53,252 nucleotides of DNA from Verrucomicrobiia bacterium (lineage in GTDB: Bacteria; Verrucomicrobiota; Verrucomicrobiia; Limisphaerales; Pedosphaeraceae), in contig DATAUW010000015.1 of assembly GCA_036268055.1 (NCBI GenBank), positions 1 to 53,252 of the forward strand, written 5' to 3'. A program made the translations under genes and the position numbers. Every line of letters starts with the position of its first letter. Within the stretch, counting starts at the first letter, position 1. The notes under the pieces were generated by a model. That model was not told the origin of the DNA, made no database searches, and saw only the letters and a program-made list of their open reading frames with translations. Of the stretch, positions 1-53,252 are shown one piece after another.

Positions 1-23
1 TCCCCCGCACTCCGGCACGCGCA

Positions 24-269
24 CTAACGCCCCGCCTGCTCCTCGACAATCTCCAGGCTGCAACGCAAACCCTTCTTCGCGCTCCCCGCCAGCAACAACG
101 ACCGGATCGCGTTGATCGTCATCCCTTGGCGGCCGATCACCTTCCCCACATCCTCCGGATGCATGCGCAACTCATAAATCGTCGTGCCATCGCGCGGCAC
201 CGGCGTGATCGTTACGTCATCGGGATGGCTCACCAACCCCTTCACCACGTATTCCAAAAAGGCTTGCAT
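24..269 (-). CDS. khpA: KH-domain RNA-binding protein KhpA
   Basis: 81-residue single KH domain. The GxxG RNA-binding loop (GRQG) is at about residues 46-49, preceded by VGKVI and followed by TINAIRSLL, the classic KH helix-loop-helix. KhpA proteins bind single-stranded RNA, often as partners of KhpB/Jag, and affect cell size and RNA stability; that role is taken from the family. The ATG at 269 was chosen because the MQAFLEYVVKGLV start matches the family and gives the usual length of about 75-85 residues; longer readings run back into rpsP. It lies 17 bp downstream of rpsP on the same strand, the usual rpsP-khpA order, so it is probably cotranscribed. Confidence 0.93.
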   Translation of the reverse strand: MQAFLEYVVKGLVSHPDDVTITPVPRDGTTIYELRMHPEDVGKVIGRQGMTINAIRSLLLAGSAKKGLRCSLEIVEEQAGR

Positions 270-286
270 CGCCTGGCGGAAATTTT

Positions 287-559
287 TTACGCCGCGGCAG
301 GTGCGGGAGCGGCAGCGGCGGCCTTCGTGGCTTTCTTGATGAAACTCGCCACCGTGTCGCTCGGCTTCGCGCCCTTGCTCACCCAATACTTTGCCCGGTC
401 AAGGTTCAGGACAAAATTCTCGTCCTTCTTCAACGGCTGATAAGTGCCGATCTCCTCGATGAATTTTCCGTCACGCGGGCTGCGGCCATCGGCCACGACG
501 ATACGATACACCGGAGTGTTTTTAGTCCCGACCCGCTTCATCCGAATTTTGACTGCCAT
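287..559 (-). CDS. rpsP: 30S ribosomal protein S16
   Basis: 90 residues starting [19 protein letters not shown], the diagnostic S16 N-terminus, followed by the conserved [20 protein letters not shown] segment. S16 is a structural protein of the small ribosomal subunit. The C-terminus ends in a low-complexity Ala/Pro tail, a common variable extension. The start is the ATG at 559; an open frame continues upstream but has no S16 similarity. It is the first gene of the rpsP-khpA pair. The promoter should lie in the gap to its right. rimM and trmD, which often follow, would be beyond the left edge if present. Confidence 0.97.
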
Positions 560-901
560 AAATAACTTTAACTGTGGTGGCGGCGAACCATGGTTTATAA
601 ACCGCCCGCCGTTTCCGGCGTCTCTAAAAAAGAGTGGAGAGCCTACGCATGCCCGCAAGTCTTTGCAAGCACTGATTTGACAATTACAACCATTGCCAAA
701 GCTCCCACTAACCCGCACAATCACAACATCCTCCACTCCACGACATTTTACCATTCTTTTTCACGAATGGTGCTCACTAATCGAAAACAGGTCGTGGCGC
801 ACAACAAAAATTTTATTTTTCGCCAGGACTTTAGCGAGAGCGGTCATGAAGAAGATCATTTCTCCACCAAGAAATCCACACCTGCCCTTTTATAATCAGA
901 G
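560..901. other. Intergenic region upstream of rpsP
   Basis: This 340-bp gap lies between rpsP and the pseudopilin gene. I see no convincing gene in it. At 607-620 there is a 5-bp perfect hairpin which, read on the minus strand (the rpsP leader), closes a GAAA tetraloop. It starts about 48 bp upstream of the rpsP start codon and could be a leader structure, but it is short. No clear -35/-10 pair can be assigned. Confidence 0.4.
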
Positions 902-1675
902 CTATTCCTTGGGACGGCAGATCGCCAGTGTGAGTCGCGACTGATCGGAAACCGCCCAAAGATTGAAAGGGCACGTCGCATCTCCCCACGGCACATAGCG
1001 AATACTCCCGTCGGCCATGGCGAAATTCGCGCCGCCACGCCCGGCTGATTGCAAAGGATTATTGTGGCGATTTTCCGCCAGGTCACTCAGGTAACCGGCA
1101 TTGGGCACCAAAAGGTCCAGCGTATAAGCGAGCGAGCCCGTCGCCTTTTCGCCAAAAATAACGGTATCGGAAGGATGAACAATCGCCAAATCCGTCATGG
1201 GCCTGGGAAGCGGAGGCTGGCTGCCAATCGCATAAGTACCGCCTGCACTCTTCCAGTCTCCAAAATAATCAGAGAAGCCATTGAACACGAAACTTCGCGG
1301 CGCAACATCCGCATTGGTAACTCCTGCGTTCAATGCTTGAACGCTTGCGCTTGAATCATCGGGACAAACCAACACTTGCGCTTGATTGTAAATCGGCTGT
1401 AAGCGTTGCGGCCAGTGTTGGTCGAATGGCTCGGGCAACGGCAACTGACTGTCGTTGTCCGTGCCGTACACTGCCACAGCGATATCCAGTTGATGCAGAT
1501 TGTTCGAGCACGTGATCCGGCGCGCCTTCTCTTTGGAAGCAGCCAGCGCAGGCAATAGCAGGGCCGTCAGGATCGAAATGATGGCAACCACCGTCAGCAA
1601 TTCAATCAGAGTGAATCCCGGACGCAGAGATGCTCGCCTGGACCATCGTTTGAACTGGCTGAATGCTGTTTGCAT
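902..1675 (-). CDS. Type II pseudopilin-like protein (H-x9-DG family)
   Basis: 257 residues. A type IV prepilin signal is present: basic N-terminus, Gly20 then [24 protein letters not shown], so the prepilin peptidase should cut after Gly20, with the conserved Glu at +5. The C-terminal part holds the H-x-DG signature (His204, then about 18 residues to [11 protein letters not shown]). Such proteins are abundant in Planctomycetes and Verrucomicrobia, where they are thought to be pseudopilins or surface proteins; individual functions are unknown. It lies 5 bp downstream of the thioredoxin-like gene on the same strand, so the two probably form one transcript. Confidence 0.85.
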
Positions 1676-1680
1676 GCGCG

Positions 1681-3279
1681 CTAATGGGATTTCAGCCGAA
1701 AGAATTGTTTAACCGTCCTCGAGGGTAAATCAATATACATATGAGAGCTGTCCGATTGGAAGTTTGTTTGAACCACCGTCCACACTCCACTGCGGGGATC
1801 GCTGGTGGCCTCCAGCGTTGATTGCGCTTGAGTCAACGGCCAGTAAAGATGGAGCGACCCCTGCGAAACCGACGCATTCAAAGCCAGATTCGCATAGAGC
1901 AACGGCCGCGCTGCCTGCTCATAGGTGGCAAAGCTTTGGCTGCCGATGAACGTCTGCACGATACGGTTCTGGCGATCGATCAGGAAAGTTTGCGGAATGG
2001 CGGAAATTCCTCCATACGCGCTTTCTACGTTCAAGCCATTGGGACGCGACATGACAATCGGGTAATTGATCTGATTGGCGGAAACAAATGATTGCAGGAG
2101 CGCTGTTGGAGGCGTGGAACCATTGTCATCAACCGAGATGCCGACCACCTCTAACCCATCAGAGTTATATTTTTGCTGCAGTGAGATAAGATCGGGAATC
2201 TCCGCGACACACGGCCCGCACCAGGTCGCCCAAAAATTTAGCAGCACTACTTTGCCCGCATAATTTGTGGAATTGATATTCGACCCTGTGATGCTTGGCA
2301 AAGTCCAGTGCGGCGCTGGGATACCCGAACTGATCGGTGAGCCGGGGACAATGCTCGTTTGCCCGGTGATTGGAACTGTGAGCGTGTCAAACATCGCTGA
2401 ACCGCTAAACGACGCGGCGGGGCCGAGGGTTGGCATTGGCGTCACCTCGTATGTCAACGTCCGGGACGTACTCCCGGTGAACGGCCCCCAATGGATCATA
2501 CCGCTCGTGCTATCATAGGTTCCACCATCGCTAATGTTGGAGACCGCCCAATCCGCGGGCGGCAAATCCTGAACGGTATTGGAATGGATGCTCATGTCAG
2601 GCGTCACCGCGATCGAGACTGTGAAGGCCGTGCCGGAAGTGAAGCTGGGAGGCATGCTCCTGATCGCAGTGCCCGAACCCACGACCGTTCCCACCGGTGC
2701 CACCACTCCTACTGCTTGTCCACGATTGGGAGCATAATCGGAAATGGAAGTGGAACTATACAAACTCAACTGTTGGAATGTGGTCAATGCGAAGTTCATC
2801 AACCCATCATCGTTTCCCAACGCGGAAAGTGGTACGGACACCTGAACGGTATTTCCAGAATAGATTACCGGGAAAGTTCCTTCCGTGACGAATGAACTCG
2901 AACTCACCACCGCATTGCTTTGGAAATTGGCGCCATGAATGTCAATGAAGTAATCCGTCCCGATTAAAGCGCTGTCGCTGTTGGCGCCGTCGCGGCCCGG
3001 GTAACCAGTGGCGGGATTCTGGTCCGTGTCCAACGTATATTCGATCTCCGCTGAACCCAGGTCAACTCCGGGCGCGAACGTAGCCGTAAACGTCGCTATG
3101 CCCGACGAATAAACGTAAACCGAGGCTGAAATTAGATCGAAACCGGAAAAGTATGCATCGCCCGCCGGGTCGGAAATAAATCCTACCGCATTCGTCGTCA
3201 CCGATTGGGCTTCGGCAGATTGTAAAAGGAGAACGGCGACGGCTAAAAGCGTCAGAAGATAGCTGGTACGTGTTTTCAT
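1681..3279 (-). CDS. Exported TlpA/ResA-like thioredoxin-fold protein
   Basis: 532 residues. A signal peptide ([19 protein letters not shown]...AEAQ, about 1-25) is followed by an unassigned beta-rich region of about 300 residues. A TlpA/ResA thioredoxin domain follows at about 320-465 with ATWCGPC (redox cysteines about 354 and 357) and the downstream cis-proline motif AIPQTFLID. The C-terminal 60 residues are beta-rich and also unassigned. TlpA proteins are periplasmic thiol:disulfide oxidoreductases; the long N-terminal region may bind a partner or a surface structure. The ATG at 3279 was chosen over a TTG seven codons upstream because it gives a normal signal peptide. It is first in a pair with the pseudopilin gene. 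Confidence 0.85.
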
Positions 3280-3596
3280 CAGTCTCGTTATTGGAAACAA
3301 CCCTTGACGTACCCACGGACCGTCCTCTTTCTCCCCGTGTGTTAGCCAGTTGTCAGGCTGAAGTCAACCCTTTAAATGGAAGATTTTCGCGCGCATCTCA
3401 TCACTGCTCTTGAATCGAGTTCACGCGCCCTTCGCCTACCACACCCTCTCCACTTTTCCCCTCCTCTAAAACTTGCCATCCCCCCAAATTATTGCTGTCC
3501 TAATCACCCATAATCTGAATCATCTATGACACGAGAGTTTCAGCCTCCCTGCTCTTGCTGAAAACTTGAAACTGAACACTTTAAACTACATCCACC
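3280..3596. repeat. Divergent intergenic region with ACTTGAA-type heptamer repeat
   Basis: The gap between the divergent TlpA-like and methyltransferase genes. From 3557 to about 3588 it reads as imperfect heptamers (ACTGAAA, ACTTGAA, ACTGAAC, ACTTTAA, ACT), ending just before the GTG start at 3597. The core recurs near 20382 and 23553. Two of the three copies lie immediately upstream of a gene start. The rest of the gap is pyrimidine-rich, with no recognised site. Confidence 0.5.
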
Positions 3597-4913
3597 GTGC
3601 CTAAGCCATCCACCAAGTCCAAAATGTCCACTCCGTCCACCACCCTCGACCTCCCCTTCCCCGCCCCCGCCACCCCGCGCCACATCCCCCTCACCAAACT
3701 CCACACCGACCTCGCCGCCTTCCACGAATTCGGCACCCCCACCCGCGAAATCGTCACCACCTTTACCCACGCCGAAACTCCCCGCCACGTACCCACCTAC
3801 GTCAACGAATTCTGGACCGCCAAACAACGCGCCGCCAACAGCCTCCACGAAATCTCCTACCGCGCCTGCTTCAAGCCCCAACTCCCCCGCTTCTTCATCG
3901 AACGCCTCACCCAGCCCGGCGACATCGTCTACGACCCCTTCATGGGCCGCGGAACCACCCCCGTCGAAGCCGCCCTCCTCGGTCGCGTCGCCTACGGCAG
4001 CGACATCAATCCCCTCAGCGCCATCCTCACCGCCCCGCGCCTTCAGCCACCCACCGCCGACCAAGTCGCCGCGCGTTTGACCCAGGTGGATTTTTACCAC
4101 AGCGACCCCGCGCCCGACGAACTCCTCACCTTCTACCACTCCGAAACCCTCCGCGAAATCGCCGCCCTAAAAAAATATTTCCTCGACCGACGCCACAACC
4201 AATCCCTCGACCACATAGACCACTGGATCTGCATGGTCGCCCTCAACCGCCTCACCGGCCACTCACCCGGATTCTTCTCCGTCTATACCCTGCCCCCCAA
4301 CCAGGCCGTCAGCGTCAAATCCCAAATAAAAATCAACACCAAACGCAACCAGACACCCCCGCGCCGCTCCGTCCCCAAACTCATCCACAAAAAAACCCGC
4401 CAACTCCTGGGCGACTGCACCCATGCCACCCGCGAAACCCTCGCCCGCGTCGCCCCAAAATCCCTTTTCCTAAACCACCTCGCCGCCCACACCCCCGAAA
4501 TAAAAAGCAACACCGTCACCCTCATCGTCACCTCCCCGCCCTTCCTCGACGTCGTGGACTACGCCGGCGACAACTGGCTCCGCTGCTGGTTCCTCGGCCT
4601 CGACCCCAAAACCGTCACCATGCCACTCACAAAAAAACTCGACCAATGGCAAACCGCCATGGCCGAAGCCTTCCGCGAACTCCACCGCATCCTGCGCTCC
4701 GGCGGCCACATCGCCTTCGAAGTCGGCGAAATCCGCGGTGGAAAAATCAAACTCGAAGACTACGTCCTCCCCGCCGGCACCCAAGCGGGCCTACAACCCG
4801 AACTCATCCTCATCAACGACCAAACCTTCACCAAAACCGCCAACTGCTGGGGCATAGACAACAACTACAAAGGCACCAACACAAACCGCATCGTCTTGTT
4901 TAAAAAAAATTAG
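3597..4913 (+). CDS. Orphan DNA methyltransferase
   Basis: 438 residues from GTG (ATG at 3624 is an alternative). Motif I is YDPFMGRGTTPVEAALLGR (about 112-130), followed by a SAM-binding acidic turn YGSDINPLSA. The catalytic motif IV is TSPPFLDVVDYAGDNWLR (about 312-329). TSPP(F/Y) is typical of amino-methyltransferases acting on N4-cytosine, or less often N6-adenine, in DNA. Motif I precedes motif IV. No restriction endonuclease is recognisable on either side, so it looks like an orphan modification enzyme. The coding strand is extremely C-rich (38 C and 7 G at 3661-3720). The catalytic assignment is firm; base specificity is not. Confidence 0.82.
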   Translation: MPKPSTKSKMSTPSTTLDLPFPAPATPRHIPLTKLHTDLAAFHEFGTPTREIVTTFTHAETPRHVPTYVNEFWTAKQRAANSLHEISYRACFKPQLPRFFIERLTQPGDIVYDPFMGRGTTPVEAALLGRVAYGSDINPLSAILTAPRLQPPTADQVAARLTQVDFYHSDPAPDELLTFYHSETLREIAALKKYFLDRRHNQSLDHIDHWICMVALNRLTGHSPGFFSVYTLPPNQAVSVKSQIKINTKRNQTPPRRSVPKLIHKKTRQLLGDCTHATRETLARVAPKSLFLNHLAAHTPEIKSNTVTLIVTSPPFLDVVDYAGDNWLRCWFLGLDPKTVTMPLTKKLDQWQTAMAEAFRELHRILRSGGHIAFEVGEIRGGKIKLEDYVLPAGTQAGLQPELILINDQTFTKTANCWGIDNNYKGTNTNRIVLFKKN

Positions 4914-5039
4914 CTGAGTAAAAACCAGACCGATCGGCTTTTGAGCAGTTCAACGCGAGAAACCATTTTATAAGTGTCATCCGGCATAGCTTTGAGGAGA
5001 ACTCGTCAAAGTCTATCCGGCCGGTAATAAGGTAATAAT

Positions 5040-5879
5040 GTGCGAGTTAAATCTCCTTTCATGATAATACTCGACAGACAATCTATCGCTTTATACATTT
5101 CACTAATGAGCATACTCAAGGCACAGTCTGCTGATTCGACTCAAACAGCCGGCAGCGCTGGCTCGCCCGATCCAACTAACGATTCGACTTCGACATTCTA
5201 CAAGATTTCTCGCTTACTTTCATTAATCACTCGCTTCGGATTTAGAGTGTTTGCAATCTTACTTTTTATTTTATTGATAGGAGCCACTATTGCATCGGCT
5301 AGAGCAGTTTGGGTCATTTTTGCGATCAATAAATATCAATATAGATTTTTACCTGGAGAATTGCTTTTGGATTTCATTCTGGGTCTTGAAGGGCTAGTTG
5401 CTTACATTGTCTTTTTTAGAGAGGAAAAAAATGAGAAAGCCAAAAAATCTAGGCGACTGTTTGAATTGCATAAAGAGTGGAATTCTAATGCGGTCTATAT
5501 GAGCCGCAGGAAGGCGGATAAACTTATCCGAGATTATCCAACGGCAAAAATAAAGGAATTGCATGATGAACACCCGGATGAATCCTCAGATCTTTCGATT
5601 GTTTTGGGGTTCTTCCAGACATTACAATTTTCCACCGCTCGTAAATTAATAGATGAGAGAGAGACGGTTGAACTTTTTGGTCAAATTTTTATCTGGTGGT
5701 ATGTTGTCGGCGCACAAAGTTCCTTTCCATCAGAATGGGATAGCCATAAAAAATTACCGAAGCTTTATAGCCTGATTCAAGAATACGCAAGTGATTCTGA
5801 ATTAAAAGTTTGGGAAAATAAAGCAAATGAGGACCTGAAGGGATATCAAGGGGTTAGGAAAGGGGGCAGCGCTGAATAA
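5040..5879 (+). CDS. Uncharacterised membrane protein, AT-rich gene
   Basis: 279 residues from GTG, with AAGG about 7 nt upstream; ATG at 5061 or 5106 are alternatives. There is a polar Ser/Thr-rich N-terminus, two membrane segments (about residues 70-95 and 105-127), then a charged cytosolic domain with EKNEKAKKSRRLFELHKEW and IFIWWYVVGAQ. The layout recalls small DUF4760-type membrane proteins, but this is only an impression. Base composition is clearly more AT-rich than every neighbour and codon use differs (many AAA, TTA, ATT), which suggests recent transfer. It follows the orphan methyltransferase by about 125 bp. No function can be assigned. Confidence 0.7.
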   Translation: MRVKSPFMIILDRQSIALYISLMSILKAQSADSTQTAGSAGSPDPTNDSTSTFYKISRLLSLITRFGFRVFAILLFILLIGATIASARAVWVIFAINKYQYRFLPGELLLDFILGLEGLVAYIVFFREEKNEKAKKSRRLFELHKEWNSNAVYMSRRKADKLIRDYPTAKIKELHDEHPDESSDLSIVLGFFQTLQFSTARKLIDERETVELFGQIFIWWYVVGAQSSFPSEWDSHKKLPKLYSLIQEYASDSELKVWENKANEDLKGYQGVRKGGSAE

Positions 5880-6120
5880 GCATATATTTTCTTTTTTCGC
5901 AAAGACCTCATTACACCCCAACCAGACAGCCAGACCGAAAAACCCTCGACCCACTTCTCGCGTTCCTTCCAGCTATCCCACCTGCCGCAGGCCATCGTGG
6001 TAGGGCGGTGCGCCGCCGCCGCAGTCCCGCAGAAACGACCGAACTTAGCCCAGCAATTCATTGCTGGGGTTGAATTCCCTTCCAACGCCCGTTTTCGCAC
6101 GCTCACATTTCATTTTTCCA
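5880..6120. repeat. Intergenic region with CCCAGCAAT palindromic repeat, copy 1
   Basis: Contains a composite repeat at about 5994-6084. It opens with GTGGTAGGGCGGTGCGCCGCC (itself foldable), then GTCCCGCAG, then CTTAGCCCAGCAAT-TCA-TTGCTGGGG (6045-6070) and TTGAATTCCC. The core is an 8-9 bp stem with a short loop. The same series of blocks recurs at about 38770-38860. No gene is seen here. Confidence 0.6.
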
Positions 6121-6163
6121 AAAATCCGTGTTTACACCGTCTTCCATCCGTGGCCAAAAAAAA
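6121..6163 (+). repeat. Dispersed repeat A (CCATCCGTGGCC), copy 1
   Basis: Reads AAAATCCGTGTT, a short variable stretch, then CTTCCATCCGTGGCCAAAAAAA. It shares the core TCCATCCGTGGC with the copies at 7329, 8117 and 12317, all on the plus strand and all between genes within 6.3 kb. Confidence 0.65.
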
Positions 6164-6342
6164 CGCCCTTCCGCAGCCACGTCTGTGGCCAATTCATGCC
6201 ACATGACATCTGCCGCAAAACAGCCTATAAACTCGCGAAGTCCCATCTATCGAATGACCAGGCCTGTGTCGTCGTATCCTTGGCTTCGCTTTGAGGGCGG
6301 CAATAAATCAACCTAATCAGACGGTCACCCATAAAAATCACC

Positions 6343-7239
6343 ATGAATTCCACCCTCTCAAAATTCAAACGCCTTGAACGCGCCAGGATTTTGGCCCCCG
6401 CCGCCATCTTGGCCCTGTCGGCGGCGACTGGCTTGACCCAAACCACCTTGTTCGACGACAACTATTCGCGGAACGGCATGAATTCCGCCGGCAATCTCAC
6501 CCCCAATTTCGGCGGACAAACCGGAATTGATGTCGGCTCCGGCATAACCTATTCCACCTTCATCAATGGCGGCAGCACCACCCCGCCCAACAGTTTAAAC
6601 ATTCAAAATAGCACCCTGTTCAAAAGCGCCACCGGCCAGGAAGGCATCTGGGCGTTGAATAATAATTTTACCGATAGCGCGATCCTTTCTGCGGGCGGAT
6701 TCAGCATCACCCAAAATATCCTCGCCGTTCCCGTCAACGCCAGCACGCCCGCCGATCGGTTTTGCGGCTACGGCGTCGGATTGAGCCTCGCCCAGGTCAA
6801 CGCCTTAAACGATGACAACTTAACCAGCGCGGGTCCCCGCGGCTCCATTAGCGGCGGGACTACCGGCGTGGCGGCCTATTACGTTGATTTGGACTCGGCC
6901 GGTGCGGTTCAAATCTTTACCGGCGGAACGCTGTTCGACACCGTTCCGATTTCCGGATCGCCCACCAGCGGAACCCTGACCACCGATTTCACCAGCTTTG
7001 CCGATTTTAATGCCGGCACCACCGTGCAATTCACCACCTTCTTCAACGGAACCGAAATCGCCACCGCTTCTTTTGACTGGACCTCCACCGATAACAACTA
7101 CATCGCCGGCTCCATGCGCGATTCCAGCGTCACCGCCGGCGAATTCAACATTTCAACCGTTCCCGAACCCTCCACCTACACCCTGATTTTTAGCGGCCTC
7201 GGCCTCATGGGCCTCCTCGCCCGCCGTCGTAAAATTTGA
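6343..7239 (+). CDS. PEP-CTERM sorting-domain protein
   Basis: 298 residues. The N-terminal signal peptide (about 1-33) ends near ATGLTQ. The body is Gly/Thr/Asn/Ser-rich, as in many secreted adhesin-like or exopolysaccharide-associated proteins. The C-terminus has the full PEP-CTERM signature: VPEPSTYTLIFSGLGLMGLLA followed by RRRKI, i.e. the PEP motif, a membrane helix and a basic tail. Such proteins are processed by exosortase (EpsH/XrtA family), which is not in this window. The gene stands alone, with a perfect terminator 23 bp after its stop. The cargo role is unknown. Confidence 0.9.
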   Translation: MNSTLSKFKRLERARILAPAAILALSAATGLTQTTLFDDNYSRNGMNSAGNLTPNFGGQTGIDVGSGITYSTFINGGSTTPPNSLNIQNSTLFKSATGQEGIWALNNNFTDSAILSAGGFSITQNILAVPVNASTPADRFCGYGVGLSLAQVNALNDDNLTSAGPRGSISGGTTGVAAYYVDLDSAGAVQIFTGGTLFDTVPISGSPTSGTLTTDFTSFADFNAGTTVQFTTFFNGTEIATASFDWTSTDNNYIAGSMRDSSVTAGEFNISTVPEPSTYTLIFSGLGLMGLLARRRKI

Positions 7240-7262
7240 CATCTCTCTTGATTTCACCCAAC

Positions 7263-7302
7263 AACGGCCCGCCCCTGTAACCAAGGGCGGGCCGTTTCGC
7301 TT
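7263..7302 (+). terminator. Intrinsic terminator after PEP-CTERM gene
   Basis: A perfect 12-bp GC-rich stem (AACGGCCCGCCC at 7263-7274 and its complement at 7285-7296) with a 10-nt loop, followed by TCGCTTTG. The T-tract is weak, but the stem is strong and sits 23 bp after the stop codon. Confidence 0.8.
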
Positions 7303-7328
7303 TGATTATCAAAAAGGAGTCAGGGCTG

Positions 7329-7371
7329 AAAATCCGTGTTGGCCCCGTGTTCCATCCGTGGCCAAAAAACC
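7329..7371 (+). repeat. Dispersed repeat A, copy 2
   Basis: AAAATCCGTGTT-GGCC-CCGTGTTCCATCCGTGGCCAAAAAACC. It is close to copies 1 and 4, and ends 3 bp before the stop codon of the convergent carbonic anhydrase gene. Confidence 0.65.
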
Positions 7372-7373
7372 AC

Positions 7374-8018
7374 TCACCCCAACGCCGCAATCGCCGCCTC
7401 ATACGCCGACGACGTTTCCTGAAACGCCTCAACCGTGAAATTCAAGTCGCGCAACAACCCATCCTTCAAACCATAAATCCAACTATGCACCGTCAATTCC
7501 TGCCCGCGTTCCCACGCGTCGCGCGCGATACTCGTATGGCAAACATTCGCCGCCTGCTCGATCACATTCAATTCACAAAGCCGGTTGGCCGCCTCCGTGT
7601 CGTTGTCTGCGGCGCTTAAAAATGTTTGATGCTTCTGCCGCACATCCTGGACATGCCGCAGCCAGTTATCACTCAAGCCAAGGCGGTCGCGACGAAAAGC
7701 TGCCCGGACACCGCTGCAACCATAATGCCCGCAAACGATGATGTGCCGAACCTTGAGCAGATCCACCGCAAACTGCATCACCGACAAACAATTCAGGTCC
7801 GTATGAACCACGAGATTGGCAATGTTGCGGTGGACGAATATTTCCCCCGGCAACTGCCCCACGATTTCATTCGCCGGAACCCGGCTGTCCGAGCACCCGA
7901 TCCACAAATAATTCGGCGATTGCTGCTTTGAAAGCTTGAGAAAAAATTCCGGGTCTTGCTGCCGAATGCGCTCGGCCCATTCTTTGTTGCTCGCGAAAAG
8001 ATGATTCAGAGTTTGCAT
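7374..8018 (-). CDS. can: Beta-class carbonic anhydrase
   Basis: 214 residues, the usual length for this family. It catalyses reversible CO2 hydration in the cytosol. The zinc ligands are visible: Cys42 in GCSDSR (with the Asp44-Arg46 dyad), and His98 and Cys101 in VCGHYGCSG. The conserved GEIFVHRNIAN segment is also present. The plant/bacterial-type arrangement supports an active enzyme. It is transcribed on the minus strand, convergent with the PEP-CTERM gene, with aldo/keto reductase upstream across a 156-bp gap; no functional link to neighbours is apparent. Confidence 0.95.
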   Translation of the reverse strand: MQTLNHLFASNKEWAERIRQQDPEFFLKLSKQQSPNYLWIGCSDSRVPANEIVGQLPGEIFVHRNIANLVVHTDLNCLSVMQFAVDLLKVRHIIVCGHYGCSGVRAAFRRDRLGLSDNWLRHVQDVRQKHQTFLSAADNDTEAANRLCELNVIEQAANVCHTSIARDAWERGQELTVHSWIYGLKDGLLRDLNFTVEAFQETSSAYEAAIAALG

Positions 8019-8116
8019 ATAAACTCAGATCATCATAAAAGCCGCCCCACGAATAGCCTAGCGTTTTATTCCCACGGTTGAATTCCCCGTCCACCAGCAT
8101 ACTCACATCTCCCCCA

Positions 8117-8166
8117 TCCAAAATTCCGTATTAAACTCCGTGTTCCATCCGTGGCGAAAAAAAATC
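8117..8166 (+). repeat. Dispersed repeat A, copy 3
   Basis: TCCAAAATTCCGTATTAAACTCCGTGTTCCATCCGTGGCGAAAAAAAATCC, in two joined parts. It has one substitution in the core (GGCG for GGCC). Like copy 4 it is preceded by a C-run and TCCAAA, so copies 3 and 4 share extra left-hand sequence. Confidence 0.6.
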
Positions 8167-8174
8167 CAGCCACC

Positions 8175-9125
8175 TCACCGCTTACCCTCCTTCGGAATAA
8201 AACCCGGAACCCCCGTCTGCGTCACCGAATTAAGCCGCACCCGCGTTTGAATCCGGCTGATCTTCTCAACCGCCGCTTCCGGAATCTCCGCGATTTCATA
8301 ATTCTCCCGGGCCCGCTCCAAAGTCTTCGCCGTCGTGAGCACCGCCGTCCCCCGTTGAATCCCCCACGCCAACAGCACCTGCGCCGGCGTCAAAGAAGTT
8401 TGCCGCGCGATCGCCAATACCGCCGCATCTTCCAGCGGACCCGGTTTCGCACCATGACCTAACGGCGCAAACGCCAAAAGCACAATCCCCTTCTGCTTGC
8501 AAAATTCCAGCAACTCCGTCTGCGGATGATACGGATGCGCCTCCACCTGAACCACCGCCGGCTTGATCCGCGCCGCCTCATAGACCGGCACCAGATTTTC
8601 CAAAACCACATCCGACAATCCAATCGCCCGGCACTTGCCCTGATCCACGAGACTTTCCATCGCCTTCCAGGTATCCAGCAAAGTCACGCCCTTATCATAA
8701 ATAATATTGCCGCTCGCATCCCGCGGTTCCACGTTGTCCCCCGCCTGAAACGCAAACGGCGTATGAATCAAATAAAGGTCCGCGTAACGAATCCCAAGCC
8801 GCTCACAACTCCCGTCGAACGCCGGCCCAACCCGTTCCGGCCGGTGATTGCTATTCCACAACTTCGTCGTGAGGAACAAATCCTCGCGCGCAACCACCCC
8901 GCTCCCAAGCGCCGTCTGCAATGCCTCCCCCACCTCCCGCTCATTGCGATACCGTTCCGCGCAATCAAAATGTCGAAACCCAACCTTCAACGCGTTCGCC
9001 GTCGCACTCCTAGTTTCCGCCGGATCGGGAATCAACGTGCCGAAACCGAGCGCCGGCATCGCGCCTGTGCCAAATTTAAGGGGAATTTTCGCAAGCCGAA
9101 GACCGGAAGGATAATTTGTTATCAT
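8175..9125 (-). CDS. Aldo/keto reductase
   Basis: 316 residues from the ATG at 9125 (MITNYPSGLRLAKIPLKFGTG); an upstream ATG at 9167 would overlap the previous gene. It is an NADPH-dependent (alpha/beta)8 reductase of the AKR family. The catalytic tetrad is visible: Asp54 and Tyr59 in HFDCAERY, Lys88 in TTKLWN and His121 in LIHTP. The entry motif MPALGFGT is also present. The substrate is probably a small aldehyde or ketone and cannot be read from sequence. It lies 25 bp downstream of a small exported-protein gene on the same strand, so the two may be cotranscribed. Confidence 0.92.
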   Translation of the reverse strand: MITNYPSGLRLAKIPLKFGTGAMPALGFGTLIPDPAETRSATANALKVGFRHFDCAERYRNEREVGEALQTALGSGVVAREDLFLTTKLWNSNHRPERVGPAFDGSCERLGIRYADLYLIHTPFAFQAGDNVEPRDASGNIIYDKGVTLLDTWKAMESLVDQGKCRAIGLSDVVLENLVPVYEAARIKPAVVQVEAHPYHPQTELLEFCKQKGIVLLAFAPLGHGAKPGPLEDAAVLAIARQTSLTPAQVLLAWGIQRGTAVLTTAKTLERARENYEIAEIPEAAVEKISRIQTRVRLNSVTQTGVPGFIPKEGKR

Positions 9126-9150
9126 ATATTTATTGCCAACCAGCCCAATT

Positions 9151-9666
9151 TCATTTGGCCGCATCACTTTTTCTCACCATCTCAAAACGCCCCTCGACTA
9201 TTTTGCCCGCATAATAACCATAGTGCCCCCACTTCCCAGTGATCTTGAAAATGTCCCCTTGCGTCACCTCGCCATCCAAATAAATATTGTCCCCAAAATC
9301 ATGCGGGTCCGGATTCAAATTCAAAAAAATCCGCCCACCCTTTAATTCCCCGCCGATTTTCCCGGAGCCATCCTGCGGCCCCAGCTTCTTCAAATTCTCC
9401 TTGTCGAGAACTTGCAATTTCCAATCCCCCGTGACCTTTACAGTTTCACCCACGCGCAAAGTAATGGTTCCTTGCACGACCAGCTTTCCATCCGCATCAA
9501 AACCTTTGTACTGATACGTCCGCGAAATTTCACCCGCGCCAAAAGCCGCAAAGCAAAACAAAAAACTGCAAAGCAGCAGACCGAAACCAACCGCGCGTTT
9601 CAGTGATCGAAGACGAATGCTGTGGTTCGTTTGCATGCGGCATTCCATCGCATGTTCAACTGGCAT
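9151..9666 (-). CDS. Exported hypothetical protein
   Basis: Up to 171 residues; ATG codons at residues 7 and 11 are also possible starts. A basic stretch (RLRSLKRAVGF) followed by GLLLCSFLFCFAAFGAG gives a clear signal peptide. The mature part is short and beta-rich, with repeated Gly turns (KGFDADGKLVVQGTITLRVGETVKVTGDW), like a small beta-barrel or lipocalin-like fold. I do not recognise a family. It lies directly upstream of the aldo/keto reductase gene. Confidence 0.7.
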   Translation of the reverse strand: MPVEHAMECRMQTNHSIRLRSLKRAVGFGLLLCSFLFCFAAFGAGEISRTYQYKGFDADGKLVVQGTITLRVGETVKVTGDWKLQVLDKENLKKLGPQDGSGKIGGELKGGRIFLNLNPDPHDFGDNIYLDGEVTQGDIFKITGKWGHYGYYAGKIVEGRFEMVRKSDAAK

Positions 9667-9723
9667 GCCTTTATCATAATTGCATCACGAACAACTTGCA
9701 ATTTGTGTTCCGACGCACCTTCC

Positions 9724-11475
9724 TCAATGCCCCATATAAACAATCCGCCAAATCGTCCCGTGACCGTCTTCCGTCACCAGCAACGCCCCGTCATGCGCCA
9801 CGGTCACACCCACGGGCCGGCCCCAAACACTTTGTTCATCGGCCACAAAGCCCGTCATGAAATCGTCGTATTCACCCGTCGCCACGCCATCCTTTAACCG
9901 AATGCGCGCAATCTTGTAACCCGTGCGCGTCGAACGATTCCACGACCCATGCAGCGCGACAAACGCATCGCCCCGATACTCCGCCGGGAACGCCGCCACA
10001 CCCGCGGTCGCCGTATAAAATGTCATTTCCAGCGAAGCCGAATGCGATTGCTCCATTACGTCCGGCACGATCGCCTTGCCTGCGAGGTCCGGTCGTTCGC
10101 CCGCATGCCGCGGGTCTTCAAAATTGCCCATGTAATACCACGGCCAGCCGTAGTAACCGCCTTCTTTCACACTCGTGACATAATCCGGCACGAGGTTGTC
10201 CCCCAACCCGTCGCGTTCGTTGGTGGACACCCAAAGAGCGCCCGAAATGGGATTGATGGCCATGCCCACGCCATTGCGAATGCCCGTCGCATAAATGCGC
10301 AACGGCCCGTGTCCTTCGGGATCAGTCACCAAAATATTCGCGCGATTCGACTCCGATCCCCACGTCGCACCCAAACCATGTTCGGCCTCCCACGCTTTGA
10401 TTTCGTCCGGCGTTTTTTTCTTCATTTGTTCCGCGACATTCGATCCCGAACCCACCGAGATAAACATCCGCTTGCCGTCCTTGGAAAACACTACATCGCG
10501 CGTCGTGTGACCACCGCCCGGTTCACACAGTTTTGGAATAATGACTTCCGCCGCAGCCGAAGCCTTCAAATCGCCTTTGTGATACGGAAAGCGCACCACG
10601 GAATTATTATTGGCGACGTAAATCCACTGCGGATTCTCACCCGGCGGATAAAACGCAATGCCGAACGGACGCTCCAATCCCTCGGCAAAAACCTCGTTCT
10701 CCGAAGGCGCATCAGCGCCGTCAGCGGCGCGCAACACGCGCACCCGGTTTCGCGCCGTCTCTGAAATAAATATGTCGCCATTGGGTGCGACCCGCAGCAG
10801 TCGCGGATTGTTCAAACCCGAAACAAATTGTTTCACCGTGAACCCGGCCGGCACGGACAAGGTGGCGTTCGCCGGGGCCGGCACAACCTTCGGCCCGTTG
10901 CCTGCGGATTGCGTGGCGAACGGCGCCGGCAAATCGGCGACCGTAAAATGATGTTCAACTCCTGGCGCCGCCCGCTGCCAGTCATTCGGATCCGTGCCGC
11001 CCGTCGCAGCCACCACCGAGAAGCCCGCCGTTTCCAAAGTAACTCCCTCCGGCACTTTGAGCGTCGCCAAATAAGCAATCACATCCGCCCGCAGGCCCGC
11101 ATCCGAAAGCGGAATCGGCATGGTCGTGCCCGGAACGGCTTTCGCAGGATCAGTCAAAAAGTGATTTAGGCTCGCTGCATCCCAGACAAATCCAGAATCT
11201 TTCAATGCCTGAGTGTAGTTGAAGTGCGGACTGCTTCCCGCCTTGCGCCCCATCACGCCCAACAAGGTCGGGCCTTGTTTGATAATGAGTGTATTGCCCG
11301 GTCCGAGATTGGCGCTATGACAGATCGCGCAAGTGGACTGGAAAAACTGCTGGCCGTGCTCCGCATTGCCAACCGGCGTATTTTGGGCCGAGGCGATCGG
11401 CGCTCCTGCCGTGAGCAACATGCCGGAAACCGAAATCCACGAAACGGGTGAAAGAAATTTCTCGGCCATAATCAT
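9724..11475 (-). CDS. Cytochrome c-sorbosone dehydrogenase fusion
   Basis: 583 residues. A signal peptide (about 1-30) precedes a class I cytochrome c domain (about 35-145) with heme motif CAICH (Cys49, Cys52, His53) and a probable Met axial ligand in TTMPIP. A six-bladed propeller of the glucose/L-sorbosone dehydrogenase family follows (about 200-583), with NPRLLRVAPNGDIFISE, GRPVGVTVAHDGALLVTEDG and WRIVY near the end. It would oxidise a sugar or aldose in the periplasm with a PQQ-type cofactor and pass electrons to its own heme; the substrate is unknown. The start is the ATG at 11475 or, equally, 11469. It is divergent from the DUF1543 gene. Confidence 0.88.
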   Translation of the reverse strand: MIMAEKFLSPVSWISVSGMLLTAGAPIASAQNTPVGNAEHGQQFFQSTCAICHSANLGPGNTLIIKQGPTLLGVMGRKAGSSPHFNYTQALKDSGFVWDAASLNHFLTDPAKAVPGTTMPIPLSDAGLRADVIAYLATLKVPEGVTLETAGFSVVAATGGTDPNDWQRAAPGVEHHFTVADLPAPFATQSAGNGPKVVPAPANATLSVPAGFTVKQFVSGLNNPRLLRVAPNGDIFISETARNRVRVLRAADGADAPSENEVFAEGLERPFGIAFYPPGENPQWIYVANNNSVVRFPYHKGDLKASAAAEVIIPKLCEPGGGHTTRDVVFSKDGKRMFISVGSGSNVAEQMKKKTPDEIKAWEAEHGLGATWGSESNRANILVTDPEGHGPLRIYATGIRNGVGMAINPISGALWVSTNERDGLGDNLVPDYVTSVKEGGYYGWPWYYMGNFEDPRHAGERPDLAGKAIVPDVMEQSHSASLEMTFYTATAGVAAFPAEYRGDAFVALHGSWNRSTRTGYKIARIRLKDGVATGEYDDFMTGFVADEQSVWGRPVGVTVAHDGALLVTEDGHGTIWRIVYMGH

Positions 11476-11696
11476 CTAGTTATTAAGTTACAAAATCATT
11501 GCAACGCTTCGACCGTCACTTTCCGCGCTTCCCACGGACCGCCTTCGCTCTGCAGGCCCATTTACGAGATCTGAAATTGAATAGCTGATAGATGAAGGTC
11601 AAGCGATAAAACGGGTTTCCGGGGAAACGCATTCACCGTCAAAGTTTGACTCGTTTGTGCTGGAGCCGTACTTTCGCAGCCTGATTTATTCTCAAC
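11476..11696. other. Divergent intergenic region
   Basis: 220 bp between the starts of the dehydrogenase and the DUF1543 gene. It must hold promoters for both directions, but I cannot assign -35/-10 elements with confidence, and I see no repeat here. Confidence 0.3.
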
Positions 11697-12263
11697 ATGC
11701 CGATGAAGAAAAAACTTTTGGCAGTCTATCTCGGAGGTCGCGCTGACCGTTGCAACACTGAATTGCACGACGTCGTTTTTGTCGTCGGTGAAAGCATCGA
11801 AGCCACCTACCACCAATTAATGGACCAATGGTTTGGCGATCCACTCCGACTGCATATTGACTCCTGGATGGAATTGAACCTCGTGGATGAGCATCGCATC
11901 TCTTTGACTGCCAATCCGGGCGCGAGCGAAAAAAAACTTTATTTCATCAACCTCGGAGCATATCAGCCCGGCGAATTTACCGAGCTTCACGCCAATGCCT
12001 TCCTCGTTGCATCCTCCGCGACCGAAGCGAAGCAACGAGCGAAATCACACCTGTTGCGCGGCGCGCTTTCCGTGCATACCGACGACCTCTATGACGTGGA
12101 CGATTGCCTGGAAATTGCTGAAGTCAGCGGATTGCACATCCAACTGGAACCAACTTCCGAAGCCGCCGTCCTCAACCCACAAAACGGCTACCACATCATC
12201 CCCCCAGAAATCGTTGCTACCTACGCGAAGCAGCGGCAACTGCTCCCACCCGAAGCCGTCTAA
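11697..12263 (+). CDS. DUF1543 domain protein
   Basis: 188 residues, cytosolic, no signal peptide. It resembles the DUF1543 family of small alpha/beta proteins. Two related halves can be seen: LLAVYLGGRADRCNTELHDVVFVVGESI...SWMEL near the N-terminus, and KLYFINLGAYQPGEFTELHANAFLVASSATEAKQRAK in the middle. The repeated theme of a beta-strand, (E)LHxxxFVV and an Ala/Lys-rich helix is typical. The biochemical role of the family is not known. The start ATG at 11697 is followed by MPMKKK. It stands alone, with repeat A about 55 bp after the stop. Confidence 0.75.
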   Translation: MPMKKKLLAVYLGGRADRCNTELHDVVFVVGESIEATYHQLMDQWFGDPLRLHIDSWMELNLVDEHRISLTANPGASEKKLYFINLGAYQPGEFTELHANAFLVASSATEAKQRAKSHLLRGALSVHTDDLYDVDDCLEIAEVSGLHIQLEPTSEAAVLNPQNGYHIIPPEIVATYAKQRQLLPPEAV

Positions 12264-12316
12264 AGCCGCTCCTGCTCAATTTTACGCCTCTCTGGTGACG
12301 AAGTCAGTTCCCCCCC

Positions 12317-12368
12317 TCCAAATAATCCGTGTTCAGTCCGTGTTCCATCCGTGGCCAAAAAAAACCGG
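12317..12368 (+). repeat. Dispersed repeat A, copy 4
   Basis: TCCAAATAATCCGTGTTCAG-TCCGTGTTCCATCCGTGGCCAAAAAAAACC. Its core is identical to copy 2. It ends 55 bp before the next start codon. Confidence 0.65.
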
Positions 12369-12422
12369 TCCGTCGAGCCCAAAAAAATTCCAGCCTTGAA
12401 ACCCCGCGCGCCGCTCCCTTAA

Positions 12423-13643
12423 ATGAACACAAAGGTGAAGCCCAAAAAAATATTTGTCCCCGTCCTGCTGATTTTCATCCTGGTTTCCGCCTATCTCCTG
12501 ACCACCCGGCATCACGGCGCAAACACCCTGCGCTTCATCCCCGCCACCGCCCAGCCAAAAGGCCCATTCGGAAATGTCACTTACATGTGGGGAACTCCAA
12601 TCCCTTTTGAATATGGAAAGACGTGGATCCGCACTTCCCTTTACCGCACCAACAACCATATTTTTCTTTTTGACTTGGAAAGCCGAAAAGTTTTGGGCGA
12701 AATGACCAACGGCAGTCCCATCTTCGCCAATGCCACCGAAACCAAAATTCTCTGCGAAGGCTGGGATTCTTTCGACAACTCGCTCAAGGGAAATTTTCTC
12801 GCCCTGCTCATGCGCATCACCTTCGGCCGATTGCGTTTCAACACTGATACCATCGAGTCCTTCTGGGTCCTTGACCTTCGCAACAATTCCGCCAAACGGC
12901 TTGGCGATGTCACCCAATGGCGCGGCACTGGCAGCTACTGGAAACCCGCGCCCGGCTTCCGCTTCGGCTACAACGTCCCCAACAACGAAGAAGAAGGCAC
13001 TTCCTTTTTCCTCTGCGATCTTGACCGCGAAACCTTCAAAAAAATTTATCTCGCTGGCAGCATTCGCGGCTGGTGGAGCGATCACGAAATCCTCGTCAGC
13101 CGCCCGCCCGGCGACTTCCTCCTCTATGATGTCCTCACCGAAAAAACTTCTTCTCTCGTCCCACACGAAGCCATAGCGGCACTGTTCCAACAGACGGGCA
13201 TTAACGACGCCGTTTCCAATGTCGCCACCCAAAACATCTGGACCGGCAGCAACTACAATTTTTTCCTCATCCCCAAACCAGATATGTCGCTCTACACCAA
13301 CGGCCATTTCCTCATCCAGTTGGAACACACCGCCTCCGTCCTCAAAGTCAGCGACACAAACTTTAACTTCCACTGGCTCGGCGTTTTCGATTCCTCTCAA
13401 AAATATTATGCCTACCCCAGCGAACCCGGCTCACCCGGTCGTGGCGGCAACGCCGGCGTTTACCTCTGCGACCTCGCCCACTCCAATACCATTACCATCC
13501 TCCCGCCGAACGATGCCATCAGAGCCTATGCCATCCCGCGCTTCTACCGCGACAACCTCATCTACAATTACTCCAACGAACTCTGGACCGCCAAACTCGA
13601 CAACTCCCAAAAAACCCGCCTCTTCCCCCCGCCAGAAAATTAA
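12423..13643 (+). CDS. Membrane-anchored protein, probable beta-propeller
   Basis: 406 residues. A basic start (MNTKVKPKKIF) and a single hydrophobic segment (VPVLLIFILVSAYLLT, about 11-27) indicate an uncleaved anchor or signal peptide. The remainder is exported and resembles a TolB/WD40-like propeller: recurring blades such as HIFLFDLESRKVLGEMTNGSP, ESFWVLDLRNNSAKRLGDV and AGVYLCDLAHSNTITILPP. No catalytic motif is visible. It precedes uvrA by 130 bp on the same strand, but the gap contains a repeat, so cotranscription is uncertain. Function unknown. Confidence 0.7.
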   Translation: MNTKVKPKKIFVPVLLIFILVSAYLLTTRHHGANTLRFIPATAQPKGPFGNVTYMWGTPIPFEYGKTWIRTSLYRTNNHIFLFDLESRKVLGEMTNGSPIFANATETKILCEGWDSFDNSLKGNFLALLMRITFGRLRFNTDTIESFWVLDLRNNSAKRLGDVTQWRGTGSYWKPAPGFRFGYNVPNNEEEGTSFFLCDLDRETFKKIYLAGSIRGWWSDHEILVSRPPGDFLLYDVLTEKTSSLVPHEAIAALFQQTGINDAVSNVATQNIWTGSNYNFFLIPKPDMSLYTNGHFLIQLEHTASVLKVSDTNFNFHWLGVFDSSQKYYAYPSEPGSPGRGGNAGVYLCDLAHSNTITILPPNDAIRAYAIPRFYRDNLIYNYSNELWTAKLDNSQKTRLFPPPEN

Positions 13644-13668
13644 CTTAGCAATAAAATCCTTTTCCCAT

Positions 13669-13721
13669 TGGCCGTCCGTAAGGACCTCCGCGCCTCCGCG
13701 TCTCCGCGGTTCAAAATCCGC
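13669..13721 (+). repeat. CTCCGC-type repeat upstream of uvrA
   Basis: TTGGCCGTCCGTAAGGACC followed by three CTCCGCG-like units and CGGTTCAAAATCC. Its left part (GGCCGTCCGYAAGGACC, a 4-bp stem closing a GNRA-type loop) is shared with the elements inside uvrA. Its right part (CTCCGCGCCTCCGCGTCTCCG) is shared with the copies at 35138 and 37871. It therefore links the intergenic family with the in-gene elements. Confidence 0.6.
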
Positions 13722-13775
13722 GACAAAATCAGTTTCACCCGTTGACACTTCCCACATCCCATTTAAATTGCGCTC

Positions 13776-16700
13776 GTGTCAAAAAAGTCCGCCGTGCCCG
13801 TCATCCGCCTTCGCGGAGTCCGGCATAACAACCTAAAAAATTTCGACCTCGATCTGCCGCTCAAACGGCTCATCGTCGTCACCGGCCTCAGCGGCTCCGG
13901 CAAAAGCTCCCTCGCCTTCGACACTCTGTTCGCCGAGGGCCAGCGCCGTTACATCGAGACCTTTTCGCCTTACGCGCGCCAGTTTTTCGACCGCATGGAC
14001 AAGCCGCAGGTGGATGCCATCGAAGGCATCCCGCCCGCCATCGCCATTGAGCAACGTAACTCCGTCAAGTCCACCCGCTCGACCGTGGGCACCATGACCG
14101 AGATTTGCGACTATATGAAACTCCTGTGGCCGCAGGTCGCCCGGCTTCATTGCCGCCAATGCCACCGCCCCGTGCGCAAAGATTCTCCCCAACAAATCTG
14201 GGAAAGCCTCCGGCAATCCGTCGCCGCCCCGCGCGACGTAACCTATGCCACCGAGACACGCGTCGAAACCGATGTCCTGAACGACTCCATCCACATCGAA
14301 CTTTCCAAAACCACCGCCACAACCAAATCGGAAACGCCCTCGACACCGTTCGAAGTGCTGATCACTTTCACTCTCCCGATTTCTGAAAAACTTTCCCTCG
14401 ACGAATCCATCGCCCTCATCAACAAGCAGGGCTATCAACGCCTGTTGCTGGACAACGAAATTTTGCGCCTCGAAGAAGCCATCCCGCGCCTTCGCGAAAT
14501 CAAACCCGCCGCGCTCACGATCATTCAAGACCGCGTAAAAATCACCACCAACAACCGCCCCCGCTTCATCGAAGCCTGCGAACAAGCCTACCATTTCGGC
14601 AAAGGAAAATTAGCCATAGTCGAAATGCCCTCTCCGTCTCCCGATGGTGGCCGTCCGCAAGGACCACTCCGCACTCCGCACTCCGCACTCCGCATTGATC
14701 CCGCTCCGCACTCCGCATTCTCGAATCGCCTCCACTGCGCCCATTGCGACATCGAATACCGCGAACCCACGCCCGCCCTCTTCAGCTTCAACCACCCCGT
14801 CGGCGCGTGCCCCGCCTGTCGCGGTTTTGGACGCATCATAACCATTGATTACAACCTTGCGCTGCCCGACAAGTCCAGGACCCTGGCGCAAGGCGTCGTC
14901 AAGCCGTGGCAAGGCGGCCAAAGCGCCGAGTGCCAGGACGACATGATGAAATTTTGCCGCATCCGCAAAGTCCCCATTGATGTTCCCTTCCACGAACTTC
15001 CGCAAAAGTGGCAGGACTGGGTGCTCAACGGCGATCCCGAGTACGGCAAAGATTCCGCCCACGAATGGCCGCGCGCCTGGTACGGCATCAAAGGCTATTT
15101 CCGCTGGCTCGAATCCAAGAGCTACAAAATGCACGTCCGCGTCTTGCTTTCGCGCTACCGCTCCTACATCACCTGCCCCGAGTGCCAAGGCCACCGCTTC
15201 CAACCCGACACATTATTATATTTGGTCAACGCCACCATTCCCGGTGGCCGTCCGCAAGGACCACTCCGCACTCCGCACTCCGCATTGACATTGTCCGCCT
15301 TCTACCAGCTTTCCATCCGCGACGCCCTCGCCTTCATCGAACATCTCGCGTCCAAACGCCAGCTCAAGCCCAACGACCCGCTCTATCTGATCTTCCAGGA
15401 AGTTCGCGCCCGCCTTGGCTATCTCAACGACGTCGGCCTCGCCTATCTCACCTTGGATCGCAGCACCCGCTCGCTCTCCGGTGGCGAAACCGAGCGCGTC
15501 AATCTCACCACCTGCCTCGGCACGCGGCTCGTCAATACACTCTTCGTCCTTGACGAACCGAGCGTCGGCCTCCACCCGCGCGATACCACCCGGCTCGTCC
15601 GCATCCTCGAACAACTTCGCGATGCCGGCAACACCGTCGTCGTCGTCGAGCACGAATCCAGCGTCATGCGCGCCGCCGATCAGATTGTAGACATCGGCCC
15701 CGGCCACGGCGCTGCCGGTGGCCACGTCGTTTTTCAAGGGCCATACCGAGACATCTTAAAAAATAAAAATTCTCTCACCGGCCAATATTTAAGCGGTCGC
15801 CGCCAGGTCGAGATTCCCCAACGCCGCCCCGTTGATTCCACCACGGAAATGCTCACCGTTTCCCACGCCACGTTTCACAACCTCCGCGACCTTACCGTGG
15901 AAATTCCGCTGCGCCGATTTGTCTGCCTCACCGGCGTCAGCGGCTCTGGCAAAACCACCTTCGCCCGCGAAATTTTATTGCCCTTGTTAAACTCCAAATT
16001 TTCCCCACAACTATCGCGCCCCGAAGACCCCGACGCCACCGACTCCTCCGAATCGCAAGACAATCCTTCCGACAATTCCGCACTCCGCACTCCGCACTCC
16101 GCACTTTCCCATTGGGAGTCCCTGGGCCGCGTCGTCCTCGTTGACCAATCCAGCCTTGGCAAAACCCCGCGCTCAAATCCCGCCGTGTACATCGGCGCCT
16201 TTGAAGACCTGCGCGAACTCTTCGCCCAATCCGACCTCGCCAAACGCCGCGGTCTCAACGCCAGCGCGTTCAGCTTCAATTCCGGCCAGGGCCAATGCGA
16301 AAAATGCCGCGGCGCCGGCTTCGAAAAAATCGAGATGCAATTCCTCAGCGACGTTTTCATCCGCTGCCCCGAATGCGATGGCCGCCGCTACCGCCCGCAC
16401 ATTCTCGAAGTGAAAATCCGTCCCGACACCGGCAAAAATTCCACGCCCCTTTCCATCGCCGATCTCTTGGAATCCACCGTGGACGAAGCGCTCGAATTCC
16501 TCGCCGGTTTTCCCGCTTCGCGCCCGGCGCAACGCGCCATCACCAGTCTTCGTCTCCTTCAGGAAGTCGGCCTTGGCTACCTTCAACTTGGCCAACCCAT
16601 CAACACCCTTTCCGGCGGCGAAAGCCAGCGCCTCAAACTCGTCCGGCACCTCGCTGACTTTGCCCAGGCCAGCGCCGAAGACACCAAACCCACTCTTTTT

Positions 16701-16982
16701 CTGTTCGACGAACCCACGACCGGCCTGCACTTCGACGACGTCCGCGTCCTGCTCGAAGTTTTTCAACGCCTCGTCAACGCCGGCCATTCCGTCCTCATCA
16801 TCGAGCACAATCTTGACGTCATCAAATCCGCCGATTGGGTCATTGACCTCGGCCCCGACGCCGGCGATGACGGCGGCCAAATCGTCGCCACCGGCACCCC
16901 CGAACAAGTCGCCTCCTGTGAATCAAGTCACACTGGCAACGCGCTTCGAGAAATATTTTCGCTCGTCCCTGTCACCGCATAA
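13776..16982 (+). CDS. uvrA: Excinuclease ABC subunit A, with three in-frame repeat insertions
   Basis: 1068 residues from GTG, about 120 longer than typical UvrA. UvrA is the dimeric ABC-ATPase that scans DNA for bulky lesions and loads UvrB. Walker A1 is GLSGSGKSS (37-45). The family segment FSPYARQFFDRMDKP is followed by zinc-cluster cysteines (CRQC, CAHC...CPAC). ABC signature 1 is LSGGETERVNL, with Walker B LFVLDEPS. Walker A2 is GVSGSGKTT, then DQSSLGKTPRSNPAVY, the CEKC...CPEC zinc finger, signature 2 LSGGESQRLKL and LFLFDEPTTGLH. All catalytic motifs are intact. Three stretches (about residues 288-316, 488-504 and 765-777) encode RTPHSAL-type peptides from a nucleotide repeat. Each falls in a linker between conserved blocks, so the protein is probably still functional. 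Confidence 0.93.
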   Translation: MSKKSAVPVIRLRGVRHNNLKNFDLDLPLKRLIVVTGLSGSGKSSLAFDTLFAEGQRRYIETFSPYARQFFDRMDKPQVDAIEGIPPAIAIEQRNSVKSTRSTVGTMTEICDYMKLLWPQVARLHCRQCHRPVRKDSPQQIWESLRQSVAAPRDVTYATETRVETDVLNDSIHIELSKTTATTKSETPSTPFEVLITFTLPISEKLSLDESIALINKQGYQRLLLDNEILRLEEAIPRLREIKPAALTIIQDRVKITTNNRPRFIEACEQAYHFGKGKLAIVEMPSPSPDGGRPQGPLRTPHSALRIDPAPHSAFSNRLHCAHCDIEYREPTPALFSFNHPVGACPACRGFGRIITIDYNLALPDKSRTLAQGVVKPWQGGQSAECQDDMMKFCRIRKVPIDVPFHELPQKWQDWVLNGDPEYGKDSAHEWPRAWYGIKGYFRWLESKSYKMHVRVLLSRYRSYITCPECQGHRFQPDTLLYLVNATIPGGRPQGPLRTPHSALTLSAFYQLSIRDALAFIEHLASKRQLKPNDPLYLIFQEVRARLGYLNDVGLAYLTLDRSTRSLSGGETERVNLTTCLGTRLVNTLFVLDEPSVGLHPRDTTRLVRILEQLRDAGNTVVVVEHESSVMRAADQIVDIGPGHGAAGGHVVFQGPYRDILKNKNSLTGQYLSGRRQVEIPQRRPVDSTTEMLTVSHATFHNLRDLTVEIPLRRFVCLTGVSGSGKTTFAREILLPLLNSKFSPQLSRPEDPDATDSSESQDNPSDNSALRTPHSALSHWESLGRVVLVDQSSLGKTPRSNPAVYIGAFEDLRELFAQSDLAKRRGLNASAFSFNSGQGQCEKCRGAGFEKIEMQFLSDVFIRCPECDGRRYRPHILEVKIRPDTGKNSTPLSIADLLESTVDEALEFLAGFPASRPAQRAITSLRLLQEVGLGYLQLGQPINTLSGGESQRLKLVRHLADFAQASAEDTKPTLFLFDEPTTGLHFDDVRVLLEVFQRLVNAGHSVLIIEHNLDVIKSADWVIDLGPDAGDDGGQIVATGTPEQVASCESSHTGNALREIFSLVPVTA
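14643..14732 (+). repeat. In-gene repeat element in uvrA, copy 1
   Basis: GGTGGCCGTCCGCAAGGACC, four CTCCGCA heptamers, a short spacer, then another CCGCTCCGCACTCCGCATT block. Translated as GGRPQGPLRTPHSALR then DPAPHSAF. It lies just before the CAHC zinc-binding cysteines. Confidence 0.8.
15242..15290 (+). repeat. In-gene repeat element in uvrA, copy 2
   Basis: Same as copy 1 for about 42 nt but with three CTCCGCA units instead of four. It is read in the same frame as GGRPQGPLRTPHSALT and lies in the linker before YQLSIRDALAFIEHL. Confidence 0.8.
16074..16106 (+). repeat. In-gene repeat element in uvrA, copy 3 (partial)
   Basis: Only the heptamer part: TTCCGCA plus three CTCCGCA units, read as NSALRTPHSALS. 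It lies in the linker between Walker A2 and the DQSSLGKTPRSNP motif. The GGCCGTCCGCAAGGACC half is absent. Confidence 0.75.
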
Positions 16983-17140
16983 TTCCGCTTCATTTCGTGT
17001 GTAGCGGTCCTGTGCAAACGCCGCGTTGACAGTGACTACACCGCCGTAATCCCTCGCAATTTGCTGTAGGATTTTCTGCCGATTTTTTCTCCTCATTAAC
17101 CGACTACCACGCTCGTGGGCTCGACCTTATTTTTTGTATC
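16983..17140. other. Intergenic region after uvrA
   Basis: 158 bp with no recognised repeat, terminator or RNA gene. Confidence 0.3.
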
Positions 17141-17389
17141 ATGAAAGTCCTGATACAAGATTTCAAAAGCGGGAAATATCTCGCCGCGAACGGGACCCTG
17201 ACCTCACTTCCCAGCCAGGCAAAGGATTTCCGTTACAGCTCCTACGCGCGTTCGATTCTTCGACGCGAAAAGTTCTCCGGCCTCAGCGTCCATTATTATT
17301 TCGAGGACATGGATTACTCCATCAAAGTCCGCAACTGGCAGCGCGAACGTCTTTGCCAGCAACTAAACGCCGCCGCCTTCGACTTTTAA
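17141..17389 (+). CDS. Small hypothetical protein
   Basis: 82 residues, MKVLIQDFKSGKYLAANG onward, with many basic and aromatic residues (YYFEDMDYSIKVRNWQRERL), no signal peptide or membrane segment. The compact start and coding-like composition support a real small cytosolic gene, but I recognise no family. It starts with ATG without a strong ribosome site. It lies between uvrA and another small gene on the same strand. Confidence 0.5.
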   Translation: MKVLIQDFKSGKYLAANGTLTSLPSQAKDFRYSSYARSILRREKFSGLSVHYYFEDMDYSIKVRNWQRERLCQQLNAAAFDF

Positions 17390-17467
17390 TTCCTCCTGTC
17401 GCGCCAATCTTTTCCTGCGCCACCGGCTCTTGACATCCTGCGCTCCGTCCCCAACGCTTCCGGCGAC

Positions 17468-17920
17468 ATGAAGCAGCCGAACACGTTAAAACATTTCGCC
17501 GCCGCATTTCTCATCGCCGTCGCCGTGTACGTCGCCTTCTACTACGGCATCGAGCATCGCCGCACGCGTCACGGCCCCTGGCAACTCACCTTCACCAACG
17601 AATCCAATATCCCCACGCTTATCATCAACGAGCCGCAGTTAAACATCGCCGATCAAAAAATTATTTTCCCGGGTGAAATCTCCACCAACTCCGCCTCCCT
17701 CGATTTCGCGCAACCCCAGGAATGGCCCTTCGACGTTCCCTTCGGCCAATGCATTTTTGAAGACACCACCTTTCTGCCCGGCACACTGGTATTCAAATTT
17801 TTCGGCCACGAAGTCCAGCTTCTCCCGCGCGTGCTGACGCTGGACCGCCGCGAATACACTTGGCAATCCCACACCACCGTCACGCTCAATAAAGCAAATA
17901 CTTCGCCCGCCGCGCCTTGA
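17468..17920 (+). CDS. Hypothetical membrane-anchored protein
   Basis: 150 residues. One N-terminal membrane segment (AAAFLIAVAVYVAFYYGI, about 11-28) precedes an exported beta-rich domain with repeated TFTNES, LIINEPQLNIAD and PLVF-type strands. No motif is recognised. Its last 35 bp overlap the 3' end of the convergent serine hydrolase-NamZ gene, so the two transcripts are antisense at their ends. Confidence 0.6.
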   Translation: MKQPNTLKHFAAAFLIAVAVYVAFYYGIEHRRTRHGPWQLTFTNESNIPTLIINEPQLNIADQKIIFPGEISTNSASLDFAQPQEWPFDVPFGQCIFEDTTFLPGTLVFKFFGHEVQLLPRVLTLDRREYTWQSHTTVTLNKANTSPAAP

Positions 17921-20249
17921 ATTTTTCCAAGTCGCCCGTCCAAAGTTCGCGAATCTCCGCCACCGGTTTGTTTTCTTTCACCGCTTTCAACGTCGCCGCG
18001 TTGCCCATCAGCACATCCATTTTCTCAACCTTGAATTGCTCCGGGTAAAAACGATTAAGCACTTCCGCGATGGTCAGTCCGATGTCCACGACGTTGCAAT
18101 GCGCCCGGTCGGTCAGCACGATATTCACGCCTCCGCACGATTGCCCGCTGTAAACACTTTCCGTCGGCGTAAATCGCACGGGCAAAAATTTTACGCCCGG
18201 CAAATTCGCGCGATTCAATTCATACGCCAGTTTAATGTCGTGAATGTAGGGCGCGCCGACCACTTCCCATGGCGTGCCCGTTCCCCGGCCGACCGACACC
18301 GCCGTGCGCTCCAGCAGACCGACGCCCGGGTACAAAATTGCCTCCGTCTCGCTGCGCATGTTTGGCGAAAAATTCCGCCACGGCAGCCCCGTCTCGTCAT
18401 AAAGTTCCTCGCGCTTCCAACCCTCGACTTTGATCACCGTCAAATCCGTCTTGAAATGGCGTTCGTCCTTGTACATCTCCGCGAGTTCCCCGATCGTCAT
18501 CCCATAACGCACCGGAATCGGATGATACCCCACGAAGCTGGTCTTACCCGTCAGCAGCGGCCCGTCAATCGTCACGCCATCAATCGGGTTCACGCGATCG
18601 AGCACAAAATATTTTATCCCCGCCTTTTCCGCCGCTTCCATCGCCAGCCCCATCGTCGAGATATAAGTATAAAACCGGCAGCCCACGTCCTGCACATCGA
18701 AAACCAGCGCGTCCAATCCTCTCATCTGCTTCAGCGTCGGCGCATAATTTGTCCCGTACAAACTATAAACTGGCAAACCCGTCACCGCATCCACACTGTC
18801 ACCCACCGCTTCGTCGGCGATCCCATACAACCCATGCTCGGGACTGAACAACGCCACCAACTCAACGTCCGGCGCGTTCTTCAACAAATGAATCGTCGCG
18901 TACCGCTGCCGGTCCGTCCCAGTGTGATTCGTGATGAGCCCCACGCGCATCCCTTTCAACGCGGCAAAATGGTCGCGTTTCAAAACATCAATGCCATTGA
19001 GCACGCCCAGCACATCATTGTTCAGCGAATTCAACTCGGCCAATTCCGTCGCGCTCAATTTTTCCGGCGGCAGCGGCGGCAGTTGATCCGGCACAAAATT
19101 GAAATCAAAATTCGTCACCGCCTCCGCCGCCAGCGTTCCCAGCGTCCCGTAAAGCGGAACCACACTGCCACTCCCGTCGGGATGATTTCGATTGGATAAA
19201 AAAATGAAGAAGGTTTTTGAGAACGGATCAATCCACAAACATGTTCCCGTCCAGCCGGTGTGCCCGTACGACCCACGCGGAAATTTCGTTCCCCGCGGAC
19301 GGCTGAATCCCGAATCTATGTCCCAGCCCAGCCCGCGCCGGTCCCGTATGCCGGGCGGCGTTTGCACGCTGGTCATCAACCGCACCGTTTCCGGTTTAAA
19401 AATCCGCACGCCGTCCAGTTCGCCCTCGTTCAACATCATCTGCGCATACCGCGCCAGATCCGACGCCGTCGAAAACAGTCCCGCGTGCCCCGCCACGCCG
19501 CCCATGTGCCGCGAAGTCGGATCATGCACCACGCCGCGCAACATCACGTTCGTATGAATGGGATCGAACTCCGTCGGCGCGATGCGCGGAATTTTATTCG
19601 TCGGCGGCAGGTATCCCGTATCCACCATTTTCAACGGCACATAAATTTCCTTCTGCACAAAATCCTCCAGCTTCATCCCGCTCACACGCTCGACAATGGC
19701 TCCCACCAAAAACAAATTCACATCGCTGTACCGGAAGACCGTTCCCGGCTTCGACCGCAATTTCTCCTTGCACGCCATCGCCACCGCCGTATCGCGCCCC
19801 TGCCAATCCGTCCTCGTTTCGATGTCCGGCACGAGGCCCGATGTGTGCGTCAACAATTCCCGCACCGTCACCAGGTCCTTGTCCCCGCCGGTAAACTCTG
19901 GGATATAAGTATGCACCGGCTCGTCTAATTTCACCTGCCCGCGCTCCACGAGAATCATGATCGCCGGCGTGCCCGCGATGACTTTCGTCAGCGAGGCCAA
20001 ATCAAAAATCGTGTCCGTCGTCATCGGTTCGATTTCCGGCACCAATGCCCGATCACCGTAAGCCTTCAAATATTTGGACTTGCCATGCTCCACCAGCAGC
20101 ACCCCTCCCGGACACTTTTGATCATCAATCGCCTGATTGATCGCATCATCCATCTTATGCAGCGTTTTCGTATCCAAATCCGCGCCCGACGCCCGCAAGC
20201 CAACAACAGTCAACGCTACCCACAAAACCAACGCTCGAAAATATTTCAT
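17886..20249 (-). CDS. Serine hydrolase-NamZ fusion (peptidoglycan turnover)
   Basis: 787 residues. A signal peptide (about 1-22) precedes a beta-lactamase-fold serine hydrolase domain (about 25-400) with SLTK (Ser86, Lys89), the YSD tyrosine motif (about 174-176) and HTG (about 339-341). A DUF1343/NamZ domain follows (about 430-787), with LITNHTGTDRQ, LFSPEHGLYG, DVQDVGCRFYTYISTM and NFSPNMRSETEAILYPG. NamZ is an exo-beta-N-acetylmuramidase that releases MurNAc from peptidoglycan fragments. The fused serine hydrolase is probably an esterase or peptidase on the same material. In Bacillus the two activities are separate neighbouring genes (ybbC and ybbE), which supports a joint role in muropeptide recovery. 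Confidence 0.88.
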   Translation of the reverse strand: MKYFRALVLWVALTVVGLRASGADLDTKTLHKMDDAINQAIDDQKCPGGVLLVEHGKSKYLKAYGDRALVPEIEPMTTDTIFDLASLTKVIAGTPAIMILVERGQVKLDEPVHTYIPEFTGGDKDLVTVRELLTHTSGLVPDIETRTDWQGRDTAVAMACKEKLRSKPGTVFRYSDVNLFLVGAIVERVSGMKLEDFVQKEIYVPLKMVDTGYLPPTNKIPRIAPTEFDPIHTNVMLRGVVHDPTSRHMGGVAGHAGLFSTASDLARYAQMMLNEGELDGVRIFKPETVRLMTSVQTPPGIRDRRGLGWDIDSGFSRPRGTKFPRGSYGHTGWTGTCLWIDPFSKTFFIFLSNRNHPDGSGSVVPLYGTLGTLAAEAVTNFDFNFVPDQLPPLPPEKLSATELAELNSLNNDVLGVLNGIDVLKRDHFAALKGMRVGLITNHTGTDRQRYATIHLLKNAPDVELVALFSPEHGLYGIADEAVGDSVDAVTGLPVYSLYGTNYAPTLKQMRGLDALVFDVQDVGCRFYTYISTMGLAMEAAEKAGIKYFVLDRVNPIDGVTIDGPLLTGKTSFVGYHPIPVRYGMTIGELAEMYKDERHFKTDLTVIKVEGWKREELYDETGLPWRNFSPNMRSETEAILYPGVGLLERTAVSVGRGTGTPWEVVGAPYIHDIKLAYELNRANLPGVKFLPVRFTPTESVYSGQSCGGVNIVLTDRAHCNVVDIGLTIAEVLNRFYPEQFKVEKMDVLMGNAATLKAVKENKPVAEIRELWTGDLEKFKARRAKYLLY

Positions 20250-20397
20250 AAATTAAAAAGCAATCACTCAACCTGTAGCGGCGGTCTATGACCGCCGTCT
20301 TCAATCCGGACGGACCGCGGGTCTATGACTCGCAGCAACTCAATACAAAATTGCCGCCCCCGGCTCACACCACAGTCAAATACTGAAAACTTGAAAC
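20250..20397. repeat. Intergenic region with GGTCTATGACC palindromic repeats
   Basis: Two adjacent hairpins: CGGCGGTCTATGACCGCCG (20279-20297), a perfect stem with a 3-nt loop, and ACCGCGGGTCTATGACTCGCAGC (20314-20336). The sequence after the second, to about 20357, ends ATTGCCGC as in the copy at 33135. The heptamer repeat ACTGAAAACTTGAAACT lies at 20382-20398, at the stop of the next gene. Confidence 0.65.
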
Positions 20398-21684
20398 TCA
20401 TTCTCTATTTCCCGCCATCAAATCAAAACAAGTTATCTTCCATCCACGATCCAACCCCTCGCGCACAAACAATTTCCCATCCGCATACGCTGGCGAACTC
20501 CAACTCTTTCCACAAACCTGCGTGTGCGCCAGTTCCGTGTATTTTTCCGGGTTCGCCGCGATGAAAAACAAATCTCCCTTGTCCGTCGTCACCAGAATAT
20601 TTTTCCCCATAACGATGCTCACGGACACCTTGTCGCCGAACCCTTCCTGGTCCCACATCTTCTTTCCGTTCAACGCGTCCACGCACACATAATTTTTTCC
20701 AGCGCCCTGGCAATATAAATAATGGTCAACCAGCACCGGCGTCGCGAGATTGATTTTCAAGTCCTTGTCCGTCCAGGACCGCTCCGCCTTGAAAGCGTCT
20801 CCTTCTTTCGTAATTTTGAAACACACCAGCCCAATCGTTTGCGAGTTCACGCTGATAGTGTCGCCAAAGATCACCGGCGTCATCGCGTGGCGTTTCGCAT
20901 CCGTCCGCAAGGGCACTCGCCACAAAATCCTGCCGTCGTCCGCGCCCATGCCCATCAACGCCTCTGACGTGAAATAAATAATCTGTTTTGTCCCCGCGAA
21001 GTTCTCAACCAACAGTGAAGAATACGCCGCCTCATCGTTGCCCGTTTTCCATAAAACTTTACCGTTCCGCTTGTCAAAACAGACCGCGCTCGCACCCGCC
21101 TTGCTGCCGACCGGCAGAATAATATGCTCCCCATCAATCACGCCGCAGCCATTGTTCCCCCTCCGGCTCGCGGTGCCCTCATTCGCCTTGCCGCCCAAAA
21201 ATGTCACCCCAAAATCTTTCGCGAAACTTGTCCCCCAAATCACTTTTCCATCCGCCGCATTCAGGCAGCGAAATTCGCCGTTGCATGACTGCGTGTAAAC
21301 TCGGTCGCCATCCATGATCGGCGTGCTGCGCGGCCCCGGCCCCCATTCATCCTCGAATGAATCGGTCAGCGTTGCGCGCCAGATTTCCTTGCCGGTTTTC
21401 GCATCCAGCATGTGCGCAATTTCTTTCCCGTCCTGCGCATCGAGATAAACCAGTTTCCCTCCCGCGACCACCGGCGATGAAAATCCTCCGCCGATCTGCA
21501 ATTTCCAGTCCACCTTGGGCTCCGTCGAAACCGATACCGGCACCTGTGCATCCGCCGGAACATGTCCGTCCCGCTCCAGCCCGCGCCATTGCGGCCAATC
21601 GCTCGCTCTCGCGGAAATTCCCATCGCGAGCAACCCAAAAAAAATACACGCCTTAAAAATTTTGCTCCATTGACGATTTTTCAT
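20398..21684 (-). CDS. PQQ-like beta-propeller protein
   Basis: 428 residues from MKNRQWSKIFK; an ATG five codons upstream (21699) is also possible. A signal peptide (about 1-27) ends near ARA. The mature start SDWPQWRGLERDG is the hallmark of exported PQQ-binding-like propellers common in Planctomycetes and Verrucomicrobia. Blade motifs follow: LDAKTGKEIWRATL, LNAADGKVIWGTSF, FDKRNGKVLWKTG, VDALNGKKMWDQEG. No PQQ catalytic residue can be confirmed, so it may be non-enzymatic or an outer-membrane scaffold. It starts within 25 bp of the ggt stop on the same strand, so it is likely in the same transcript. Confidence 0.82.
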   Translation of the reverse strand: MKNRQWSKIFKACIFFGLLAMGISARASDWPQWRGLERDGHVPADAQVPVSVSTEPKVDWKLQIGGGFSSPVVAGGKLVYLDAQDGKEIAHMLDAKTGKEIWRATLTDSFEDEWGPGPRSTPIMDGDRVYTQSCNGEFRCLNAADGKVIWGTSFAKDFGVTFLGGKANEGTASRRGNNGCGVIDGEHIILPVGSKAGASAVCFDKRNGKVLWKTGNDEAAYSSLLVENFAGTKQIIYFTSEALMGMGADDGRILWRVPLRTDAKRHAMTPVIFGDTISVNSQTIGLVCFKITKEGDAFKAERSWTDKDLKINLATPVLVDHYLYCQGAGKNYVCVDALNGKKMWDQEGFGDKVSVSIVMGKNILVTTDKGDLFFIAANPEKYTELAHTQVCGKSWSSPAYADGKLFVREGLDRGWKITCFDLMAGNRE

Positions 21685-21705
21685 ATGGCTATTGCGCATT
21701 CGGTT

Positions 21706-23433
21706 TTACCATCCTTTTGCTTCGCCCGAGGCCCGCGGGTCCGCCACGCCGACGAATTCTTTTCCGTCCTTCGTTCGCCCCACGATTTGAGTCGCGCCGA
21801 TCGCGCTCGTGACTCCAACCGCACGACCGCGCGCCGCCAACGCCGCGCGCAATTTCAGCGGCATGGTTTTTTCCACCATCAATTCATCCGGCGACCATTG
21901 ATGATGCAATCGCGGCTGCAACATCGCATCCTCCGGGCTCATTCCCATGTCCAAAATATTTACCAACGCATAGAGTACCTGCGAAATAATCGTCGGGCCG
22001 CCCGCCGCGCCCAGCGCCAGAATCGGCTGGTGATCTTTCAATACAATCGTCGGAGACATGCTCGACAGCGGACGCTTTCCCGGCCCTACCGAATTGGCTT
22101 CCGCGCCGATCAGTTTGAAATAATTCGTCGCGCCCGGCTGCGCCGAAAAATCGTCCATTTGATTATTCATCACGATTCCAGTGCCAGGAATCACCACCTT
22201 GGAGCCAAAGCTCGTGTTCACCGTCGCCGTGCACGCCACCCAATTCCCTTCCGCGTCCGCGACGGAAAAATGTGTCGTGTGCTGCTTGAAAAATTCCTTG
22301 TCCCAACCCGGCGGCAATCCGTGTCCCGGCACAACAGTCGTATGCTCCGGATTGATTTTCTTCGCTAACTCCGCGCCGTATTTTTTTTCCACCAATCCGC
22401 GCGGCACATTCGCGAAATCCGGGTCGCCCAGCCAATACGCGCGATCCGCAAATGCCAGTTTCATTGCTTCCGCAATCACGTGCAGGCGAGTCACCTCGTC
22501 CATTTTTTTCAGATCGAACGGTTCGAGAATATTCAGCATCTCCACCACATGCACGCCGCCTGAACTCGGCGGAGGAAACGATACCACTTCATAACCGCGA
22601 TACATTGTGCTTACCGGCTCGCGCAAGAGAATATGGTAATCGCGAAAATCCTGCGCCGTCACGATGCCGCCGTTTTTCTTCATCCAGGTTTCCACCGCCG
22701 CGCCAAATGCCCCGCGATAAAACCAATCCACGCCTTCCTCCGCAATATGCCGATAACTCGCCGCCAGATCTTTTTGCCGCAAGGTGTCACCCGCGCCGTA
22801 AGTCTGCCGGGAATTCTTGAAATAAATTTCTCTCGATGCCCCAAACTCCCATAAGTCTTTTGCCGACGCTTTTAGTCTCCTCGCATAGCCCGCACTAACG
22901 ACAAAACCTCTGTCCGCAATTTCCGCCGCCGGCAAAATCAATTCCTTGAGATTTTTTTTCCCAAAATGCGTTTCCGCATAATCATACACGGCCAGCGACC
23001 CCGGCACGCCGCTCGCCAGCGCGCCCGTTTGGCTCAACTCCGGGTCGGCTTTTCCATTGCGAATGAACATGTCCCGCGTCGCCGCCCCCGGCGCCATTTC
23101 ACGTCCATCCAGCGCCACAATCGAACCATCCGCGCGGCGAATCAGCATGAAACAGCCGCCGCCAATTCCCGAATTCGCCCCATCCACCACGCCCAGCGTC
23201 AATCCCACGGCGACCGCGGCATCAATCGCATTGCCTCCGTCTTTCAAAACTTTTACGCCCGCCTCCGTCGCCAGCGGAGCAACTGTGGCCACCATCCCGT
23301 GTTCTCCATAAGCGACTAATGGCGGCCAGGCTGGTGATGAATTTGTATCTGCCCCGCGAGTCGCCGTTATGACGCCAAACCAAAAGCACGCGATGAAGAT
23401 AAATTTGCTGATGATTCCAAGTTGCGGCTTCAT
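21706..23433 (-). CDS. ggt: Gamma-glutamyltransferase
   Basis: 575 residues, the normal length for this family. It cleaves gamma-glutamyl bonds of glutathione and related compounds in the periplasm after autocatalytic cleavage into two subunits. A signal peptide (about 1-27) is present. The nucleophile is Thr386 in QHTTHFSVADAEG, the new N-terminus of the small subunit. Other family segments are GGNAIDAAVA, GSGIGGGCFML-like SGIGGGCFML, PSSGG and SSMSPTI(V). All key residues are intact. It is followed immediately by the PQQ-like propeller gene; no clear metabolic link is known. Confidence 0.93.
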   Translation of the reverse strand: MKPQLGIISKFIFIACFWFGVITATRGADTNSSPAWPPLVAYGEHGMVATVAPLATEAGVKVLKDGGNAIDAAVAVGLTLGVVDGANSGIGGGCFMLIRRADGSIVALDGREMAPGAATRDMFIRNGKADPELSQTGALASGVPGSLAVYDYAETHFGKKNLKELILPAAEIADRGFVVSAGYARRLKASAKDLWEFGASREIYFKNSRQTYGAGDTLRQKDLAASYRHIAEEGVDWFYRGAFGAAVETWMKKNGGIVTAQDFRDYHILLREPVSTMYRGYEVVSFPPPSSGGVHVVEMLNILEPFDLKKMDEVTRLHVIAEAMKLAFADRAYWLGDPDFANVPRGLVEKKYGAELAKKINPEHTTVVPGHGLPPGWDKEFFKQHTTHFSVADAEGNWVACTATVNTSFGSKVVIPGTGIVMNNQMDDFSAQPGATNYFKLIGAEANSVGPGKRPLSSMSPTIVLKDHQPILALGAAGGPTIISQVLYALVNILDMGMSPEDAMLQPRLHHQWSPDELMVEKTMPLKLRAALAARGRAVGVTSAIGATQIVGRTKDGKEFVGVADPRASGEAKGW

Positions 23434-23601
23434 TCAGTTGGATGCGCGGTCACCATTCGCACTCTTTATAAAGAGCTTCTTGTGCAAACAAAAGCTTCCT
23501 TTTCAAACTTACCGACTTACTCACTAACTCATCATTTTATATTAAACTTATGAACACTGAAAACTTGAAACTGCCCTTTTCCTAAGCAACACTTCGCCCG
23601 C
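23434..23601. repeat. Divergent intergenic region with heptamer repeat
   Basis: AACACTGAAAACTTGAAACTG at 23553-23573, 28 bp upstream of the next start codon. It is the same core as at 3557 and 20382. Nothing else is recognised. Confidence 0.5.
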
Positions 23602-24600
23602 ATGAGTCATACCATCAGCATCGCGCAATACGGCCTTGGCCCCATCGGCATCGAATCCCTCAAGCTCGCCGCGTCCAAGCCCTGGGTGGAGATTGTCGGC
23701 GGCATTGACATTGACCCTGCCAAAGTTGGCAAAGACCTCGGCGAACTCACTGGCCTGGCTTCGCTCAAGGGCCGCGTGGTCTATGATTCGCTTGAAAAAT
23801 TGCTCGCGCATGCCAAGCCCGACGTCGTCCTGCACACGACCGTTTCCAAATTTAAAAACGCTTTCCCGCAACTCGAACCACTCGCGCGCGCGGGCATCAG
23901 CGTCGTTTCGTCCTGTGAAGAATTGCTTTTTCCGCAACTGATGGAACCGGAACTCGCCGCGATGCTCGACCAAACCTGCCAGGCCGGCGGCTCACGCATC
24001 ATCGGCACCGGCGTCAATCCCGGGTTCGTCATGGATGTGCTTCCCATCTGCCTTACCGGCGTCAGCCGCGACGTCCGCGCCATTCATATCCAGCGCGTCG
24101 TCAATGCTTCCACCCGCCGCGAACCGCTTCAGAAAAAAATCGGCAGCGGCTGGATTCCCGAGGAGTTTCGCCGCTTGTTCAAGGAAGGCCGCGCCGGTCA
24201 CGCCGGCTTGAAGGAATCGCTGGCACTGATCGCGCATTGCCTGGGCTGGCAAGCCACGGACATCACTGAAACCGGCGAACCGGTCATCGCCGATCACGAC
24301 ATCAAAACGAAATTTCTCGAAGTGAAAAAGGGACTCACCTGCGGCCTGCATCAGCATGCGACAGCGAAGATCAGCAGCGGCGCGAAACTCGTGCTCGACA
24401 TCAAAATGTATCTCGACGCCCCAAATCCGCACGATGCCATCCAGATCGAAGGCGATCCTTCGCTGGACGTGGTCATCAATGGCGGCGTCGCAGGAGATCA
24501 CGCCACCGTGGCCGCCCTCGTCAACACCGCCCGCCGGATTCTCTCCGCCCGCCCGGGCCTGCTATTGATGAGCGACATTTCCCTGCCTTGCTGGTCGTAA
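23602..24600 (+). CDS. DapB-fold dehydrogenase, 2,4-diaminopentanoate dehydrogenase-like
   Basis: 332 residues. The Rossmann fold starts with IAQYGLGPIGIES (Gly11-x-Gly13-xx-Gly16). The DapB-type N-terminal domain contains VVLHTTVSKFKNAF and SVVSSCEELLFP. The segment GTGVNPGFVMDVLP is diagnostic of the family that includes 2,4-diaminopentanoate dehydrogenase (ornithine fermentation), rather than true dihydrodipicolinate reductase. The substrate here is uncertain. It is first in a plus-strand run with a sugar isomerase-like and a Gfo/Idh/MocA gene, which argues for a role in catabolism of a sugar or amino acid. Start ATG at 23602. Confidence 0.75.
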   Translation: MSHTISIAQYGLGPIGIESLKLAASKPWVEIVGGIDIDPAKVGKDLGELTGLASLKGRVVYDSLEKLLAHAKPDVVLHTTVSKFKNAFPQLEPLARAGISVVSSCEELLFPQLMEPELAAMLDQTCQAGGSRIIGTGVNPGFVMDVLPICLTGVSRDVRAIHIQRVVNASTRREPLQKKIGSGWIPEEFRRLFKEGRAGHAGLKESLALIAHCLGWQATDITETGEPVIADHDIKTKFLEVKKGLTCGLHQHATAKISSGAKLVLDIKMYLDAPNPHDAIQIEGDPSLDVVINGGVAGDHATVAALVNTARRILSARPGLLLMSDISLPCWS

Positions 24601-24691
24601 GGGCTTATTCCCAAGTGGGTAAATTGTCAGCTCGAAGGAAAAAATCTTGCGCCCTCGCGGTGTTGCAGCATTCAATACTTCCACACCAACC

Positions 24692-25738
24692 ATGAGCGCG
24701 AACAAAAATACTTTTCCCAAACTGCACAATGCCATGTGGCCGGGTCTCGTCGGCAAAGGCAGCCCCGGCGCGGAACCCTGCATCAGTCTCGATACCATGC
24801 TGGATCTCACCGCCGCTGCCGAAGTCAACGGTGTCAAATTTGATGGCGTGGATTTATTTCTGTTCGACCCGCATGTGAGCATTGATTCCACCGCGGACGG
24901 CGTGAAAAAAATTGCCGATAAAATTCGCGCAAAGAATTTTACCGTCGGTTCGGTGGTCGCGCCGGTTTGGCCGCCGACCGGCGGCGGCTCGGCGATGGGC
25001 AGCGCCGACGAGCGCAAAAAATTTGTCCAACAAGTGCGCAAGGCCTGTGGCATCGCCGAGCGGCTTCGAGAATTGGGCGTCCGCCCGTACGGCGTGGTGC
25101 GCATAGATTCCGCCTGCGGCGTCGGTGAATGGGAAAACGACCGCAAGGGCAACACGAAAAAAATTGCAGCCACGTTTCGCGAAGCCGCGAAGGTTGCGAA
25201 AGATCACGGCGAAAGGCTTGCCGTCGAGGGTGAAATTTGCTGGGGCGGCATGCACTCGTGGAAATATATGCTGCAACTCCTCGAAGCGGTGGATATGCCC
25301 AAGGTAGTCGGTTTTCAAGCGGACATGGCGCACACGCTTCTCTACACGCTCGGCTATAACGCTCCCGAACACCGCATCGTGCCGAAGAATTTTCATTGGG
25401 AACCCGGCGCGTTCCACGAAGCGATGAAAAAAATGACGAAGGCATTGCGTCCCTGGACGATTGATTTTCACGTCGCGCAAAACGATGCCACCGTCAAAGG
25501 TTCCGGCTCTCACGACAAAACCGGGCGTCATTGTTTGGCCACCGATCCCAACGGAAAATTAAATATCGCGCGCGATGCCGGTTATTGGCTGCGCGATGGC
25601 GCCGGCAAAGTCACCAAAAAATTCAAGCACATCTGCTGGGACGGTTGCATGTTCCCGAACGATGTCATGATGAAACCCGAAACCTGGAACAACATTCTCG
25701 CCGCGATGATTCAAGTCCGCGAAAATCACGGCTGGTAA
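24692..25738 (+). CDS. Sugar phosphate isomerase/epimerase-like TIM-barrel protein
   Basis: 348 residues from the ATG at 24692 ([21 protein letters not shown]); a longer TTG reading lacks similarity. It matches the xylose isomerase-like TIM-barrel superfamily: [18 protein letters not shown] near the first strands, [15 protein letters not shown] (metal-site Glu/His) mid-chain, and [18 protein letters not shown]. These are usually isomerases or epimerases of ketoses, or inositol catabolic enzymes. The substrate is not readable. It lies about 90 bp after the diaminopentanoate-dehydrogenase-like gene and just before the oxidoreductase. Confidence 0.8.
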
Positions 25739-25750
25739 AAAATCCTTTCT

Positions 25751-25774
25751 TTGCGGCAGCGGTCTATGCCGCCG
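25751..25774 (+). repeat. GGTCTATG palindromic repeat in short gap
   Basis: TTGCGGCAGCGGTCTATGCCGCCG, a degenerate member of the family at 20279 and 33139. It fills the 43-bp gap between two genes and lies just upstream of the start codon at 25782. Confidence 0.55.
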
Positions 25775-25781
25775 AATCATT

Positions 25782-26927
25782 ATGAAAAAACTGAACATCG
25801 GATTGGTCGGTTACGGTTTCATGGGCCGGACCCACTCCAACGCCTTCCGCAAAGTAAATAATTTCTTCGAACTCGAATATCAGCCGGTGTTGAAAGCCGT
25901 CTGCGGACGCGACGCGGAAAAGACTTCGGCCTTCGCCAGGAAATGGGGTTACGAAAGCGTTGAGACGGATTGGCGGCGATTGATCGAACGCGCGGATATT
26001 GACCTCATTGACATCGTCACGCCGAACGATTCGCACGCGGAAATCGCCATCGCCGCCGCCAAGGCGGGCAAAATGATTTTGTGCGAAAAACCGCTTTCGA
26101 TGGACGGACGCCAGGGAAAAAAAATGACCGAGGTCATCGAGCGCGCCGGCGTGCCGAACATGGTTTGGTACAATTATCGCCGCGTCCCCGCCGTGACCAT
26201 GGCCAAGCAGTTGATTGACGAAGGCAGGCTTGGGCGCATCTTCCATTATCGCGCGAAGTTTTTACAGGACTGGACTATCTCGAAAGATTTGCCGCAAGGC
26301 GGCACGGGCTTGTGGCGGCTTGATGTCAAAGCCGCGGGCAGCGGCGTGACCGGCGACTTGCTCGCGCACTGCATTGACACCGCGCTTTGGCTAAACGGCA
26401 GCATTGATTCCGTCACGGCCATGACCGAAACCTTCGTTAAGCAGCGCAAACATAATCTCACCGGCAAAGTCGAGAAGGTAAGCATTGATGACGCGTGCGC
26501 TTTTCTCGCGCGCTTCGCAAATGGTTCGCTAGCTACTTTCGAGTCCACCCGTTACGCGCGCGGGCACAAGGCGCTCTACACTTTCGAGATCAACGGCGAA
26601 CACGCGTCCATCGCCTGGGACTTGCATGATCTTCACCGACTGCAATATTTCGATCATCGTGACGAAAGCCGCCTGCGCGGCTGGCGTTCCATCCACATCA
26701 CCGACGGCGACCAGCCTTACATGAAACATTGGTGGGTTCCCGGTTTGCAAATCGGCTACGAACATACTTTCATCCACCAGGTCGCTGATTTCCTCGAGGG
26801 ATTGGAAACCAGAAAACCCGCACATCCCAATTTCCGCGATGCACTGGAAACCCAATATGTCTGCGATGCCGTCCTCAAATCCGCAAAAACCGGCAAATGG
26901 CAAAACGTCCCCTCAAATAAAAAGTAG
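25782..26927 (+). CDS. Gfo/Idh/MocA family oxidoreductase
   Basis: 381 residues. An NAD(P)-dependent dehydrogenase of sugars, inositols or related polyols. The Rossmann motif is [12 protein letters not shown] (Gly10-x-Gly12-xx-Gly15). The family-defining EKP is at 102-104 in LCEKPLSM. The C-terminal domain holds [18 protein letters not shown] with the conserved His. Ends near residue 381, normal for this family. It forms a likely catabolic set with the two preceding genes. In Verrucomicrobiota such pairs often act on unusual sugars; the substrate cannot be named. Confidence 0.92.
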
Positions 26928-27034
26928 TGCGCAAGATTGCCCGAGTGAGAATTAATTCATGCGAATCCCTTTGACTACGGCATATTTTTGCCCAATGATT
27001 CCCTGACCATCGAACATGAAAATTAACTAATCCG

Positions 27035-27466
27035 ATGAACTACAAAACCCTTACTGTTGCCCTTACTGCCACTCTCGCGCTCAGCCTGTTGACGGCTTCC
27101 GCCGAAGACAAAAAGCTCGACGCGAGCAAGCTGCCACCGGCGTCCACCATGACCGGCGTCACCTACGACAAAGATATCAAACCCATCTTTGATAAAAATT
27201 GCGTGAAGTGCCATCACGGCGAAAAGGCCCACGCGAAACTGCACCTGGACACGATGGAAGGCGCGATCAAAGGCGGCAAAGAAGGCCCGGACATCATCTC
27301 CGGCAAGAGCGGCGATAGCCCGCTGGTTTATGCTGTAGCGCACATCGGCGATGACGATGATTTCATGCCGCCCACCAAGAAGATGAAAGACGGCACAACC
27401 CTGACGCCGCTCACTCCTGAACAGGTCGGCCTCATTCGCGCGTGGATTGATCAAGGCTGTAAATAA
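27035..27466 (+). CDS. Small periplasmic cytochrome c (Planctomycete type)
   Basis: 143 residues. Signal peptide MNYKTLTVALTATLALSLLTASAED (about 1-23). One heme-binding site, CVKCH (Cys56, Cys59, His60), in YDKDIKPIFDKNCVKCHHG, the signature of the Planctomycete-type cytochrome c domain. A Met axial ligand may be in DFMPPTKKM. The C-terminus LTPEQVGLIRAWIDQGCK is typical of the family. It probably carries electrons for a periplasmic dehydrogenase; the preceding sugar genes or the distant dehydrogenase at 9724 are only possible partners. Confidence 0.88.
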   Translation: MNYKTLTVALTATLALSLLTASAEDKKLDASKLPPASTMTGVTYDKDIKPIFDKNCVKCHHGEKAHAKLHLDTMEGAIKGGKEGPDIISGKSGDSPLVYAVAHIGDDDDFMPPTKKMKDGTTLTPLTPEQVGLIRAWIDQGCK

Positions 27467-27484
27467 GCGGCGAACTCTTTTCAC

Positions 27485-27520
27485 ACCGCTTTGGCTGGCA
27501 ACGGCGAAAGCGGTTTTTAT
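27485..27520. terminator. Terminator between convergent cytochrome c and dnaG genes
   Basis: Stem ACCGCTTT (27485-27492) pairing with AAAGCGGT (27507-27514), a 14-nt loop, then TTTTAT on the plus strand. It lies 19 bp after the cytochrome stop and 15 bp before the dnaG stop. The plus-strand T-tract fits the cytochrome gene. Confidence 0.75.
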
Positions 27521-27535
27521 TTGTACACATGAAAA

Positions 27536-29386
27536 TCAAAACGGCTCTTCGCCGCGGCCATCGAGCGGCGCGAGCGGCTGCCGTTTCAACTGGCGTAAAC
27601 TTTGCTGGCGCTGCATTACTTCCAGGCGTTCGTCATCGCCAAGTTCGGGCTGCGCGGCGCGATGAGTCAGGGCGGTGAGTTGCCGGTCAACAAACTGATT
27701 GCGCAACCGCAAAACGATGTCGGTCAGTTGCTGCATCGTGTTTGGAATCGGGCGGTCTTCAGCGGTCGCTTCCGTGATCATCCGCCGCAATTCCACCGCT
27801 TCACATTGGGTCAATAAGGCAGCGACTCCCTGCCACGTCCCAGCTTCGCGCATGCTTAGGCGGATCAACAAAATTTCCCGCACGCGATGATGCAGCACCC
27901 ATTGAGGATCAAAATGCGTGTGAATCCATTCCACCGTGTCTTCATGCAACAGCAAAATTTTTAGCAGATAATATTCGAGCGGCGTTGGTTTAATTTCTGG
28001 AACCGCGGTCGAGCCGGCCTCCGCTGAAAGCGAAGCTTCCGCCGCCGCATTTTCCTGCTCAATCGCCGTCGGCCCGCGTTTGAGACGCGAAGCTTTTTTA
28101 AATTCAGTTCGCACCGCCTCGGGTGAAACGCTCAACCGCAGCGCGGTCTTTTGCGCATATTTATCAACGAGGACTACGTTGCCAGTTTTATGCACCGCCT
28201 CGGCCATCGCTTCCAACACCGCTAATCGGCCTTTGTCCGTTGCGAGATCATTGGTCGCGCACAAGCGATTCAAATAATAATCAAAAAATCCATCCGCCTT
28301 TTCGATTAATTGTTTGAACGCTTCACCGCCGAATTCCTTGATGAAACTGTCCGGGTCATGCGGCGCAGGAACCAACGCCACGCGAATCGCCAGACCCGAT
28401 GCCAGCAAACTATCCAGCGAACGTACCGCCGCATTCTGTCCCGCATTGTCCGAATCGAAACACAACACGACTTCATCCACGTAACGCTTCAATATTCGCG
28501 CATGGTCCGCCGTCAGCGCCGTGCCTTGCGGCGCGACGATATTTTGCACACCCGACATGAAACACGCGATGAGGTCCAACTGCCCTTCGCACACGATCGC
28601 CGATTGCGCATCCAGCAAAGCGCGCTTCGATTTATCCAAACCGAAGAAAACTTTTCCCTTCGTAAAAATCGGCGTCTCTGGTGAGTTTACATACTTCGCC
28701 GTTTTCTGGTCGCCGGACAAAACACGTCCGCTGAAACCGATGATTCGCGCTTGCTCATCGCAAATGGGAAACATCAGCCGCCCGCGAAACCGGTCGTAAT
28801 GGCCGCCTCCATCCTTGGCCAAAATCAAGCCGCCCTGCTCCACCAGCGCCAGCTCGTGGCCTTTGCTTTTCGCCCAATTCACCGTGTCGTCCCACGCATC
28901 CGGCGCATAACCGAGCCGAAAAATTTTAATCGCTTCTTCCGATACGCCGCGCTTCGCCAAATAGTCGCGCGCGATTTGTCCACCGGCTTCAGTCGCGAGC
29001 GCGTTCTGCCAGCGTTGCGCAATCTGCTCGTGGATTTGCAGCAGGCTGTCTTTGATGTGGCGGGTCTGTTGCTGGGCGGGATTGTTTTCGGTTTCCAGCG
29101 GAATCTTTGCTCGCTCGGCAAGTCGCCGAACCGCATCGGGAAAAGGAATGTTCTCGTACTCCTGAACAAAGGTAAAGACATCTCCGCCCTTGTGGCAGCC
29201 GAAGCAATGAAAAATTTGCCGCTGCGGATTGACGTTGAAGCTCGGGCTCTTTTCCTTGTGGAACGGGCACAGCGCGACGAAGTTTGCGCCCGCGCGTTTT
29301 AACGGCACGTACGAACCGATGATGTCCACGATGTCACTCGCGGACCGTATGCGCTCACGCGTATTATCCGAAAAAAATTCAGCCAT
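27536..29386 (-). CDS. dnaG: DNA primase
   Basis: 616 residues from ATG at 29386 (MAEFFSDNTRERIRSASDIVDIIGSYV), the canonical DnaG N-terminus; a GTG nine codons upstream is less likely. It makes RNA primers for replication. The CHC2 zinc finger uses Cys40, His43, Cys61 and Cys64 (CPFHKEKSPSF ... FHCFGCHKGGD). The Toprim domain includes IVCEGQLDLIA and VLCFDSDNAGQNAA, with the metal-binding Asp residues. The C-terminal helicase-binding region is divergent, as usual. It is downstream of cvpA on the same strand (55-bp gap). rpoD, which often follows dnaG, is not here. Confidence 0.97.
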   Translation of the reverse strand: MAEFFSDNTRERIRSASDIVDIIGSYVPLKRAGANFVALCPFHKEKSPSFNVNPQRQIFHCFGCHKGGDVFTFVQEYENIPFPDAVRRLAERAKIPLETENNPAQQQTRHIKDSLLQIHEQIAQRWQNALATEAGGQIARDYLAKRGVSEEAIKIFRLGYAPDAWDDTVNWAKSKGHELALVEQGGLILAKDGGGHYDRFRGRLMFPICDEQARIIGFSGRVLSGDQKTAKYVNSPETPIFTKGKVFFGLDKSKRALLDAQSAIVCEGQLDLIACFMSGVQNIVAPQGTALTADHARILKRYVDEVVLCFDSDNAGQNAAVRSLDSLLASGLAIRVALVPAPHDPDSFIKEFGGEAFKQLIEKADGFFDYYLNRLCATNDLATDKGRLAVLEAMAEAVHKTGNVVLVDKYAQKTALRLSVSPEAVRTEFKKASRLKRGPTAIEQENAAAEASLSAEAGSTAVPEIKPTPLEYYLLKILLLHEDTVEWIHTHFDPQWVLHHRVREILLIRLSMREAGTWQGVAALLTQCEAVELRRMITEATAEDRPIPNTMQQLTDIVLRLRNQFVDRQLTALTHRAAQPELGDDERLEVMQRQQSLRQLKRQPLAPLDGRGEEPF

Positions 29387-29441
29387 GCGACGGCGCGAAA
29401 CACAGTCCGGCACCGTAGCTTGTTTTATCCTGTCGCCGCGC

Positions 29442-30053
29442 TTATGGCAAATCGTCTTTTGCCCGCTTGACCTTAACGACTTCGGATTTTGTGGAAGCGA
29501 TCAACAGGATTCCCGCACGTTGTTTGACCAGGTTGCCGAGGAGGGAATCACGGAAAACATCCTGTTGAATGGTGGAAAGTTCCGGGAAGAAATTGCTGCC
29601 GAAAACGTCATTCTGATACGCGCGCGCCGCGGTGATGTCCTGGGCGCTGTAATAAGGCGCGTTCAACAACGCCAACCCAGCGATCAACATGCAACTAAAG
29701 CGTATGCCGCCCGCGATCATTCCCAAATAATATTCCCCGCCGCCGAAAACATCGCTGCCGATCAATTTCCCTCCCATCGCTTTTTTAAGCATCGAAAACG
29801 CGATCTTCGTCACGATTGCCGCCGCGATATAAATAGCGATGTAACAGAACAAATGGCTCACCGGCGAACTCATCGCCAGCATGTCGCCGACGGGTTTATA
29901 AAGAAATGCGCCCGCCAGGATGATAGCCACCCATTGGAACGTCACCATGATTTCTTCCGACATCCCGTGCTTGCGACCGCGATTCATTCCGAACAGCACC
30001 GTGATCAGCACCAGGACATCAAACCAGTTTATCAACATGTGATTGGCGTGCAT
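29442..30053 (-). CDS. CvpA family membrane protein
   Basis: 203 residues with four hydrophobic segments (about 6-24, 36-56, 67-88 and 104-128). The N-terminal INWFDVLVLITVLFGMNRGRKHGMSEE matches the CvpA/colicin V production family, inner-membrane proteins linked to envelope homeostasis. The C-terminal tail is polar and probably cytosolic. The start is the ATG at 30053; the ATG at 30038 is also possible. It lies 55 bp upstream of dnaG on the same strand, and may be cotranscribed with it. Confidence 0.8.
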   Translation of the reverse strand: MHANHMLINWFDVLVLITVLFGMNRGRKHGMSEEIMVTFQWVAIILAGAFLYKPVGDMLAMSSPVSHLFCYIAIYIAAAIVTKIAFSMLKKAMGGKLIGSDVFGGGEYYLGMIAGGIRFSCMLIAGLALLNAPYYSAQDITAARAYQNDVFGSNFFPELSTIQQDVFRDSLLGNLVKQRAGILLIASTKSEVVKVKRAKDDLP

Positions 30054-30148
30054 AATTGCTCAATTTTTGGACACTTTTCAGGTGTTTCAATAATTGAGTC
30101 ATTGAGAAGCAATTTCCTCGCCAAGTATGGAAAAGAACTAATCAACTA

Positions 30149-30182
30149 ACGGGGACGGCGAGCGTACCCGCGAGCCGTAATT
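30149..30182 (+). repeat. GGCGAGCGTAC palindromic repeat, copy 1
   Basis: ACGGGGACGGCGAGCGTACCCGCGAGCCGT. The internal GCGAG-CGTA-CYCGC can fold. It ends 5 bp before the stop of the TPR lipoprotein gene. The same core lies at 36713. Confidence 0.55.
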
Positions 30183-30186
30183 AGGG

Positions 30187-31989
30187 CTAAGGATTATTCT
30201 GAAGCCAATAACGGATCGCTGTCGCCTGCGCATTGCGCGGGTCCAATTCCAGCACTTTCAAATAGTGCGCCCGCGCCGCCGCCGGTTTGTGGAATTGTTC
30301 GGCATATAAATTTCCCAGCGTGAGATGCGCCAGCGCCAGATTCGCCGGAGAGGCTTGCGAGGAATTGTTCGCCAAAAGTTTTTCCAATTCCTGCGCGGCG
30401 TCGTAAAAATAATTCGCCTTCTTCAGCGCGAGCCCAAAATAAAAACGCGCGTTGAACGATTCGGGATTGATCGCCAGCGCCAGTTCAAACGCCCGCAATG
30501 ATTCCGCCAGTCCACCCGAATCCAACGCCGCCAAACCCAAATCTACCTGTGCATCAAAATCACTCGGGTCCGCTTGCGTCGCCGAACGATACCACGCCAC
30601 GGCGTCTTCGAGGCGATGATCGCGTTGCGCATCGCCGCCTTTGCCGAGCAGGCGTTCCGCTTCAGTGCGATTTCCCGGTTCCGGTTTGGTCGGTGAGAGA
30701 TACGGGTAGCGCGCCAGCGTGACCGCGTGAACCGGCGCCGGTGTGGGAGTCGTATTTTGCGCCAGGGTGTTCGTCGTATTGCCCGGCGCAGATTCATCCG
30801 GTAACGGAGTCGTGCGCGACGGCGGCGGCGCGGGTGAAGCCGTCGCCGGTTTGCTCTGATGACGAAATAATCCCATTGGGTTGAGGCGTGAAAAAAATCC
30901 GCGCTTCTCGGTTTTGGTTTTCGCGACCACCGCCGGGGGTTCAGCCGTGTCGTCGTCCATGTTGGTCGTAGCGATCGCCGAATTCGCATCGGCCGTCTTG
31001 ATCGCAGGTCCCTCAGACAACTGCACCACTTCCGGTTTTGTGTTGAGTTGGACTGGCGGAGACGGACGCGGATTTTGCGCGACAGTTGCCGGAGGACGGG
31101 TAACCGCGGTCAAGTTCTCCGGCGGGATAATATTGGAGACGTTCGTAGCCGGAGGGCGAACAACATTGTTCGTTGCCGGATTTATCGCCGCAACGACATT
31201 TGTCGCCACTGGTTTTGGCGGTGGGTTGAGTTCAAGTTCGAGTTGTTGCGCCGCGGCATTCACGGAATCCCAATTTGCCGCCTGCGCGTTTTGCGTGAGA
31301 TATTGTTTGTACTTTTCCAGCGCGAGCGCGCGATTGCCCAAATAAATTTCCGCGATTCCAAGATTCAGCAAAGCCGGCCCGTAATTCGGTTGCGCCTTGA
31401 GCGCGCTGTTGAAATCGGTGACGGCATCCCGCAACCGCCGGCGCTGAAGCTGCACCATGCCCAGGTCATTGAGGGCCTCGGCATTTCCCGGGCTCAAGCG
31501 CAAAGCTTCGCGAAAACTCGCATCCGCCGCAGTAGCTTCGCCCAACCGCAACTGCGCGGTTCCCAGCTTCAGCCAACCGTTCAAGACATTTCCTTCGCGA
31601 ACGGTAAACGCAGTCAATTCATTCTTGGCCGCTTCCAGAGTGTCTGGCCGGTCCTGTTCGAGCAACAGGCAGCCATAATTATAATGCACCGCGAGCAAAT
31701 CATGATTCAGAGCGAGGGCGCGCTGATAGGCATCCGCCGCCTCGGCCGCCTTGCCCGCGTGATGATAAGCCAGGCCGAGGTAATTCCACGCCTGCGCATT
31801 CGTCGCCAGGACCGAAGTGGCGACCTTCAGTTCCTCAATCGCTTCGGACGTCTTCCCCTCGTCGAGCAGGCGTTTACCCCGCAGCAATGCCCGCGGCCCG
31901 GCCGGCGTGCATCCCGCAAGCCACACTGCCGCCACGGTCATCAGCAAATACTGAATCCAATGCCGCAACCGCTTTTTCTTGGTCACCAT
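30187..31989 (-). CDS. TPR-repeat lipoprotein
   Basis: 600 residues from ATG at 31989 (GTG immediately after it is an alternative; GGAGG lies just upstream). A lipoprotein signal ends in VWLAGC (Cys27), so it is probably attached to a membrane on the outside. TPR units fill about 30-250 (for example AWNYLGLAYHHAGKAAEAADAYQRALAL, ALLNLGIAEIYLGNRALALEKYKQYL). A long Pro/Thr/Asn-rich linker (about 250-440) follows, then more TPRs (DFDAQVDLGLAALDSGGLAESLRAFELAL...). TPR proteins are scaffolds; the partner is unknown. Its start is only 31 bp from the start of the divergent DUF362 gene. Confidence 0.85.
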   Translation of the reverse strand: MVTKKKRLRHWIQYLLMTVAAVWLAGCTPAGPRALLRGKRLLDEGKTSEAIEELKVATSVLATNAQAWNYLGLAYHHAGKAAEAADAYQRALALNHDLLAVHYNYGCLLLEQDRPDTLEAAKNELTAFTVREGNVLNGWLKLGTAQLRLGEATAADASFREALRLSPGNAEALNDLGMVQLQRRRLRDAVTDFNSALKAQPNYGPALLNLGIAEIYLGNRALALEKYKQYLTQNAQAANWDSVNAAAQQLELELNPPPKPVATNVVAAINPATNNVVRPPATNVSNIIPPENLTAVTRPPATVAQNPRPSPPVQLNTKPEVVQLSEGPAIKTADANSAIATTNMDDDTAEPPAVVAKTKTEKRGFFSRLNPMGLFRHQSKPATASPAPPPSRTTPLPDESAPGNTTNTLAQNTTPTPAPVHAVTLARYPYLSPTKPEPGNRTEAERLLGKGGDAQRDHRLEDAVAWYRSATQADPSDFDAQVDLGLAALDSGGLAESLRAFELALAINPESFNARFYFGLALKKANYFYDAAQELEKLLANNSSQASPANLALAHLTLGNLYAEQFHKPAAARAHYLKVLELDPRNAQATAIRYWLQNNP

Positions 31990-32020
31990 TCCTCCGTGGT
32001 GGTAGCATTCGCCGCCATAA

Positions 32021-33100
32021 GTGTCAAGATACGCACAGCATAACCAACTTCGTCCACGCCGCATTTGCCGGTGGTGGTTTTCATTTTTCATTTTTCTTCA
32101 AATCACATCCTCGTTGCGCGCCGATTCCGCCCGCCCCGCCGCGACGACCAACGCCCCGGACGCGCGCGTGGTGATCGTGGAAGATCCCGGCGCCACGTTC
32201 GACCTGCAACCCGTCCCGGACAAAATCCAGAGCATGGTGGATCACGCCATCACGACGCTCGCCAATAAAACGAACGTCAACGACGCCTGGAAATCCTTCG
32301 TCTCCTCCAAGGACGTCGTCGGCCTCAAAGTTCTTTCCGCGCCCGGGCCGAACAGCGGCACGCGCGTTCCGGTCGTCGAAGCCGTCGTCAAAGATTTGCT
32401 CGCTGCCGGTTTGCCCGCGACGAATATCATCGTGTGGGACCGGCATTCGCTCGAATTGCGGCTCGCCGGTTTCTACGAATTGCAACGGCGCTACGGCATT
32501 CGCGTGGAAGGAAGCGTCGAGGCCGGTTACGACGATTCCCAATTCTACGAAATGCCGCTGCTGGGCACGCTCATCTATAGCGACCTGGAATTCGGTCGCA
32601 AAGGGCAAGGCATCGGCCGCAAATCTTACGTCTCGAAAATTGTTTCGCATGGCATGACCAAAATCATCAACCTCACGCCGCTGTTGCATCATAATATCGT
32701 CGGCGTGTCGGGAAATCTCTTCAGCCTCGCGCTCGGCAGCGTGGACAACACGGCTCGTTTTGAGGGCAATGCCGAAGACCTCGCGCGCGCTGTCCCGGAA
32801 ATTTATGCGCTGCCCATCCTCGGTGATCGTGTCGCATTGAACATCGTTGACGCCCTCATTTGCCAATACGACGGCCAGAACAGTGGCTTGCTCCATTATT
32901 CCGCGACCTTGAATCAACTCCGTTTCAGCCGCGACCCTGTCGCGCTTGACGTCCTTTCGCTGGAAGAGATCAACCATCAGCGTGAACTCGCGGATGTCCC
33001 CTCCACTGGCAAGACCAACACCGACCTTTACTCAAACGCCTCACTCCTCGAAATCGGCATCAGCGACCCGCAGCACATTCAAGTCGTGAAAATCCATTAA
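32021..33100 (+). CDS. DUF362 domain protein, exported
   Basis: 359 residues from GTG. The N-terminus has a basic stretch then WWFSFFIFLQITSSLRAD, a probable signal peptide. The body matches DUF362: VGLKVLSAPGPNSGTRVPVVEAVVKDLLAAGLPATNIIVWDR, followed by ISKIVSHGMTKIINLTPLLHH-like VSKIVSHGMTKIINLTPLLHHN and a C-terminal GLLHYSATLNQLRFSRDPVALDVLSL. DUF362 proteins are of unknown function, sometimes joined to iron-sulfur domains; no CxxC cluster is visible here. The start lies 31 bp from the divergent TPR gene, so the two share one small promoter region. Confidence 0.8.
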   Translation: MSRYAQHNQLRPRRICRWWFSFFIFLQITSSLRADSARPAATTNAPDARVVIVEDPGATFDLQPVPDKIQSMVDHAITTLANKTNVNDAWKSFVSSKDVVGLKVLSAPGPNSGTRVPVVEAVVKDLLAAGLPATNIIVWDRHSLELRLAGFYELQRRYGIRVEGSVEAGYDDSQFYEMPLLGTLIYSDLEFGRKGQGIGRKSYVSKIVSHGMTKIINLTPLLHHNIVGVSGNLFSLALGSVDNTARFEGNAEDLARAVPEIYALPILGDRVALNIVDALICQYDGQNSGLLHYSATLNQLRFSRDPVALDVLSLEEINHQRELADVPSTGKTNTDLYSNASLLEIGISDPQHIQVVKIH

Positions 33101-33268
33101 CTGAAAACTCCCGGAAGTCAGCGACTCCATTACGGACCGCGGGTCTATGACCCGCAGCAATATGCAAGTAAGATTGCCGCTCAAGACTGATTCCAGGGTG
33201 GCTTGACCGAATGAATCTTGCTGCGGATCACAGAACCGCGATCCGCTCGGAGCCACTCTCGCTCCTCA
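33101..33268. repeat. Intergenic inverted pair of GGTCTATGACC repeats
   Basis: A first element, GACCGCGGGTCTATGACCCGC then AGCAA (33135-33160), has a perfect 7-bp stem and TAT loop. A second, CTTGCTGCGGATCACAGAACCGCGATCCGC (33216-33245), is a diverged reverse complement of the first. Together they make a long imperfect inverted repeat with a central spacer of about 55 bp, like a bacterial interspersed mosaic element. Downstream of the first element the text ATTGCCGC matches the 20314 copy. Confidence 0.65.
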
Positions 33269-33817
33269 TTACTTCTTCGCCACCGCCGCATCAATCGCCG
33301 CCGTGACCTTCGGCGATTCCGGTTTGTCCATCGAACCGAAGCGATCCACAATTTTCCCATCGCGACTCACCACGAACTTATTGAAGTTCCACGTGATGCC
33401 CCCCGGGAATGGCGAACTCTTACCCGTCAACTCGGCGTAAAGCGGGTGTTGCTCGCCGCCTTTCACATGCAATTTCTCGAACAGCGGAAACGTCACATTA
33501 TATTTCGACGAACAAAATGTCTTGATCTCCGCGGCGGTTCCCGGCTCCTGGCCCATGAAATCATTGCACGGAAAACCAAGCACCGTGAAACCCTGGCCCT
33601 CGTATTTTTTCTGCAACGCTTCCAGCCCCTCGTATTGCGGCGTGAACCCGCACTTTGATGCCACATTGACAATCAGCAGCACCTTGCCCTGATATGCCCG
33701 CAGCGAAGTGTCCTTGCCATCAATATCCTTGAGCGGAATATCGTATAACGAAACATTAGTTTGAGCCGAAACAATTTGCGCCATAAGCAAAGCGAGAAGC
33801 AGAATAATCGTTTTCAC
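33269..33817 (-). CDS. Exported glutathione peroxidase-like protein
   Basis: 182 residues. Signal peptide MKTIILLLALLMAQIVSAQT (about 1-19), unusual for the family, which is mostly cytosolic. The catalytic motif is NVASKCGFTPQY with peroxidatic Cys56; FPCNDFMGQEPG holds the resolving Cys and the conserved Gln, and WNFNKF the Trp-Asn pair. It is a thiol (not selenocysteine) peroxidase, probably reduced by a periplasmic thioredoxin-like partner, such as the TlpA-like protein at 1681, rather than glutathione; that link is a guess. It stands alone. Confidence 0.92.
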   Translation of the reverse strand: MKTIILLLALLMAQIVSAQTNVSLYDIPLKDIDGKDTSLRAYQGKVLLIVNVASKCGFTPQYEGLEALQKKYEGQGFTVLGFPCNDFMGQEPGTAAEIKTFCSSKYNVTFPLFEKLHVKGGEQHPLYAELTGKSSPFPGGITWNFNKFVVSRDGKIVDRFGSMDKPESPKVTAAIDAAVAKK

Positions 33818-34275
33818 CCGCTCACCATAAAAGACACCCTAAAAAAGTCAATCCCCTCAAAGGTGACAATTCTGATGGCAAACCTGCCTCCCCCCCGGCA
33901 GGACGCCGCCGCGCCCATATCACCGTTGGTCCATATATTTTTTTCCCCCGTTAAGCGAACTTATCCGAACTTATCCGAGCCAAGGCGAACTTAGGCGAGC
34001 CAAACCACTCAAAACTGTCGTTTTTTATCCACCTTTGCCTTCAAACCCTGCGGCAATCGCCAAACCAGATCTCAACTTCCATATTCTCCATTTCAAAGAA
34101 CCGTCCCCACCATACCGCAGTCCTCAAATACATTCCACCCTTCCATAGGTTACAAACGTTACAAACTCATCCTCGCGCCACATGACCTCACTCGCACAAA
34201 CTCCCCATCTACCCACCCGTCCCATCCGTCTTATTTCTCCCATCCGCCCGTTTCAGAAACCCCAAAAAAAACCTA
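33818..34275. repeat. Intergenic region with 10-bp tandem repeat
   Basis: A 458-bp region without a credible gene. At 33956-34005 there are five tandem 10-mers of the pattern CGAACTTATC, CGAACTTATC, CGAGCCAAGG, CGAACTTAGG, CGAGCCAAAC. A 6-bp hairpin with C-rich loop lies at 33883-33902. The rest is C-rich and unassigned. Confidence 0.55.
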
Positions 34276-34304
34276 TTGACTCCTCCCGGCACACGTAGTA
34301 CTAA
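34276..34304 (+). promoter_or_regulatory. Possible sigma-70 promoter for PEP-CTERM gene
   Basis: TTGACT (34276-34281), a 17-nt spacer, then TACTAA (34299-34304), 37 nt before the ATG at 34342. The -35 is good, the -10 is poor. Tentative. Confidence 0.3.
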
Positions 34305-34341
34305 CTACTACAGTCTCAGCAGTACCAATCCTAAAATTGAT

Positions 34342-35028
34342 ATGACTACCTCTAAGCTCCTCAAAACGGCGGTTTGTGTCGCAGTGGCTTCGCTCGGCGT
34401 GACCGCTCTTCAAGCGCAAAACCTGCTAACGGATCCAGGTTTTGAAAATCAAACACCCGCGGCAAATGGCGGCTGGAACCTGTTCAATGGCGCTGCCTTT
34501 TCCTCGGCTCAGGCTCACACTGGCACCATGTCCATGTTGGATACTGGGGCTGGTGGTTTCAGTGTCCCTGGCAGTGATGAAGTATTGCCAACCGGTCCTG
34601 GCGTAGAATATCAATTGACAGGTTTCGGATTAATTTCCAGCGCAATTCCGGCCAACGGAGACACCGATAATGGCATATTGCAAATCACTTTTTGGAGCGG
34701 CCCGAATGCTACCGGAAATAATCTTGGCAGTATTGACATCTCCAACGGCGGCATTGCCACTGGAGCCAATAATGCCCAGCTTTCCAATCCCGTCAACTCC
34801 AGCAGTCCCGTGGGTCAATGGATTCCGCTCGACACCGGCATCGCCCAGGCGCCGGTTGGCGCTGTGTCACTCGAAGCATTCACCCTCGTGCTGGATCAGG
34901 ATCCCACTGCGGTTTATTTCGACGATTTGACTCTCACGCTGGTTCAAGCTCCTGAACCCGGAACCTTGACCCTGCTCGGCCTGTCGCTGCTCGGCATTCC
35001 CGCTTTCGCGTGGCGCCGCAAGAAATAA
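34342..35028 (+). CDS. PEP-CTERM sorting-domain protein
   Basis: 228 residues from the ATG at 34342 (MTTSKLLKTAVCVAVASLGVTALQAQ, a signal peptide); longer readings lack one. The mature protein starts NLLTDPGFENQTPAANGGWNLFNGA and has beta-sandwich features resembling carbohydrate-binding modules (for example DPTAVYFDDLTLTL near the end). The C-terminus is APEPGTLTLLGLSLLGIPAFAWRRKK, a complete PEP-CTERM sorting signal for exosortase processing. Its role is probably surface or exopolysaccharide-associated. It is followed by a strong terminator. Confidence 0.9.
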   Translation: MTTSKLLKTAVCVAVASLGVTALQAQNLLTDPGFENQTPAANGGWNLFNGAAFSSAQAHTGTMSMLDTGAGGFSVPGSDEVLPTGPGVEYQLTGFGLISSAIPANGDTDNGILQITFWSGPNATGNNLGSIDISNGGIATGANNAQLSNPVNSSSPVGQWIPLDTGIAQAPVGAVSLEAFTLVLDQDPTAVYFDDLTLTLVQAPEPGTLTLLGLSLLGIPAFAWRRKK

Positions 35029-35050
35029 TATCGCGCTTATAATTTCAAAA

Positions 35051-35088
35051 ACTCCTTTGCCTCGGAAACGAGCAAAGGAGTTTTTTTT
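35051..35088 (+). terminator. Intrinsic terminator after PEP-CTERM gene
   Basis: ACTCCTTTG (35051-35059) pairs with CAAAGGAGT (35073-35081), with an inner CTCG-GAAA-CGAG hairpin, followed by eight T. It is 22 bp after the stop codon. The strongest terminator in the window. Confidence 0.92.
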
Positions 35089-35137
35089 GTTTCCTTTCGC
35101 AGAAAAATCCTCCCTCCACCACCACTTCTCTTCCCCA

Positions 35138-35160
35138 CCTCCGCGTCTCCGCGTTTAATC
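35138..35160 (+). repeat. CTCCGC-type repeat, intergenic copy
   Basis: CCTCCGCGTCTCCGCGTTTAATC. Related to 13686 and 37871. It lies 80 bp upstream of the next start codon. Confidence 0.55.
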
Positions 35161-35239
35161 TTCCTCTTTCCCCAAAAGATAGACAAGCTCACCGCTTCCC
35201 CGTAATCTCACTCCGCATGCATCACGAAAAATCCTCGCC

Positions 35240-36703
35240 GTGAACCCAGCGCCGGACGACATCTCCAACTCCTCTCAATTCCAGCGCTATATCCCGCTGG
35301 CGGTTTGGCTCGTCGTCATTGTCACGCTCGTCGTCATTCCGTTTCGCATCCTCAGCTACGGCTTTCTGCCCGGTGGCGATGCCCGCCGCCACGTGGCCAA
35401 AGCCTTCACCGACAAGCCCTACACCGAAATATTATTGCTGCGCTCCGATTACACGATGGACCACAGCCCCGGCTGGGAAAAAATCCTCCGCCATCTGCAC
35501 GTCACTGGCGGCTTGGACCTCAATGCCCTCGTCGTTGTTTCCGTCGCCGGTTTGATGCTCTGCGTTTTCTGCGCGCCGTTGCCGTGGCTGCGACGCCCCG
35601 AAGCCTGGCTCGCCGCGCTCCTCGCGCAAATGATCGCCATCCCCGAAGTCATGATGCGCCTCACCCAGGCCCGGCCGCTGCTGTTCACCGAAGGCGTGCT
35701 CATCGCCATCCTTTTCGCGTGGTCAAAGTCCGAAGTTCAAAAACCTTCCTACCTCAAACTCACTCTAACCACCCTCGGCATCGCTCTGTCCGTTTGGATC
35801 CATGGCGCCTGGTATCTGTGGGCCGTGCCGCTCTTTGGTTTCTGCCTCGCGCGCGCTTGGCGAACGGCGATGTGGCTGGCCGTCTGCATTGCCGTGGGCG
35901 TTTTCGCTGGCGCGCTTTTCACTGGCAAACCCATCGAATTCCTTCGCCAGGCGCTACTGATCGTCGCCGACATTTCCCGCGAACACCTGCCCTCGTGGCT
36001 TCTCGTCGGCGAACTTCGCCCCAGCTACGGCGAATTCGATACCCTCGCGCTCATCGCCCTCGTCGCCCTCTGGCGACGCTTGCAAAACCGTCCGCAAACC
36101 GCCCTGCTCGACCAGCCGGTTTTTTGCCTCATCATCGCCTGCTGGATTCTCGGCTTCAAGGCCGACCGTTTCTGGGCGGATTGGGGCGTGCCCGCCGTCC
36201 TCGTGTGGCTCACGTTTCAATTCGAAGAATTGCTCCCCACGCTCACCTTCGCCGGCGCACCGCGACGCCTCGTTCTCTGCGGCCTGATTGCGATTCCGCT
36301 TTTCCTCCACGCCACCAACGACCTTGACCGCCGCTACACCATCAACCTCAGCGAACCATTTCTTGATGCCTCCGACCCCGCGCTCGCCGGCTGGTTCCCG
36401 GACAAAAACGGCATCTTTTATAGCGCGCAAATGGAACTGTTCTACAACACCTTTTACAAAAACCCGCAAGGCGATTGGCGTTACATCCTTGGGCTCGAGC
36501 CCGCGCTGATGCCCGATGAAGACCTCCACACCTTCCGCACCATTCAATTCAACAAATTCGCCCTGCCCGCCTACGAGCCGTGGATCAAAAAAATGCAACC
36601 CGCCGACCGCCTTGCCCTCTACAGCGCCGGCGAACCCAATCTCCCCGCGCTCCAATGGCACAACGCCGTCGGAAACCTCTGGATCGGCCGCAAACCCAGA
36701 TAA
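35240..36703 (+). CDS. Polytopic membrane protein, possible GT-C-like
   Basis: 487 residues from GTG. About nine membrane segments (first IPLAVWLVVIVTLVVIPF, about 19-36). The loop after the first helix has GGDARRHVAKAFTDKP, an acidic-basic loop as in membrane GT-C glycosyltransferases and related dolichol-linked enzymes, but no confirmed catalytic motif. The C-terminal quarter is a soluble exported domain (DASDPALAGWFPDKNGIFYSAQME). Convergent with a family 2 glycosyltransferase gene (61-bp gap with a repeat), which fits a role in glycan or lipid-linked sugar assembly. Function not established. Confidence 0.7.
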   Translation: MNPAPDDISNSSQFQRYIPLAVWLVVIVTLVVIPFRILSYGFLPGGDARRHVAKAFTDKPYTEILLLRSDYTMDHSPGWEKILRHLHVTGGLDLNALVVVSVAGLMLCVFCAPLPWLRRPEAWLAALLAQMIAIPEVMMRLTQARPLLFTEGVLIAILFAWSKSEVQKPSYLKLTLTTLGIALSVWIHGAWYLWAVPLFGFCLARAWRTAMWLAVCIAVGVFAGALFTGKPIEFLRQALLIVADISREHLPSWLLVGELRPSYGEFDTLALIALVALWRRLQNRPQTALLDQPVFCLIIACWILGFKADRFWADWGVPAVLVWLTFQFEELLPTLTFAGAPRRLVLCGLIAIPLFLHATNDLDRRYTINLSEPFLDASDPALAGWFPDKNGIFYSAQMELFYNTFYKNPQGDWRYILGLEPALMPDEDLHTFRTIQFNKFALPAYEPWIKKMQPADRLALYSAGEPNLPALQWHNAVGNLWIGRKPR

Positions 36704-36712
36704 AATTCAACT

Positions 36713-36743
36713 ACGGCACGGCGAGCGTACTCGCGAGCCCCAT
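36713..36743 (+). repeat. GGCGAGCGTAC palindromic repeat, copy 2
   Basis: ACGGCACGGCGAGCGTACTCGCGAGCCCCAT, between two convergent genes. Stem GCGAG-CGTA-CTCGC. Shares the core ACGGCGAGCGTACYCGCGAGCC with the copy at 30149. Confidence 0.55.
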
Positions 36744-36764
36744 CTTTTCCCCTCCACAATTCCC

Positions 36765-37688
36765 TCACCGCCACTTCCGAATCAACTTCTCCACTTCCAG
36801 CAACCGCAGATTGATACTATTCAACACCAGCCCCAGCCCCACGCTGAACGCCGATAAAATCACCAGCGCGGCCGCCAGCACCGCGCTCGGCACGCTGCGG
36901 ACAAAATGCTCGATCAAAAATTCCTCCACCGGCCAGATGCTCACCAGCATTCCTGCGATGAACAACACCAGACCCAGCCCGCCAAAAAAAGTCAGCGGCT
37001 TGTACGAACGGATCATCAAAAATAATTTCATCAGCACGCGGATGCCGTCCGAGCCCGTCTTCAATTTCGATTCGCTGCCTTCGGGCCGTTCGCCGTACGG
37101 CGCCTCAACCTCTTTGATCACCAACCCGCGATACAACGCCTGCAACGTCAGCTCCGTCTCCACGTCAAACCCGCGCGCCGTGATTGGAATCAATTTCGCC
37201 GCTTCCCGCGTAAACGCGCGATACCCCGAAAAAATATCGTTGATGTCCGACTTGAACATCCAGTTGATGATGCCGCACACGAGCCGGTTGCCGAGGATGT
37301 GAAAATTGCGAAACGACTTGTCCTTGAATTCAAACAACCGGCTCGCCACCGTCATGTCCGCGTCGCCGTTGCGGATCGGCCCCAGCAAAACCTCCACTCG
37401 GCTCGCGTCATAAGTCCCGTCGCCATCCACCATCACATAAATATCCGCCTCGACCTGCTCGAACATCGAGGCCACCACGTAACCCTTCCCCTGCCGTTTC
37501 TCGCGCCGCACAATCGCACCCGCTTCCCGCGCGAACTCCGCCGTACGGTCCGTGCAATTATTATCAAACACATAAACCTCCGCCTCCGGCAGCGCCGCGC
37601 GAAAATCCCGCACCACCTTCGCAATAGTCTTTTCCTCCTGATAACAAGGAATCAACACCGCAATCTTCGGTTTCAAATCATTCGCCAT
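36765..37688 (-). CDS. Glycosyltransferase family 2, polyprenyl-phosphate type
   Basis: 307 residues. N-terminal GT-A domain (about 8-230): IAVLIPCYQEEKTIAKVVRDF, DNNCTDRTAEFAREAGA, the metal-binding DxD in MVDGDGTYDAS, and the FSGYRAFTREAAKLIP acceptor segment. Two C-terminal membrane helices (about 233-253 and 268-293). This is the layout of dolichyl-phosphate mannose synthase-like enzymes that charge polyprenyl phosphate with a sugar. The sugar is unknown. Convergent with the GT-C-like membrane protein, a plausible consumer of its product. Confidence 0.9.
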   Translation of the reverse strand: MANDLKPKIAVLIPCYQEEKTIAKVVRDFRAALPEAEVYVFDNNCTDRTAEFAREAGAIVRREKRQGKGYVVASMFEQVEADIYVMVDGDGTYDASRVEVLLGPIRNGDADMTVASRLFEFKDKSFRNFHILGNRLVCGIINWMFKSDINDIFSGYRAFTREAAKLIPITARGFDVETELTLQALYRGLVIKEVEAPYGERPEGSESKLKTGSDGIRVLMKLFLMIRSYKPLTFFGGLGLVLFIAGMLVSIWPVEEFLIEHFVRSVPSAVLAAALVILSAFSVGLGLVLNSINLRLLEVEKLIRKWR

Positions 37689-37899
37689 ATCGAATTACCC
37701 AAATAAAAATCTAAAATCAAACTGTCTAGCCACGTCCGCAAACCCAAACCTTCTCATTAACCCCCAGCTTAAGCTGGGGGAATAAAACACGAGCGCCCAC
37801 CACAAACCGTTTTAACGGTTTGCCACCCCAACGCCCACTATCTTCAATTCCCTTAACTCTCTCAGTCCCCTCTCCGCGCCTCCGCGCCTCCGCGGTTAA
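37689..37899. repeat. Intergenic region with perfect palindromes and CTCCGC repeat
   Basis: 37761-37780 is a perfect 20-bp palindrome, CCCCCAGCTTAAGCTGGGGG. 37804-37821 is AAACCGTT-TT-AACGGTTT, an 8-bp stem. 37871-37898 is a CTCCGCGCC-type repeat ending CGGTTAATCATCC, reaching the stop of the methyltransferase gene. Confidence 0.65.
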
Positions 37900-38673
37900 T
37901 CATCCTTTCCTGGCCACCACCAACAACGACTGCCCCACCGGCGGCGCGATTACCTTCTCCAGCCGCGATTCCCACGGGACAATATAATTATCAAAAAAGT
38001 GTATCTGCCCATCGCTCTGCGTAAGGCTCTTCGCCACGCGCGCATTCCACAACCACCCCCACACGCCGATGAAATTAAAATACCGCATCCGCACCATCGT
38101 CATCCCGGTCTTCCGCATCAACGCCGCCGCCGAGCCTTTTGAATAACGCCGGTAATGCCCCAACCGCCGGTCAATCTCGCCGAACAACCACGGAACCGCC
38201 GGAATCAGCAATACCAGCAACCCGCCCGGCGCGAGCCGTTTGCTGAACGTATTCACCGCCAGTTCGTCATCCTCCAGATGTTCGAGCACATTCATGCACA
38301 CCACTGTATCCGCCTGATAATCCGCGCCCATGAACCGGTCCAACGATTCCGCCGTGATATTATAAACCTTCACGTTCGGCATCCCGCGAGTCTTCTCGGC
38401 CAGTTGCGCGTAACAATAATTATTCGGTTCCACGCTCACCACCGAATCCGCCACCCGCGCCAAATCCGGCGTGAAATTTCCGATGCCTCCGCCCACCTCC
38501 AACACTTTTCGGCCGAGATACGGCGAAATCATTTTGAATTGCCACTGGCGATAGTTGACAGCCTTCGCCATCTGCCGGAGGTCCTGCGCGAAAAAAGGGT
38601 CGGCCTCGATCGTGAACTCGTTTGTTGTGTCAATTCGTTGCACGTTGATGGGTGCCGTCAAGGCTCGCGCCAT
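37900..38673 (-). CDS. SAM-dependent methyltransferase
   Basis: 257 residues, class I fold. Motif I is VLEVGGGIGNFTPDLA (about 56-71), with SVEPNNYC after it and VVCMNVLEHLEDDE as motif post-II. The region LAPGGLLVLLIPAVPWLFGEIDRRLGHYRRYSK is typical of methyltransferases that accompany family 2 glycosyltransferases. Its substrate cannot be read. Transcribed on the minus strand toward the glycosyltransferase gene, 211 bp away, so the two may form a loose set. It lies immediately left of the biosynthetic locus, but is separated from it by repeats and divergent orientation. Confidence 0.85.
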   Translation of the reverse strand: MARALTAPINVQRIDTTNEFTIEADPFFAQDLRQMAKAVNYRQWQFKMISPYLGRKVLEVGGGIGNFTPDLARVADSVVSVEPNNYCYAQLAEKTRGMPNVKVYNITAESLDRFMGADYQADTVVCMNVLEHLEDDELAVNTFSKRLAPGGLLVLLIPAVPWLFGEIDRRLGHYRRYSKGSAAALMRKTGMTMVRMRYFNFIGVWGWLWNARVAKSLTQSDGQIHFFDNYIVPWESRLEKVIAPPVGQSLLVVARKG

Positions 38674-39019
38674 GCTAATCTTCCGACCCGCATTTACAAA
38701 CTTTTTGTTCCACCCCCGCCCTCAATTTTTCCACCACACATAAGTCCTCCAGGACGACCGACAATCCAGGACGTGGTAGGCGGAGCTGGGGACTTCCCAA
38801 GTCCCGCAGGGACGGCAGACCTTAGCCCAGCAATTTATTGCTGGGTTGAATTCGCGTTTCAATCCAAGTCACGCAGGGACGAAAGAAATTCCCGCATGAA
38901 ACCAGTGCCCACCCACTCGCGCAAATCTTCTCATTAACTCCCGGCTTTGTCCGATACGGCAATATGCGCCTCCCATCCCAAAACTTGCCTTTTAAGTCAC
39001 CCTGCCTATATTGCTTTCA
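38674..39019. repeat. Intergenic region with CCCAGCAAT palindromic repeat, copy 2
   Basis: At about 38753-38870: GACGACCGACAATCCAGGACGTGGTAGGCGG, an AAGTCCCGCAGGGACGG block, then CTTAGCCCAGCAAT-TTA-TTGCTGGG (38822-38846) and TTGAATTCGCG. The order of blocks matches the copy near 6000. The left block also resembles 53020-53065. No gene is seen. This gap marks the left edge of the biosynthetic locus. Confidence 0.6.
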
Positions 39020-40327
39020 ATGAGCAGCACCGACTACGATGTCATCATCATTGGTTGTGGCCCCGGCGGCAGCAGTGCGGCCACTTTTCTCGCCCGCGCA
39101 GGGCGGCGCGTCCTCGTCCTCGAAAAGGAAATTTTCCCGCGCTTCCACATCGGCGAATCCCTCCTGCCCTGCAACCAAACCATTCTCCGCGAAATGGGCG
39201 TGCTCCCCGAACTTCAAAAATCCGATTTCCCCCGCAAGTTCGGCGCGCAATTTTGCCTCGGCAACGGCACGATCAACACCCGTTTTATTTTCGGCGACGG
39301 CAAGTTCAACCGCGAACCGGAAACCTTCCAGGTCGAACGTGCGCGCTTCGATCACATCCTCCTCAAGCACGCGCGTTCCTGCGGCGCAGAAATCCGCGAA
39401 GGCTGGCAAGTCACGCGTTTCACTCCCGCCGAGGACTCAGTGACGGTCGAGGCCAATTCGCCCGACGGCCAGCCGCAAAAATTCACGGCGAAATATCTAA
39501 TTGATTCCAGCGGGCGCGGCAATGTCACCGGCAATCAGGAAGGCACGCGCGAGATTGATCCCAAATTGAAAAAGCTCGCCCTGTTTGGGCACTTCCACAA
39601 TGTCCGCCTGGATGAAGGCAGCGCCGGTGGCGATACCATCATCGTGCGTTTGGAGAATAAATGGTTTTGGATCATTCCCGTTTCGTCGGACAAAACCAGC
39701 GTCGGCCTCGTCATTGACAAAGATGAATTCAGCCGCACGTCCGGCACGCCCGAGGAAATTTTCAAGCAATGGATCGCATCCAGCCCCGTCATTGCCGAAC
39801 GCATGGCCAATGCGGAATTGATTGACAGCATGAAAACGACCAGCGACTTCAGCTATCACAACCGAAGCCTCACCGGGCCGCGCTGGTTGCGCGTAGGCGA
39901 TGCCGCCGGTTTCATGGACCCGATTTTTTCCGCCGGTATTTTTCTCGCAATGTGGTCCGGCAAGATCTCCGCTGAGATCTTGACAAAGAAGCTCAAGAAC
40001 GGAGCGCCGGGCGGGCGGGCCTTTACAGCCTATGAAAAACGCGTGAAGCGCGGGTTGCGTTTTTATTGGCGCGTCGTGGAAAATTATTACACCACGCCGT
40101 TCATGGAACTTTTCCTGCAACCGCGCAACCACTTCGACCTGCCTTCGGCGGTGAGCGCCGTCCTCGCGGGCGAATTGGAAGGCGGTTTCGCCTTGCGCTG
40201 GCGGCTCGAATATTTTTTCCTGCTCGTCAAATTGCAAAAACGCTGGCCGCTCGTCCCGCACATTTCTTTCGCTCCCGTCGCGCCGATGAAAAAATCCTGC
40301 GCGCCGCGCGCCACCACCACCGTTTGA
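39020..40327 (+). CDS. Halogenase-like FAD-dependent oxidoreductase
   Basis: 435 residues from the ATG at 39020 (MSSTDYDVIIIGCGPGGSSAATFL). FAD motif GCGPGG at 12-17. PRFHIGESLLP (about 40-50) and WFWIIP (215-220) match conserved segments of flavin-dependent halogenases and their relatives (the GWxWxIP motif). RKFGAQF contains a Lys (73) at a place where halogenases have the catalytic Lys. GDAAGFMDPIFSAGIFLAM is the second FAD-binding segment. Related geranylgeranyl-reductase and monooxygenase proteins share parts of this pattern, so halogenation is possible but not shown. It is the first gene of the biosynthetic locus, coupled to the following gene. Confidence 0.85.
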   Translation: MSSTDYDVIIIGCGPGGSSAATFLARAGRRVLVLEKEIFPRFHIGESLLPCNQTILREMGVLPELQKSDFPRKFGAQFCLGNGTINTRFIFGDGKFNREPETFQVERARFDHILLKHARSCGAEIREGWQVTRFTPAEDSVTVEANSPDGQPQKFTAKYLIDSSGRGNVTGNQEGTREIDPKLKKLALFGHFHNVRLDEGSAGGDTIIVRLENKWFWIIPVSSDKTSVGLVIDKDEFSRTSGTPEEIFKQWIASSPVIAERMANAELIDSMKTTSDFSYHNRSLTGPRWLRVGDAAGFMDPIFSAGIFLAMWSGKISAEILTKKLKNGAPGGRAFTAYEKRVKRGLRFYWRVVENYYTTPFMELFLQPRNHFDLPSAVSAVLAGELEGGFALRWRLEYFFLLVKLQKRWPLVPHISFAPVAPMKKSCAPRATTTV

Positions 40328-40836
40328 AACGCCACCACGCTCCACCCACGGGAACACATTTTTCGTCGTGCCGCCTCGCCGGCATGCTGCTCCTTTTTTG
40401 TTTTCTCGCCTTGTCCGCAACTTCCTGCCGCACTATTGCCCCGCTCGCTCCCGTCAATCTTTTGCAACCGGGCTGGCATGTGCGCCAGGGGCAAGCCGTC
40501 TGGAAACCGCCCGGCGCGCGTCCCGAACTTTCCGGCGAATTGCTTTTCGCCACCAATGACGACGGCGATTCCTTCATTCAATTTTCCAAAAGTCCTTTCG
40601 CGCTCGTGACCGCGCAGACTTCGCAGAAACGCTGGCACATCGAATTCGGTTCGGGCGATTATTCTTTCGGCGGCATCGGCCAGCCCTCCGAACATTTTGG
40701 CTGGTTCAAACTCGCGCCCGCGCTCGGCGGCGCGAAACTTTCTCCACCCTGGCATTTTGAGCGCACGTCCGACACCAACTGGAAATTGTCGAACATCCGC
40801 AGCGGGGAAATGCTGGAAGGTTTTCTCTCGCCGTGA
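40324..40836 (+). CDS. Hypothetical lipoprotein in biosynthetic locus
   Basis: 170 residues if it begins at TTG 40324 (overlapping the previous stop as TTGA); 150 from ATG 40384. The longer form gives a basic n-region before MLLLFCFLALSATSC, a lipobox-like sequence. The mature part has PGWHVRQGQAVWKPPGARPELSGELLFATNDDGDSFIQFSK and SGEMLEGFLSP. No family is recognised. Exact start overlaps on both sides (TTGA before, GTGA after) indicate translational coupling in a continuous operon with the oxidoreductase and the exporter. Confidence 0.65.
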   Translation: MKRHHAPPTGTHFSSCRLAGMLLLFCFLALSATSCRTIAPLAPVNLLQPGWHVRQGQAVWKPPGARPELSGELLFATNDDGDSFIQFSKSPFALVTAQTSQKRWHIEFGSGDYSFGGIGQPSEHFGWFKLAPALGGAKLSPPWHFERTSDTNWKLSNIRSGEMLEGFLSP

Positions 40837-43800
40837 AGTCGCGTCTCTGGCGATGGTGGTGGGTTCCGGCGCTGGTGTTGATCGTCATCGGCTTCGCGCG
40901 GCTGCGCTTTGACGTCGAAGTCCTCGACCTTCTGCCCGGCGATCTCCCTTCAGTTCACGGCCTCAAATTGTATCAGCAGGAATTTGCCAATTCCCGCGAA
41001 CTGCTCATCACCGTCACTTGCCCGGATGCCGCCACTTCCGAAAGCGCTGCGCAATCCATCGCCGAAAAACTTCGCGCGCAAACCAATCTCGTCGCCCAGG
41101 TCACCTGGCAGGCACCGTGGCTTGAACATCCCGAGCAAACCTCCGAATTGATCGCGCATCTCTGGCTTAATCAACCGCCCGAAGTCCTTCGCCAATTCGC
41201 CGAACGCCTCGCCGAGACCAATCTTCCCGCCGTGCTCACCGCCACGCGCGAGCAACTCGCCACCACGCTTTCGCCCACCGACCTCGCGCAGTTGAGTTAC
41301 GATCCATTTGGCTTCACGCGCCTGCCCGAAAATGTCATGGGCGCCGCCGCAGGTTTCGGCCAGGGCCAGCAGTTGTTCGCCTCGGCGAACGGCACGTTTC
41401 ATCTGCTCTTCATCAAGGCCGCGACTGAACTCAAAGACTATCGCCAATGCAACGACTGGCTCAATCGCATCAAGGATTGCGTCAACACCGCCGTCCCACC
41501 CTCCGAAGCCACCGCGCGACAATTTTTAAAAATCGGTTACACCGGTCGTCCGGCTTTCGTCGCGGAAATTTCTTCGAGCATGCAGCATGACATGACGCTT
41601 TCCATCGGCGGCACGTCGCTGTTCATCGCGATATTATTTTGGCTCGCGCATCGCCGCGTGAAACCGATGTTGTGGCTGCTGATTTTGCTCGCGTTGATCT
41701 TGGCCGGCACATTGGCGATCGGCGGACTCATCTTCGGTACTATCAATGTCGTCAGCATGGGCTTCGCGGGAATCCTGCTCGGCCTCGCGGTGGATTACGC
41801 CGTCGTGCATTATCAGGAGGCCCTCGCGCATCCCGATCTATCCATCCCTGAAGTGCGCGGAGCGATTGCGCCCAGTATCTTTTGGGCGGCCGTCACCACC
41901 ATCACCGCCTTCGTCATGCTCAACTTCGGAGGCTTGCCCGGCCTCGCGCAACTCGGCTCGCTCGTCGGCATCGGCGTCGCCCTCTCGGCGTGCGTGATGA
42001 TCTTCGCCTTTCTGCCGCCACTGTTTCCCGAACGCAGAAAAAAACGTCCGGTCAATTCATCGCCGCCACTCGCCGCCAACATTGCCACGCCACCACTCAA
42101 TCGCATTCGCGCTAATCTTGTTCTCGCCACTACCGCCGCGATCATCGCCGTTTGCTCTCTCAGCTTATTCACCGGCCTGCCAAAATTAGATCCCACCGCC
42201 AACTCGCTTCAGCCTCGCAACAGCCAGGCATACGCGACACTCGACACCATCAAGACCAATCTCAATCAGCAACGCGAGCCGCTCTGGTTTGTCGTCGAAG
42301 GCAAAAACGAAAGCGAAGTCAGCCGCCGTCTCAACGAAGTCGAACCGATTTTGCAAACCGCCGTCACCAATCATTTACTTACCGGCTTCACTTTGCCAAC
42401 CATGCTTTGGCCGAATCCCGAAGCTCAAGCCGCCAACCGCGCGACGATTCAACAACTCGTCGCTGAGCGTTCCATTTTCCACACGAACGCCCTTGCCGGT
42501 GGTTTCAGCGCCGAGGCGCTGGGCTTGACCGATAGCATTCTCAACACCTGGCAAAATGCCGTCGCCACCACGAATGTCTTCTGGCCGACCAATCAGCTCT
42601 CGCAATGGATTTTCGAAAAACTTACCGCGCGCGCACCCGGCGAATTTTACGCGGCGGGTTTTATGTTTCCCTCGCCCGACACCGTTGCGCATCCGCATCC
42701 GCTTAACGAACTCGAATCGCAGCTTCCACACGATGGCGTCTGGCTCTCAGGCTGGGAATTGGTCGGCGGCAATCTGCTCGGTGTCGTGAGGAAAAATTTA
42801 TGGAAGCTCGTCGCGCCCATGGTCTTTCTGGTTTTGCTTTCCCTCTGGCTCGCGTTTCGTCGCTTCACGGAAATCTTTTTCAGCCTCGCCATTCTTTTTT
42901 TAAGCGGCTTGATTTTATTGACCACGATGAAGTTCATGGGTTGGTCGTGGAATTTGCTCAACCTCATGGCGCTGCCGCTCATCCTCGGTACCGGCGTGGA
43001 CTACAGCATCTTCATGCAACTCGCGCTGCGACGCCACCACGGCGATTTGCATCTCGCGCATATTTCCGTCGGTCGCGCCTTGCTGCTCTGCGGAGCCACC
43101 GCCGTCGCTGGTTTCGGCTCGCTGGCGCTGTCAAGCAATGCCGGCATGTCCAGTCTCGGCCAGGTGTGCGCCGTCGGCATCGCCGGCAACATGCTCATCT
43201 CGGTTCTGCTGTTGCCCGTGTGGTGGCGTCTAACGCATAAAACAAATTCAACCCCGCCGGATTCTTCAACGTCGCAACCTTCGTCGCTCTATCGCACCGG
43301 TCTCTGGTCGCTTGGACTCAAAGTCGCAAAAATCATTCCCACGCGTGTTTGTGCGATCATCGCCCCAATGTTCGCCGTGCTTTACCGGACGTTTGCGGCG
43401 CAACGCCGTGAAATCGTTTTCCAAAATCTTCTTCCGCTGGTGAACCATGACGAAACCGCCGCCCGCCGCGCCACCAATGAACTCTTCCGGCAATTTTCGC
43501 TCAAGCTCGCCGACCTCTGGCACTTCGAGGCCGGCGGCTCGATTGATCATTGGCTTGGCGATTGGCTCGGCTGGGACAGATTTTTAGCTGCCCACGCTCG
43601 TGGCAAAGGCGTTTTGCTCATCACGCCGCATTTGGGAAATTGGGAGTTTGGCGGCGCGTTTCTCGTCCGGCATAACATTGATCTCCTCGTGCTCACCCAG
43701 CCCGAACCTGAGGCGAGCCTTACCAAACTGCGCGAAGCCTCGCGTGCGCGCAAGGGCATCAAGACGCTCGTCATCGGCGAAAACCCGTTCGCCATCGTCG

Positions 43801-44153
43801 AAATTATCAAACTGCTTCAAGCGGGTGCGACGGTTGCGCTCCTGATTGATCGCCCGCCCCCTTCCAACGCCGCTGAGGTGGAATTATTTGGCCGCCCCTT
43901 TCTCGCCTCACTGGCCGCGGCGGAACTCGCGCGCGCCGCGGGCAGCGCGATCATTCCCGGTTACATTGTGCGCAAGGAAAATAATTATGCCGCGCAAATT
44001 TTGCCGGAAATTATTTACGACCGCGCGGCGCTGGGAAATCGCGCGGCACGCATCCGTCTCACGCAGGAAATTCTCCGTGCCTTTGAACCGGCCATCCGGC
44101 AGCATCTCACTCAATGGTATCACTTCGTTCCCATCTGGCCCAAACAACCGTAA
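40833..44153 (+). CDS. MMPL exporter fused to lipid A-type acyltransferase
   Basis: 1106 residues from GTG. The first about 790 residues are an RND/MMPL transporter: a first helix (about 8-22), a large exported loop, a helix group with GLAVDYAVVHYQEA (about 290-410), a second exported loop, and a second helix group with GTGVDYSIFMQLAL (about 640-800). The rest (about 810-1106) is an LpxL/HtrB-type lysophospholipid acyltransferase: HLGNWEFGG (about 932) is the catalytic HxxxxE/D, followed by LLIDRPP and a substrate-binding ending YHFVPIWP. Aryl polyene loci encode such activities as separate genes; a single fused chain would acylate and export the product in one step. No frameshift was found at the join. 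Confidence 0.88.
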   Translation: MKSRLWRWWWVPALVLIVIGFARLRFDVEVLDLLPGDLPSVHGLKLYQQEFANSRELLITVTCPDAATSESAAQSIAEKLRAQTNLVAQVTWQAPWLEHPEQTSELIAHLWLNQPPEVLRQFAERLAETNLPAVLTATREQLATTLSPTDLAQLSYDPFGFTRLPENVMGAAAGFGQGQQLFASANGTFHLLFIKAATELKDYRQCNDWLNRIKDCVNTAVPPSEATARQFLKIGYTGRPAFVAEISSSMQHDMTLSIGGTSLFIAILFWLAHRRVKPMLWLLILLALILAGTLAIGGLIFGTINVVSMGFAGILLGLAVDYAVVHYQEALAHPDLSIPEVRGAIAPSIFWAAVTTITAFVMLNFGGLPGLAQLGSLVGIGVALSACVMIFAFLPPLFPERRKKRPVNSSPPLAANIATPPLNRIRANLVLATTAAIIAVCSLSLFTGLPKLDPTANSLQPRNSQAYATLDTIKTNLNQQREPLWFVVEGKNESEVSRRLNEVEPILQTAVTNHLLTGFTLPTMLWPNPEAQAANRATIQQLVAERSIFHTNALAGGFSAEALGLTDSILNTWQNAVATTNVFWPTNQLSQWIFEKLTARAPGEFYAAGFMFPSPDTVAHPHPLNELESQLPHDGVWLSGWELVGGNLLGVVRKNLWKLVAPMVFLVLLSLWLAFRRFTEIFFSLAILFLSGLILLTTMKFMGWSWNLLNLMALPLILGTGVDYSIFMQLALRRHHGDLHLAHISVGRALLLCGATAVAGFGSLALSSNAGMSSLGQVCAVGIAGNMLISVLLLPVWWRLTHKTNSTPPDSSTSQPSSLYRTGLWSLGLKVAKIIPTRVCAIIAPMFAVLYRTFAAQRREIVFQNLLPLVNHDETAARRATNELFRQFSLKLADLWHFEAGGSIDHWLGDWLGWDRFLAAHARGKGVLLITPHLGNWEFGGAFLVRHNIDLLVLTQPEPEASLTKLREASRARKGIKTLVIGENPFAIVEIIKLLQAGATVALLIDRPPPSNAAEVELFGRPFLASLAAAELARAAGSAIIPGYIVRKENNYAAQILPEIIYDRAALGNRAARIRLTQEILRAFEPAIRQHLTQWYHFVPIWPKQP

Positions 44154-44154
44154 A

Positions 44155-44823
44155 ATGAAAAAAATATTTTTGCTCGCGGCCTTTTTTTGCGGCGCCCTTT
44201 CCGCTCGCGCCGCGGACACCAACGCCATCGTCAACGCCTGGCTCGGCGCGCAAACCAACTTGCAAAATTGGACCGCCGATTTCACACAGACGCGCTCGCT
44301 CAAGACGCTCACACAACCACTGACTTCGACCGGCCATCTCTGGTTTCAAGCGCCGAACCAATTTCGCTGGGAACTTCTGAAGCCCTCACACACCATCGCC
44401 TTGCGGCAGGCCGACGACATGTATGTCATCTATCCCCAACTCAAGCGTGCCGAGCGTTATCCCATCAACGCCAGCGTCCCCGGCGAATGGCGCGAGGCGT
44501 TGTCGCTGCTTGAAGCCGGATTCCCGCGCACCCGCGCCGACCTCGATTCGCATTTTCACATCGGCGCGCTTACCGAAACCAACGGCGCTTATCAACTCGA
44601 ATTACTGCCCAATAGCGCGTTCGTGAAGAAAATGCTCACCGATATTCGCGTCGGGCTGGCCACCAACGATTTTTCGCTCACCAGCACCGAGCTGGTTTTT
44701 ATTGATGGCTCGCGCATGCGAAATGATTTCACCAACGGCGTGATGAATTCAAAATTTCGCGATGGCCTGTTCGATTGGCAACCGCCTGCCGATTACAAAG
44801 TCACCGAGCCTTTCTCCAAATGA
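44155..44823 (+). CDS. LolA-like outer-membrane lipoprotein carrier
   Basis: 222 residues. Signal peptide MKKIFLLAAFFCGALSARAAD (about 1-19). The rest is a LolA-like fold: NWTADFTQTRSLKTLTQPLTSTGHLWFQAPNQFRWEL, then YVIYPQLKRAERYPI. LolA-like proteins occur in aryl polyene loci, where they are thought to carry the lipidated product across the periplasm. It starts 1 bp after the exporter stop codon, so the two are surely cotranscribed. It is too diverged to be the housekeeping LolA. Confidence 0.85.
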   Translation: MKKIFLLAAFFCGALSARAADTNAIVNAWLGAQTNLQNWTADFTQTRSLKTLTQPLTSTGHLWFQAPNQFRWELLKPSHTIALRQADDMYVIYPQLKRAERYPINASVPGEWREALSLLEAGFPRTRADLDSHFHIGALTETNGAYQLELLPNSAFVKKMLTDIRVGLATNDFSLTSTELVFIDGSRMRNDFTNGVMNSKFRDGLFDWQPPADYKVTEPFSK

Positions 44824-45284
44824 ACGCCGATCAACTCGCCGCCGCCTTGCGCCGCCTGCCGCATGGCGCGGAATTTCGTTTTGTGGATCGCGTGACTTAT
44901 CTCGAACCGGGCCGCCAGGGTGAAGGCGAATACCGTGTGCTCGGTGATGAACATTTTTTGCGCGGTCATTTTCCCGGCGAGCCGTTATTTCCCGGCGTGC
45001 TGCTCATTGAAGCCGCCGCGCAGCTTGCCGGGGTCATCGCGCAAAGCGATCCCACAATTCCTCCGCTGGCGAATCTCAAACTGACGGCGATGCGCGCCGT
45101 TAAAATTCTCGGCAGCGCGCACCCCGGCGAAACCCTTCAACTTCAGGCGCAAATCACCGGTCGCCTCGGCAATCTCGTGCAGGCGAGCGCGCAAATTTTT
45201 GTCATGGGAAATACCGTGATGAGCGGCGAACTCACCTTGAGCGGCGACGCCCCTGCCGATGCTCACCGCAACCCATCCACATAA
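44820..45284 (+). CDS. FabZ-like 3-hydroxyacyl-ACP dehydratase
   Basis: 154 residues, hotdog fold, from ATG 44820 overlapping the LolA stop as ATGA. HFLRGHFPGEPLFPGVLLIEAAAQLAG carries the catalytic His50 and Glu64. It would remove water from 3-hydroxyacyl-ACP and create the double bonds of a polyene chain. Last gene of the plus-strand run from 39020; its final 22 bp overlap the end of the convergent ligase gene. Confidence 0.92.
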   Translation: MNADQLAAALRRLPHGAEFRFVDRVTYLEPGRQGEGEYRVLGDEHFLRGHFPGEPLFPGVLLIEAAAQLAGVIAQSDPTIPPLANLKLTAMRAVKILGSAHPGETLQLQAQITGRLGNLVQASAQIFVMGNTVMSGELTLSGDAPADAHRNPST

Positions 45285-46516
45285 CGCTGACGCCACGCCG
45301 CGCGCGAAATTTTTCCCCGTTCATTGACCGGCAGCGATTCAACGAACAGCCATTTGCGCGGCACCTGCCACGCCGGAAGGTTCTGCTGCAAAAATGCTTT
45401 CAATTCATTTTCGTTCGACTGCGCCACCACGACTGCCACGATGACATCAGTGCGTCCCGCGTCTTCGCTCGGCGCGCCGAACACCAGGCAATCGCGCACC
45501 GCGAGGTTCAATCGCAACACCCGCTCAATCACCTCCGGCCCCACTTTGCGGCCGGCCACATTGATCAAGTCGGACGCGCGCCCGCGCAAATAAACGGCGC
45601 CGTCCTTCAACTCAGCCAAATCACTGGTCTGAAAACTTCCGTTGCCGAGCGCATCGTCAGAAATTGGCCAATACCTTTCCCCCGCCGCTGCGCTTCGCAC
45701 AACCAAGCAGCCGCGCGAATTCAATTCCAGTTTCACATTGCGCATCGGCTGGCCAACACACGAATCATCCGTGCGTGGTGTGATGGCGGCATCGTAAGCA
45801 ATCCCGCCGCACTCGCTCGCGCCATAAAAATTATGCACCTTAACGCCGGTGCTCTTGAAAATTTCCGCCTCAAGATTCATGGGCAACGGTGCGCCCGCGG
45901 AAATCGCCAGCCGCACATTCGCCGGCAATGCCTGTGCCTCATGCCACGCGCGCCATAACGCCGGCACTCCCGCCACGGTTAGCGCTATCTCCCCTTCCGC
46001 CGCGCGCCGCACCATTTCCGGCAGCGGATGAGACACATGAATCAAGGGAATGCCATGCAACAAGAGCGGCAGCACGAGATTTGAAAACCCGTACGAATGC
46101 GCCATCGAAATCACCGCGAGATTTGGCCATTCAACCCGCAATCCCATCGTCGCGATGATGTTCTGAACGTCCGCCTCCAACTGCGCCGCAGTGAACGCCA
46201 CGCACCGCGACGGCCCCGTCGTCGCTGACGTGAGTTTCAGATGCGCAATATTTGGCGGCGGCGCGGGCACATCCGGGCGCATGGTTCCCGGCTCAAGCGG
46301 ACAAACAACTTTCCCGTGACGCCAGCCTGCGAGAACATCCATCAGAAATTCTGGAAGCGTCGTGCGCGGAAAAATGATTTTTTCGTCAGACAGCGAAATC
46401 GCCTCAGCGGCGGCTCGCAGTTGGGTAAATGTCCAGCGCATGCCGCTGGCGGAATCGCGTATGGCGATTTCCCCCGGACGTTCCGCCACGACGGCGCACC
46501 AGCGTTTGTAAAGCAT
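45263..46516 (-). CDS. AMP-dependent acyl/aryl-CoA ligase-like enzyme
   Basis: 417 residues, shorter than usual ANL enzymes (about 500). Motif A3 is unusual: TSATTGPSRCV (about 96-106) instead of TSGTTGxPKxV. A5 is NFYGASECGG; A8 GRASDLINVAGRKVGPEVIE; A10 NERGKISR with the catalytic Lys about 402. The loss of the P-loop Gly and Lys may reduce or alter activity, but the other motifs argue for a working ligase. In aryl polyene or flexirubin loci such a ligase loads an aryl acid starter onto the ACP; that is the likely role here. It is on the opposite strand inside the locus. Confidence 0.85.
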   Translation of the reverse strand: MLYKRWCAVVAERPGEIAIRDSASGMRWTFTQLRAAAEAISLSDEKIIFPRTTLPEFLMDVLAGWRHGKVVCPLEPGTMRPDVPAPPPNIAHLKLTSATTGPSRCVAFTAAQLEADVQNIIATMGLRVEWPNLAVISMAHSYGFSNLVLPLLLHGIPLIHVSHPLPEMVRRAAEGEIALTVAGVPALWRAWHEAQALPANVRLAISAGAPLPMNLEAEIFKSTGVKVHNFYGASECGGIAYDAAITPRTDDSCVGQPMRNVKLELNSRGCLVVRSAAAGERYWPISDDALGNGSFQTSDLAELKDGAVYLRGRASDLINVAGRKVGPEVIERVLRLNLAVRDCLVFGAPSEDAGRTDVIVAVVVAQSNENELKAFLQQNLPAWQVPRKWLFVESLPVNERGKISRAAWRQRYVDGLR

Positions 46517-46567
46517 TGTCAGATTGGTAGCGCACGCCTAGTATCAGGCGCAAGTGTCATTTGTCGA

Positions 46568-47353
46568 ATGTCGCAGCCGCACGAAATGTTAACCGCACCA
46601 AAGCCCGGCCAATCCGCTGGCGTCACGCCGCCCGCCAACAGCGCCCGCAAATTTATTTTCGAGCGCGATACGTTTGCTTTCGCGAATGAATTGGTCTGGG
46701 AATACATGTTCGATGCCACAACCGGCAAGACGACTTTTTCGCCGCGCCAACCCAAACCGGATTACACCCACCGCTGCTTCGTCGTGACGCGCGCCGTGCG
46801 GCAATTTTTTAATCACGCCCGCTTCGAGCCCAACCAGCGCGAAGCCAGCGCTGAAATATATCGCAGCCTGATCCGCGAAGTGTTGGCCCGCGAGCCGCGC
46901 ATATTTTCTTCGCCCGACAGACAAATTATTTTTCCTGGCTATACCGGTTTGCGGAATTTCAGCCACGCGCATGAACATTTGCTCAAAGCGGAATGCGGCG
47001 GTGCGTGGCGCTCGTACGTTTTGCGCAGCCATTGGCGGATGGTTTTTCCCATCACGCGAAATCATCAAGTGGAGACTGCCGCGCGACTCGTCAAATCCAT
47101 TCGCGAACGCACCACGGCCATCGTCCATCTTTTTCGTTTTCCCGCGCTCACGATGAATCACGGCATGATTCTTTTCAACGCGATTGAAACCGCCACCGGC
47201 CCTTCCTTTGAAGCTTACGACCCCAACGATCCCGCGCGGCCCACGTGGCTCTCATTCAATCGCGCCGAAAAAACTTTCACTCTCCCCGCGACCCGCTATT
47301 GGCCGGGTGGCAAACTCGAAGCCCTGGAGATTTACCGCAACTGGTGGTTTTAA
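46568..47353 (+). CDS. Unknown protein in biosynthetic locus
   Basis: 261 residues from ATG 46568 (MSQPHEMLTAPKPGQ). No signal peptide or membrane segment. Features include RDTFAFANELVWEYMFD, RQIIFPGYTGLRNFSHAHEHLLKAECGGAWRSYVLRSHWRMVFPI and NHGMILFNAIETATGPSFEAYDPNDP, with several conserved-looking His, Trp and Asp residues. I recognise no family. It is divergent from the ligase gene with 51 bp between the starts, so they share a control region. It is convergent with a small membrane-protein gene 7 bp away. Probably a dedicated member of the pathway. Confidence 0.7.
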   Translation: MSQPHEMLTAPKPGQSAGVTPPANSARKFIFERDTFAFANELVWEYMFDATTGKTTFSPRQPKPDYTHRCFVVTRAVRQFFNHARFEPNQREASAEIYRSLIREVLAREPRIFSSPDRQIIFPGYTGLRNFSHAHEHLLKAECGGAWRSYVLRSHWRMVFPITRNHQVETAARLVKSIRERTTAIVHLFRFPALTMNHGMILFNAIETATGPSFEAYDPNDPARPTWLSFNRAEKTFTLPATRYWPGGKLEALEIYRNWWF

Positions 47354-47360
47354 ATCGCCG

Positions 47361-47756
47361 CTATTCTTCCTTTAGCTCCTTCACATCCGCGCTGCTCGAA
47401 TTATCTTCCACCTGCACAAAAGTTTTCTTTGCCGGGTTCCAAAAAATCGAGCCAAAAAATATCAACCCGCATAAATTAATACCGACGATGTAACCGATCT
47501 TGTAAAACCGTCCGTCGTTATTGGAATCGAAAATTTCCACGTCCTTGTCCATCACCAGCGTCGGCAATGCCATCGGCATCAGCGCGCCGTGCAACATGCC
47601 CCAGCAGAATCCGACCCGTTGTTTTTCTGGAAAGCAATGCGGCGAAGCCCATCCGTAAAACCAGCCGAACAACACCGTGACCAGAATAAATTTAATCGCC
47701 TTACCCCAGGGCAATCGCCGCCATAACGCCGATGCTTTTGCTGAGTCCTCAGCCAT
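47361..47756 (-). CDS. Small membrane protein in biosynthetic locus
   Basis: 131 residues from the ATG at 47756 (MAEDSAKASALWRRLPWGKAIKF). Three hydrophobic segments (about 19-35, 50-66, 90-107), a Cys/Trp/Gly-rich middle (GWASPHCFPEKQRVGFCWGMLHGALMPMALP) and an acidic C-terminal tail. No family is recognised. It begins 2 bp after the stop of the family 2 glycosyltransferase gene, so it is its translational partner. Confidence 0.7.
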   Translation of the reverse strand: MAEDSAKASALWRRLPWGKAIKFILVTVLFGWFYGWASPHCFPEKQRVGFCWGMLHGALMPMALPTLVMDKDVEIFDSNNDGRFYKIGYIVGINLCGLIFFGSIFWNPAKKTFVQVEDNSSSADVKELKEE

Positions 47757-47758
47757 AT

Positions 47759-48505
47759 TCAACTAACCACACCGGCGGTTTTTTTCGGCAACGCACCAGC
47801 ACGATTGCCACTCGACGCCTGTTTCACATGCGAACGTCGCCCCTGCGCCAGCCACCAGCGAAACCACCGCACGCTGTCGCGCACCGGATGTATTTTGCTG
47901 CCGCCGGAATTATAAATCACCTGCACCGGCACAAACTCCACCGCGCAACCCGCCGCCAGAAACGACACCAGCATCTCCGATTCGATCTCGAAATGGTTCG
48001 TGGAAATTTGCACTTGCGCCAGCGTCTCCAAATGCACCAGCCGAAATCCGCATTGTGAGTCTTCAATCCTTTGCCCCGTCAACCGCGAAAGTCTCCGCGT
48101 CATCCAGCGATTCACCCACCGCCGCACCCACGGCATCCCCGCCGAATTGCCCAGACGATTTCCCACCACCAATTTCGCCCCGCTCATTTCCGCGCAACGG
48201 AAGAACCCCGGGATGTCCCCCGCCGCGTGCTGCCCATCTCCGTCCACCACAATCGCCCACGAAAGCCCGCATTCGCGCGCAGTTCGCCAACCCGTCTGCA
48301 ACGCCGCGCCTTTGCCGCGATTTTCTTTATGCCTCACCACCCTCGCCCCCGCCGCCGCCGCCGCCCGCGCCGTGGCATCGGTCGAACCGTCATCCACCAC
48401 GATCACGTGGGGCAAATGCGCGCGAACCGCCGCAACCACTCTTGCAATTTGCGTCTCTTCATTGAAACACGGAATCACCGCCGCGCATTGACAGACCCAG
48501 TCCAT
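47759..48505 (-). CDS. Glycosyltransferase family 2
   Basis: 248 residues, soluble GT-A fold. AAVIPCFNEETQIARVVAAV, VVDDGSTDATARAAAAAGA (nucleotide binding), VVDGDGQHAAGDIP (DxD metal site), then EDSQCGFRLVHLETLAQV and HFEIESEMLV. Similar enzymes are present in aryl polyene and flexirubin loci and may attach a sugar to the carrier or product. The start is the ATG at 48505, 16 bp from the start of an alternative divergent radical SAM frame. It precedes a small membrane protein with 2 bp between them. Confidence 0.9.
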   Translation of the reverse strand: MDWVCQCAAVIPCFNEETQIARVVAAVRAHLPHVIVVDDGSTDATARAAAAAGARVVRHKENRGKGAALQTGWRTARECGLSWAIVVDGDGQHAAGDIPGFFRCAEMSGAKLVVGNRLGNSAGMPWVRRWVNRWMTRRLSRLTGQRIEDSQCGFRLVHLETLAQVQISTNHFEIESEMLVSFLAAGCAVEFVPVQVIYNSGGSKIHPVRDSVRWFRWWLAQGRRSHVKQASSGNRAGALPKKTAGVVS

Positions 48506-48587
48506 GTAGCGATGATACGGAATGGGCTACGAGTGCCAAAGCAAAAACTGCATGGTTCCACCTGCGCTCGCCGGGACTGAGGAATCC

Positions 48588-49616
48588 ATGCTTGAATTTC
48601 CACCTTCTTTTCCGTCGCCGTCCGACCTCACGCTGACCGGCGACGCCCAAATCGCCTGGCATGAAACTGCCGCCGCCGCCACTCGCGCGCAATTTGGCCG
48701 GGAAATTTTCGTCCGCGCCGTCGTTGAAGTCTCCAATTTCTGCCGCGAGAATTGCGCGTATTGCGGAATGCGCCGCGACAACCGCAATCTCCACCGTTTT
48801 CGCGCGCACCACGAGCAACTCGCCGAATTGCTCATCCATCATCGCCCCGCCAGCGTGACCGACATCAATATTCAAGCCGGCGAAGACCCGGTCGCGATCC
48901 GCGAAGTCGTTTTGCCGCTCATCAAGACGCTCCAACAATCCACTTCGCTCGGCATCAGCGTTTGCCTCGGCACTTTGACGCCCGAACTCTATCGCGAATT
49001 GCGTTCCGCGGGCGCCTCAATCTACATCATGAAATTCGAGTGCGCCCTCGAACCGCGTTACCGCCAGATGCACGCGCCCGGACGGCTCGAAGAACGGCTC
49101 GAACACATCCGTCTCCTCGTGAACTCCGGCTGGAAAGTCAGTTCCGGTTTCATCGCGGGATTGCCCGGCCAGGAAACCGATGAACTCATCGCCGCGCTGG
49201 ATCTTGCCCGCGCATTGCCGCTCGAAGGTTGCAGTGTCAGCCCGTTCATCCCCGGCGAAAGCACGCCCCTCAGCGGCAGCGCTCGCTCGAATCCCGATTG
49301 GACTTTTAATTGTATGGCCGCCATGCGCCTGATGCGTCCGCATTGGGTGATTCCCGCCGTGAGCGCGTTGAATCTCGCCGAGAAAAATGGCTATCGTCGC
49401 GGTCTGCGCGCGGGCGCGAACCTCACGACCATCAACCTTACGCCCGACGATATGCGGGGCGATTATGTCATCTATAAACGCGACCGTTTCATCATGACGG
49501 AAAATCGCGTACTCGACGCCATCGCCGCCGAGGGACTGTCGCCCTCCTCGCGCAGCCTGGCTGATCATTACCGCAACTCCGCTCCGTCCGTCGAAACCGC
49601 CGCCGTGCCGAATTGA
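48588..49616 (+). CDS. HydE-like radical SAM enzyme
   Basis: 342 residues from the ATG at 48588, chosen because GAGGA lies 6-9 nt upstream; the ATG at 48522 is possible. The radical SAM cluster is CRENCAYCG (Cys52, Cys56, Cys59). EVSNFCRENCAYCGMRRDN, NIQAGEDP, GFIAGLPGQETDELIAAL, SPFIPGESTPLS and RAGANLTTINLTP follow the pattern of [FeFe]-hydrogenase maturase HydE/PylB-type enzymes (biotin synthase superfamily). No hydrogenase or hydF/hydG genes are in the window. It sits among ketosynthase, ACP and glycosyltransferase genes, so it probably modifies a pathway intermediate or supplies a starter. The substrate is unknown. Confidence 0.85.
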   Translation: MLEFPPSFPSPSDLTLTGDAQIAWHETAAAATRAQFGREIFVRAVVEVSNFCRENCAYCGMRRDNRNLHRFRAHHEQLAELLIHHRPASVTDINIQAGEDPVAIREVVLPLIKTLQQSTSLGISVCLGTLTPELYRELRSAGASIYIMKFECALEPRYRQMHAPGRLEERLEHIRLLVNSGWKVSSGFIAGLPGQETDELIAALDLARALPLEGCSVSPFIPGESTPLSGSARSNPDWTFNCMAAMRLMRPHWVIPAVSALNLAEKNGYRRGLRAGANLTTINLTPDDMRGDYVIYKRDRFIMTENRVLDAIAAEGLSPSSRSLADHYRNSAPSVETAAVPN

Positions 49617-49629
49617 ATTAAATCAACTC

Positions 49630-50868
49630 GTGCTTTTTCCCCTCGCAAAAAAAGGTTCGCCTTGCCGCGTCGTCATCACGGGCGCCGGCATTGTCACCGG
49701 GCTTGGCCTCGGCTGGCGAACGAATGCCGATGGTTTTCGCGCCGGTCGCAATGCCTTCCGCAAAGTCACGCGCTTTGATGTTTCACGCCAGCGCGCGCAA
49801 ATCGCCGCCGAGGTGGATCTGCCGCCCAACCCGCCTTCCACCCGCCTGTCACGTAGCGCCCGCGCTCGGCTCTCTCCGTCCGCGAGCATGCTTTTGTTCG
49901 CCGCGCACGAAGCCTGGACTCAATCCGGTTGGCAACCCGGCGAAAATCTTCCGCTCATGCTCGGCACAACCAGCGGCGCGATGTCCCTCGGCGAAGCCTA
50001 TCTTCGCCAGGCGATGGAATCACCACGCTCCAAACGCCGCCAGCCAACGCGCGTCATCCATTATCAAATCCAGCGTGAAGCCTTGAACGTCTGCGACGCC
50101 TTTGGTTTTTCCGGCCCCATCACCATCATCGCCAATGCCTGCGCTTCGGGCGCGAATGCCCTCGGCCACGCGTGGGAATTATTGCGCAGTGGACGCGTCG
50201 AACGCGTTTTCGCCGGTGGATACGACGCCCTCTGCCAGCTCACCTTTTCCGGTTTTGATTCCTTGCAAGCCCTTTCGGCAGATCCTTGCCGTCCCTTTGA
50301 CGCTCATCGCAACGGCCTCACACTCGGCGAAGGCGCGGCGATGTTCGCGCTCGAAACTCTCGATTCCGCGCGCCGCCGCAACGCCGAAATTCTTGGCGAG
50401 ATCACCGGCTACGGCGCTTCCACGGACATCCATCATCTCACGCAACCGCATCCCGCGGGCGATGCCGCCTTCGCCGCCATGACCGCCGCCTGCGCTGCTG
50501 CCGCGACCACTCCCGAACAAGTGGATTATGTCAATGCGCACGGCACCGCCACCGTGCAAAACGACGGCCCCGAGGCGCTCGCCATCAGCCGCTGGGCCGG
50601 TGCATGCGCGGCGACTTTGCCGGTAAGTTCCACTAAAGCGAGCATCGGCCATTTGCTCGGCGGCGCGGGCGCAGTCGAAGCCGCCGTTTGCTTGATGGCG
50701 TTGCGCGAACAATGGCTCCCGCCGCAAATTGGAACGGGAACTGCCGACCCCGCCTGCGCTTTCTCCCTCGTGCGCGAGCCAAAAGACGCCCGCATCAATG
50801 TTGCCCTGACCAATTCCTTCGGCTTCGGTGGCGCTAACGCCTCACTCCTTCTGCGGAGGTGGTCATGA
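49630..50868 (+). CDS. Beta-ketoacyl-ACP synthase (KS-alpha)
   Basis: 412 residues from GTG 49630. Condensing enzyme of the FabF/type II PKS kind. The catalytic triad is complete: Cys171 in ANACASGANAL, His304 in NAHGTATVQND and His341 in KASIGHLLGGAG (with Lys336). It would elongate the acyl chain with malonyl-ACP. It starts 13 bp after the radical SAM stop and overlaps the next ketosynthase by ATGA, so the two are coupled, the usual arrangement of a KS-alpha/chain length factor pair. Confidence 0.93.
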   Translation: MLFPLAKKGSPCRVVITGAGIVTGLGLGWRTNADGFRAGRNAFRKVTRFDVSRQRAQIAAEVDLPPNPPSTRLSRSARARLSPSASMLLFAAHEAWTQSGWQPGENLPLMLGTTSGAMSLGEAYLRQAMESPRSKRRQPTRVIHYQIQREALNVCDAFGFSGPITIIANACASGANALGHAWELLRSGRVERVFAGGYDALCQLTFSGFDSLQALSADPCRPFDAHRNGLTLGEGAAMFALETLDSARRRNAEILGEITGYGASTDIHHLTQPHPAGDAAFAAMTAACAAAATTPEQVDYVNAHGTATVQNDGPEALAISRWAGACAATLPVSSTKASIGHLLGGAGAVEAAVCLMALREQWLPPQIGTGTADPACAFSLVREPKDARINVALTNSFGFGGANASLLLRRWS

Positions 50869-51896
50869 GCGCCATTTTGATTCGCGGAATCGGCGCCGTG
50901 TCTCCCGCTGGCTGGGGCGTACCCGCCTTGCGTGATGCGCTCGAAAAAGAAATTGCCCTTCCCACTCAACCGATCGTGCGCCCCGGCTGGACTCAACCCC
51001 TGCTCAATCGTCCTGTCCCGCCCTGCACCACTCGCCCCGCTTGCCTGTCCTACCCGCGCTTGCGCCGCACCGGCGCGCTGACCCATCATGTGGTCGCTTC
51101 CGCTTTTGAAGCGATGGGCGAAGATGCCGCCAAAATTCAAGCCGGCAAAATTCGCATCGGCATTATCGTTTGCCTGATGGCCGGCAACGTCGCCTACTCG
51201 CGGCGATTTTATGAAGAAACTTTGCGCGACCCGGCCAGCGCCAGCCCGATGATTTTTCCCGAAACCGTTTTCAACGCGCCTGCCAGCCACCTCGCCGCTT
51301 GCCTCAATTCCACCCAGGCCACGCACACCATTGTCGGCGACGACGGAACTTTTCTACAAGGTGTCGCGCTCGGGGCGGATTGGATTGCGAATGGCCAGGT
51401 GGATTCCGCCGTTGTCATTGGCGCGGAGGAAATGGATTGGATCGTCGCTGACGCCTTGCGCCTGTTTCATCCACAGACTATTCACGGCGCGGGTGCGGGC
51501 GCGCTTTATCTAACGGCCACGCCGGGCGAACCGACGCTCGCAAAATTAAATTGCGTCACCGATTCATTTTTATTTACCGCCGATCAAAGCCGCGCTGATG
51601 CCGCACGAAATATGCGCGCGCAACTTCCGTCGTGCGTCTTGCGCGAAGTGCTTTGTCCGAGCACGCAGGGAATTTCCAAATTGGATGCGCCCGAACACCA
51701 TGCGTGGCTCGATTGGCAAGGTCCGCGCCGCCTGACCCGCACGGTTCTCGGCCAGGCTTTCGCCGCATCCGCCGCGTGGCAATGCGTCGCCGCGTGCGAT
51801 GCCATCCAATGCGCTGCTTTCTCCGCCGCAAACGTGAGCGTGCTCGGCGTCAATCAACAGGCCATCGGCGCGCGATTCGCGCGGACGGCTTTTTAG
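50865..51896 (+). CDS. Degenerate ketosynthase, chain length factor-like
   Basis: 343 residues from ATG 50865, overlapping the KS stop as ATGA, with GGAGG at 50855-50859. Thiolase-fold protein: LIRGIGAVSPAGWGV near the N-terminus, SAVVIGAEEMDWIV. The active-site cysteine is replaced: HTIVGDDGTFLQG is at the place of NACASG, and the two His motifs are not found. It is shorter than normal KS (about 410). Such partners (chain length factor, KS-beta) dimerise with the active KS and set chain length. Its place directly after the KS supports this role. Confidence 0.88.
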   Translation: MSAILIRGIGAVSPAGWGVPALRDALEKEIALPTQPIVRPGWTQPLLNRPVPPCTTRPACLSYPRLRRTGALTHHVVASAFEAMGEDAAKIQAGKIRIGIIVCLMAGNVAYSRRFYEETLRDPASASPMIFPETVFNAPASHLAACLNSTQATHTIVGDDGTFLQGVALGADWIANGQVDSAVVIGAEEMDWIVADALRLFHPQTIHGAGAGALYLTATPGEPTLAKLNCVTDSFLFTADQSRADAARNMRAQLPSCVLREVLCPSTQGISKLDAPEHHAWLDWQGPRRLTRTVLGQAFAASAAWQCVAACDAIQCAAFSAANVSVLGVNQQAIGARFARTAF

Positions 51897-51899
51897 GCG

Positions 51900-52631
51900 A
51901 TGAACTCACGGGTCATCCTCATCACGGGCGCGAACGGTGGACTGGGTCTCGCCTTTGGCCGCGCCTTCCTTGAAGAATCGCCGGGAAATATTATCTGGCT
52001 CGCCATCCGTAATGACCGTACTCGGGCCGATGAACTCGCCACCGCGCATGCCGATCGCTGCCGCGTGTTGCCGTTGGATGTCGCCGATGCCGCCGCATGG
52101 GCCGAAGCAATCAAACAAATTTTAACTAAAGATCAGCGCGTGGACGTGCTCGTGAACAACGCGGGAAAGCACGACGACGTTCTCCTCGCGCAGATGTCGC
52201 CAGAATCCTGGCGCGACGTGATGAACGTCAATCTGGATGGTGTTTTTCACGGTTGTCAGGCAGTCTTGCCGGCCATGATCAATCAACGCGCCGGACGCAT
52301 CGTGAATATTTCCTCGCTCAGCGCCCTGCTCGCGCCGCCGGGCCAGACGAACTATGCCGCCGCCAAGGCCGGCGTAGTGGCCTTGACCCAATCACTCGCA
52401 AAGGAAGTCGCGCGCATCGGCATTACTGTAAACGCAGTGTGCCCCGGCTATGTGGACACCGCCGCGTTTGCCAGTTTGAACGCCGAGGAACGCAAAGCCA
52501 TCCAGGCAAAAATACCGATGCGCCGTTTTGGCCGCCCGGAGGAAGTCACGTCGGCGGTGCTGTTTCTCGCGAGTGCCGGCGCCAGCTACGTAACCGGCTC
52601 GATTTTGAAAGTTGACGGAGGAATTCTCTAA
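51900..52631 (+). CDS. 3-oxoacyl-ACP reductase, FabG-like
   Basis: 243 residues, classical short-chain dehydrogenase. NADPH motif TGANGGLG (about 9-16), VNNAG, and the catalytic Ser (NISSLSALLAPPG), Tyr and Lys (TNYAAAKAG). It reduces the beta-keto group after condensation. Starts 3 bp after the chain length factor stop, and its stop overlaps the ACP start (TAATG). These contacts make one tight operon from 48588 to 52894. Confidence 0.95.
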   Translation: MNSRVILITGANGGLGLAFGRAFLEESPGNIIWLAIRNDRTRADELATAHADRCRVLPLDVADAAAWAEAIKQILTKDQRVDVLVNNAGKHDDVLLAQMSPESWRDVMNVNLDGVFHGCQAVLPAMINQRAGRIVNISSLSALLAPPGQTNYAAAKAGVVALTQSLAKEVARIGITVNAVCPGYVDTAAFASLNAEERKAIQAKIPMRRFGRPEEVTSAVLFLASAGASYVTGSILKVDGGIL

Positions 52632-52894
52632 TGGACGAACTCAAAGAACTGAAAGACCAGATCAAAACCATGATGGTGGAAAACCTCATGCTGCAAATGA
52701 CCGCCGCTGATATCCAGGACGACCAGCCGCTGTTCGGCCCGAACAGCCTCGGCCTCGATTCCGTGGATGCGCTGCAACTCGTGGTCGCGCTCGATAAAAA
52801 TTTTGGCCTGAAAGTCCCCGACCCCGCCGCCGCCAAACAAATTCTCCACAACGTCAATACGATGGCCACCGCCGTTGCCGACCTGCGCAAATAG
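52631..52894 (+). CDS. Acyl carrier protein
   Basis: 87 residues, acidic, helical. The 4'-phosphopantetheine attachment serine is Ser44 in GLDSVDALQLVVALDKNFG. It carries the growing chain for the ketosynthase, reductase and dehydratase of this locus. The start ATG overlaps the FabG stop. It is separate in sequence from a housekeeping AcpP (no DELGADSLD), which supports a dedicated carrier. It is the last gene of the run; nothing further of the pathway is visible before the window end. Confidence 0.95.
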   Translation: MDELKELKDQIKTMMVENLMLQMTAADIQDDQPLFGPNSLGLDSVDALQLVVALDKNFGLKVPDPAAAKQILHNVNTMATAVADLRK

Positions 52895-52904
52895 CGCAAA
52901 GAGT

Positions 52905-53017
52905 TTAATTCACCCGCAGCCGTTCCAGCGCCGCGATGCGTTCCTCCATCGGCGGATGCGTGGCAAACAACGCCATGAACCTCTGCGTCGAGTCGGAAAT
53001 TTTCAGGCCATCCAAAG
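52905..53017 (-). pseudogene. Remnant of M48 family metallopeptidase (C-terminus)
   Basis: Read on the minus strand, the last about 35 codons before a TAA at 52905 give KISDSTQRFMALFATHPPMEERIAALERL, matching the C-terminal end of HtpX/M48 peptidases (FxTHPPxxERIxxL). Going upstream, the frame enters a repeat-like GTCCCGCAGGAC region near 53018 and reaches a stop (TAG) at 53043-53045. The catalytic HExxH part is absent. The gene is therefore either cut by a repeat or restarts beyond it. No start can be assigned. Confidence 0.6.
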
Positions 53018-53140
53018 TCCCGCAGGACAACTGACAATCAATCTAGGGTATGGTAAGGCGGAACCACCGTGGCGCGACCGCGCCGCTCCACCCCTTACTC
53101 TAACCTGGTAGGGCTGCGCGGCAGCGCACTCGTGTCCAGC
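53018..53140. repeat. Repeat-rich right edge
   Basis: AAGTCCCGCAGGACAAC, GACAATCAATCTAGGGTATGGTAAGGCGGA (like the left block at 38755), then CCGTGGCGCGACCGCGCCGC and GGTAGGGCTGCGCGGCAGCGC (like 5996), all short foldable units of the families seen elsewhere. From 53141 to the window end frames are open on both strands, but too short to call a gene. Confidence 0.5.
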
Positions 53141-53252
53141 TATAATTGAAAGGGTGGTCATAATCTTCATATTTTATGCGGGCAAGCTGAAGGTGGGGGC
53201 TGTTACCGACATGGAGTTTGAGTTGAAAATTTTGGGCTTTTTCCCCCATTCC

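Follow-up and report, generated by a model that had tools for sequence, protein, structure and literature searches.

The window, by which we mean the whole stretch of 53,252 nucleotides of verrucomicrobial DNA that was analysed, contains a closely spaced row of 14 genes at positions 39020 to 52894 (Table 1). A check of the reading frames found all of them open, and Pfam and NCBIfam models bore out the families named in the original prediction: a ketosynthase and a chain-length factor (KS-CLF), a ketoreductase, a dehydratase, an acyl carrier protein (ACP), an AMP-forming ligase, a family 2 glycosyltransferase (GT2), a LolA-like carrier, an MMPL exporter to which an LpxL-type acyltransferase is fused, together with a halogenase-like flavoprotein, a radical SAM enzyme resembling HydE and three orphans. 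These last had been described as belonging to unfamiliar families, and none of the three matched a Pfam family. The locus was also confirmed to contain no ammonia lyase, no thioesterase and no second KS pair.

Table 1. Genes of the locus, with positions in the window, strand and supporting features.
Feature	Position	Strand	Remarks
Flavin-dependent halogenase-like oxidoreductase (CmlS type)	39020..40327	+	conserved left end of locus
Small lipoprotein, lipobox-like Cys conserved	40384..40836	+	no Pfam family; position resembles LolB-like ApeN
MMPL/RND exporter fused to LpxL-type acyltransferase	40833..44153	+	MMPL E 2e-21; Lip_A_acyltrans E 1e-22; matches ApeM
LolA-like periplasmic lipid/lipoprotein carrier	44155..44823	+	PF03548 E 1e-12; matches ApeL
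FabZ-like 3-hydroxyacyl-ACP dehydratase	44820..45284	+	Pfam/NCBIfam
AMP-forming acyl (aryl) ligase	45263..46516	-	PF00501, PF13193
Orphan protein	46568..47353	+	no Pfam family; start codon uncertain
Orphan small membrane protein	47361..47762	-	conserved G-Y-x2-G-x-N-x2-G-x2-FFG motif; no Pfam family
Family 2 glycosyltransferase, like GT part of ApeJ	47759..48505	-	PF00535; matches ApeJ
HydE-like radical SAM enzyme	48522..49616	+	CxxxCxxC invariant in 27 sequences; own clade
Ketosynthase (KS alpha)	49630..50868	+	Cys-His-His triad kept
Chain-length-factor-like KS beta	50859..51896	+	triad lost (Asp/Ser/Gln)
FabG-like ketoreductase	51900..52631	+	family models
Acyl carrier protein	52631..52894	+	PF00550; matches ApeE

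A search for the same gene order elsewhere, as the original prediction had proposed, recovered all 14 genes in identical order and orientation in one verrucomicrobial relative (L054) and the identical order save for one inserted gene in another (L039), which excludes a chance arrangement. The left border appears to lie at the flavoprotein gene: the flanks of three relatives contain a match to the flavoprotein beginning at 39020, but none to the window's open reading frames of at least 150 amino acids that end before 38947. The right flank is not readable because the contig stops at 53252 inside a dispersed repeat. We found no assigned product for this type of locus.

With regard to the enzymes of chain building, the altered triad of KS beta identifies it as a CLF. 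A housekeeping FabF identity of the KS, a doubt raised together with the original prediction, was rejected in a tree test that ruled out a clade of the KS with FabF (AU p 0.0034). A clade uniting the KS with ApeO received support of 53/0 and was neither established nor rejected. When solved KS structures were compared by sequence, Thermus FabF ranked first and 9s5h second for the KS, and the other chain of 9s5h was the best match for the CLF. The CLF of ishigamide synthase (6kxd), an enzyme that makes a polyene, was the top Foldseek match of the CLF model at 16% identity; VIA-align indicated the general KS fold only for the CLF and no special tie to ishigamide synthase.

The original prediction saw in these genes the core set of aryl polyene and flexirubin loci, and this held in part. 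By role, the locus has KS, CLF, ketoreductase, dehydratase, ACP, ligase, GT2, LolA, MMPL exporter and lipoprotein in common with the aryl polyene (APE) locus of E. coli CFT073 (ApeA-R). Eight of the 18 Ape proteins have a homologue in the window, while the other ten, including the ligase ApeH and both dehydratases, gave no match at E 1. The LolA-like carrier, the exporter and the GT2 stood as counterparts, being homologous in phmmer searches to ApeL (E 2e-7), ApeM (E 3e-19) and ApeJ (E 4e-28), respectively. In contrast, the CLF did not match PF13723, to which ApeC belongs, at E 0.01 and compared weakly with ApeC in hhalign (E 0.064), and the dehydratase lies outside PF22818 (ApeI). The lipoprotein likewise lies outside DUF3261, the family of ApeN, with which its profile comparison was weak. 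The APE locus further differs in having two KS besides the CLF, two dehydratases, two ACPs, a thioesterase, a methyltransferase and no radical SAM gene, and the fusion of acyltransferase and exporter sets the window apart from it. Flexirubin loci, in the part of PMC3992019 drawn on here, have ketoreductase, LolA, glycosyltransferase and exporter in common with the window by role. Nevertheless, the flexirubin models remained under their cut-offs in the window (FlxB 210.6 of 340 bits, LolA2 59.6 of 125 bits), and no locus above the FlxB cut-off was found in its own genome. Nor did that genome contain the aromatic ammonia lyase that is a flexirubin trait, as judged by a search with PF00221 at E 0.001 that matched five of 14 controls. 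The sequences support what had been predicted in broader terms, a polyene-type KS-CLF locus with genes for export to the outer membrane, without placing it in the E. coli-type APE class.

Among the orphans, the protein at 46568-47353 has Cys70, His198 and Asp218 invariant across six sequences, and a lipoprotein-like N-terminus in two relatives. Its fold model, which has a mean pLDDT of 67 and a best Foldseek match at E 0.12, gives a weak indication of a papain-like fold.

The flavoprotein scored 192 bits with the NCBIfam model CmlS, below the cut-off of 900, and matched Trp_halogenase of Pfam at E 1e-21. It carries a WxWxIP motif (NKWFWIIP in the window), present in 15 of the 16 rows listed, which we take to be the motif of flavin-dependent halogenases, making it a putative halogenase. 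This gene had been counted among the unusual components, but it is not odd for such a locus, since the xanthomonadin loci of Xanthomonas have a halogenase adjoining the KS-CLF, according to the relevant part of PMC3691225. By the description given there, these loci also resemble the window in combining KS-CLF with a dolichyl-phosphate-mannose-synthase-like gene, and Lysobacter, unlike Xanthomonas and the window, is without a halogenase; the same part makes no mention of a radical SAM gene, in which the window differs. These likenesses raise the alternative of an ordinary aryl polyene locus of xanthomonadin or APE type with divergent genes, whose HydE-like gene would merely supply an aryl starter, for example from tyrosine, without an ammonia or chorismate lyase. 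The export genes, GT2, halogenase and KS-CLF are as in xanthomonadin and APE loci, and the locus has a ligase in a genome without aromatic ammonia lyase. The position of the CLF, dehydratase and lipoprotein outside the Ape families argues against it, however, as do sister loci, L086 and L091 among them, that keep the ligase and KS-CLF without a HydE-like gene, and we consider this alternative rather unlikely.

The HydE-like gene is the truly unusual part of the locus, and here the original prediction was upheld. To our knowledge, no radical SAM enzyme has been reported from pigment clusters of this kind that have been studied well. HydE was its best NCBIfam model (179.4 bits, cut-off 254.6), [FeFe]-hydrogenase maturases take the first eight places among its relatives of solved structure, and it aligned to Thermotoga HydE (E 2e-43, 152 bits) with the CxxxCxxC motif in register. 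Searching plasmids for its kin gave ten records, none of which spanned 80% of the query, with four hydE, four 'radical SAM protein' and two unannotated genes under the match; identity to plasmid-borne HydE was 30%, and gene context was examined for one record, from Bradyrhizobium. Arg159 and Thr268 of the HydE chain, which we take to be sites with known roles in HydE, are Lys and Val in the window enzyme in the alignment as read.

These relationships leave a true hydrogenase maturase, or a gene present as a chance passenger, as a conceivable but highly improbable explanation. The HydE-like sequences formed a clade of 30 rows apart from hydrogenase HydE (SH-aLRT 100). HydG occurred in two of 58 genomes, yet in none of the 22 strong carriers of the HydE-like gene, nor in the window's own genome, and the maturase identity was therefore rejected. 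Within 293 genomes of the order, 76 of the 84 bearing the HydE-like gene also had the CLF of the locus (Fisher p 5e-31, uncorrected for kinship of the genomes), and the two genes lay at most 12 kb apart in 44 of these 76, which argues against a passenger. The two are not strictly tied, as the CLF occurred without the HydE-like gene in 40 of 116 genomes and the reverse was seen in eight of 84. Presence varies even within one genus, G005 having the HydE-like gene and G002 lacking it.

Sister loci add or swap in B12-type radical SAM genes beside the same KS-CLF, including the 'ladder' lipid family TIGR04072. This family was found in 41 of the 293 members of the order (26 above cut-off) and in none of 14 controls; it was not found in the window's own genome at E 1e-80. 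It was much more common in CLF genomes without the HydE-like gene (28 of 40) than in those with it (8 of 76). Three loci have three radical SAM genes in tandem ahead of the KS, and three radical SAM types lie side by side in one operon-like row. We also inspected 39 stretches from CLF genomes without the HydE-like gene (the 40 minus G596). A B12-type radical SAM gene lay nearby in at least 17 of them, a lower bound because seven of the 39 are under 10 kb, and seven had CrtI-like genes. The idea that B12 radical SAM genes replace the HydE-like gene one for one, suggested by 58 genomes, was dropped because TIGR04072 and the HydE-like gene adjoin in six genomes, so that the genes combine and are not only mutually exclusive. 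Relatives tie the locus to ladderane-type radical SAM genes, a link beyond the view of the original prediction.

The same relatives bring in a second alternative, a lipid cluster of ladderane or PUHC type, in which a polyunsaturated fatty acid made by KS-CLF would be cyclised, methylated or isomerised by radical SAM and phytoene-desaturase-like enzymes, with the envelope genes only placing the product. TIGR04072 adjoins KS-CLF in sister loci, and the CrtI-like genes point in the same direction. A comparable gene set is described, in the part of PMC2649909 concerned, for clusters of the anammox bacterium Kuenenia and of Desulfotalea, with Cys-less FabF paralogues and B12 radical SAM, ligase, glycosyltransferase and methyltransferase genes; the window has a Cys-less FabF paralogue, ligase, glycosyltransferase and radical SAM gene in common with them. 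Product-less antiSMASH 'ladderane' clusters have moreover been reported in Verrucomicrobiota (PMC9902471, in part). Unlike these clusters, however, the window contains neither TIGR04072 nor a CrtI-like gene, and that part of PMC2649909 does not mention a halogenase or an export module with LolA and MMPL exporter for ladderane clusters. We regard this alternative as distinctly unlikely.

On balance, we think it probable that the locus is a type II PKS/FAS cluster, conserved in Verrucomicrobia, whose product is a polyunsaturated (polyene) acyl chain that it anchors in the outer membrane, combining aryl-polyene-style export with ladderane-type radical tailoring. As read from the gene families, the ligase would put an acid starter, perhaps aromatic, onto the ACP, and KS-CLF, ketoreductase and dehydratase would elongate it; with no enoyl reductase, conjugated double bonds would remain. 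The halogenase-like flavoprotein may alter the starter end on the carrier, after which the GT2 and the exporter-fused acyltransferase would move the chain to a lipid or glycolipid; transport to the outer membrane would be the task of the MMPL exporter together with LolA and the lipoprotein. In this reading, the HydE-like enzyme would be a dedicated biosynthetic radical SAM enzyme and not a hydrogenase maturase, acting either in starter synthesis, where it would stand in for an ammonia lyase, or in a change to the chain or head group. It may be one of a set of radical SAM enzymes, including TIGR04072, that are combined differently among members of the cluster family. The sequences themselves establish which genes are present, that they are conserved and co-occur, and that they stand apart from HydE and FabF; the chemical steps are all inferred.

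More tentatively, the products may be polyene lipids of the outer membrane that constitute a class of their own, new to science and made by a Verrucomicrobia-wide KS-CLF family with aryl-polyene-style export and mix-and-match radical SAM enzymes (HydE-like, ladderane-type B12 and BchE/HpnJ-like B12), among which the HydE-like reaction would be new to polyketide and lipid biosynthesis; we hold this to be possible. The ladderane pathway is unsolved and 'ladderane' clusters outside anammox bacteria are product-less, according to the part of PMC9902471 on which we draw, and the family described here pairs the same type of radical SAM enzyme with a compact KS-CLF core and a plausible export route. 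Its small gene sets could allow the role of each radical enzyme to be probed singly. If the HydE-like enzyme does act on the starter or the acyl chain, this would be a new function in the HydE/PylB/BioB group, for which we know of no such activity.

The genome studied comprises 5.1 Mb in 41 contigs, of which contig 15 (bases 1-53252) forms the window. Its gene content confirmed the proposed biosynthetic locus with a KS pair, export genes and a radical SAM gene: fourteen genes fill the interval listed below, and they encode a halogenase-like flavoprotein, an MMPL exporter fused to an LpxL-type acyltransferase, LolA, a FabZ-like dehydratase, an AMP ligase, GT2, a radical SAM protein, a ketosynthase (KS), a second ketosynthase-like protein, a FabG-like reductase and an ACP. 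As proposed, three of the proteins lack a recognised family, matching none in a Pfam scan.

Features of the locus and its borders
Feature	Positions	Strand	Remark
Membrane protein, GT2 and methyltransferase genes	35240-38673		Adjoining the locus; unmatched in flanks of three relatives
Fourteen-gene locus	39020-52894		
HydE-like radical SAM gene	48522-49616	+	
KS gene	49630-50868		
KS partner (CLF) gene	50859-51896		
Right end of the contig	52900-53252		Contig stops in a dispersed repeat common to several other contig ends

The search for the same gene order in other genomes, which the original prediction had called for, was successful. All 15 named relatives found are metagenome genomes; 14 go under the name Verrucomicrobia or Pedosphaera, and one is labelled just "bacterium". 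The full order, with the same orientations, was found in locus L054 (genome G047) and, with one inserted flavoprotein gene, in L039; L171 (G450) is apparently the L039 contig fetched a second time. In L086 (G002), much of the left half is present together with KS and CLF, and the radical SAM gene is missing. L057 retains most of the left half and, besides two inserted genes, the radical SAM gene, after which its contig ends. Many relatives, among them L034, L048, L049, L050 and L051, have two insertions between the radical SAM and KS genes: a second halogenase-like flavoprotein (F7) and a small secreted-looking protein (F6) on the opposite strand, with no Pfam family in the one F6 member scanned. 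Since the flanking sequences of three relatives contained nothing similar to the window ORFs of at least 150 aa upstream of the flavoprotein, 39020 was taken as the left border. Next to the right-end repeat, a short minus-strand frame ending ...FMALFATHPPMEERIAALERLRVN resembles by eye an HtpX-type peptidase C-terminus that the repeat has truncated. The gene content and conservation of the locus are well supported.

The KS shares 62-73% identity with 14 relatives, versus 34% with the FabF of its own genome. All 32 locus-type KS fell into one clade (support 97/96) in a 42-row tree, in which, within the limits set by long branches, grouping with E. coli and own FabF was rejected (p 0.0034), contrary to a housekeeping origin, as was grouping with Streptomyces type II KS/CLF (p 0.018); grouping with ApeO, the KS of the E. 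coli CFT073 aryl polyene (APE) locus, was neither rejected nor shown. The partner protein has Asp, Glu, Pro or Ala in place of the catalytic Cys in 13 of 13 sequences and has lost both His; it was therefore assigned as a chain-length factor (CLF). Streptomyces CLFs have Gln at the Cys position, whereas Gln is absent there in the window type. The ishigamide CLF ranked first among Foldseek matches of the window CLF model; VIA-align indicated the general KS fold and nothing more specific.

At E 1, phmmer found window homologues for eight of the 18 E. coli Ape proteins: ApeL (LolA), ApeM (exporter), ApeJ (GT2), ApeQ (KR), ApeO and ApeR (KS), and ApeE and ApeF (ACP). The other ten, including ApeH, ApeI, ApeP, ApeD, ApeN and ApeC, had no window match in this search. 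Outer-membrane transport has been proposed for ApeL/M/N, and glycosyl- and acyl-transfer for ApeJ (PMC8253772). In contrast to the APE system, where acyl-transfer is proposed for ApeJ, the window has its acyltransferase and exporter in one fused protein, an argument for their acting jointly. From what is known of these families, the product is probably a polyene that would be exported. The AMP ligase suggests an acid starter, which may be aromatic; consistent with the ammonia lyase missing from the locus, a whole-genome search found no aromatic ammonia lyase. The flavoprotein has a WxWxIP motif, present in 15 of 16 listed rows (some being one locus fetched twice), and its gene directly follows the ACP gene in several relatives, a position that would suit a carrier-bound substrate. 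The halogenase-like flavoprotein is not the odd feature it was first thought to be, because a halogenase next to KS-CLF has been described in Xanthomonas xanthomonadin loci, but not in those of Lysobacter (PMC3691225).

The best model for the window radical SAM protein was HydE, at 179.4 bits and thus below the cut-off of 254.6. A quick tree placed window-type sequences in a 30-row clade (SH-aLRT 100), apart from eight other sequences, either HydE or HydE-like proteins from other Verrucomicrobia. In a set of 58 genomes that included the own one, HydG occurred in two, G038 and G040, and in none of the 22 strong radical SAM carriers of the set. Across 293 genomes of the order, the HydE-like gene was found in 84 (E 1e-90) and CLF in 116 (E 1e-20), with both in 76, the HydE-like gene alone in 8, CLF alone in 40 and neither in 169 (Fisher p 5e-31, uncorrected for kinship of the genomes); each of the 13 rows in the CLF model came from a locus with a HydE-like gene, which may favour such loci. 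The two genes lie within 12 kb in 44 of the 76; in the remainder they are on different contigs, except in G056, where a single contig carries them at a large distance. Among the eight genomes with the HydE-like gene alone, completeness is at most 80% in five and 93-97% in three. In the phylum set it was matched in 11 of 337 genomes (E 1e-60), best in G135 and G322 besides the own genome (G314); in all three it lies near KS, ACP and flavoprotein genes, and in G322 it reads as two overlapping frames. Another HydE-like paralogue, with about 55% identity, lies in L064 (G001:C43) and L065 (G021:C307). Its neighbours F60 and F61 are common to both, and the stretch read contains no KS-CLF, so that this may be a distinct system with the same enzyme type.

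Loci without the HydE-like gene were examined in 39 cases out of 40 such CLF genomes. At least 17 of the 39 have a B12-binding-family radical SAM gene no more than four genes away from KS or CLF (B12 domain confirmed by Pfam in three proteins), and seven have a CrtI-like gene. One member of group X1 scored 395 bits, against a cut-off of 360, with TIGR04072, "lipid biosynthesis B12-binding/radical SAM protein" (rSAM_ladder_B12). At E 1e-80 TIGR04072 matched 41 of 293 genomes (26 above cut-off) and none of 14 controls; CLF is present in 36 of these 41 (p 8e-12) and lies within 12 kb in 16. It adjoins the HydE-like gene in G410, G422, G458, G494, G562 and G568, and L161, L162 and L165 show the order HydE-like, TIGR04072, BchE/HpnJ-like, KS. 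Near the KS-CLF of L089 (G017:C49), a locus without the HydE-like gene, lie genes for a type III PKS and a halogenase-like flavoprotein as well as a CrtI-like gene; the locus is perhaps a resorcinol-polyene hybrid. Radical SAM, phytoene-dehydrogenase-like, ligase and GT genes have been described in clusters of anammox bacteria and Desulfotalea, as have FabF paralogues of Kuenenia missing the active-site Cys (PMC2649909); "ladderane" clusters of unknown function are reported from Verrucomicrobiota (PMC9902471). The wider kind of cluster is therefore already in print; in the open-licence literature we found no report of a HydE-like gene in it. That the HydE-like gene is coupled to KS-CLF of this family is well supported; its radical step would serve either starter supply or tailoring of the chain or head group.
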